Source of the DNA: Phycisphaerales bacterium
Lineage (GTDB): Bacteria > Planctomycetota > Phycisphaerae > Phycisphaerales > UBA1924
Direction of reading: 5' to 3'
Assembly: GCA_021732675.1 (NCBI GenBank)
Contig: JAKFUN010000046.1
Span: 1 to 37,232 of the forward strand
DNA: 37,232 nt
Every line of letters starts with the position of its first letter. Position 1 is the first letter of the stretch. The notes beneath the pieces are model-generated. The model did not search any database and was not told the origin of the DNA. It was given only the letters and a program-made list of their open reading frames with translations. The position numbers and the translations under genes are program-made. Of this stretch, positions 1 to 37,232 are shown in pieces.

Positions 1-140
1 AGACCATCCCAAGCGCAATTGCCATGACTCCGAGCGTAGCTCTAGCACACTTGAAGCGCTGCTCAAGCGCAGTTTGCCATGAGCCACCACATGTTTGGCG
101 GCGCGCACGCGTCTAAATACAGCCACTTGTTTTTGGGCGC
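1..140. other. Non-coding left edge with an imperfect direct repeat
   Basis: No convincing gene is seen here. An imperfect direct repeat is present: AAGCGCAATTGCCATGA at 11-27 and AAGCGCAGTTTGCCATGA at 65-82, differing by one indel and one substitution, 54 bp apart. A weak stem (CTTGA/TCAAG) lies between the copies. The stretch is where the missing C-terminal half of the adjacent (-) glycosyltransferase would be expected, so it may be a deletion or rearrangement scar. That is inference. Confidence 0.4.
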
Positions 141-1367
141 TCACAGTCCCGAGGTGCCTTCACGCGCTGCCTCCACGCCGAACCGGCAAGGCACAGATGT
201 GGGGCCAGGCCCAATGTTGGGGCTGGGGTCGCCGGGGCGTCCCTGATAGCACAGAAAGCACCCCTCGACGCGGACCAGACGCTCGCTGGCGAACGCCTGC
301 GCCTCTGGCGGGTCGGTCATGGCGTCGATGAGGCGTACGTCGATGTTGGGCACCCCGGTGGTATTGGGATAGCCCAGCCAGGTAGCCTGGACCGGCGCGA
401 GCCGGCGAGAAAAACCGGCCAGGCGCGTGCCCGCGGTCCAGCCGTTGGTCTCGATGAGGACGTGAATCTTGTCGGCCCCCACCTGGGCCGCGATGTCGTC
501 AAAGCTCGCGTCGCGTACGTCGCGCCAGTGCCCGAGACTGCTGAACTGCTGAGTCATCGCGTCGGGGTGCGGCGTGGTGCTGTAGAGAAACAGCTCGATG
601 CCTTGGCCCGCCAGGCGCGAGAGGAGCGGCATCATGAATGTCCCGCAGGCGTGATCTCCCAGATCGCTGGACAAGATCCCCACTCGCAGCGGATCGGGGG
701 GCGGGGAAGGCAGTGCTGTGCGCGGGGCAATGGGCGCGGCGGCGGGCCCGGCACAGAGCAGTTCGCCCGCCCTGCGATGCATGGCCGTGTGCAGCACCGG
801 GTCGGCGTCCACAAAATTGAACGAGTAGCATGCCTGCACCAGCAAGCGCGGATCGCCGGGGTATCGGTCCACCGCCTCGCGCAGCAGCCCGGTCGCCTCG
901 TTGGTCCGCCCGATCTCCTGCAGCATCACCGCGCTGTCCCGATACAGCTCCGGCGGGTTGGGGGCGTGATCAATCGTCTGCCGAATCCGCCTGAAACCAT
1001 CCTCGAACTTCCCGGCGGCGAACAGCATCTTCACCAGGATCTGGGTCGCCGCGACGTGCCCTGGATCAATCGTGAGGGCCCGTTCCATCGCCTTGGCAGC
1101 ACCGTCAAATCGACCAAGCTGGTAGAGCGTGTTGCCAAGCATGAAGCGCAGCTCGGCGTCTTTGGGGCTGGCGTCGGCGGCCCGCTCGACATGGAAGAGC
1201 GCCTGAGGCCACTCGTTGCAAGCCGCGTGCACCATGCCCAAGAGCTTGTTCACGTTCGGTTCGCTGGGCTCCCGCTGCAGGTGGGCGCGCAGAGTTTGTT
1301 TGGCTCCCTCGGCGTCTCCACCTTGGAACAGGGCGAGGGCTTTTTCGACGGCGGCCTGGGCTCGCAT
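141..1367 (-). pseudogene. TPR protein with truncated GT41 (O-GlcNAc transferase-like) domain
   Basis: The 408-residue product starts MRAQAAVEKALALFQGG. Residues 1 to about 200 are tetratricopeptide repeats (for example LGNTLYQLGRFDGAAKAMERALTIDP). These are followed by the N-lobe of a GT41/SPINDLY-type transferase, with VGILSSDLGDH (the position of the family's HP-containing loop), WLGYPNTTG and IDVRLIDAMTDPPE. In the family the chain continues into a FGSFN-like strand and a second Rossmann lobe of roughly 200 residues that binds the UDP-sugar. Here it ends in an unrelated tail (CRFGVEAAREGTSGL) and a stop. No other frame downstream restores the lobe. I infer a truncated, probably catalytically dead gene. 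The family assignment is strong; pseudogene status is likely but the TPR part could still be used. The start at 1367 was preferred over the upstream ATG at 1589, because the extra N-terminus runs across the divergent promoter region and into the mqnC start. Confidence 0.7.
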
Positions 1368-1490
1368 GGGGGCATTATGGCCTTTGCGTGCCGGGGAGGA
1401 TGCAGGAACGGTCGGAAGGACACAGGCCGGGGGCTTTTGCCGAGAGATGGGGAAGTGGAAGCAGGGCAAGCGAGGCGCTAAGCTTCTAGT

Positions 1491-1512
1491 GTTTTCAGTA
1501 ATTGCTGAAAAC
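1491..1512. promoter_or_regulatory. Near-perfect 22-bp palindrome, candidate operator
   Basis: Arms GTTTTCAG (1491-1498) and CTGAAAAC (1505-1512) are perfect inverted repeats around TAATTG, whose centre AATT is itself palindromic (20 of 22 positions symmetric). It lies in the 185-bp divergent gap between the GT41-like gene (start 1367, -) and mqnC (start 1553, +), and is AT-rich against a GC-rich background. This is what a dimeric repressor site looks like. No regulator can be named. Confidence 0.5.
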
Positions 1513-1552
1513 TCGTTCCCGAGCGAGGCAACCCGCACTTCCAGGCCACCCC

Positions 1553-2977
1553 ATGACCCTGAGCATGACGTCCCGATTCGACAAAGCACTCCGGCCCGAA
1601 CTGAAGGCGACGGATGAAGGTCTGCTGGCAGCCGTTGCGGCGGGCCAGGCGCGCTTGACGCCTGAGCAAGGCGTCGAGTTGCTCACCCGCGCCCCGCTGG
1701 CATTGCTGGGTCGCTGGGCGGACGCCCGCTGTCGCACTCTTCACGGCGACACCTTTCGCACGTACATCATCGATCGCAACATCAACTACACGAACATCTG
1801 CAACGCCAAATGCACGTTTTGTGCCTTCCGCCGCGATGGGGACGAAGCCGACGCCTACACGCTGACCTATGAGCAGATTCACGCCAAGATCGCCGAGCTG
1901 GCGGCCATTGGGGGCACCCAGATCCTGATGCAAGGGGGCATGAACCCGGCCTTGCCGCTCGCGTGGTATCTGGATCTGCTGAGCGGGATCAAGGCGAAGT
2001 TCCCCAGGATTCACGTACACGCCTTTTCGCCCCCGGAGATGGTCGAGTTTGTGCATTTCTTTGCCCCCCCTGGGGCGAGCTTTGCCGAGCAGGTGCGCTG
2101 GGTGCTGCTGCAACTGCGCGAGGCCGGGCTGGACAGCCTTCCGGGGGGCGGGGGCGAGATCTTCGCCGAGCCGGTGCGGCGCAAGATCGGCCTGGGCAAG
2201 TGCGACGCCACCAGTTGGCTCACCGTCATGCATGAGGCGCAGAAGCTGGGCATGTTCACCAGCGCCACCATGATGTTCGGGCACATCGAGGGCTTCGCGG
2301 ACCGGGTGCATCACATGTCGCTGGTGCGCGCGTGGCAGGACAAGGCGCTGGCTGCGGGCGGAAGCGGGCACTACAAGGCGTTCATTTCCTGGCCCTTTCA
2401 GCGCGAGAACACCCCGCTGGGCCGGGTGCGCAACTGGGGGGAGCAGGCGGGGGAGCTAGGGCAGGAGTTTCCGGGGGACGCGGTGGCCCGGGCGTTTGCG
2501 TTCGGGGCGAGCCCCGAGGTGGATTATCGCGAGCTTGGGGCGGGGGCGGCGGAGTTTGGCCGCCGGGTCCGGATGTCGGGCGCGATCGACTATCTGCGGA
2601 CGCAGGCGGTCTCGCGTCTCATGCTCGACAATGTCTACAGCATTGGCAGCTCGTGGGTCACGATGGGCCCGCACATTGGCCAGTTGGGGCTGGTGTACGG
2701 CGCCAATGACATGGGCAGCGTGATGATGGAAGAGAACGTGGTGTCGTCGGCGGGGACGACCTATTGCCTGGACGAGGCGGTGTTGTGCCGCTTGATACGC
2801 GATGCGGGCTTTGTGCCCGCACAGCGCAACAACTCCTACGACGTGCTGCGGGTGCATGACGGGGAAGATGCCCCGGACCGGCGCGTGACGGACTGGAGCG
2901 AGCATCGCGCGAAGAAGACGCACCAGGAAAAGCCGCGCGAAGAAAAAACGCCCCTCACGGTGAGTGCGGGGCGCTAG
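1553..2977 (+). CDS. mqnC: Cyclic dehypoxanthinyl futalosine synthase (radical SAM)
   Basis: This is a radical-SAM enzyme of the futalosine menaquinone pathway, which cyclises dehypoxanthinyl futalosine. The cluster motif CNAKCTFCAF (CxxxCxxC) lies near residue 80. It is followed by ILMQGGMNP, IHVHAFSPPE, LDSLPGGGGEIF, TSATMMFGHIE and FISWPFQRENTPLG; the last matches MqnC rather than MqnE. At 474 residues it is longer than the usual 350-390, with an extra segment after the FQRENT motif (EFPGDAVARAFAFGASPEV region) and a charged C-terminal tail. The start at 1553 (MTLSMTSRF) was chosen; ATG 1565 is an alternative, and ATG 1502 would overlap the palindrome. The final codons double as the terminator of the convergent pdhB gene. 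No other mqn gene is in the window. Confidence 0.9.
   Translation: MTLSMTSRFDKALRPELKATDEGLLAAVAAGQARLTPEQGVELLTRAPLALLGRWADARCRTLHGDTFRTYIIDRNINYTNICNAKCTFCAFRRDGDEADAYTLTYEQIHAKIAELAAIGGTQILMQGGMNPALPLAWYLDLLSGIKAKFPRIHVHAFSPPEMVEFVHFFAPPGASFAEQVRWVLLQLREAGLDSLPGGGGEIFAEPVRRKIGLGKCDATSWLTVMHEAQKLGMFTSATMMFGHIEGFADRVHHMSLVRAWQDKALAAGGSGHYKAFISWPFQRENTPLGRVRNWGEQAGELGQEFPGDAVARAFAFGASPEVDYRELGAGAAEFGRRVRMSGAIDYLRTQAVSRLMLDNVYSIGSSWVTMGPHIGQLGLVYGANDMGSVMMEENVVSSAGTTYCLDEAVLCRLIRDAGFVPAQRNNSYDVLRVHDGEDAPDRRVTDWSEHRAKKTHQEKPREEKTPLTVSAGR
2943..2973 (-). terminator. Intrinsic terminator of pdhB, embedded in the mqnC 3' end
   Basis: Read on the minus strand, CGCCCC and GGGGCG form a 6-bp outer stem (2949-2954 / 2968-2973) around an inner CTCA/TGAG pairing. 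It is followed directly by six T (2948-2943). It lies about 85 bp beyond the pdhB stop and inside the last codons of mqnC, so one stretch is both coding (+) and terminator (-). Confidence 0.75.
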
Positions 2978-3056
2978 CCAGACAAGTAAAGTTCGAGAAG
3001 CAGGACGGGAGGACGGCGACTTTTGCAGCGGCGCGCCGGGCGGGGGCGACCAGAGG

Positions 3057-4103
3057 TCACATTCCGAGGGTTTTCTTGACCGCCTTGAGGATCTTGCCCT
3101 TGTGAGGCAGGAACTCCTGCTCGAGGCCCTTGGCATAAGGCGAGGGGACGTCGTCGCTGTTGACTCGCACCGGGGGGTGGTCCAGCCAGTCGAAGCAGCG
3201 TTCGCAGATCTGCGTCACCACTTCGCTCGCCACGCTGGCGAAGGGCCAGCACTGGTCCACCACGACCACGCGACCGGTCTTCTGCACACTCTTGATGATC
3301 GAGTCGATGTCGAGCGGACGAATCGTCCGCATGTCGAGCACATCGACGTGAATGCCTTCCTTGGCCAGCTCGGCGGCCGCGTCGAGGCAGAAATGCACCG
3401 GACGCCCGAAGCTCACCAGCGTGCAGGCGTCGCCCTCGTGGGCGAGGTGGGCCTGGCCGAAGGGGATGTAGTACTCCTCCTCGGGCACATGGGCCTTGTC
3501 GCCCAGCATGCGCTCGCTCTCGAGGAAGAAGACTGGGTCCATCTCGCGCAGGGCGGTCTTGAGGAGGCCCTTGGCGTCGTAGGGGTTGCTGGGGATGACG
3601 ATCTTAACGCCCGGGACGTTGCTATAGAGGCCTTCGACGCACCAGCTATGGGTGCTGCCAAGCTGGCCCCCCGCGCCGTCGTTGCCGCGAAAGACGATGG
3701 GGCAGCCCCACTGCCCGCCGGACATGTACAGCATCTTGGGGACGTTGTTGAGGAGCTGATCGGCGGCGACGAGGCTGAACGACCAGCTCATGAACTCGAT
3801 GACGGGCTTGAGGCCGTACATGGCCGCCCCGACCGCCAGCCCCGCAAAGCCGTTTTCGCTGATGGGCGAGTCGATGATGCGCTTGGGGCCGAACTCTTCG
3901 AGCATCCCGCGGCTGACCTTGTACGCACCGTTGTACTGGGCCACCTCTTCACCCATCAAGAAAATGCGATCATCGCGTCGCATCTCCTCGCTGAGGGCCT
4001 CGCGCAGCGCATCGCGGAACTCGATGATGCGATCACCCTCGCGGGAGGGGAGGGGCTTGGTGAAATCAGGGAGAGCAAAGGGAGCAGGGGCGAGCGTCGT
4101 CAT
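3057..4103 (-). CDS. pdhB: Pyruvate dehydrogenase E1 component, beta subunit
   Basis: The 348-residue product is a thiamine-diphosphate-dependent E1-beta (transketolase-like pyrimidine-binding plus C-terminal domain). It pairs with E1-alpha to decarboxylate pyruvate (or a related 2-oxo acid) and reductively acetylate the lipoyl arm of E2. Recognisable stretches are FRDALREALSEEMRRDD, FLMGEEVAQYNGAYKVS, IDSPISENGFAGLAVGAA, GQLGSTHSW, IPSNPYDAKGLL and DMRTIRPLD; length is normal for the family. The start at 4103 (MTTLAPAPF) is preferred over ATG 4133 by the usual N-terminal length. No E1-alpha, E2 or E3 gene flanks it, so its partner must be elsewhere. It could be a branched-chain 2-oxoacid E1-beta, but the GEEVAQYNGAYK motif favours pyruvate. 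lipA lies 4.5 kb away on the same strand, in the same lipoyl-linked metabolism. Confidence 0.9.
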   Translation of the reverse strand: MTTLAPAPFALPDFTKPLPSREGDRIIEFRDALREALSEEMRRDDRIFLMGEEVAQYNGAYKVSRGMLEEFGPKRIIDSPISENGFAGLAVGAAMYGLKPVIEFMSWSFSLVAADQLLNNVPKMLYMSGGQWGCPIVFRGNDGAGGQLGSTHSWCVEGLYSNVPGVKIVIPSNPYDAKGLLKTALREMDPVFFLESERMLGDKAHVPEEEYYIPFGQAHLAHEGDACTLVSFGRPVHFCLDAAAELAKEGIHVDVLDMRTIRPLDIDSIIKSVQKTGRVVVVDQCWPFASVASEVVTQICERCFDWLDHPPVRVNSDDVPSPYAKGLEQEFLPHKGKILKAVKKTLGM

Positions 4104-4450
4104 TGGGGCTTCTCGGAAGGAACCAGGGACCAAAGGGTTCGCAAACTGTTCGTCGCGAGAAGTTCCCGCGTCGAGGGCCCATGGGACCCAGCGGGCATGC
4201 TAGGCACTTCGAGGAAGGGTTTGCGGGCGAATCAGCACTAGGCTGGGAAGGCGGCGATAGCCGGTGCAGAGAGGAGTAACTCCTCCCGAGACCGTCCTAT
4301 AGCGCGGCCCGAGACACGACAAAACCCGGTTATTCCATCTAATCCGCGCGAAGGGCTGGCATTTTCGGTGATTCTGGCGCATCTTAGTGATGGACGGGGC
4401 CGAGTTCGCGCGCGTGGCGGAAGGTGCCCCTCCCTTGGAAGGATCTGCCC
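4104..4450. promoter_or_regulatory. Divergent gap between pdhB and the secreted unknown; palindrome at 4271-4285
   Basis: This 347-bp gap has no convincing gene. It must carry promoters for pdhB (-) and the + strand gene at 4451. GAGGAGTAACTCCTC (4271-4285) has 7-bp inverted arms around one central base and is a possible operator. A TATAGC box at 4298-4303 could be a -10 but has no good -35. No tRNA signature was found. Confidence 0.35.
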
Positions 4451-5116
4451 ATGCTGCTTGAAACCCTTGTCCTGGCCGCGGCCATCACTGCCTCTGACCC
4501 CTTCAACCACCCCGGCTACTCCCTCCCTAACGGGGCGGCCGGCGCGAGGCAGATCGATAGCCCACCTCCCTATCCCTACGCGCGAGTCGACTCGACCCGG
4601 CGCCCCGGATTCGGCGGGCGCCTCTGGCTCACGCTTCCCTACATGGGCGGGGTAGACGCCTTTCCCTCCGGGCAGGAAGATCTCGCCGAGGCGCACGGCG
4701 TGATCGAGCGGGGCCAAGTTGTTCGGGCCCGGGTGGGCGAGCTGGCGGTACCCATCAGCCCGTGGCGCCGCTGGGATGACCGCAGCTATCGCCGCCTGGA
4801 AGCTTCGCGTCAGCAGTGGCTGGCGGAGAACGGCTTCACGGGGGGCGTGCGGACGTTCGTGAACGACGCCAACTTTGACTGGAACGGCACCGGCGCGGGC
4901 GGCTACGAAGTCGCTCAGGCCACCCCGGCCCGCGTTGATCCCGCGACGATCCAGCCGCGCGGAATCATCGAGCTGTCGCCCGAGGTGACCAAGTTCCGGA
5001 GTCGCATGCATGTGGATGCGGGTCGAGTGAATGAAGCCCTCAGCCGCGCGGGCGTGCAGGTGCGGACCGTGACCAAGGTGATCGTGCCGCAGACGACGGT
5101 GGCGCAGGCGAAGTAA
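4451..5116 (+). CDS. Secreted protein of unknown function
   Basis: I do not recognise a family. The product is 221 residues. The start at ATG 4451 is supported by GGAAGGA at 4437-4443, 7 bases upstream; the longer form from 4424 lacks this. The N-terminus MLLETLVLAAAITASD looks like a short signal peptide. A Pro/Tyr/Arg-rich segment follows (DSPPPYPYARVDSTRRPGFG), then a part rich in Trp, Arg and acidic residues (PWRRWDDRSYRRLEASRQQW), and a basic C-terminal stretch ending VIVPQTTVAQAK. There are no cysteines, no further membrane segments and no obvious catalytic motif. It is monocistronic, closed by the strong terminator at 5190-5228. Good codon bias and a good SD support a real gene. Confidence 0.75.
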   Translation: MLLETLVLAAAITASDPFNHPGYSLPNGAAGARQIDSPPPYPYARVDSTRRPGFGGRLWLTLPYMGGVDAFPSGQEDLAEAHGVIERGQVVRARVGELAVPISPWRRWDDRSYRRLEASRQQWLAENGFTGGVRTFVNDANFDWNGTGAGGYEVAQATPARVDPATIQPRGIIELSPEVTKFRSRMHVDAGRVNEALSRAGVQVRTVTKVIVPQTTVAQAK

Positions 5117-5152
5117 GCACGGCGGGTCGGAAGTAGCAAAGCGGCAAAGTGA

Positions 5153-5172
5153 CGAGGTGCTCGAGCACCTCG
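5153..5172. repeat. Perfect 20-bp palindrome
   Basis: CGAGGTGCTCGAGCACCTCG is fully self-complementary. As RNA it gives an 8-bp stem with a TCGA loop. It sits 37 bp after the stop of the secreted unknown and 18 bp before the terminator stem. It may be a protein-binding site or an RNA 3' stability hairpin. Confidence 0.6.
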
Positions 5173-5189
5173 ATGCTCCGAAAAGAGAA

Positions 5190-5228
5190 CAAGGCCGAGA
5201 GGAAAGCCTCCCGGCCTTGGTCGTTTTT
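5190..5228. terminator. Bidirectional intrinsic terminator between convergent genes
   Basis: An 8-bp stem CAAGGCCG/CGGCCTTG (5190-5197 / 5212-5219) carries an inner GAGG/CCTC stem and an AAAG loop. On the plus strand it is followed by GTCG and TTTTT (5224-5228). On the minus strand it is followed by TTCTCTTTT. It can therefore end both the + gene (4451-5116) and the - gene (5293-7722). Confidence 0.85.
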
Positions 5229-5259
5229 GTCCAATGGGGGTGCATCCGTTCCGGCCCCT

Positions 5260-5287
5260 AGTGCCCAGTGCCGAGTCCCCAGTGCCT
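5260..5287. repeat. Four tandem degenerate 7-bp units (AGTGCCn)
   Basis: The units AGTGCCC, AGTGCCG, AGTCCCC and AGTGCCT run head to tail, ending 5 bp from the stop codon of the dockerin gene. The skeleton TGCC-S-A-R is shared with the heptads inserted in lipA (8894-8930), suggesting one repeat family. Confidence 0.6.
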
Positions 5288-5292
5288 GGCGC

Positions 5293-7722
5293 TCACGGAC
5301 ACTCGCCACCCGCGACGACGTTCACCAGCGCGTCGATGTCGGTCTGGTCGGCGTTGCCGTCGTGGTTGAAGTCGGGGTTGATGCGGAGGGTGCTGAGGCC
5401 ACCAGCGATCACGTCGATCAGCGCGGCGACGTCGTCGCTGTCGGCGTTGCCATCGCGATTGATATCGGGGTCGCAGGGGTCCGAGCAGAGGTTGGTCCAG
5501 CGAGCGAAGCCCGAGGCGATCTGGTCACCGGCCCGAACGAACGGACCCACTACCGCAAGGTCGCCCCCGGGCAGCTCAGCGACCGAAAAAGTGCTTCCGG
5601 AACCAACGCCCGACACGGTTCCGCCCACGCGTGCCCAGGTGTTCGTTTGCCACTGGTAGCGGTACACGCCCAAAGGGGCTCGCCTGTAATTGCCGCCATC
5701 GCTGACCAAAAAGAACAAGTCTCCGTTCGCGGCTTCGCCCTCGACATCCGACAACTGCCATCCAAACACGCCCTCGGGCAGCGAGAGCACATCCCACGTG
5801 CCCAGCGCAGGATGAAAGCGAACCCACCGGTAGTCCGAAGCAAGACCCATCGACCGGAAATAGCCCCCCGACACGATGTCACCATCGGGCAGCGCGCGGG
5901 CACTGAACAACCAATCTTGCGTACTGGCGTAGATCGGCGTCGTCGCGCCCGACTGCGGGTCGAGCAATGAGACCCTGGCCTCGAACACACCGTCTTGGTT
6001 GAGATTGGTGCCGTAGAGAATGACCTTGCCATCCAAATAGGGATTGATCTCGGTGAAACTTGGCAAAGAGACGTCGAGCATCGCCCACGTCGAGGTTTGA
6101 GTCTGGTAGCGAGCAAGCCGGTGTTGAGGCCGGCTGCCCGAGGTGCGTTCCAGTGCCGCGAACAAGTCGCCGTTGGGCAACGGGAGTGCGCGAGCAACCG
6201 CCCCATAGTCCTCAGGTCCCGGGATCAGGGAGGTTTCCCGAGTTGCGGGGTTGAGGATTACCGCGCCCGCTCCGACTTGACCGAGCGCCTCCGTCGCGCC
6301 GCCAAAGAACCCGACCAACCGCCCGTCGGGCAGCTGGCGGAATCTGCCCACATCAGAGATCAACGCATTGGACACAGCGGTAAATCGCCCCGTCGAGGGC
6401 TCGTACAACGCGACGTTGCGAGCGTCGACGCCTCCAACCCGCGCGAAGTCCCCGGTCACCACCACGCTTCCATCTGCGAGTGGCGACAGAGTCCCCGGCG
6501 CGCCGCTATCGCCATCAGTCAGGGCCCGCCATTCATTGCCTTCGGGGGTCCACATCGCGACTCCCTGCGCAGTCAAGGTTTGGTCTGCCAGTCCATTGAA
6601 GCCTGCGAACACAGTCCCATCGGAAATCACGCCGAATTGGGGGGAGAAGTAAGACCGCGATGCCATCGCCAGTCCGGCCGGTGTCACTTTGCCCGTCTCC
6701 AAGTTTGCCCGCAGCGCCGAGGCCTTTGTGCCGTCGCCGAGCTCGAAGAAGCCTCCAAACAAGACTTCGGGCCCGCCCAAACTCACCATCGAAGAGACAA
6801 ATCCGCTCTGCCACAACTGGGGCATCTCCGTCCAGTGTCCACTCGCAGGGCTGTATCGTGCGAGCCCTCTCACCTGCAGCGAACCCGCGGTCGTGAAAAC
6901 TCCCCCGGACAGCAGATCGCCCCCTGGGAGCGTGAGGAGCGCGTTGACGTACGTGTCGTTCCCGTCGGCGTCTCCAATCCCCCCATCCAGCGGCAACCAC
7001 CGCTGTGCCTGCGGATCCCACCTCAACACCCCGCCCCTCAGGACCGTGTTCGAGTTTGGCAGGTCTGAAACACCTACCACAACATCGCCATTCGCAAGCA
7101 CCGCCCCCACGCTCTCTCCGTACACCGAGATCCATTGCTCCGCAGGCAACGGCGTCCACTGACCACTGTTCGGGTCGTAGATGCCCGCCGGCGCCTGAAA
7201 CTGGCCGTTCGGAATGTAGTACAACCCGGTCATCAACAGGCGCCCACCACCCAGCGGCGAGATCGAACGAGTGACCCCAGCCCACGCGACATCTCCCTCA
7301 GCCAAAGTGACTGGCGTCGACAGGTCATTCACGGTATCCAATCGAACTAGGCCATAGGGCGGCGCGGAGTACCCACGATCGATGTTCGTGCCTAGGAGCA
7401 ACTGCCCGTCTTCGAGCCGATGAATGCAGTTCACCGCCGCATAGCGATCGCCAAACTCAAACGACGGAACCGCCGCGAAGATCCCGGTATCGCGGTCGTA
7501 GATCGCCAGACTCTTGGCGGGCGTCGAGCCAGCGGTCGCGAAGCTTCCTCCGACGAGCACCCGGTGTTCATCCAGCCTCAAAAAGGCAGACGCTCGCCCA
7601 TCCACCCCCGCCACCCCCGAACCGGGGAGCCAGCGTCCGGCACACTGTGCCTGGCACACCCCGGCGCTTACTAACATCCCGGCGAAGAGACCCGCCACCC
7701 GGGACCAGAATCGGTTTCGCAT
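5293..7722 (-). CDS. Secreted beta-propeller-like protein with C-terminal dockerin-type EF-hand repeats
   Basis: The 809-residue product starts with a Sec signal peptide (MRNRFWSRVAGLFAGMLVSAGVCQAQ). AAGGAG lies 7 bases before this start, which decides it over the upstream ATG at 7836. The body is a run of kelch/propeller-like repeats of about 50 residues built on a 'L.dG.vlvgG.f..aG......la.ydp.tg.W' pattern, for example LTLPGGDLLSGGVFTTAG and RALPDGDIVSGGYFRSMG. The last 60 residues hold two calcium-loop motifs (DINRDGNADSDD and DFNHDGNADQTD), each followed by a helix ending in IAGG or VAGG. This is a dockerin-like module common in Phycisphaerae exported proteins. In cellulosomes dockerins bind cohesins; here the role is unknown, perhaps surface attachment. 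There is no PEP-CTERM tail, so it is not an obvious substrate of the nearby exosortase. Confidence 0.85.
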   Translation of the reverse strand: MRNRFWSRVAGLFAGMLVSAGVCQAQCAGRWLPGSGVAGVDGRASAFLRLDEHRVLVGGSFATAGSTPAKSLAIYDRDTGIFAAVPSFEFGDRYAAVNCIHRLEDGQLLLGTNIDRGYSAPPYGLVRLDTVNDLSTPVTLAEGDVAWAGVTRSISPLGGGRLLMTGLYYIPNGQFQAPAGIYDPNSGQWTPLPAEQWISVYGESVGAVLANGDVVVGVSDLPNSNTVLRGGVLRWDPQAQRWLPLDGGIGDADGNDTYVNALLTLPGGDLLSGGVFTTAGSLQVRGLARYSPASGHWTEMPQLWQSGFVSSMVSLGGPEVLFGGFFELGDGTKASALRANLETGKVTPAGLAMASRSYFSPQFGVISDGTVFAGFNGLADQTLTAQGVAMWTPEGNEWRALTDGDSGAPGTLSPLADGSVVVTGDFARVGGVDARNVALYEPSTGRFTAVSNALISDVGRFRQLPDGRLVGFFGGATEALGQVGAGAVILNPATRETSLIPGPEDYGAVARALPLPNGDLFAALERTSGSRPQHRLARYQTQTSTWAMLDVSLPSFTEINPYLDGKVILYGTNLNQDGVFEARVSLLDPQSGATTPIYASTQDWLFSARALPDGDIVSGGYFRSMGLASDYRWVRFHPALGTWDVLSLPEGVFGWQLSDVEGEAANGDLFFLVSDGGNYRRAPLGVYRYQWQTNTWARVGGTVSGVGSGSTFSVAELPGGDLAVVGPFVRAGDQIASGFARWTNLCSDPCDPDINRDGNADSDDVAALIDVIAGGLSTLRINPDFNHDGNADQTDIDALVNVVAGGECP

Positions 7723-7974
7723 GTCATGGCTCCTTGATGGGTAGAGCCATCGACCGGAGGAGCCCTCCGACGTGCGTTTTCGATCGCGAAGATTACATTG
7801 GGGTTCGCTCGGATGGGTTCCACCGGCCGCGGACACACCATGCCCGTCAGACTGTGTGATCGTTGACGAAACTCCGCGTTCGCTTCGAGCCGTTCACAGA
7901 TTGAGCAAGGGGAACTCGAGAAACGAGCTGGAAGCCGGTGTCACAAAATCGGAAGGCTGATTCCTAAAGGCCGC
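7723..7974 (-). promoter_or_regulatory. Upstream region of the dockerin gene with two hairpins
   Basis: This 252-bp region has no gene. Just upstream of the SD, a GATGG/CCATC stem (near 7736-7751) is followed by a CGGAGG-AGC-CCTCCG hairpin (7755-7769) in the probable 5' leader. They could affect message stability or translation. No riboswitch class is recognised and no clear promoter was found. Confidence 0.35.
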
Positions 7975-8613
7975 CTATCGCGGCATCTCAAAGTCGGGAA
8001 CCTCGCAGATGTCGTTGTAATAGTGAAGAATCCAATCCAACGAACCCCCCTCGTACAAGCGAGTGAAGAGTTCGACGCACTTGGGGTCGTAATGGGTGCC
8101 CATTCCGGCCTGAAGTTCGACGATGGCGACGCGGGCCGCCTCCTCCCCCACCGATTCCCGATAGGGCCTCAGACTCGTCAACGCATCGAAGCTGTCGATC
8201 ACCGCAAAATATCGAGCCTCGGCCGGAATGCGATCCCCCGCCAGATTGTCGGGGTAGCCGCGACCGTCGACGCGCTCGTGATGATGCCTGACCAGGTTCA
8301 GAATCACCGCGTCATCCTCGCCCATGTCGAGCAATCGCCGGTGTCCCAATGCGGGGTGGTGTTCCATCACCTTGCGTTCTTCGGGGGTCAGGGGCCCGGG
8401 TTTTTGCAGGATCGCGTCGGGGATGTCGATCTTGCCGACATCGTGCAAGGCCGCGGCGTGCACAAGTCGCGAAATGAGCTCCTGAGGCAACCCCGCGGCT
8501 TCGGTCAGGGCGCGGGTGTAAAGGACCACCCGCCAGGTGTGAGCCGCGGTGCTCAGGTCCTTGCGTTCGATCTGACGCACCAGGTTCTGAATGTCTTCCA
8601 AAGATACCTTCAC
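7975..8613 (-). CDS. HD-GYP domain protein, probable c-di-GMP phosphodiesterase
   Basis: The 212-residue product is essentially a stand-alone HD-GYP domain without a receiver or PAS domain. Metal-site and signature motifs are intact: HDVGK (H57-D58), the PGPLTPEE segment, EHHP near 84-87, [13 protein letters not shown] (GYP at 119-121) and [13 protein letters not shown]. Family members hydrolyse cyclic di-GMP to GMP in the cytoplasm; some cleave other cyclic dinucleotides. The start is GTG at 8613, overlapping the lipA stop as GTGA, so translation is probably coupled to lipA. The link to the exopolysaccharide locus 1.5 kb away is suggestive, because c-di-GMP commonly controls such loci, but this is inference. 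Confidence 0.9.
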
Positions 8614-9755
8614 GCCTTGGCCCGGTCCTTCAAGATGTCGGTCAGGCCGTCGGCTTGATGATCGGCGTGGTAGCTGCTGCGCACGAGCGGGCCGCTCTCG
8701 ACGACCTTGAAACCGCGGGCCAGCCCCTCGGCCTTATACATGGCAAAGGTGTCGGGGTGGACCCATCGGGCGATCGGCAGGTGATTGCGGGTGGGCTGGA
8801 GGTATTGGCCGATGGTGAGGATGTCGCAGGAGTCGGTGGAGGCGGCGTTCGGTATTCGTGATTCGGCCTTCGTTCTTCCCGAGCTCGCTTCTTGCGAATG
8901 CTGAATGCCCCATGCCGAATGCCGGATCACTTTCGTCGCCGCCTGAATCTCGTCGATCATCCCCAGCACTTCGTCGTCGTGTTCGCCGATGCCGACCATG
9001 ATGCCGGTCTTGGCGACGCCCCCTTGTTCTTTCACGCGTCGCAGCAGTTCCAGCGAGCGATCAAACTTGGCGCTGGGGCGTACCGCGGGGTACATCCGCC
9101 GGATGGTTTCGAGATTGTGATTGATAATATGGGGGCGGGCGTCGATCACCATCTGCAGCGCCGGCCAGTTGCCCTCAAAGTCGGGGATGAGGACTTCGAC
9201 GGACATGGTCGGGCAGGCTTCGCGGGTGCGAACGATGGTCTCGGCCCAGATGGCGGCACCGCCGTCGGAGAGCTCGTCGCGGTTCACGCTGGTGATGACG
9301 ACATGCTTGAGACCCATGAGGGCCAGGCTCTCGGCGACCCGTCGCGGCTCGTCCTTGTCGAGCGAGCTGGGCCGTCCGGTTTTGACGTTGCAGAAGCCGC
9401 AGGCGCGGGTGCAGGTGTCGCCCAGAATCATGATGGTGGCCACGCCCCGGCTCCAGCACTCGCCCATGTTGGGGCAGCCGGCCTCTTCGCACACGGTGTG
9501 CAGGCGATGCTCGGTCATGATGCCCTTAAGGCGTTGATATCCCGGGCCACCGGGGACCTGAGCACGGAGCCACTCGGGCTTTCGCTTGATGAGAAGCTGA
9601 TCGGGGGTTCCGGCCTGGTTATTCAGGACCATGCCGGAGAGGCTGAGTTTGGGAGGATCAATCGTGCGCAGGGGGTCCCCGCCAGCGGGGCGGGGGTGGC
9701 GGGCGAGCGTGCGCTGTACGCTTGGGTCGGCAAAAGCCTTATCGGGAGGCACCAT
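8610..9755 (-). CDS. lipA: Lipoyl synthase with an in-frame repeat-derived insertion
   Basis: This radical-SAM enzyme inserts two sulfurs into protein-bound octanoyl groups to make the lipoyl cofactor of 2-oxoacid dehydrogenases. Both iron-sulfur motifs are present. The auxiliary cluster motif is [12 protein letters not shown] (C89, C94, C100), and the SAM cluster motif is CTRACGFC (C115, C119, C122). Further landmarks are [32 protein letters not shown] and [11 protein letters not shown]. Between the helix DEIQAA and the strand [12 protein letters not shown], where relatives have only two or three residues, about 35 extra residues appear (roughly 273-307: [18 protein letters not shown]), encoded by heptad repeats. 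The start is uncertain: ATG 9755 (MVPPDKAF, coding-like codon use) is used, ATG 9632 (MVLNNQAG) is the alternative, and neither has a clear SD. The last bases overlap the HD-GYP start. Confidence 0.88.
8841..8930. repeat. Degenerate heptad repeat in inverted arrangement, inserted inside lipA
   Basis: Left arm (+ strand): GGCGTTC, GGTATTC, GTGATTC, GGCCTTC (8844-8871). Right arm: GAATGCT, GAATGCC, CCATGCC, GAATGCC, GGATCAC (8896-8930). The right arm is the reverse-complement type of the left (GGCATTC-like), so the element forms a degenerate inverted repeat around a GAGCTC-containing centre (8881-8886). The whole insertion keeps the lipA frame. I recall similar GAATGCC-type heptads giving RHSAFGI/RIPNA-like peptides in planctomycete and verrucomicrobial ORFs, but could not check this. 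Confidence 0.7.
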
Positions 9756-10133
9756 TGGACGCAACTGTAGCGAGCCAGGCCGGGGCGCTTGCGAGGCGGG
9801 CCGGGAAAAGCGAAAGGTGAAATCCGGCGAACACCGAGCCCGCCCAAGCGTATTTCCGTTCAGCCGCATGAAAGGGTGGAACCGCTCGTGTGAAACCGGG
9901 GCCTGCGACTTGAGGGAAGTGCGTGATTTGGTTCGGGACAGGCAAGGGGGCTGGGGCATGAATCGGACCGAAATTCCCGCCCGGGGCTGAACCTGGCCCT
10001 GTCGGTGGGTCGATTCTGACGGTCCGGGAACTACTATGCTGGTCCTGCTGACCGAGGCCTTCCCCAGGATGGGCGGCTTCCGCGTCGCGATGGTGGATTG
10101 ATCGCGGGGATCCCCGCGTGCAAGGAGTCGGGC
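9756..10133. promoter_or_regulatory. Divergent region upstream of the exopolysaccharide locus; 16-bp palindrome at 10103-10118
   Basis: This 378-bp region has no convincing gene. CGCGGGGATCCCCGCG (10103-10118) is a perfect palindrome ending 3 bases before the SD AAGGAG (10122-10127). It could be an operator or, as RNA, a 6-bp stem with GATC loop that limits ribosome access. A TATGCT box (10035-10040) with TTCTGA 15 bp upstream is a weak promoter candidate. Nothing else is recognised. Confidence 0.45.
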
Positions 10134-11660
10134 GTGAGGATGAAGCGATTCGAATCCAAACAGGCCAAAGCTTCGGCGAGTCTATTGCTCGCGGCGAGCG
10201 CGGGGCTCGTCGGTTTGCTCGGGGGATGCACCAATCGGTCCTTCCTTGACCCAAGCATCGACAAGGGCGGCCGCTGGGGGCGCACGCCGACCTCGGTTCC
10301 CATCCTCAATCGCCTGGCAGCCATCGAAGAAGACCAAGGCGAGGTCGTCGAGTTCAGCGACCCGGTCGAAGGCGATCTCAAGCCCCAGCCCTCGCGATAT
10401 CGCCTGGGACAGGGGGACGCGCTGCAGGTCACTGCCTACGACCTCATTCAGCAAGGGGCGGCTGAACGCTTCGATGTCGAAGTCGATTCGCGCGGGTACA
10501 TCGAGATTCCACAGCTTGGTCGCATCCTGGTCGGGGGTCGAACTGCCGAAGAGGCCACCAAGGCGGTCGAAGAAGCCATGACCCGGCTGGTGACCAACCC
10601 GCTGGCGTCGGTGGTGGCGACGGCGCAGCGGCAGCAGACCTTCAACATTGTGGGCGGGGTCGAGCGCCCCGGGCCTTACTTCATCCCCCGCTCCAACTAT
10701 CGAGTGCTCGAAGGGTTGACTGCGGGTGGACGCTTTGACGAGGCCATCGAAGAGGTGTACGTCATTCGTCAGGTCGCGCTCAACGACGAGGTATTGGGGG
10801 GGGACCAGCCAGCAAGTGCCGCACCCAGCGAGCCCAAGACCCAGGGCGGGCCGGACGGCAAGAAGCTCATTGACATCATCGATCAGCTTGCCCCCGAACC
10901 CGTCAAGCCGCCCGTCACCCAGCCGACAGGAGGGCAACCCGGCGTGCTGGGCGCGAGGCGGGGGCAACCGGCTGGCAAGCCGCGGGCGCCGGTGGTGAAT
11001 CTTCCCGACGACGCTCCGGCATCGGTCGCCCAGGAAGCGCCGGCTCCGATCGGGCCCGAGGGGCGCTGGGTCTTTTTGAACGGCAAGTGGGTGCAGGTGT
11101 CGAGCATGCCAGCCCCCAAGTCCAGCGAGGGAAAGTCGGACAGTTTGCCCGCTCCGACCGAGACGATGATCACCCAGCGAATCATTCGGATCCCGGTCCG
11201 GGACCTGCTGGCGGGGAAGCAATCGGTGAACGTGGTGCTTCGCCCCGGCGATGTGCTGCGGGTGCCCCAGGCTCCGTCCGGGAACGTGTACATCGCGGGT
11301 CAGGTGCAAAGGCCCGGGGTCTTCGCGCTGCCGGGACAGGGTGGCGGGTTGACCCTGACCCGCGCGATCACCGCGGCGGGCGGGCTGAGCAGCATTGCGA
11401 TCGCCAGCCGCGTGGATTTGGTGCGTATGACGGGGAAAGACCGCCAATCCACGATCATGCTCGACCTTGGCGCGATCAACAACGGCGAACAGCCCGATCT
11501 GTGGCTCAAACCCAATGACCATGTGAACGTGGGGTCAAACTTCTGGGCACTGCCCTTGGCGGTTTTTCGCAACGGGTTTCGTGCCAGCTACGGCTTCGGC
11601 TTTGTGCTTGACCGGAACATCGCGTCGGACATCTTCGGGGTCCAGCGCAGCAGCAACTAA
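10134..11660 (+). CDS. Polysaccharide export outer-membrane lipoprotein (OPX/Wza-like)
   Basis: The 508-residue product has an N-terminal signal with a lipobox (LVGLLGGC, lipidated Cys about residue 32). A Poly_export domain follows ([15 protein letters not shown] to [19 protein letters not shown], roughly 85-155). Two SLBB-like segments follow ([30 protein letters not shown], and later [20 protein letters not shown]). Between them is a long Pro/Ala/Gly-rich linker with [13 protein letters not shown] proteins form the periplasmic/outer-membrane exit of capsule or exopolysaccharide. The start GTG 10134 is set by AAGGAG six bases upstream; ATG 10140 and ATG 10098 are alternatives. It is the first gene of the locus, preceded by the palindrome at 10103-10118. 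Confidence 0.9.
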
Positions 11661-11812
11661 CCAGTCGGAGCGGCGGCGCAGGTTGGCGGCGGGTCGGATT
11701 TTGGAGCGGGGAGAGAAAGGGAGTGCGGGCGAGGTCGCAGGGGGTGCTTGTGGGCATCGGGTTATCGGTGCCGAAAGAGGACGGTGGGCGTTACGGGAGG
11801 CGGGATCGAACC

Positions 11813-12769
11813 ATGTCGACCATGAGCGAACGAAAACCTATCGCCGGCTCGCTCCAGCGGACGCAAGTTTCGCGAGTGTCGGCGTGGACCTGGGTACGGT
11901 TCTCGCTCCTGGTCGCGGCTTTTGCCGGGCTCTTTTTTCGCTGGCTGATCGCTCAGAAAGATTTCAGCCTGGCCAACGTGCAGGACTGGGGGCACACCCT
12001 GATCATGCCCGCGATTGGGGGGTATCTGCTTTGGTCCAGGCGGGCCGAGCTGGCCCGCAACACTCCGGAGACCTTTTGGCCCGGACTCCTCCCGCTGCTG
12101 CTTGGCATCCTGAGTTATTTTTACTTCATCGTGGGCGTGACCAACCACATGCTCCAGGGTTTCGCGATGGTGCTCTCGCTCGCGGGACTGACGCTCTTTG
12201 TGGGTGGGCCCAAGATCTTTCGCTTGGCCTTCATTCCCATTGCGCTGCTGGTCTTCAGCGTGACGATCTCTGACCAGATCATGGAAAAGGTCACGTTTCC
12301 ACTCCAGTTGATCTCGTCAAAGGGTGCGTGGTTCATGCTGCGGATCATCAGCCTGCCCGGCGACTGGTTTCTGGTGGATCTGGATGGCAACACGCTGAAG
12401 ATCTTTAATCGCACCAAGGGCGCGTGGAACGCGATGGGTGTGGCGGAGGCGTGCTCGGGGCTGCGGATGTTGGTGGCGTTTGTGGCGCTGGCCGCCATCG
12501 TTGGGGTGCTTTCCTGCCGCCAGTGGTGGCAGCGAATTACGCTGCTTCTCCTCGCGGCTCCGGTGGCAATCCTCTTGAACATCTTCCGGGTCACTCTGCT
12601 GGGCGTCCTGAGTTTGTGGGATGTCAACTTCGCTTCGGGGGATGCGCACATCCTGATCGGGACACTGCTGCTGGTGCCCGGGCTGGCGTTGTTCCTGGGA
12701 ATCGTGTGGGCGCTCAACCGGGCGGTGGGCGAAGATGAACCGGCCCAGAGCGCCAAGGTGAAAGCATGA
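11813..12769 (+). CDS. Exosortase (Xrt/EpsH family transpeptidase)
   Basis: The 318-residue polytopic membrane protein has about eight hydrophobic segments. The exosortase catalytic triad is visible: Cys in AEACSGLRML (about residue 212), Arg in LLNIFRVTLLG (about 255) and His in DAHILIGTLLL (about 279). Exosortases cleave and re-attach proteins with PEP-CTERM-like tails, usually next to exopolysaccharide genes, as here. The start at 11813 (MSTMSERK) follows a GGGAGG 12 bases upstream; GTG 11723 is less likely. The 150 bases before it are G-rich and without another gene. The stop overlaps the next start as ATGA. The subfamily could not be assigned. Confidence 0.92.
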   Translation: MSTMSERKPIAGSLQRTQVSRVSAWTWVRFSLLVAAFAGLFFRWLIAQKDFSLANVQDWGHTLIMPAIGGYLLWSRRAELARNTPETFWPGLLPLLLGILSYFYFIVGVTNHMLQGFAMVLSLAGLTLFVGGPKIFRLAFIPIALLVFSVTISDQIMEKVTFPLQLISSKGAWFMLRIISLPGDWFLVDLDGNTLKIFNRTKGAWNAMGVAEACSGLRMLVAFVALAAIVGVLSCRQWWQRITLLLLAAPVAILLNIFRVTLLGVLSLWDVNFASGDAHILIGTLLLVPGLALFLGIVWALNRAVGEDEPAQSAKVKA

Positions 12770-13632
12770 GCACCAAGCTGGCAAAGTTTGCGGGGTTTGG
12801 CGTGGCGATGGCGGTGCTGCTGGGCTCTTCTTTGGGGATCGTGTCGGCGATCTCGGCCTTCAAGCTCACCTTGCGCAAAAAGCCAATCTATCCAGAGTCT
12901 GGCTTGCTGCTCACGTCTCTACCCACCGAAACCGCCTCGTGGGTGCGGGTGGGTTCGGATCGCAAGGAGTCTCCTGAGGTCGAAGAGGTGCTGGGGACCA
13001 AGAACTACATCTCTCGCTTGTACAAAGAGAAGACCCCCAAGGACAAGTCGCGTCCGATCGTGCTCGACCTGCATGTGGCGTACTACACGGGCAAGATCGA
13101 CACCGTCCCGCATGTGCCGGATCGGTGCTTTGTGGGTGGGGGTATGCAGATCGGAGATATTCTGGGGGATCTGCCCCTGCCTTTGGATCGATCGCGCTGG
13201 CGCGAGGACACGAGCGTGCCGCCCGATCTGAAGGGGCGGATCTTTGTGACGCGCAGCGCCAACGGGCTCTACCCCAGGCTGCCTCGCGACCCGGGCGAGA
13301 TCAGGCTGCGGACGATGCGATTTTTGCAGAAGGACGGGCCCGAGATCTTCGCGGGGTACTTCTTCATCGCCAATGGCGGAGCGGTGGCCAAGGCCGAGGA
13401 GGTCCGCCTCCTGGCCTTTGATCTGAGTTCCACGTACGCGTACTACGCGAAGGTACAGGTGACGACCTCGACAGTCGCCAACGGCGAAGAAATGACCCGT
13501 GTGAGCGCGAGCTTGCTGGATGAGCTGATGGGTGATGTGATGATGTGCCTGCCCGACTGGGTGGCAGTTCAGCAGGGGGAGTATCCCCCCAAGGACGCAG
13601 GCGAAACAGACGGACACGTGAGTGGGAAGTAA
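12766..13632 (+). CDS. Exosortase-associated EpsI-type protein
   Basis: The 288-residue product has one N-terminal membrane anchor (FGVAMAVLLGSSLGIVSAISAF) and a periplasmic domain. The stretch YYTGKIDTVPHVPDRCFVGGG resembles the conserved core of EpsI/DUF3485 proteins, which are found fused to or just after exosortases. The ATGA overlap with the exosortase stop implies co-translation. The exact biochemical role of EpsI proteins is not established; the tie to the exosortase is by position. The tail after VAVQQGEYPPK is acidic and likely flexible. Confidence 0.8.
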   Translation: MSTKLAKFAGFGVAMAVLLGSSLGIVSAISAFKLTLRKKPIYPESGLLLTSLPTETASWVRVGSDRKESPEVEEVLGTKNYISRLYKEKTPKDKSRPIVLDLHVAYYTGKIDTVPHVPDRCFVGGGMQIGDILGDLPLPLDRSRWREDTSVPPDLKGRIFVTRSANGLYPRLPRDPGEIRLRTMRFLQKDGPEIFAGYFFIANGGAVAKAEEVRLLAFDLSSTYAYYAKVQVTTSTVANGEEMTRVSASLLDELMGDVMMCLPDWVAVQQGEYPPKDAGETDGHVSGK

Positions 13633-13692
13633 CGAAGAGTCGATGACGCGTCCGGGGCGGGCTTCCGGAGCGTATTCAACGCGGAGAGTGAC

Positions 13693-16600
13693 ATGGCTTC
13701 GAAGGTGAATGTGAAGTTTGTGGCATCGCTGGGCGCGGGGTTGGTCGTGCTCGTCGGCGGGCTGGGGCTGGCGACCTACTTCCTGCTGGTGAACAGCGCA
13801 GCCGACCTGGCCAAGAAGGGCGACCAGGCGATGTCCAAGGAGGACTACGCCTCGGCGGCCGTCTACTACTCGAAGGCGGTGGACAAGGAACGCACGAACA
13901 TCGCGTACCTGGGCAAGTGGCGCGAGTCGATGGCCAAGAAGGTGCCGGATACCCGCCAGAAGTTCTCCGAGGCGTATCGCAACTGGCTGGGGATCGCCCG
14001 TCAGATGGCGATCGTGCAGCGCGACAACCTGACCGACCAGTTGGCGTACGCAGAGATCGTGCGCCAACAGTACCTGGTAGGGCCATTCAACCGCGACGCG
14101 AACACGCAGGCGCTGAATGAGATGGAAACGATGATCGGATACTACTCGGGCAAGCCCGAGGGGCCATGGGAGAAGCTGCGAAAGGTTCGAGGGATCGCGC
14201 GGCTACGCGCGGTAAACGAGGCGGCGGACGCCAAGGAGCAGCAGTGGGCAGACGCGCTGGCGGACCTCCAAGCCGCGGCCAAGGCCGACCCGGCGGATTC
14301 GGAGACGGCGCTCACGTTGGTCTCGTATTACGGGGTGCAGGCGCAGCGGGCGGAGCGGCGCGGCGAGCAGGAAAAGAGCGACGAGTTGCTGGCCACGGCG
14401 CGAAAGGTGGAAGAGGACTTTATCGCCCGCAACCCTGAAGACGCGACGATGCGTCTGTCACTGATTCGGCTAGATTTGGATTTGGCGATCCGCGACTTTG
14501 CGAAGCAGAAGGACGGCGGAGGGGACGCGATCGCGGCTGGGCAGGCGTTTACGGAACGCAATCGCCCCCGCTTTGAAGAGGCCACGGCCAAGGCGCTGGC
14601 ACTGGAGCCGGGCAAGGTGGATGTCGGGCTGCTCACGCTCCATCGCCAGATCGAGGAGACGGTTTCCGCGGCCAGTAAGCTCAGCCACACCGAAGCGCTG
14701 CTGGAGCATGCCCTGGCGACCCGGCCCGATGATGCGGGGCTGCTGATGTTCAAGGCCGACCTGGCGGGAGACCGGAGCGATTTTCCCCTGGCGATCGCGA
14801 CGTCGGAACGGATCATCGCGCTTCCCGGGTTGCCCGTGGGGCTTCCAGGCTCGGCGCTCTTCTCGCAGAAGGACGTCAGCCGCTTTTTGCGGGTGCTGTG
14901 GGGTGTGAAGCAGTTGGGGGCAGCGCTGCCGGCGGATCGGGACGGGATCATGCAGCGGGTCCGCGCGTATCGGCAGGATCTGGCGTCGAATGAATCGCAG
15001 GACTCGCCGCGGCTGGCCCTGGCTGACGCCTGGGTTGCCCAGGCGGAGGAGCAGTGGGACAAAGCCGACCGGCTGCTGGATCAGCTGGAGCGAACCGGCA
15101 AGGTGAGCGACCCCGATACGCTGCTCCTGTGGGCCAACGTGGCCCTGAAGCGCGGGCAGACGGGTAAGGCCGAGGATCGCCTGCGCCAAGCGCTGGCCGC
15201 GTCGCCGAGCAACGTGACGGCGGCGGTCGCGCTGGCCGAGCTGAACATCCGTCTCGAGAATCCTCGGGAAGCGGTGGTGATTTATGAGAACCTGCTGCGT
15301 GTCCAGCCGGGCAACAAAGAGCTGGCCAGCCGCCTGCAGGAAGCCAAGGCCCGGGCGAATCTGGGGACGTCGAGCGACCCGGTGCTCCAGGCGTTGATCG
15401 ATGCCGACCGCTTGAGCAAGCCCCGGCCCGGCGTCGCCAACCCGGCGGATGAGGTTCTCAAGCACCTGACCGCCGCGATGAAGAAACTCCCCCCGGATGA
15501 ACGCCTCTATGGGGCGTTGGCGGGGGCGTATCTGAACGTTGGCGATCGTGACAACGCCTTGGCCACGGTTCAGGCGGCCCTGGCGAAGTTCCCGCAGTCG
15601 GAGCGATTGAAGGCGTTTGAGCTCCAGCTATCGAGCAAGGACCCGGTGGCGGCCCAGCTCATCCTGATTGACCAGTCCAAGAACAGCGATCTTGACAAGG
15701 CCTTGGCCAGGTTCTCGCTGCTCAAGGCGGCACCCGGCCGGCAGGCCGACGCCCGGGCCGAGGTCGCGAAACTGCAGGCCTTGGCGCCGAATGATGCCCG
15801 CGTGGTTGAAGTCCTCTTCCTCGACGCCTTGGAGCGTGGGGAGCTGGACAAGGCGGCGACGTTCGCGGCCAAGGCGACAGAGATCGACGCCGACAACCTG
15901 GGTGGCAAGACCTTCCAGGCCCGCCTGCTTTCGACCAAGAAAGACTTTGCGGGTGCCCTGAAGCTGATGCAGGATGTGATCGGGCAGGGTGGTGCCCAGC
16001 CCGAGACCTGGCGCTTGCTCGGACGTTTCCAGGCCCAGGTGGGTCGCTCGGCCGACGCGGCGAACAGCTTTCGCGAAGCCCTCAAGCAGCGCCCCGACGA
16101 CGTGGGCGCGATCAATGACCTGATCGACGCCCTTGTTTCGAATGGCCAGCGTGAGCAGGCATTGCTGGTGGCCCGCGAGAGCCAAAAGTTCCCCACGGTG
16201 GGGTCCAGCCGCGAGTTTTCGGAGCGTTGGCTGGGGCTGGAGCGGGACATCGGCAATCGCGAGGTGGCGCTGATGCGTCGCGAGCAGATCGCCAAGGCCG
16301 ATCCGGCGAACCGAGGCAACCTGGAGGCACTCGCCGGGCTGTATCTGAACCTCGGGCAGTTTGACAAAGCGCGGACCACGATCGACAAGATCCGGGCCGG
16401 GGGAGATGATCTGAACAGCGTCCAGCTCGACGCCCAGTATTACTGGAGCAAGCGCGAGACGGAAAAGGCCCTGAAACTCTTCCAGGATTACGCGAACGCC
16501 ATGCAGGGTCGCGACAAGTTGGTGGGGCAACTAGCGCTGGCCTCGTTTCTGCTGTCGCACGATCTGGCCGACGACGCCATCAAGGTGCTGGAAGCGGCCC

Positions 16601-18315
16601 GGGCACTCCAAGACCCCAAGACGCTTGAAGCGGATCGCTCCATCGCCGAAACGACCTTCCGTCTCGGGCGATACGACGAATCGGTAGTCGCGCTCAAGCG
16701 GGTGATCGAGGTCAATGGCGATGGCGAAGACCACGTCTTTCGCAAGCGCCTGGTGGAGACCCTGACCCGCAAGGGCGACTTCGCCGAGGCCGAGAAGGAA
16801 CTCAGCCCGCTCAGCTCGGCCAAGGAGCCGGACGCGGTAAGCCTTCTCCTGCTGGCAGAGATCAAGATCGGCGCCAAGGACACCAAGGGGGCCCGAGATG
16901 TGCTGAACCGCGCGGTGGGCCGATTCCCCACGGACTCAGCGGTCTTCGTGAAGCGCGGCCAGTTCCTGATGAACGATCAAACGACCCTGCGCGACGCCAT
17001 CGAAGACTTCACCAAAGCGATCCAGCTCTCCCCCAACTCCTGGCAGGTCTATCGCCTACGGGCCAGCGCGTATGGGACCCAGCAAGGAAGCGAGAGCGAC
17101 CGGGCCCGGGCGGTGGACAACGCCATCGCCGACTGGCGCAAGGCCGTCCAGCTCAACCCCGGCGATGACTCACAGCTTAATGACTTTGTGTACCGGCTCA
17201 TCACCCTGGGCCGGGATCAGGACGCCGAGGCGATGGCCGACGAGGCGTTGGCCGGTCGTCCGCAGGACGCGAACGTGCTGCGGAACATGGGGATTGTGTT
17301 CTCCCAGCTTCGCAAGAATCGCAGTGCTGCGAAGTACTTCCAGCAGGCCTTTACAATCGACAACAACGACGGCATCGCCCAGCGACTGCTGGATGCGTTG
17401 CTGGCAGCCGACGTAGAGGACGTTACGACGGCGCAGAGGGTTCTGGCGGCGCTCGGGAAGCCGAAGGTGACGGGCAATCCGGGCTTCTTGCTGGCATCGG
17501 CGAAGGTGCAGATGAAGCTGGGCAACGCGCGCGAGGCGGGCCAATCGGCGATTCAGTCGTTGCAGTTGCTGAACCCCGCGATGCCCAACCAGATCCTCTC
17601 GTGGCACAGCGACATGAGGCAGCTCATCCCGCTGGTCACCAAGCACATTGATTTCCTCGATGACGTGATCAAGCGGGGAACGGTGCCCCAGGCCAATGAA
17701 TGGCTGGTGTATCTGCGCAACATCATGGCGGCCAACGAGCCGGCGCTGCGCGAGACGGCGATCAAGCAACTGGGGGACCTGGCGGCCCGGGCGCAAGGTA
17801 AGGAAGCACGCCAGTTCGCCCGGCGCGGGCACGGGGCGGTGCTGTTTGGGGAGAAGCGGTATCAAGAGGCTGCGGACTCGATGCGTGACGGGCTGAAGGA
17901 CTTCCCGGAGGACCCGGAGCTGCTGAACAACTACTCGTTCTTGCTGGCGAAGTACCTGGATCGCCCCGCCGACGCGATGCCGCTGGCTGAGAAGCTCGAG
18001 GCGATCTTCAAGGACGCGGCGTCACCCCAGGCCGAGATTTTGGACTCGATCGGTTTTGTGTATCTCTCGAACCGGCAGTTCGAGAAGGCCGCGGGCGTGC
18101 TTCGAAACGCCCGGAATCTTGCGACCTCCGCCCGGGTGGCGCTGAGCGCGTCGATCCACCTTGCCCAGGCGCAGCTGGAGTTGGGCAAGAAGGAAGAGGC
18201 GATCCGCCTCACGGAAGATGCCGAGAAGTTGATGAACGAGACGAAGGAAGAGATTCCGGATAAGGACGAGATCAAGGCGGACCTTGCCGCCCTGAAGGCC
18301 AAACTGGTCAAATAG
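13693..18315 (+). CDS. Giant membrane-anchored TPR protein of the exopolysaccharide/exosortase locus
   Basis: The 1540-residue product starts with a single transmembrane anchor (LGAGLVVLVGGLGLATYFLLV, about 13-33). The rest is an almost continuous array of tetratricopeptide-like helical pairs, for example GQTGKAEDRLRQALAASPSNVTAAVALAELNIRLENPREAVVIYENLLRV split over several repeats, and KRYQEAADSMRDGLKDFP near the C-terminus. It is comparable to the large TPR proteins (PrsT-like) found with PEP-CTERM/exosortase gene sets, though far longer. It is probably a periplasmic scaffold for biosynthesis, export or sorting partners; this is inference. GGAGAG lies just upstream of the ATG. It is preceded by a 60-bp gap with a small TCCGG/CCGGA stem, and codon use matches its neighbours. 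Confidence 0.88.
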   Translation: MASKVNVKFVASLGAGLVVLVGGLGLATYFLLVNSAADLAKKGDQAMSKEDYASAAVYYSKAVDKERTNIAYLGKWRESMAKKVPDTRQKFSEAYRNWLGIARQMAIVQRDNLTDQLAYAEIVRQQYLVGPFNRDANTQALNEMETMIGYYSGKPEGPWEKLRKVRGIARLRAVNEAADAKEQQWADALADLQAAAKADPADSETALTLVSYYGVQAQRAERRGEQEKSDELLATARKVEEDFIARNPEDATMRLSLIRLDLDLAIRDFAKQKDGGGDAIAAGQAFTERNRPRFEEATAKALALEPGKVDVGLLTLHRQIEETVSAASKLSHTEALLEHALATRPDDAGLLMFKADLAGDRSDFPLAIATSERIIALPGLPVGLPGSALFSQKDVSRFLRVLWGVKQLGAALPADRDGIMQRVRAYRQDLASNESQDSPRLALADAWVAQAEEQWDKADRLLDQLERTGKVSDPDTLLLWANVALKRGQTGKAEDRLRQALAASPSNVTAAVALAELNIRLENPREAVVIYENLLRVQPGNKELASRLQEAKARANLGTSSDPVLQALIDADRLSKPRPGVANPADEVLKHLTAAMKKLPPDERLYGALAGAYLNVGDRDNALATVQAALAKFPQSERLKAFELQLSSKDPVAAQLILIDQSKNSDLDKALARFSLLKAAPGRQADARAEVAKLQALAPNDARVVEVLFLDALERGELDKAATFAAKATEIDADNLGGKTFQARLLSTKKDFAGALKLMQDVIGQGGAQPETWRLLGRFQAQVGRSADAANSFREALKQRPDDVGAINDLIDALVSNGQREQALLVARESQKFPTVGSSREFSERWLGLERDIGNREVALMRREQIAKADPANRGNLEALAGLYLNLGQFDKARTTIDKIRAGGDDLNSVQLDAQYYWSKRETEKALKLFQDYANAMQGRDKLVGQLALASFLLSHDLADDAIKVLEAARALQDPKTLEADRSIAETTFRLGRYDESVVALKRVIEVNGDGEDHVFRKRLVETLTRKGDFAEAEKELSPLSSAKEPDAVSLLLLAEIKIGAKDTKGARDVLNRAVGRFPTDSAVFVKRGQFLMNDQTTLRDAIEDFTKAIQLSPNSWQVYRLRASAYGTQQGSESDRARAVDNAIADWRKAVQLNPGDDSQLNDFVYRLITLGRDQDAEAMADEALAGRPQDANVLRNMGIVFSQLRKNRSAAKYFQQAFTIDNNDGIAQRLLDALLAADVEDVTTAQRVLAALGKPKVTGNPGFLLASAKVQMKLGNAREAGQSAIQSLQLLNPAMPNQILSWHSDMRQLIPLVTKHIDFLDDVIKRGTVPQANEWLVYLRNIMAANEPALRETAIKQLGDLAARAQGKEARQFARRGHGAVLFGEKRYQEAADSMRDGLKDFPEDPELLNNYSFLLAKYLDRPADAMPLAEKLEAIFKDAASPQAEILDSIGFVYLSNRQFEKAAGVLRNARNLATSARVALSASIHLAQAQLELGKKEEAIRLTEDAEKLMNETKEEIPDKDEIKADLAALKAKLVK

Positions 18316-18446
18316 CGACAAGAATGGGCTTTGGCACGCCAGCGGGCCAAAGCGAACCGGGTTCGCGGACCGAAGGTAGTAAGGATGGGCGACGGACTCT
18401 CGGGTCTGTACGCAGCTTGTTTGGATAGGAAAGAAAGGTTCGGCAC
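18316..18446 (+). ncRNA. Structured intra-locus leader before the wzc-like gene
   Basis: The 131-bp gap contains three successive stems: GCTTTGGC/GCCAAAGC (18328-18335 / 18346-18353, perfect, 10-nt loop), GCGAACC/GGTTCGC (18352-18358 / 18360-18366) and GGACT-CTCG-GGTCT (18394-18407). The first two share two bases, so they may be alternative folds. No U-run follows, so it is not a plain terminator. It does not fit the c-di-GMP-I consensus well enough to be called a riboswitch. It may be an attenuator or a processing site separating expression of the TPR and copolymerase genes. Confidence 0.4.
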
Positions 18447-20684
18447 ATGACGATCGTTCCAGCAAGTCCAGCTGCTCAGGTGTCGCCCAATCGCTCGATG
18501 GCGCCGATGCCCCCTGCGCCTGCGGCGGCGGCGGGGAGCACGATTGATCCGGTGAAGCTGCTGCTTCGGTACAAGTGGATTTTGGCAGCGGCGCTGATCG
18601 TGGGGGCGGTGGTGGGCACGGTGGCGAACTACGTACTCGCGTCGGTGGCTCCGCGCTGGAGCTCGACGGTGATTTTCGAGTGCAAGCCCCAGACCCAGAG
18701 CATCACCGAAATCGCGGGTACCGGTCAGGCCGAGGAAATGCAGCGGTTCATGTTGACGCAGATCAGCATCATCCGGCAGGACCGGGTGCTGCAGCGGGTT
18801 GTCGAGGACTCGGGGGTGCTGACCAAGCGCGCCCCCAAGTGGAGCTCGCAGTTTTCGACCTCCGGGGGAGTTGGTGCAGAGGGGGGGTTCGACACGGTCG
18901 GCGCGCTTAAGGATCTGCGGCGGATCGTCGGGGCGGGTATCGTGTCCGGGACCAACCTGGTGCAGGTCTCGGTCTCCAACCGGGACAAGGACGAAGCCAC
19001 CGAACTGGTGGGGATGGTCAAGGAAAAGTACGTCGCCTTCCTCAACGAACGCGGCCAGGCGGGGTTTGACGACAAGATCGCCGGTCTCAAGAGCCAGATT
19101 GATCGCTTCGAGAGCGATATGAAGATCGAGGTCGGTAAGCGCCAAGCGTTGATCCAGTCCAAGGGGCTGGATTCGGTGGACGATCGGCAGTCGACCACCA
19201 AGTTCGAGCTGACCCAGGTCACGGACAAGCTGCTCAACGCGGCCCAGACGCTTGAGGCCCAGCGCACCACACTGAAGCAACTCGAAGCTGAGTTTATGAG
19301 CCCTGGAGGGATCGTCTACGGGGCGGAACTCCGGGCCGAGGCCGAGCGCGACCCTCAGGTACTGGACCTGCGGGGCCAATCACAGCGAGTGCAGTCGCAG
19401 ATCGAAGCGATGCTGGTCAGCGGGGTGAAACGCGACCATCGCCAGGTGGTGCAGCTTCAGAGCCAGCTCGAGGGGCTGGAGTCGACCCTCACGCAAAAAC
19501 TCAGCGAAGTGCTCAAGAAGAGCTTTGAGGCTCAGCTCGACAGCACCCGCAAGAGCATCGCCCAGTATGAGGCTGTCGAACAATCGTGGCAGATCAAGAG
19601 CAAGGAGCTCTCCGATCGGTTGGTCGACCTCTCCAAAGCCCAGCAGGACCTTAACGACTTCGCGACCAAGATCTCGGGCTTGTCGGAGAGCCGGGCAAAG
19701 AGCAAGCAGGAGATGGAAAACCTGATTGCCCAGAAGGGCTCGGCGGACGTGAACCGCGTGGTGCTGGTGCAGGACCAGCGGGCACCGACGGATCGGTCGT
19801 TCCCGCAGTTGAAGATTCTGCTTCCCGCCGGGGCGATCCTGTTTCTGGGGATCTGCGTGGGTGTGATCGTGCTGGTGGAGCTGCTTGACACCCGGGTCAA
19901 GAGCCCGTCGGACGTGGCGATCATGCCTCGTGTGCGCCTGGTTGGGTGGGTGCCGGACGGCGGCGAGGACCCGGCGGGTCAGGGAGCGATCGAGACCGCG
20001 TTCAGAGAGCGCCCACGCGGGGTGGTGGCGGAGAGTTTTCGCCAGATTCGCGGGTCGATCGCCAAGCGGCTCCACGCCGGCGGGCACCGATCGCTGCTGG
20101 TCGTATCGGCGATGCCTCAAGCGGGCGCCACATCGGTGGCGGCGAACCTCGCCTTCTCGTTCGCTTCTGCGGACAAGCGGGTGTTGCTGATTGACGCCAA
20201 CTTCCGCCGCCCGGCGCTGCACCGGGTCTTCAGCCTGCAAGAATCGCCCGGACTGGCCGACGTGCTGGCCTCCAAGCCCGACGAGCGGGCCCATCGCCTG
20301 GGCGAAGTGACGCAAGCAACGACGACCCCGAGCCTGGACCTGTTGACCGCAGGCACCAAAGACCAGCGGATCTTCGAACGCCTGGCGACCGACGCGATGA
20401 GCGAGCTGCTCGCCCTGGTCAAGTCGATGTATGACATCGTGATCATCGACGCGGCTCCTGTGGTCGTCAGTGGCGACGCGATGGCCCTGGCCAATCGCTG
20501 CGATTGTTCAGTCATGGTGGTTCGGGCCATGGCGGACCGGCGCGGGATGGTCGCGCGAATCAAAAACGAGCTGGGCGAAGCCCGAGGCGAGTTCCTGGGG
20601 ATCATCGTAAACGGAGTCAAGGCCTCCAGCGGCGGCTACATGAAGCGCAACATCCAGACGGCCCACGAATACCAGAACCCCTAA
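18447..20684 (+). CDS. Wzc-like polysaccharide copolymerase with degenerate P-loop kinase domain
   Basis: The 745-residue product has a Pro/Ala-rich start, transmembrane helix 1 (WILAAALIVGAVVGTVANYVLA, about 45-66) and a Wzz-type periplasmic part with long coiled coils (about 200-450). Transmembrane helix 2 follows (LLPAGAILFLGICVGVIVLVELL, about 455-480), then a cytoplasmic CpsD/BY-kinase-like domain. In that domain the Walker A region reads SAMPQAGATSVAANLA (about 552-567): the usual EGKT/S is AGAT, so the phosphate-binding lysine is missing. Walker A' reads LLIDANFRRP (Asp to Asn), while Walker B (IVIIDAAPV) is kept. There is no C-terminal tyrosine cluster, only isolated Tyr residues. It probably acts in chain-length control without tyrosine-kinase activity. 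It is followed 12 bp later by the epimerase gene. Confidence 0.88.
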   Translation: MTIVPASPAAQVSPNRSMAPMPPAPAAAAGSTIDPVKLLLRYKWILAAALIVGAVVGTVANYVLASVAPRWSSTVIFECKPQTQSITEIAGTGQAEEMQRFMLTQISIIRQDRVLQRVVEDSGVLTKRAPKWSSQFSTSGGVGAEGGFDTVGALKDLRRIVGAGIVSGTNLVQVSVSNRDKDEATELVGMVKEKYVAFLNERGQAGFDDKIAGLKSQIDRFESDMKIEVGKRQALIQSKGLDSVDDRQSTTKFELTQVTDKLLNAAQTLEAQRTTLKQLEAEFMSPGGIVYGAELRAEAERDPQVLDLRGQSQRVQSQIEAMLVSGVKRDHRQVVQLQSQLEGLESTLTQKLSEVLKKSFEAQLDSTRKSIAQYEAVEQSWQIKSKELSDRLVDLSKAQQDLNDFATKISGLSESRAKSKQEMENLIAQKGSADVNRVVLVQDQRAPTDRSFPQLKILLPAGAILFLGICVGVIVLVELLDTRVKSPSDVAIMPRVRLVGWVPDGGEDPAGQGAIETAFRERPRGVVAESFRQIRGSIAKRLHAGGHRSLLVVSAMPQAGATSVAANLAFSFASADKRVLLIDANFRRPALHRVFSLQESPGLADVLASKPDERAHRLGEVTQATTTPSLDLLTAGTKDQRIFERLATDAMSELLALVKSMYDIVIIDAAPVVVSGDAMALANRCDCSVMVVRAMADRRGMVARIKNELGEARGEFLGIIVNGVKASSGGYMKRNIQTAHEYQNP

Positions 20685-20696
20685 GGCCCCCTCCCC

Positions 20697-21734
20697 GTGG
20701 GACACACCGAACAGAGAACCTCTGCCGATGGGGGCACACGGCGCGCTGGGCGTCGGGTGCTCGTCAGTGGCGGCGCGGGGTTTATCGGATCCCACCTGGT
20801 CGATCTGCTGCTGGCCCGGGGGGATGAGGTCACGGTGGTGGACAATCTCTCCACCGGACGCCGTGCCAACCTGCCCGCGTCGCACGCACGCCTCCGATTT
20901 GTGGAGGCGGACCTAGGTCAGGCCTTGGGCGCCTTTGGCAAGGGGGAGCTCTTCGACCAGATCTACCACCTCGCGGCGGCCGTCGGGGTCAAGCTGGTCA
21001 TCGACGACCCGATCCGGTCCATCGATACCAATGTCGAGGAGACGTCGGAGCTGCTTCGCTTCGCCGTCACCCACGGCCCGGGGGGCGGAGGCTCGCGAGT
21101 ATTGATCGCCTCCAGCTCCGAGGTGTACGGCAAGGCCTCGCACAGCCCCTTCAGCGAAGGCGATGACGTTGTCTATGGCCCCACCTCGGTGGCCCGCTGG
21201 TCATACGCCTGCTCCAAAGCGATCGATGAGTACCTGGCGCTGGCGTATCACCGAAAGAAGGGCCTTGGGGTCACGGTCGCGCGGTTCTTCAACACCGTCG
21301 GGCCAAGGCAGGTCGGTGAGTACGGAATGGTCGTCCCCCGGTTTGTGGGGTGGGCTCTGGCTGGGGCGCCCCTCGAGGTGTATGGCGAGGGTTTGCAGTC
21401 GCGTTGCTTTTGCGACGTTCGGGATGTCGCGGGGGTCTTGCCGGCGATGCTGGAGCGGACCGAGACGGCGGGGGGCATATTCAACGTCGGGTCGGATCAA
21501 CCAATCACAATCCGGGCGTTGGCCGAACTGGTCATCAAGACGCTGCGAAGTTCGTCCGAGATCCGCACGATTCCGTATGCTGAGGCGTACGCTGCGGGCT
21601 TCGAGGATTTGCAGCAAAGGCGGCCCGCGCTGACGCGGATTCGCGAGGCGGTCGGTTTCGCGCCGCGATTTGAGCTTGAGGAGACGGTGCGTGATGTGGC
21701 GGCATGGATGCGCCTGCATGGAGAGAAGCGTTGA
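20697..21734 (+). CDS. NAD-dependent nucleotide-sugar epimerase/dehydratase
   Basis: This is a 345-residue extended short-chain dehydrogenase. The Rossmann motif is VLVSGGAGFIGSH near the N-terminus, with NLSTG after beta-2 and YHLAA. The catalytic pair sits in SYACSK (YxxxK), preceded by SSSEVYG, and FFNTVGPRQ, RCFCDVRDVA and FNVGSDQPI are sugar-nucleotide site motifs. It most resembles UDP-glucose 4-epimerase/UDP-glucuronate decarboxylase-type enzymes; the exact substrate cannot be read. It presumably supplies an activated sugar to the polysaccharide. The start GTG 20697 is 12 bp after the wzc-like stop. The stop overlaps the next gene's TTG start. Confidence 0.85.
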   Translation: MGHTEQRTSADGGTRRAGRRVLVSGGAGFIGSHLVDLLLARGDEVTVVDNLSTGRRANLPASHARLRFVEADLGQALGAFGKGELFDQIYHLAAAVGVKLVIDDPIRSIDTNVEETSELLRFAVTHGPGGGGSRVLIASSSEVYGKASHSPFSEGDDVVYGPTSVARWSYACSKAIDEYLALAYHRKKGLGVTVARFFNTVGPRQVGEYGMVVPRFVGWALAGAPLEVYGEGLQSRCFCDVRDVAGVLPAMLERTETAGGIFNVGSDQPITIRALAELVIKTLRSSSEIRTIPYAEAYAAGFEDLQQRRPALTRIREAVGFAPRFELEETVRDVAAWMRLHGEKR

Positions 21735-23167
21735 CCGGACTACCCGACATCCTGATCGCTGCCATGAAGGCAACGGGCGTGATCGCCTTGGGGGTTGAGG
21801 GATCAGGCGATGCCTCGACCGTTGAACCGACGCGGCTGTCGATCGTCGAGGGATACGTGGGTGTTCTCATGGCGGCCTTTTTGGTCACGCTCTGTGCAAC
21901 CCCCATCATGCGACGCGTCGCCGTCGCTCAGGGCATCATCGATCGCCCAAACGAAGCCCGCAAGGTTCATCGCATCCCGATCGCCTACCTCGGTGGGGTG
22001 GCGGTCTACTTGGGGATCATCGCAGGGATCTTTTATAGCGTGCTGGGCGTCAAGATTGACGGACTGGTGGACTGGCACACCTCCAAGTTCCATGAGCTTG
22101 GGTCGTTTTTTCTGCCGATCCCGCCTTCGATCGTGCTTGGGATGACCGTGATCATGCTGGTGGGGCTGATCGATGACGTGACGGGGATCAGCCCGCGCGT
22201 GAAGATCGGCGGGCAGCTTTTCGCGGCGGCCGCAATGGCTGTGGACAACGTCGGCGTCAAGCTGGCTGCGGGGATTTTGATCCCAGTCGCGCACAGCCTG
22301 GGGATTACCCCCACCGTTCTGCCGGATACTTCGAGCACGCTGCTCTTTCACATCCCGCTGCCATTCACGATTTTGGGGTCCTCGGGGATCCCTGTGGACG
22401 TCGTCTATTGGGTTGGGACGGCGATCATCGCGGTGGCCGTGCTGGGGTTGTGCAACGCCTCAAACCTGATCGACGGACTCGATGGGCTGCTCAGTGGGAC
22501 GACCGCGATCTCGGCGATGGGTCTGTTGGTGGTGGCGTTGGGGCTGGCGGTGATCGACGACGGCCCGCGTGATTCGCAGCGGATCATTTTGTGCCTGGCG
22601 TTGCTGGGGGCGTGCCTGGGGTTCCTGCCTCACAACTTCAACCCGGCAAACATATTTTTGGGCGACGCCGGATCGCTGCTGCTGGGGTACGTCACGTGCG
22701 TGATCATCCTGATGATGGGCGACACCGGCAAAACCTGGCTGGTGGCGGCCGGGCTAATGATCTATGCCGTGCCGATCATTGACACGACACTCGCGATCGT
22801 GCGGCGGAAGATGGAAGGCAAACCGATCTCCGCTCCGGACGACCAGCATCTGCACCACATGCTCAAGCGGGCGTTGGGAGTGAAGGGGGCGGTCTTCGCG
22901 TTGTACGGGATCGCCGCGACGTGTGCGGTGCTCGGAGCGAGCATCACGCTGATCCGGGCCCGGGGGGTGTACTTCCTGGCGCTGCTGCTGGTCTCCTACG
23001 TGGGCGTCACGGCGATCAAGATCGCCCGCAAACGGGCTATCGAAGCCCAGGCGGCAGAGTACGAAGCCAAGCGGGCTGCGGGGCTGGCTGGGCCTGCCGC
23101 GGCAACCGGAGCTGGCGGGGGCGCAGTCGCGGGGAGCCCAGCCAACGCCAGGTCGACCAACGCCTAA
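21731..23167 (+). CDS. WecA/MraY-type polyprenyl-phosphate sugar-1-phosphate transferase
   Basis: This multi-pass membrane enzyme (about 478 residues) transfers a sugar-1-phosphate from a UDP-sugar to undecaprenyl phosphate, the first lipid-linked step of polysaccharide synthesis. Motifs are IIDRPNEARKVHRIPIAYLGG, DDVTGISPRVKIGGQ, NLIDGLDGLLSG, HNFNPANIFLGDAGS and HLHHMLKRALG; the last is WecA-like rather than MraY. The start is unsettled. TTG 21731 overlaps the upstream stop as TTGA and has GGAGAG five bases before it. ATG 21704 would overlap the epimerase by 31 bp, and ATG 21764 is also possible. The cytoplasmic Ala/Gly-rich tail is poorly conserved in such proteins. It is the last gene of the exopolysaccharide run. 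Confidence 0.9.
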   Translation: MTGLPDILIAAMKATGVIALGVEGSGDASTVEPTRLSIVEGYVGVLMAAFLVTLCATPIMRRVAVAQGIIDRPNEARKVHRIPIAYLGGVAVYLGIIAGIFYSVLGVKIDGLVDWHTSKFHELGSFFLPIPPSIVLGMTVIMLVGLIDDVTGISPRVKIGGQLFAAAAMAVDNVGVKLAAGILIPVAHSLGITPTVLPDTSSTLLFHIPLPFTILGSSGIPVDVVYWVGTAIIAVAVLGLCNASNLIDGLDGLLSGTTAISAMGLLVVALGLAVIDDGPRDSQRIILCLALLGACLGFLPHNFNPANIFLGDAGSLLLGYVTCVIILMMGDTGKTWLVAAGLMIYAVPIIDTTLAIVRRKMEGKPISAPDDQHLHHMLKRALGVKGAVFALYGIAATCAVLGASITLIRARGVYFLALLLVSYVGVTAIKIARKRAIEAQAAEYEAKRAAGLAGPAAATGAGGGAVAGSPANARSTNA

Positions 23168-23170
23168 GGC

Positions 23171-23197
23171 TTGGACCCTTGGCAGCACGGGTATACT
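23171..23197 (+). promoter_or_regulatory. Candidate parA promoter giving a leaderless mRNA
   Basis: TTGGAC (23171-23176) and TATACT (23192-23197, 5 of 6 to TATAAT) are 15 bp apart. The parA ATG begins at 23204, seven bases after the -10 end, which is where transcription would be expected to start. No SD is present. The short spacer is the weak point. Confidence 0.55.
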
Positions 23198-23203
23198 CGG
23201 CGC

Positions 23204-24082
23204 ATGCCTGACCGACCTGTCCGCCTCATCGCGATGATGAATCAGAAGGGCGGGGTGGGGAAGACCACCACCACCGTCAACCTCGCGGCTTCGTTTGCCC
23301 GGGGCGGACGCTCTACGCTCGTCATCGACCTTGATCCGCAGGCGCACGCCTCGCTTCACCTGGGCGTCGACGCCGACGCTATTGAACGGAGCGTCTACGA
23401 CGTGCTGATCGACCCGGCCTTTGACGTCGCGTCCGCAATCCACAAGGTCAATGACAGGCTGGCAGTGCTGCCCGCCCAGACGGATCTGGCGGCGGCCGAG
23501 ACCGAGCTGGCCCAGGTGCCTGATCGGCAGCGGCGCCTGGAGAAGGCGATCGCGTCGTTGAACGGGAAGTATGAGTTTGTGCTGCTGGATTGTCCCCCGT
23601 CGCTGGGACTTTTGACGATCAACGCGCTGGCCGCGGCCCGCGAGGTGATCATCCCGATGCAGGCGCACTTCCTGGCGCTACAGGGGGTGGGCAAGCTGCT
23701 AGAGACAGTGAAACTGGTGAGCGGGGCGGTGAACCCGCGCCTGCGGGTCACGGGTGTAGTGCTGTGCATGCACGACACGTCGTCAACGCACACCCGCGAG
23801 GTGGTGATCGACCTGGAGAAGTTCTTCGAGGAAGCCCGCAGGCAGGAGAGCCCGTGGCGTTTTGCGCGGGTGCTGCGCCCTGCGATCCGCCGCAACATCA
23901 AGCTGGCCGAGTGCCCGAGCTTTGGGCAGACGATCTTTGACTACGCCCCCGACGCCCCGGGGGCGGCCGACTACGGGGCGCTGGGCGAATCGCTGCTGAA
24001 GGAATGGGACGCGCTGCTGGCCAAACGCGGGGGCGAAGTAGTCGTACTCCCGGGCGCTCAGGCGGGGGCGCCGAAGGGGTAA
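23204..24082 (+). CDS. ParA/Soj-family ATPase
   Basis: The 292-residue product is a deviant-Walker ATPase. Walker A is NQKGGVGKTTTTVNLA (both signature lysines, about K15 and K20), A' is TLVIDLDPQAHAS, and Walker B is YEFVLLDCPPSLGLLT. IIPMQAHFLALQGVGKLLE is typical of chromosomal ParA/Soj. Such proteins position DNA or large complexes on nucleoid or membrane. No parB gene or parS-like cluster was seen next to it, so the cargo is unknown. It follows the exopolysaccharide genes by 36 bp but has its own promoter-like boxes. ATG 23204 is chosen because the longer reading from 23171 would translate the promoter. A weak CCGAAC/GTTCGG hairpin (24087-24101) follows the stop. Confidence 0.9.
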   Translation: MPDRPVRLIAMMNQKGGVGKTTTTVNLAASFARGGRSTLVIDLDPQAHASLHLGVDADAIERSVYDVLIDPAFDVASAIHKVNDRLAVLPAQTDLAAAETELAQVPDRQRRLEKAIASLNGKYEFVLLDCPPSLGLLTINALAAAREVIIPMQAHFLALQGVGKLLETVKLVSGAVNPRLRVTGVVLCMHDTSSTHTREVVIDLEKFFEEARRQESPWRFARVLRPAIRRNIKLAECPSFGQTIFDYAPDAPGAADYGALGESLLKEWDALLAKRGGEVVVLPGAQAGAPKG

Positions 24083-24264
24083 AGCCCCGAACCCTGTTCG
24101 GAGGGTCAGAGACGCAGATCAGCCCACCCACCCAGTGGACCTACGGCACCGTCAAGTTGGCTGGGTGAAAAAGGCGGTAGCCCGGGGCGAGTGAGCGGGC
24201 CGGAGGGAGGCCACCTGGGCGGGGCAATTCGTGACGAAGCGGCTTGGCCGCTATTCTGAGTGTC
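24083..24264. promoter_or_regulatory. parA-antiporter gap with stem-loops and a -10-like box
   Basis: CACCCAG ... CTGGGTG inverted arms (about 24127-24168) enclose an ACGG-CA-CCGT stem. Near the end, GTGACG (24231-24236) and TATTCT (24252-24257) lie 15 bp apart, with the antiporter ATG at 24265, seven bases after the -10. As at parA, this predicts a nearly leaderless transcript. No U-run terminator is seen. Confidence 0.4.
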
Positions 24265-25722
24265 ATGCACGGAAACGATCACGTTCACGGTCAAGCCTGG
24301 TGGTACGGCCCGCGCCTTTGGGCGATGAGTGCGCTGGCGGGCGGTGGTCTGGGCTTGGGGCTGGCTTGGCTGGTGCCGGGGGGGTACGCGGATGGGGCGG
24401 CGGTGGCGCCGCGGGTCCCGGTGTGGCTGATCGCGCCGTTTGCGCTCCTCTTGATGTCGATTGCGATCCTCCCGCTGGTGAGCGCGAAGTGGTGGCACCG
24501 ACATTTTCCGGATGTCGCATTCTTCCTGGGCACATTGGTGGTGGCGTACTTCCTCACGGCGTATTCGCGGCCCGGATACGAGCAAGGGCTGAGCTACGGC
24601 AAGGCCAAGCTCATGCACGCGGGGATCGAGTATGTCTCATTCATCGCGCTGATCGGCGGGTTGTATGTGGTCTCGGGGGGGATTCTGGTATCGCTGCGCG
24701 GGCGGGCGACCCCTTTGGTGAACACGGCGCTGCTGGGGCTGGGGGCGGTGCTCGCGAACATAGTCGGCACGACCGGGGCGTCGGTGCTGCTCATTCGCCC
24801 GTTCATGAAGTCCAACGACGGTCGCCTGCGGCCTTTGCATGTGGTTTTTTTCATCTTCATAGTCAGCAACTGCGGGGGATCGCTGACGCCGATCGGCGAC
24901 CCGCCCTTGTACCTGGGGTTCCTCAAGGGCGTGCCGTTTTTCTGGGTGCTGGAAAACATGTGGTACAACTGGCTGCTGACCATCGGGCTGCTGCTGGGGC
25001 TGTTTTTTGCCTTTGATCGATGGGTGGCCCGAAAGATCGCGTCAAGCGCCGATCCGGTCACTGCTGAACCGGGGGTTTCGATCGGGATTCATGGGCACAC
25101 TGGCGTGATATGCCTGCTGCTGATGGTCGCCGGGGTCTTCATTGATCCGGTGATCTACGCTCGCACGAGCTTGCCTCACCTCCCATACGGGGCGGTTTTC
25201 CAGATCTGCGTGGCGGCGGTGGCGCACCGGTTGGCGCCCAAGGACATTCTTTCGGCCAACGAGTTTTCGTTCTTCCCCGTCAAGGAAGTCGGGCTGCTTT
25301 TCATCGGTATCTTCGCGACGATGGTTCCAGCGTTAGCCTATCTCTCGGCCAATGGCCAGAGCTTGGGAATCTCCTCCCCCACTGCCTACTACTTCGCGGC
25401 CGGGGGCCTGAGCGCCGTGCTCGACAACGCCCCGACCTACCTCAACTTCCTGCAACTCGCGTTGGTCCCCGAAGAGATCACCAAGGAGAGCTTGCGGGTG
25501 TGGCTTTCCACCGAGTCGGGAGTGAGGATCTTGGACGCGATCTCGTGCGGGGCGGTCTACTTCGGGGCGATGACGTACATCGGCAACGGGCCCAACTTCA
25601 TGGTGCGCTCGATCGCCGAGAGCTATGGGGTCAAGATGCCCAGCTTTTTCGGGTACGTTGGCTGGGCGCTGCTGCTGCTTCTGCCGGTGCTGGTGGTGCA
25701 ATGGCTGGTCTTCATCCGATGA
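24265..25722 (+). CDS. Sodium:proton antiporter-like transporter (NhaD/CitMHS-type)
   Basis: This 485-residue inner-membrane protein has about 12 hydrophobic segments (for example LIAPFALLLMSIAILPLVS, VVFFIFIVSNCGGSLTPIGDPPLYLGFLKGVPFFW and LLFIGIFATMVPALAYLS). The GDPPLYLGF and LDNAPTYLNF stretches are half-repeat signatures of the ion-transporter superfamily that holds NhaD and citrate-metal symporters. A role in Na+/H+ exchange is the usual annotation; the true ion is not provable from sequence. An N-terminal HGNDHVHGQ is His-rich. ATG 24265 is preferred over TTG 24244, which would fall in the -10 region. Confidence 0.85.
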   Translation: MHGNDHVHGQAWWYGPRLWAMSALAGGGLGLGLAWLVPGGYADGAAVAPRVPVWLIAPFALLLMSIAILPLVSAKWWHRHFPDVAFFLGTLVVAYFLTAYSRPGYEQGLSYGKAKLMHAGIEYVSFIALIGGLYVVSGGILVSLRGRATPLVNTALLGLGAVLANIVGTTGASVLLIRPFMKSNDGRLRPLHVVFFIFIVSNCGGSLTPIGDPPLYLGFLKGVPFFWVLENMWYNWLLTIGLLLGLFFAFDRWVARKIASSADPVTAEPGVSIGIHGHTGVICLLLMVAGVFIDPVIYARTSLPHLPYGAVFQICVAAVAHRLAPKDILSANEFSFFPVKEVGLLFIGIFATMVPALAYLSANGQSLGISSPTAYYFAAGGLSAVLDNAPTYLNFLQLALVPEEITKESLRVWLSTESGVRILDAISCGAVYFGAMTYIGNGPNFMVRSIAESYGVKMPSFFGYVGWALLLLLPVLVVQWLVFIR

Positions 25723-25759
25723 AGTGGAAGCGCGGAGGGGCGTTCCCTCCCCCACCACC

Positions 25760-27454
25760 ATGACCACCCGGCCCGACACCGTGACCAATCCCCCATCCAC
25801 GCCGCCGGGCCCGAACGACTCGGATCACGTCTCCACCGGCATGCTTGGGGGGGCGGTGCGGACCGTGTCTGGGTTGACGCTGGTGAGCCGCTTCGCGGGG
25901 CTGGCTCGCGACGTGATCACCGCGCGGCTGCTCGGAGACGACGTGCTGGGCTCGGCGTTTCGGGCGGCGTACGCCTTGCCGAACCTGTTTCGGCGGCTGT
26001 TTGGCGAGGGGGCCCTATCCGCGGCTTTCTTGCCCGAATACACCTTGCTGCGCCGCGACGACCCGCAGATCGCCAGCCAGCTAGCCACCTTGGTCGTCAG
26101 GCTCATCACCCTGCTCACCGGCGGAATCACGCTGGTCATGATGCTGGGGTTCGCGGGGGCAATTTTGGTTTTGCCGCAGGACCCGGACCGGGCCTTGAGT
26201 TTCAAGCTCATGATCCTGATGTTGCCGATGATGCCCGCGGTCTGTCTGACCGCGATTCTGGGCGGGATGCTCCAGGCCCACGGCAGATTTGCAGCTCCAG
26301 CGGCGGCCCCGATCCTGCTCAACCTCTTTCAGATCGTGGCCGGGCTGGCGTTTTACTTCGGGTGGGCGCAGGGGCGCGTCACCGCGGCGTATTCGATCGG
26401 GGTGGCGGCGGTGCTGGCGAGTGCCGCCCAGGTCTTGTGGTCTTGGTGGGCGCTGCGAGGGATGGTGGAGTGGGGCCGGGCGGGCCACGCAGCGAATGTC
26501 CATGGGCGGGCGGTGCTGAAGCGTTTCATTCCCGCCATGATCGGCCTGGGGACCCTCCAACTCAACACCACCATGGACATGGTGATCGCGATGTGGCCGA
26601 CCTATGTTGGCCCCAAGATCTTGGGGTTTGACGTGCCCCTGGACAAGAGCTCGAACGCGATCCTCAGCTACACCCAGACGATCTATCAGTTTCCGCTGGG
26701 CGTTTTCGGGATCGCGGTGGCGACCGCTGTCTTCCCCATGCTTTCGCGCAGCGCCGATCACCCGCACGAGTTTGTCGCGACGCTGCGGCGGGGATTGCGA
26801 CTCAGCCTCTTCATCGGCCTGCCCGCCAGCGTTGGACTCTTGCTCATCCGGCACGATCTGGTACACATGATCTTCGGGGGTTCGGGCAAGCACGGCTTTT
26901 CGCAGGAAGGTTTGGCGCGGGCGGCGAGCGTGCTGGCCGGCTTTGCGCCCGGGGTGTGGGCGTACTCGCTCAATCACGTTTGGACGCGGGCGTTTTATGC
27001 GAGAGGGGACACGCGGACGCCGATGCGTCTGGCGATGGCGATGGTGGCGCTCAACCTCACGCTGAATGTCACGATGATTTGGTGGCTTCGAGAGGCGGGG
27101 CTCGCGTGGGCGACGGCGATCGCCGCGACCGTGCAGTGCCTGGTGCTGGGGCTTTGGTGTCGGCAAAAATTGGGTATCGAAGCACTGGACGCAGCGACCT
27201 GGAGGGCTTTTGTGCGGATCGGTTTGGCCAGCGCAACGATGGGTGCATGCGTGTGGGTGGGGAACATGCTGATCCCGAGCACGGGGTGGTGGGCGAGTTG
27301 GGGCGGACACGCGGCTCGCTGCGCCGCCGGGGTGACCATCGGCGGGGGCGTGTATGCCTTGGCCGCGTTGGGCTGGCGAGCACCTGAGATCCGCTGGTTG
27401 CTCCGTCGCAGCCCAGGCGGGGGCGGGGGACCGAGCGGGATGAGCTTTGAGTAG
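25760..27454 (+). CDS. murJ: Lipid II flippase MurJ (MviN)
   Basis: The 564-residue product has about 14 transmembrane segments and moves lipid-linked peptidoglycan precursors across the inner membrane. Hallmarks are VSRFAGLARDVITARLLG, FRAAYALPNLFRRLFGEGALSAAFLPEY, FQIVAGLAFYFGWA and ARAFYARGDTRTPM. The N-terminal 25 residues are a Pro/Thr/Asp-rich extension (MTTRPDTVTNPPSTPPGPND), longer than usual. The start is ATG 25760 after the antiporter stop at 25722; a longer reading from 25625 would overlap the antiporter and encode a Cys/Trp-rich out-of-character peptide. A polysaccharide flippase role alongside the WecA-like enzyme cannot be excluded, but the motifs fit MurJ. Confidence 0.92.
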   Translation: MTTRPDTVTNPPSTPPGPNDSDHVSTGMLGGAVRTVSGLTLVSRFAGLARDVITARLLGDDVLGSAFRAAYALPNLFRRLFGEGALSAAFLPEYTLLRRDDPQIASQLATLVVRLITLLTGGITLVMMLGFAGAILVLPQDPDRALSFKLMILMLPMMPAVCLTAILGGMLQAHGRFAAPAAAPILLNLFQIVAGLAFYFGWAQGRVTAAYSIGVAAVLASAAQVLWSWWALRGMVEWGRAGHAANVHGRAVLKRFIPAMIGLGTLQLNTTMDMVIAMWPTYVGPKILGFDVPLDKSSNAILSYTQTIYQFPLGVFGIAVATAVFPMLSRSADHPHEFVATLRRGLRLSLFIGLPASVGLLLIRHDLVHMIFGGSGKHGFSQEGLARAASVLAGFAPGVWAYSLNHVWTRAFYARGDTRTPMRLAMAMVALNLTLNVTMIWWLREAGLAWATAIAATVQCLVLGLWCRQKLGIEALDAATWRAFVRIGLASATMGACVWVGNMLIPSTGWWASWGGHAARCAAGVTIGGGVYALAALGWRAPEIRWLLRRSPGGGGGPSGMSFE

Positions 27455-27509
27455 ACGAAAAGCCGTCGCCAAAACGCTGGGCACGTGGGCGCGATACAGT
27501 GTGCTTCCC

Positions 27510-27995
27510 ATGACCCGGTCAACCGGCATAACTCGGGCGCTGGTCTGCCTCATTCTCGCGGCGCTGCTGCCTTTGTGTTGCTGCAGCGTTCGCGGTTGGT
27601 TCGGCGCGCCCGAATCAAACCTGGCGTGGAAATCGTCGGCATGCTCTGATTGCGTGGACGAGGCAGCCCAGCCCGAGGATGGCGGGCAGGACGCCGCCCT
27701 CTTGGGGGTGGACGAGGGGGCAGATTGTGTGGGTGAATCGTGCGCTGGCTCGGCGCTGCGGTGCTCGCGCCATCCTGCGGACGGGGACCACTGCAAGTGC
27801 GGGAAACATGACACGAAGATGCTGACCCAGGCATCGTTCGCGATTGAGTTCCCGATGCCTTTGTTGGTCGCGACGTTGAACTGGGTCGGCGCGATCGATC
27901 CCAATGGCTGCACGTCGACGCTGCGGGGCTACCCCGAGGCCCCGGTGCAGCCTTGCAATGCGTTGCTACGCCTGCACTGCGCGCTGGTGATCTAG
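27510..27995 (+). CDS. Cys-rich lipoprotein-like small protein at the head of the metal-efflux operon
   Basis: The 161-residue product has a hydrophobic N-terminus, MTRSTGITRALVCLILAALLPLCCCS, with a plausible lipobox (LLPLC). Paired or clustered Cys and His follow (SACSDCVDE, GADCVGESCAGSALRCSRHP, GDHCKCGKHDTKM), suggesting metal binding in the periplasm. I know no named family. It precedes the adaptor and pump genes in the same direction by 170 bp, which suggests a sensor, buffer or metallochaperone role (inference). GGCGGGCAGGACGCC (27681-27695) resembles the repeat inserted in the pump gene. ATG 27510 is chosen, with a TACAGT box at 27495-27500 close upstream; TTG 27447 would overlap murJ. 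Confidence 0.6.
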   Translation: MTRSTGITRALVCLILAALLPLCCCSVRGWFGAPESNLAWKSSACSDCVDEAAQPEDGGQDAALLGVDEGADCVGESCAGSALRCSRHPADGDHCKCGKHDTKMLTQASFAIEFPMPLLVATLNWVGAIDPNGCTSTLRGYPEAPVQPCNALLRLHCALVI

Positions 27996-28165
27996 CCTCT
28001 CCTACAAAGATAAGGGCTGGAGCCGCGCCGACTGTGGGCAGAACAGGCGTTGGGCCGTTGCCCCTTTGATACGACCGGCCCGGAAGATTGCTGGCGGGCG
28101 CACGCCGCGCCTTGCTCCCTATTCCTGATCGCACTGATCGACCTCCACCCATCCGGAGCATTCCT

Positions 28166-29557
28166 ATGGCTCGTGTACGCGCGGTTTATGTCGCAGGCGT
28201 TCTGGCCCTCGCCGGCGCGGCGATTCTCATTCCCGCCCAGGCTCATGAAGGGCACGCCAAGGCCGTCGCCTCGACAGTCGACCCAAATGCGCCCAAGAAG
28301 GTCTCGGCGGCCACGGCGCTGGCGATCGGTCTTAAGACCACCGAGGTGGACTTTGGGCAGGTCGAAGACGTGCTCCGCCTGACGGGGGTTGCCCGGCCCA
28401 GGCCGGAGCAAACGCGGGTCATTTCTTCACCCTTCGCGGGCATCACACGGAGCATCTCGGTTCGTCTGGGGGACACGGTCGTGCCGGGCGTGGTGTTGGC
28501 GGAGGTGGAGTCCCCCGAACTGGCCAAGCTGGCGTATGAACTTGGCCGTACGGGCGTCGAGCACGAAAAGCTGCTCGCTGAGGTTTCGGATGCGCAGGCC
28601 GAGGTAGCATCTTTGGAAATCGAGGTGCGATCGCTGGGTGAAGTAGCCGCCCTGACCGAGGCCGAAGTCGAACGCCTGACCGAGGCGGGAGAGAATGTGT
28701 CGGCCAACCTTCGCGCCCAGCGCCGCGTCGAGGCACTGCGTCTGACTGCCCAGGCCAAGACCCGCGAAATGGCGCTCGGGCAGGCCAAAGCACAACTGGC
28801 GTCGCTACAACGTCAGGCACAGGCGAGCGAGCTCGCCCGGGCGGGCCTTCGAGGGGCACTATCTGCCCAAGACCCCAGCCAGGCGTCGGAGGAGAGCCTG
28901 CCCGCCACCCACGGAGTGCTGCGCTTCCAAAGCCCAATCGGCGGAGTAGTAGTCCAGATTGGTGCGACAGTCGGGGGCGGCGTCGGTGCGGGAGAGGCCA
29001 TTCTCACCATTGTCAACCTGGACGCAGTCCAAGCGGAGAGCGACGTCCCCGAGGGGCTGCTCGGGCAGCTTGAATCAAGCTCGCCACTCAGGGTTCGCGT
29101 GCGCCCCGCTGCCGGCGGCGGGGCTTTGGCCGAGGGCGTAGTTCGCCTGGTTGGACCGGTGATCCATCCCACCCGGAGAACCGCGACGCTCATTGCCGAT
29201 GTGCCCAACCCAAGCGGGCTTTTCCGCGACGGCCAGAGCGTCGAGCTGTGGGTGGTGCGCCGCGCCAGCGAAAGCGTCCTCGTGGTACCCGCGTCGGCCG
29301 TTGTCAAAGAGGGCCCCCTGCAGTACGTCTTCGTGAAAGAGGGCACAGGCGACAAAGAAATGTACCTCAAGCGTGACATCGCAACCGGGGCACGCGACGA
29401 CCGTGTTGTCGAAGTTCGGCTCGGGCTGATCCCCGGCGACGTCGTCGTCTCTGAGGGCGCTTTCGGCCTCTCGCAGCTTCGCGGCTTTGTTCCCGGCAAC
29501 GCCGACGCGCCCCAAAGCCATGACGACACCGACGCTCATCACGGGCACGCTCACTGA
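28166..29557 (+). CDS. RND efflux periplasmic adaptor (CusB/CzcB-like membrane fusion protein)
   Basis: The 463-residue product has a signal peptide MARVRAVYVAGVLALAGAAILIPAQA and a His-containing mature start, HEGHAKA. A barrel-sandwich half follows (VISSPFAGITRSISVRLGDTVVPGVVLAEVESPEL), then a long alpha-hairpin coiled coil (about 120-235), the second sandwich half (LRFQSPIGGVVVQIGATVGGGVGAGEAILTIV), beta-barrel and membrane-proximal parts (LVVPASAVVKEGPLQYVFVKEG). The tail is His/Asp-rich (DDTDAHHGHAH). It bridges the inner-membrane pump and the TolC-like channel and may bind metal. The start has GGAG (28155-28158) seven bases upstream. Confidence 0.92.
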   Translation: MARVRAVYVAGVLALAGAAILIPAQAHEGHAKAVASTVDPNAPKKVSAATALAIGLKTTEVDFGQVEDVLRLTGVARPRPEQTRVISSPFAGITRSISVRLGDTVVPGVVLAEVESPELAKLAYELGRTGVEHEKLLAEVSDAQAEVASLEIEVRSLGEVAALTEAEVERLTEAGENVSANLRAQRRVEALRLTAQAKTREMALGQAKAQLASLQRQAQASELARAGLRGALSAQDPSQASEESLPATHGVLRFQSPIGGVVVQIGATVGGGVGAGEAILTIVNLDAVQAESDVPEGLLGQLESSSPLRVRVRPAAGGGALAEGVVRLVGPVIHPTRRTATLIADVPNPSGLFRDGQSVELWVVRRASESVLVVPASAVVKEGPLQYVFVKEGTGDKEMYLKRDIATGARDDRVVEVRLGLIPGDVVVSEGAFGLSQLRGFVPGNADAPQSHDDTDAHHGHAH

Positions 29558-29599
29558 TCTCCGGTCGCCCGACTGGCCCAAAGAAGAAGGACCGATCTC

Positions 29600-32500
29600 G
29601 TGCTGAACTGGATCATCAGATCATCCCTGAACAACCGCGTGCTGGTGCTCATCGCGGCGTTGCTGCTCGTGGTCTATGGCATGTACATCACTGCCAAGAC
29701 CCCCACCGACGTGCTGCCCGACCTCAACCGCCCGGTGGTCACCATCTTCACCGAAGCCCCCGGGCTCGCACCGGAAGAGGTTGAGGCCCAGGTGACCTTC
29801 GTCATCGAATCCGCTGTGAACGGGTCGCCTGGGGTTGAGCGCGTCCGCAGCGTCTCTTCGCTGGGGCTCTCGATCGTCTTTGTCGAGTTTCAGTGGAGCA
29901 CCGACCTCAGGTACAACCGCCAAGTTGTGACCGAACGCCTGGCGACCCTGGCTGGGCGCCTCCCCCCCGGGGCTGTTCCTGCGATGACCCCCGCCACCAG
30001 CATCATGGGGGAGATCGCCCTCATCAGCGTCTCCAGCAAGTCCATGTCGCCGATGGATGTTCGCACCTTCGCGGAGTTCACCCTGCGCCCCGCGATCTTG
30101 TCGATTCCCGGCATCGCACAGGTCACGGCCCAGGGGGGGGACCTCAAGCAGTATCGCGTGCAGGTTGATCCCGACAAGCTGAGGACCTTTGGGCTGACCC
30201 TGGAGGATGTGGAGTTAGCGCTGAGGGCCGCCAACAAGAACACCGGTGGGGGCTTTCTCACGCAGGGGGCGCAGGAGCTGGTGGTCCGCAATATCGGGCG
30301 CGTGCAGAGTGCCTCGGACATCGCGTCTTCCCTCATCGCCACCCTACCCGGTGATTCCGGATCACTCCCCCGGCCCGTGCTGGTGAGCGACGTCGCAACG
30401 GTGATCGAAGCTGGCCCCAGCATCAAGCGGGGCGACGGCTCGGACAACGCCTCGCCCGCTGTGATCATGGCGATCCAGAAGCAGCCCGGGGCGGACACGC
30501 TCTCGCTCACAAGGGCGCTGGACGACACCATTGCCCAGCTTCGCCCCACGCTGCCCCCAGGGATCGAGATCAACGCCGATGTCTTCCGGCAATCGCACTT
30601 CATCCATGCCGCGATCACCAATGTGATCCACGCCCTTCGCGACGGGGCCGTTCTGGTGGTCATTGTGCTCGTGCTCTTCCTGATGAACGTGCGCACGACG
30701 CTGGTGACCCTCACGGCCCTCCCGCTGTCGATCGCCACGACCATGCTGGTCTTCCACTGGGTGGGGCTGAGCGTGAACACCATGACGCTCGGGGGATTGG
30801 CGATCGCCATCGGCGAGCTGGTTGACGACGCGGTGGTGGACGTGGAAAACGTCTACCGGCGACTGGGCGAAAATCGACGCTCGGCCAGCCCCAAACCGGT
30901 CGCCACGATCGTCTTCGAGGCCTCCAGCGAGATTCGCAACCCCATCATTCTCGGCACGATCATCGTAAACCTGGTCTTCCTGCCGGCGTTCTTTCTCCCG
31001 GGGATCGAAGGCCGCCTCTTCGCTCCGCTCGCGAGCGCGTACATCGTCAGCATCTTCGCCTCCCTCCTGGTAGCCCTTACCACGACGCCCGTGCTGGCCT
31101 TCTACCTCCTCCCGGGCATCAAACGCATGACCCACGGCGAAGACGGACTGCTGCTTCGCCTTTGCAAGCGATTGGCGCTGCGCTCGTACGCCATCTCGAT
31201 GCCCCGCCCAGTAACGGTGCTCTCCATTCTGGGGCTCCTGGTGGCGGGCGCATTGCTTTTGGTAACTCGTCTAGGCTCGGAGTTTCTGCCCGCGTTCAAC
31301 GAGGGGACCGCGGTGGTTTCGTTCTATGGGCGCCCGGGCTTGTCGCTGGACGAGTCCAATCGGCTGGGCAATCGGGCGGAGGAGTTGATTCTTTCTATCC
31401 CGCAGGTGAAGAGCACGGCCAGGCGCACAGGCCGCGCGGAGCAGGACGAGCACGCCCAAGGGGTTCATGCCAGCGAAATCGAGGTTGACTTCTGGACCGA
31501 AGACGAAGCTCGCAATCCGAAAACCCCTTCGACTTCGGCGGGCAGACGCCCGCCTCCCGCAGGAGCGATTGTCTCGCGCGAGGCGGCCTTCTCGCAGATC
31601 GAGGAGAAGCTGGAAGCGTTTCCGGGCATCTCGGTGGGCATCGGCCAGCCGATCAGCCACCGGATAGAGCACCTGCTGTCAGGGGTGCGTGCCCAAGTTG
31701 CGATCAAGATCTTTGGCGATGACCTGGGCACACTGCGAGCGCTGGCCAACCAGGCCAAGGCGGCGATGGAAGGAATCCCCGGTGTTGCCGACTTGCAGGT
31801 CGAGCAGCAGGTGCTGGTGCCGCAGTTGCACATGAGCGTTGATCGGGCCGCCGCAGCCCGGTTCGGCTTCACGCCCGCGATGTTGACTGATGCGATGGAA
31901 ACCGCGACCAAGGGGCGCGTTGTGGGCCAGGTGCTCGACGGCCTCAAGGTCTTCGACATCTCGCTCACGCTGGACGAAGCACATCGCAAAGACCCGGCCA
32001 CCCTCGGCCAACTGACGCTCGTTTCACCCACCGGGGCGATCGTTTTGCTGAGCGATGTTGCCACACTGGTCGAGAAGCCGGGGCCCAATGAAATTCAGCG
32101 CGAAAGCCTGCGCCGGCGGATCATCGTCTCCGCCAATGTGCGCGGGCGCGACCTCGGATCCACGGTGCAGGAGATCCAGGCGTCGATCGCCCTGGACCTA
32201 GAGCTCCCCGAGGGGTACACCATCCAGTACGGCGGGCTCTATGAAGCTCAGCAAGAATCCACCCGCTTGCTGCTGGCGGTTGGGCTTGCGTCGTTGCTGG
32301 GGGTGTTCGTCATTCTGCTCACCCACTATCGCTCGGCGATGATCGCCGCCCAGATCATGCTCAATGTCCCCTTCGCGTTGATCGGAAGCGTCGCCGCACT
32401 GGCCCTGGCGCGAGAACCCTTCAGCATCGCGTCACTGGTAGGCTTCATCTCGCTGACCGGGCTCGCGGCCCGCAACGGCATCCTCATGATCAGCCACTAC

Positions 32501-32932
32501 ATTCACCTCATGACCCACGAGCGTCAACCCTGGAGCAAAGCACTCATCATCCGCGGGAGCCAGGAGCGGGTCGCGCCGGTGCTCATGACTGCCCTGACCG
32601 CCGGAATCGCGCTCGTGCCTTTAGTGCTGAGCAAGGGCGAACCCGGAAAGGAGATTCTCTACCCGGTGGCGCTGGTCATCCTCGGGGGACTGTGTACCAG
32701 CACGCTGCTGGACTTTTTCGTCACCCCCGCCGTCTTCTATCGCTTCGGCAAGCAGGCTGCCCAGCGCCTGGCGGACGAGCATCTCACGAAACATGGCGGG
32801 GCTGCCCAAGCTCCCGCGTCAACGCTGCACACCCACATCGCGCCCATGGCAGAGGCGGGCGATGAGGGGTCCCAATCCGCCCCTGCCAGCCCTCCAGCTC
32901 AACCCGGCAGCACTGCGGGCTCAGCTCCATAA
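29600..32932 (+). CDS. Heavy-metal RND efflux pump (CusA/CzcA family)
   Basis: This 1110-residue inner-membrane proton-driven pump starts with GTG (MLNWIIRSSLNNRVLVLIAALLLVVYG). The family signature in TM4, AIAIGELVDDAVVDVENVYRRL (about 401-422), has the conserved acidic residues and EN. DVLPDLNRPVV, GQPISHRIEHLLSGVRAQVAIKIFGDDL and GLAARNGILM are also typical. The metal is not certain: the TM4 motif is neither classic CusA nor classic CzcA. An insertion of about 20 residues (NPKTPSTSAGRRPPPAGAIV, about 638-657) replaces a short link after EVDFW and coincides with a perfect GC-rich inverted repeat at 31537-31554. The C-terminus is extended by about 60 residues with HTH and Pro/Ser/Ala-rich sequence. 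An AAGAAGAAGGA purine tract precedes the start. Confidence 0.93.
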   Translation: MLNWIIRSSLNNRVLVLIAALLLVVYGMYITAKTPTDVLPDLNRPVVTIFTEAPGLAPEEVEAQVTFVIESAVNGSPGVERVRSVSSLGLSIVFVEFQWSTDLRYNRQVVTERLATLAGRLPPGAVPAMTPATSIMGEIALISVSSKSMSPMDVRTFAEFTLRPAILSIPGIAQVTAQGGDLKQYRVQVDPDKLRTFGLTLEDVELALRAANKNTGGGFLTQGAQELVVRNIGRVQSASDIASSLIATLPGDSGSLPRPVLVSDVATVIEAGPSIKRGDGSDNASPAVIMAIQKQPGADTLSLTRALDDTIAQLRPTLPPGIEINADVFRQSHFIHAAITNVIHALRDGAVLVVIVLVLFLMNVRTTLVTLTALPLSIATTMLVFHWVGLSVNTMTLGGLAIAIGELVDDAVVDVENVYRRLGENRRSASPKPVATIVFEASSEIRNPIILGTIIVNLVFLPAFFLPGIEGRLFAPLASAYIVSIFASLLVALTTTPVLAFYLLPGIKRMTHGEDGLLLRLCKRLALRSYAISMPRPVTVLSILGLLVAGALLLVTRLGSEFLPAFNEGTAVVSFYGRPGLSLDESNRLGNRAEELILSIPQVKSTARRTGRAEQDEHAQGVHASEIEVDFWTEDEARNPKTPSTSAGRRPPPAGAIVSREAAFSQIEEKLEAFPGISVGIGQPISHRIEHLLSGVRAQVAIKIFGDDLGTLRALANQAKAAMEGIPGVADLQVEQQVLVPQLHMSVDRAAAARFGFTPAMLTDAMETATKGRVVGQVLDGLKVFDISLTLDEAHRKDPATLGQLTLVSPTGAIVLLSDVATLVEKPGPNEIQRESLRRRIIVSANVRGRDLGSTVQEIQASIALDLELPEGYTIQYGGLYEAQQESTRLLLAVGLASLLGVFVILLTHYRSAMIAAQIMLNVPFALIGSVAALALAREPFSIASLVGFISLTGLAARNGILMISHYIHLMTHERQPWSKALIIRGSQERVAPVLMTALTAGIALVPLVLSKGEPGKEILYPVALVILGGLCTSTLLDFFVTPAVFYRFGKQAAQRLADEHLTKHGGAAQAPASTLHTHIAPMAEAGDEGSQSAPASPPAQPGSTAGSAP
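31537..31554. repeat. REP-like inverted repeat inserted in the RND pump gene
   Basis: GGCGGGC-AGAC-GCCCGCC is a perfect 7-bp stem with a 4-nt loop, followed by TCCCGCAGGAG. It encodes AGRRPPPAG within an extra segment of the pump. The GCGGGCAGnnGCCCGC design resembles dispersed repeats that I recall giving AGRMPAP-type peptides in planctomycete ORFs; this needs a database check. Confidence 0.55.
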
Positions 32933-32944
32933 AGGAATTCACTG

Positions 32945-34285
32945 ATGGCATCTCACGTACTGGCTCGCCTGGTGGCCGCCCTCGGGGCGAGCACTCTCTG
33001 GGCATCATCGCTCATGGCCCAGCCTGCCCCCGCCACGCAAACCCAGCCCGCTCACGACCACTCGCACGCCGAAGTGACGACGCCCACGAACTTCTCCGCG
33101 GCGCTGCGCGACATCTCCGACCACATGGCCGACCTGGCACGCGAACTGGGCGGGCAGAACCTCGACGCGGCACACGAACACTCCGACGCGATCAGTTCGC
33201 TGGCAAAGTCGCTGGGCGCGTTGGCCTTCAAGCCCGACTCGGGCGTGCCCAAAGAGAAGATCAAGGAGATCAACAAGGCGGGCAAGGCACTGGCAGACGC
33301 CTGCGACGGGGTACACGACGCCAGCGAGAAACACGATATTGGGGCCGCCACTCTCGCCCACGCCCAGATGAAGGAACGCCACGCCTTGCTCGTCGCGCTC
33401 GCGCCAGACGTCGCCGTCGCGCTCGCCGCGACCTACGCCTGCCCCATGCACTGTGAAGGCGACAAGACCTACAGCAAGCCGGGCAACTGCCCCGACTGCA
33501 ACATGCACCTGAAGCTTCAAACTCCCGCGACGTACTCCGTTTCGGTTATCGCAACGGGCGGCAGGCTCATCGCTGGCAAGCCTGCCTCTCTCGTCTTCAC
33601 CCTCAAAGACCCCGCCGGCACGCCCGTGGCAGCACTCGAAACGGTACACGAAAAGGTCTTGCATCTGCTGATTGTCTCGAAGGACCTCGCATGGTTCGCC
33701 CACGAGCACCCGACCCTTCAGAAAGACGGCACCTTCACCCTCGACTTCACATTTCCCGCCGGCGGGGAGTTCGTGCTCTACAACGATTTCACCCCACCCA
33801 AAGTCGGGCAGCAGGTGGTCCGCGTCCCGCTCAACGTCGAGGGCAAGCCCGCGCCCCTCATGCCGCTCTCGCCCGACGCACAGGCTTCAAAGACCATCGA
33901 CGGATACGCCGTTGCGCTCGATGCGTCTGGGCCCATCAAGACCGGGGGCGAGACCGTGCTTTCGTTCTCAATCTCTAAGGACGGGCAACCCGTCACCACG
34001 CTGGCAACTTACCTTGGCGCCTTTGGACACTTGGTTGTGATCAGCGAAGACGGCACCCAGTTCGTGCATTCGCATCCCCACGAGGACGGCCAGGCACACG
34101 CTACGGGTGGGCCCATGGTTGACTTCGCAGCCCACTTCAACCAACCCGGGCTTTACAAGGCCTGGGGGCAGTTCAACGTCGGCTCTCGGGAACACGAACG
34201 GGTGATCACCGTTCCCTTCACCTTTGTGGTCGCCAAAGGCGAAGCACAGGGCGAAACCCCCACCCATCATCACGACCATAAATAA
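32945..34285 (+). CDS. Periplasmic heavy-metal-binding-domain protein
   Basis: The 446-residue product has a signal peptide (LVAALGASTLWASSLMAQ), then a His-rich stretch (HDHSHAE) and a helical domain (about 35-155). A short metal-binding domain of the CPMH...CP.C.M type follows (ACPMHCEGDKTYSKPG, NCPDCNMHLKL, about 164-190), then two related beta-sandwich domains. Each sandwich domain has a conserved His pair (KDLAWFAHEHP; GTQFVHSHPHEDG) and the VHEKVLHLLIVS or FGHLVVIS core strand. It ends THHHDHK. It lies between pump and outer-membrane channel, so it probably captures or delivers metal in the periplasm (inference). An AAGGA lies nine bases upstream of the ATG. The domain calls are good; the overall function is not established. 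Confidence 0.85.
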   Translation: MASHVLARLVAALGASTLWASSLMAQPAPATQTQPAHDHSHAEVTTPTNFSAALRDISDHMADLARELGGQNLDAAHEHSDAISSLAKSLGALAFKPDSGVPKEKIKEINKAGKALADACDGVHDASEKHDIGAATLAHAQMKERHALLVALAPDVAVALAATYACPMHCEGDKTYSKPGNCPDCNMHLKLQTPATYSVSVIATGGRLIAGKPASLVFTLKDPAGTPVAALETVHEKVLHLLIVSKDLAWFAHEHPTLQKDGTFTLDFTFPAGGEFVLYNDFTPPKVGQQVVRVPLNVEGKPAPLMPLSPDAQASKTIDGYAVALDASGPIKTGGETVLSFSISKDGQPVTTLATYLGAFGHLVVISEDGTQFVHSHPHEDGQAHATGGPMVDFAAHFNQPGLYKAWGQFNVGSREHERVITVPFTFVVAKGEAQGETPTHHHDHK

Positions 34286-34293
34286 GCCCCTTC

Positions 34294-34325
34294 GCGGCGG
34301 CTTCGGCCAGCGCCGACACCGCCGC
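34294..34325 (+). promoter_or_regulatory. Strong two-tier hairpin between the metal-binding and tolC-like genes
   Basis: GCGGCGG (34294-34300) pairs with CCGCCGC (34319-34325). Inside, TCGGC (34303-34307) pairs with GCCGA (34312-34316) around a CAGC loop, with 2-nt internal loops between the tiers. It lies 8 bp after one stop and 22 bp before the next start, without a U-run. It is probably an mRNA processing, stability or partial-termination element tuning channel expression. Confidence 0.6.
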
Positions 34326-34347
34326 TTGAACTTCGGAGATTGCAGTC

Positions 34348-35739
34348 ATGCTGAGCCTGCCGTTTCATGTTGGTCCGGTCTCTCGCCTCGCACGGTCCGC
34401 TGCCCTCCTGGGGGGATTGACGTTTGCCGGAGGCTGCGCGTCGCTCGATCCGGCGCCTGACGTTGATCGCGCGGAACATCTGGTCGCGGATCGCGCGGGG
34501 GCCCTCCCGGACTGGACCCAGCCCTGGGAGCCCGCGCTCGGACTGTGGGACGGTCACGCGCCGCTCCGGCTTCAGACGGCGCTGGAGATGGCGCTCCGCA
34601 ACAATCGCGATCTGAGGGCAGAGGTTGAGCGGATCGCGGCGTCGCGTGCCGATCTGGTGCAATCGGGGCTCTTGCCCAATCCGGTATTGGGCGTGACTCT
34701 GCGCTTTCCGTTTGACCCCATCAGCGGCGGCTCGTTTGTTGGGGCCCAGGTGGTCCAGGCCTTCACCGCCCTGTGGCTGCGCGACGGACGCATTGCAGCC
34801 TCTGAGGCCCGCCTCAACCAAACCATACTCGACGTCTCCGATCGCGCACTCAGCCTAGTGGCCGAAGTGAAAGCTTCCCACGCCCGGCTTGCCTTTGGCC
34901 AACACTTGCTTCAGTTGGGGGGCCAGTCCGTTCAGGTGCTGGAGGCCTCGACGCTCGCGGCGGAGGCGAGGGTCCGTGCTGGCGAGGCTTCTCAGGCCGA
35001 GATCACCCGGGCGCTTCAGGCTGAAGCCATCGCGAGGGCGGCCCAGGACGGAATCGTCCGTGAACTGGCGAAGGAACGCCGGCGATTGCTCGAACTGATT
35101 GGCTTTGCGGGCGAAAGCGCGGAGTGGCCTGTCGAAGAACCTCCGCCGCCCGACCCTGTGCCTGTGATTGATGAAGCTGACGCGGTGATGCTGGCGATCA
35201 CCCAGCGCCTGGACACCGCCGCGGCCAGTCTTATCGTCGACGCCCAGCGCGCCGAACTCTCCACCGAAGAACTGGGCCGCCTGAAGGACTTCGGGCTCGG
35301 CGCTGACTTTGAACGCGAAGTCGACGGCCAACGCACCATCGGACCGGTGATCGAAGCGAGCATCCCGATCTTCGACACCAACCAGGCCCAGATCGCCAAA
35401 GCAGGAGCACTCGCGCGGGCGTCGCTGGCGAAGTACGAAGCGGTGCGCCAGCGAGCGATTCGCGAGGTTCGCGTGGCCTGGATGGGGCTTGCCGGCGCGA
35501 CTCGTCTGGCCTCTCAGTTTCGCGAGCGCGAACTGGCGCTCAGTGAACAACTGCTCGCACTCTCGCAGAGGTCGCTCGCCTCTGGCCAGGGCGACCTTTC
35601 GGGCTTGCTCAATGCCCGACAGATGCTTCTAGAGGCCCGGAGCGCACTCGTCGCCCTGGAACGCGAAGCCACCCTCGCAAACATCAACTTCGAACGGGCC
35701 CTTGGGGGAGCGATCGCCAGCAATCCGGGCGAGCACTAG
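34348..35739 (+). CDS. TolC/CusC-family outer-membrane efflux lipoprotein
   Basis: The 463-residue product has a signal with lipobox (LLGGLTFAGGCAS). Two TolC-type repeats follow, rich in long Ala/Arg/Glu/Gln helices (LQTALEMALRNNRDLRAEVERIAASRADLVQSG and, in the second half, AIREVRVAWMGLAGATRLASQFRERELALSEQLLALSQRSLASGQGDLSGLLNARQ, each read in parts), plus PNPVLGV strand sequence. It forms the outer-membrane exit duct for the RND pump upstream. It is the last gene of the metal operon and converges with the PP2C gene across only 5 bp, so the two 3' ends probably overlap in transcripts. Confidence 0.92.
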   Translation: MLSLPFHVGPVSRLARSAALLGGLTFAGGCASLDPAPDVDRAEHLVADRAGALPDWTQPWEPALGLWDGHAPLRLQTALEMALRNNRDLRAEVERIAASRADLVQSGLLPNPVLGVTLRFPFDPISGGSFVGAQVVQAFTALWLRDGRIAASEARLNQTILDVSDRALSLVAEVKASHARLAFGQHLLQLGGQSVQVLEASTLAAEARVRAGEASQAEITRALQAEAIARAAQDGIVRELAKERRRLLELIGFAGESAEWPVEEPPPPDPVPVIDEADAVMLAITQRLDTAAASLIVDAQRAELSTEELGRLKDFGLGADFEREVDGQRTIGPVIEASIPIFDTNQAQIAKAGALARASLAKYEAVRQRAIREVRVAWMGLAGATRLASQFRERELALSEQLLALSQRSLASGQGDLSGLLNARQMLLEARSALVALEREATLANINFERALGGAIASNPGEH

Positions 35740-35744
35740 CTCCA

Positions 35745-36533
35745 TCACCCAAGCTGCTTGCACACCAGGATGCACTGATCATCCTGAGGGGCCGCCCCGT
35801 GCTCGTGCTGCCTGAGCGCCCGCACGATCGCGTCACACACGCCCTGTGCCGTCGCGTCGTTGGCCGGGCCGAGCGCGTCGATCAACCCACGCAACCCAAA
35901 CTCTGTCCCACCCACGGCCCGAGCCTCCGTGATCCCGTCGGTGTACAACACGAGCGCATCCCCAGCATGAAAGACTGAAGCAATCGTCGGAGGGGCAATC
36001 TCGGGCAGAATCCCCAGCGGCACCGAGCCTTCCCCGTTCACCATTTCGAGCTCGCCGCCAGCGCGTCGGATGATCGCGGGAGGGTGACCACAGTTGCCGC
36101 TGTAGAACACCTGCGCAGCAGGATCCAGCGAAACAAAGAACGCGGTGATGAACATCCCCGGAACCGCGATCTCGTTGACGATCGCGTTCACGTCCTGCGG
36201 CGCCGACTCGCGAAGCCGACCAAACACCCGGAACGCCGCCAGTGCGCTGCGGAGGGCAGCCATCATCACCGCCGCCACCGCCCCATGCCCCGCGACGTCC
36301 GCAACCACAAACCCCATTCGCCCATCGGCGAAGGGTTGAAAGCCGTAAAAGTCACCCCCGGCTGCCTCGCAGGGGCGGTAGTACACGGCAAACTCATACC
36401 CCGGCACCGTGGGCACGCTGGCGGGCAGAAGATATCGCTGGAGCTGGGCCATCGCCTCCGCCCCGGCCTCAAGCGTCGGCCCCGCCTCTCGCGAAGTCTG
36501 GGGCGCGGGAATCTGTGGTGGCGGAGTTGACAT
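35745..36533 (-). CDS. SpoIIE/RsbU-type PP2C serine phosphatase
   Basis: The 262-residue cytoplasmic protein is a PPM-type phosphatase with a short Pro-rich N-terminus (MSTPPPQIPAPQTSREAG) and no visible sensor domain. Metal-binding aspartate motifs are present: CEAAGGDFYGF, FVVADVAGHG, LVLYTDGITEA and QDDQCILV. SNCGHPP-like chemistry appears as YSGNCGHPPAI. Family members dephosphorylate anti-sigma-factor antagonists in partner-switching pathways. No such antagonist or anti-sigma gene is in the window. The start codon overlaps the -35 box of the divergent tetR gene, and the two genes share a symmetric promoter, so TetR-type autoregulation plus control of this phosphatase is likely. Confidence 0.9.
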   Translation of the reverse strand: MSTPPPQIPAPQTSREAGPTLEAGAEAMAQLQRYLLPASVPTVPGYEFAVYYRPCEAAGGDFYGFQPFADGRMGFVVADVAGHGAVAAVMMAALRSALAAFRVFGRLRESAPQDVNAIVNEIAVPGMFITAFFVSLDPAAQVFYSGNCGHPPAIIRRAGGELEMVNGEGSVPLGILPEIAPPTIASVFHAGDALVLYTDGITEARAVGGTEFGLRGLIDALGPANDATAQGVCDAIVRALRQHEHGAAPQDDQCILVCKQLG

Positions 36534-36570
36534 AGTCTTTTAGAGTATTTACTCTATGGGCTGATGTCAA
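36527..36570. promoter_or_regulatory. Symmetric interleaved divergent promoter with central TetR-type operator
   Basis: On the plus strand TTGACA (36527-36532), a 17-bp spacer and TACTCT (36550-36555) precede ATG 36564. On the minus strand TTGACA (36570-36565), a 17-bp spacer and TACTCT (36547-36542) precede ATG 36533. All elements are symmetric about 36548.5. Between them the palindrome TAGAGTA-TT-TACTCTA (36541-36556) covers both -10 boxes. Each -35 overlaps the opposite gene's start codon, and transcripts would be leaderless or nearly so. The repressor is presumably the adjacent TetR protein (inference). Confidence 0.8.
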
Positions 36571-37184
36571 GGCGGACAGATAGCCTAGCCTTCGCTCGAA
36601 AGCTCTTCAACGAACGGGGCAGCCACGCCGTCACAACCAACCACATCGCCCAGGAAGCCGACATCAGCGTCGGGAACCTCTACTACCACTTTCGCAGCAA
36701 AGAAGAGATGATCTTGGCGCTCTTTGATCAGCTCGACGAAGCTTGGAGGACGCGGCTGAATGTTCCAGACCCCTCGCGAGTGACGTGGGCAGACCTTCGC
36801 TCGCTCATGGCCGAGCACTTTGCCATTGTGTGGGAGTTCAGATTCTTCTATCGTGAACAGATCACCCTGAGGCAGAACGATCGTCGCCTCACCCGGCGTT
36901 GGAAACTCGCCAACCAACGCGGTCGCGACGACATGCTCTCGCTCCTGAAGAGCTACTTTCATTGCCTCGGGTACGCCCCGCCAGCCCCGACCGGGCTCGA
37001 CCGCCTCGCCGACGCTTGCTGGCTCGTCGCCGACTTCTGGCTTGTCCACCAGGAAATGCGGACCGGTCCCGTGCGTCGCAAGGACCTCGACCTGGGCGTG
37101 GAACTCTTCGCGTCGATCATGCGCCCCCTGATCGCCTCGCTCGAAGCCCGGTGCCCGCCGCTCGAGAGACCCGATGCCCACTGA
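36564..37184 (+). CDS. TetR/AcrR-family transcriptional regulator
   Basis: The 206-residue product has an N-terminal TetR helix-turn-helix (about 9-55), including ARKLFNERGSHAVTTNHIAQEADISVGNLYYHFRSKEEMILALFDQ. A helical ligand/dimer domain follows (LMAEHFAIVWEFRFFYREQITLRQNDRRLTRRW..., ADACWLVADFWLVHQEM). It probably represses its own promoter and that of the divergent phosphatase through the palindrome at 36541-36556. The inducer is unknown. The start at ATG 36564 sits 8 bases after the palindrome and 8 after the -10 box; no SD is present. The C-terminal codons overlap a possible next start at 37174. Confidence 0.92.
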   Translation: MSRRTDSLAFARKLFNERGSHAVTTNHIAQEADISVGNLYYHFRSKEEMILALFDQLDEAWRTRLNVPDPSRVTWADLRSLMAEHFAIVWEFRFFYREQITLRQNDRRLTRRWKLANQRGRDDMLSLLKSYFHCLGYAPPAPTGLDRLADACWLVADFWLVHQEMRTGPVRRKDLDLGVELFASIMRPLIASLEARCPPLERPDAH

Positions 37185-37232
37185 CCAACCCGCTGACACG
37201 ACCCGCCCGCCCGACCTCGTCAACCCCACCAC
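37174..37232 (+). CDS. Possible start of a following gene (partial)
   Basis: ATG 37174 opens a frame that stays open to the window edge and overlaps the tetR stop by 11 bp. A GAGAGA tract lies about four bases upstream. The 19 visible residues are Pro/Thr/Asp-rich (MPTDQPADTTRPPDLVNPT), much like the N-terminal extension of murJ here. The function cannot be read. Confidence 0.4.
   Translation, partial: MPTDQPADTTRPPDLVNPT

Follow-up and report, generated by a model that had tools for sequence, protein, structure and literature searches.

A Wzc-type co-polymerase whose fused kinase-fold domain lacks the Walker A lysine throughout a planctomycete order is probably a pseudokinase

The stretch of DNA analysed here (the window, 37,232 nucleotides) belongs to a draft genome that is 71% complete; a scan of genome contigs gave distant relatives only. 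By domain matches, its forward strand carries genes for a Wza-like polysaccharide export protein (Poly_export, SLBB; 10098..11660, also assigned by synteny), an exosortase of the EpsH family (11723..12769), an EpsI-like protein (DUF3485; 12766..13632), a large PrsT-like TPR protein (13693..18315), the Wzc-like co-polymerase studied here (18447..20684), an NAD-dependent sugar epimerase/dehydratase (20697..21734) and a WecA/MraY-like polyprenyl-phosphate sugar-phosphate transferase (21704..23167). With the exosortase, EpsI-like, PrsT-like and export genes lying beside the co-polymerase, this is an exosortase-linked exopolysaccharide locus. Among the window genes scanned we found no obvious Wzx or Wzy gene; a MurJ-family flippase gene lies downstream (25625-27454), and an apparent efflux set follows at 28088-35739 (membrane-fusion protein, AcrB-type pump, heavy-metal-binding-domain protein and outer membrane efflux protein). 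On the reverse strand, 7975-9959 holds an HD-GYP gene and a gene for a 449-aa lipoyl-synthase-like radical SAM protein (models have about 300 aa). For counts, the window's family is called f1, its order comprises f1-f6, and the class is the wider sampled group. In all 17 f1 loci examined wza is flanked by the radical SAM gene, and in 7 of them by the HD-GYP gene.

The co-polymerase gene is an open reading frame without internal stops that encodes 745 aa. Its AlphaFold2 model (mean pLDDT 91.8) has two membrane helices, at aa 43-67 (18573..18647, positioned as in Wzc) and aa 455-480 (19809..19886), a periplasmic Wzz-like region and a fused cytoplasmic kinase-fold domain, which is the PCP-2a architecture. 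Foldseek matched full-length Wzc (E 4e-30), and for the kinase-fold domain CapA1B1 (TM 0.90, 2.4 A) and CapAB K55M (TM 0.88). The protein scores under the cut-off of Pfam Wzz alone and below that of the XrtA-associated tyrosine autokinase TIGR03018 (116.3 bits, cut-off 230.65), and it passes the NCBIfam tyrosine autokinase domain TIGR01007 (122.2 bits, cut-off 108.05), a family name that would mislabel it as a kinase.

We aligned the kinase-fold domain (residues 481-743) with the solved CapAB, BceF, Etk, VpsO and Wzc. First, the Walker A segment MPQAGATS (aa 556-563, 20112..20135) reads P-Q-A-G-A-T-S where this type of tyrosine kinase has P-G-x-G-K-T/S, and the catalytic lysine of CapB, BceF and Wzc falls on Ala561. 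Since its codon, GCC (20127-20129), is three base changes away from either lysine codon, a single base error does not explain it. Second, in Walker A' (LLIDANFRRP, 20184..20213) the first Asp is kept as Asp583 and the second is replaced by Asn585, giving D-A-N instead of D-x-D; this Asn is present in 56/56 order proteins of our tree. Third, Walker B (IVIIDAAP, 20436..20459) retains the hydrophobic-D-x-x-P pattern, with Asp668 invariant in 97 sequences, and the P-loop keeps a normal strand-helix in the model. These three results agree with a preliminary description of the DNA, which had noted a P-loop without lysine, an Asn in Walker A' and an otherwise intact fold. The same description saw no terminal tyrosine cluster; a cluster is indeed absent, order tails having mostly two tyrosines, but those two, Tyr731 and Tyr742 of the tail GGYMKRNIQTAHEY (20631..20672, predicted helix at aa 731-743), are conserved in 56/56. 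The oligomerisation motif ExxRxxR is present as ESFRQIR (aa 529-535, 20031..20051), with E529 and R532 in 56/56. The domain thus has the fold of a BY-kinase without the Walker A lysine and the second A' Asp, as in BY pseudokinases, but it is fused in one chain rather than being a stand-alone protein working with a PCP-2 that lacks the domain.

A match to the Wzc-like protein was found in all 107 well-completed family genomes searched and in 243/244 order genomes. Among 118 order genomes whose P-loop we inspected, none had the lysine: residue 561 was Ala in 42, Thr in 38, Ser in 18, Val in 11, Gly in 4, Asn in 3 and Cys in 2. Within the order, at least 17 substitutions of one small residue for another have occurred at this position, next to an invariant Gly560 and a residue 562 that is Thr or Ser in every case. 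A single lysine-bearing copy of this orthologue type turned up in the order (L176, G008:C79), on a short contig from an f1 genome that is listed with 4% contamination and also has a lysine-less copy. It groups with family f22 (support 100), and the contig has probably strayed in, with horizontal transfer as the alternative.

By comparing the lysine-bearing, arginine-bearing and lysine-less forms in raw counts that ignore shared ancestry, we found that further residues are missing along with the lysine. At 559, an acidic residue is present in 89-100% of lysine- and arginine-bearing forms but in 0% of the lysine-less ones, Thr553 is gone from most order proteins, and a basic residue at 492 is found in 0% of the order versus 89% in the comparison. 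Mean tail tyrosines go from 5.6 in outgroup and paralogues to 4.1 (Lys), 3.8 (Arg), 3.4 (f9) and 2.7 (order). In contrast, Gly560, T/S562, Asn567, Asp583, Asp668, Arg587, E529, R532, Tyr731 and Tyr742 are kept in the order. We then placed the equivalents of the ADP contacts listed for BceF (PMC8394532), with numbering transferred by structure-sequence alignment: P503 is kept in 96% of the order, P557 in 88%, T/S562 in 100%, R/K588 in 95%, R/K693 in 93% and N722 in 96%. For P557, T/S562, R588, R693 and N722, conservation equals or exceeds that of lysine-bearing orthologues, and among the contacts that could be placed the lysine alone is missing. What is retained belongs to the ring contact and to the part of the pocket that faces metal and base; what is lost serves phosphate transfer. 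Mean identity is 42% in the kinase-fold domain versus 24% in the periplasmic part, and dN/dS of the kinase-fold domain in close lysine-less pairs is 0.04-0.15, a rough estimate as synonymous distance is about 1 in some pairs. The domain is thus under strong purifying selection and more tightly constrained than the periplasmic part. A compensating lysine elsewhere in the domain was also sought. Basic residues that mark the order and are mostly missing from lysine-bearing orthologues occur at just three positions, 483, 540 and 713, all of them outside the motifs.

To place these changes in the class, a tree of 126 proteins was built with the motif columns left out; it holds a class-wide orthologue group of 100 proteins and 26 outgroup or paralogous ones. 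The 56 order proteins form one clade (SH-aLRT 100) nested in the class-wide group (98), in which lysine-bearing (28), arginine-bearing (10) and other lysine-less members (f9, f13) also fall. Orthology is further supported by synteny, because the gene order Wza-exosortase-EpsI-PrsT-Wzc is kept in lysine-bearing, Arg and lysine-less members and in most class loci; the GGY...Y tail is likewise common to group members. Lysine is present in 26/26 outgroup and paralogous proteins. Wider sampling added lysine-less members in f9 (19/19), a single one in f11 (Thr) and a single one in f19 (Ala), the latter (L259, G498) reading DGATT and carrying IACSP in place of the ID-x-x-P of Walker B, a further step of decay. 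The wider tree requires at least four changes from lysine to a small residue and eight changes among Lys, Arg and small residues; one shared origin of the order and f9 losses was not rejected (AU p 0.68), hence we count four losses rather than five. The Walker A' Asn is found in all lysine-less and arginine-bearing and, with one exception, in all lysine-bearing orthologues, whereas D-x-D is kept in 26/26 paralogues and outgroup proteins. From this distribution, the Asn appears older than the lysine losses.

Together, these data lead us to propose, with reasonable confidence, that the gene encodes a Wzc-type (PCP-2a) co-polymerase belonging to an exosortase-linked locus, and that the BY-kinase-fold domain fused to it is a pseudokinase. 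Several observations support this: the loss of lysine is fixed in the order, recurrent and joined by loss of the acid at 559 and of tail tyrosines, while the ring-forming elements stay. Two laboratory mutants indicate what such a protein could do. Wzc K540M forms stable unphosphorylated octamers with the tail in the neighbour's active site and still binds ADP-Mg (PMC8285477), and CapB K55M is an octamer that binds ADP-Mg (PMC3795738). From these octamers, and from ring and pocket residues being kept where phosphate-transfer residues are lost, we infer a pseudokinase ring. The tail tyrosines would not be phosphorylated by their own domain; rings would be held by ExxRxxR and the short GGY...Y tail, without being dismantled through tyrosine phosphorylation, much as in the engineered K540M octamer. 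Some input other than a tyrosine kinase cycle would then set the timing of chain growth and export. In the accepted model for E. coli, polysaccharide is made and exported only if Wzc alternates between its phosphorylated and unphosphorylated forms. Given this need for cycling, a permanently unphosphorylated ring would require another route of disassembly. The ring may be permanent, or a partner may open it. The structural, non-kinase co-polymerase proposed in the preliminary description is therefore the reading that these inferences favour, with a phosphatase gene in family f2 (see below) counting against it. In addition, the Walker B Asp, T/S562, Arg588, Arg693, Asn722, Tyr731 and Tyr742 are kept beyond the needs of a pure scaffold.

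Given the pocket residues that are retained, the domain may still bind ADP or ATP with Mg, as a structural ligand or as a switch. The second option, in which ADP or ATP binding sets ring assembly independently of phosphorylation, refines the pseudokinase reading rather than opposing it, and we hold it as a tentative possibility. It is consistent with the ADP-Mg bound by both mutants (PMC8285477, PMC3795738) and with the retained Mg- and adenine-side residues, but another role for these residues, in keeping the fold or the neighbour's tail in place, would also explain their retention. In view of the bound ADP-Mg and the retained residues, to say that ATP binding has been lost goes too far.

We consider it improbable that the domain retains tyrosine kinase activity through a non-canonical P-loop, in which main-chain amides, T/S562 and arginines 587/588 would hold the phosphates instead of lysine. 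Retention of all other ADP-contact equivalents and of Tyr731/Tyr742 would fit such an enzyme, but mutating K540 abolishes phosphorylation of Wzc (PMC8285477), residue 561 drifts freely among small residues without a basic replacement in the clade, the order-enriched basic positions 483, 540 and 713 are distant in sequence from the pocket, and tail tyrosines are fewer. Phosphatases are a further point for activity. The low-molecular-weight (LMW) phosphatase family is present in all 60 genomes tested, so its presence alone does not discriminate kinase loss. Strong matches to a canonical LMW tyrosine phosphatase (>=115 bits) were found in 19/19 f1, 4/4 f2, 1/2 f5, 2/5 f6 and 0/30 other class members, a distribution that runs opposite to a simple story of loss; the window's own incomplete genome has a weak match only. 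Moreover, in 9/20 f2 genomes (L281-L300) an LMW tyrosine phosphatase with the motif VCxGNICRSP is encoded in the wzc operon, downstream of the WecA-like sugar-phosphate transferase gene (e.g. L281:2905-3333), and this is the observation that fits a pseudokinase least well. No LMW tyrosine phosphatase was found near wzc in the f1 loci, the window or the other class loci examined.

It is very unlikely that a second BY-kinase in the same cell phosphorylates the protein in trans. A second TIGR01007 match above 60 bits is present in 35/81 f1 genomes, and 20/20 of the second copies fetched from them have GK(T/S), hence the lysine, together with D-x-D, which also indicates that the lysine loss is specific to the Wzc-like orthologue. 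However, the other 46/81 have no such match and all hold the lysine-less protein, 45 of these 46 being at least 92% complete, which rules out a trans kinase as a general answer. As a separate observation, the second BY-kinase-like subfamily in f1 (L221-L240) has intact DGK(T/S) and D-x-D, mostly without a tyrosine-rich tail.

Control of chain length by c-di-GMP through the upstream HD-GYP gene, suggested in the preliminary description, is even harder to credit. The HD-GYP protein itself is genuine (7975-8613, reverse strand, with a true HHExxDGxGYP motif), but its gene is divergent to the locus and forms a separate unit beside the lipoyl-synthase-like gene. An HD-GYP gene lies within 19 kb upstream in the 7/17 f1 loci mentioned above and in 0/3 loci outside f1, and no PilZ or other receptor domain was found in the Wzc-like protein or the annotated operon genes. 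Last, an isolated mutation, sequencing error or decaying gene, as an incomplete draft genome might invite one to suspect, is ruled out for practical purposes by the P-loop alignment across 118 genomes, the low dN/dS and the intact reading frame.

How does the pseudokinase reading compare with known systems? With Wzc of E. coli the protein shares domain order, two membrane helices, kinase fold, ExxRxxR and Walker B, and it lacks the lysine as K540M does. Here, however, the loss is natural and fixed, Walker A' is D-x-N, two conserved tail tyrosines replace the cluster, and identity to full-length Wzc is at most 16%. The likeness to CapB K55M and CapB1 of Staphylococcus aureus lies in the fold (TM 0.88-0.90) and, for K55M, in the ADP-Mg-binding octamer, although K55M is engineered and the CapB kinase is separate from its membrane partner. 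By analogy, we read the Wzc-like protein as a natural counterpart of these two laboratory mutants. BY pseudokinases as such are already known: EcpK of Myxococcus xanthus, described in 2025, supports exopolysaccharide synthesis (PMC12004946), and like HfsB of Caulobacter it has a BY-kinase fold without key catalytic residues, serves a PCP-2 and has a predicted C-terminal helix. Unlike the present fused domain, EcpK and HfsB are stand-alone proteins, each paired with a PCP-2 that has no such domain. The losses also go further in EcpK, where all three Walker motifs have disappeared; in our protein they are confined to the lysine, the acidic residue near it and the second A' Asp. Fused PCP-2 pseudokinase variants including SMc01795 are named from Cuthbertson et al. 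alongside HfsB (PMC12004946). These are also single polypeptides with a kinase-like domain judged inactive, but they come from Alphaproteobacteria and Vibrio and are likened to our protein by description, not by sequence. The proteins of the XrtA-associated tyrosine autokinase family share an exosortase-linked locus and a related domain, the score lying below that family's cut-off. What is new is that a fused pseudokinase with near-minimal inactivation is fixed in an entire order and that Lys, Arg and lysine-less states are preserved in one syntenic gene. In the open-licence papers searched we found no biochemistry of this Wzc-like family, no work on planctomycete Wzc kinases and no order-wide fused pseudokinase.

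For the class as a whole, we give an even chance to a scenario in which the Wzc-type line gave up its dependence on tyrosine phosphorylation once the A' Asp had become Asn, after which the lysine would have been lost repeatedly (to small residues in at least four lineages, to Arg in others), leaving an order whose polysaccharide is exported by means of a ring that is never phosphorylated and that may carry ADP or ATP. In automatic annotation such proteins receive the name "tyrosine autokinase" (TIGR01007), which reflects their fold and not their catalytic residues. A whole order keeps, under selection, a Wzc that is close to intact and yet should not be able to run the phosphorylation cycle. 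This offers natural material for testing if a kinase cycle is required at all, and for telling residues that hold the ring from those that transfer phosphate.
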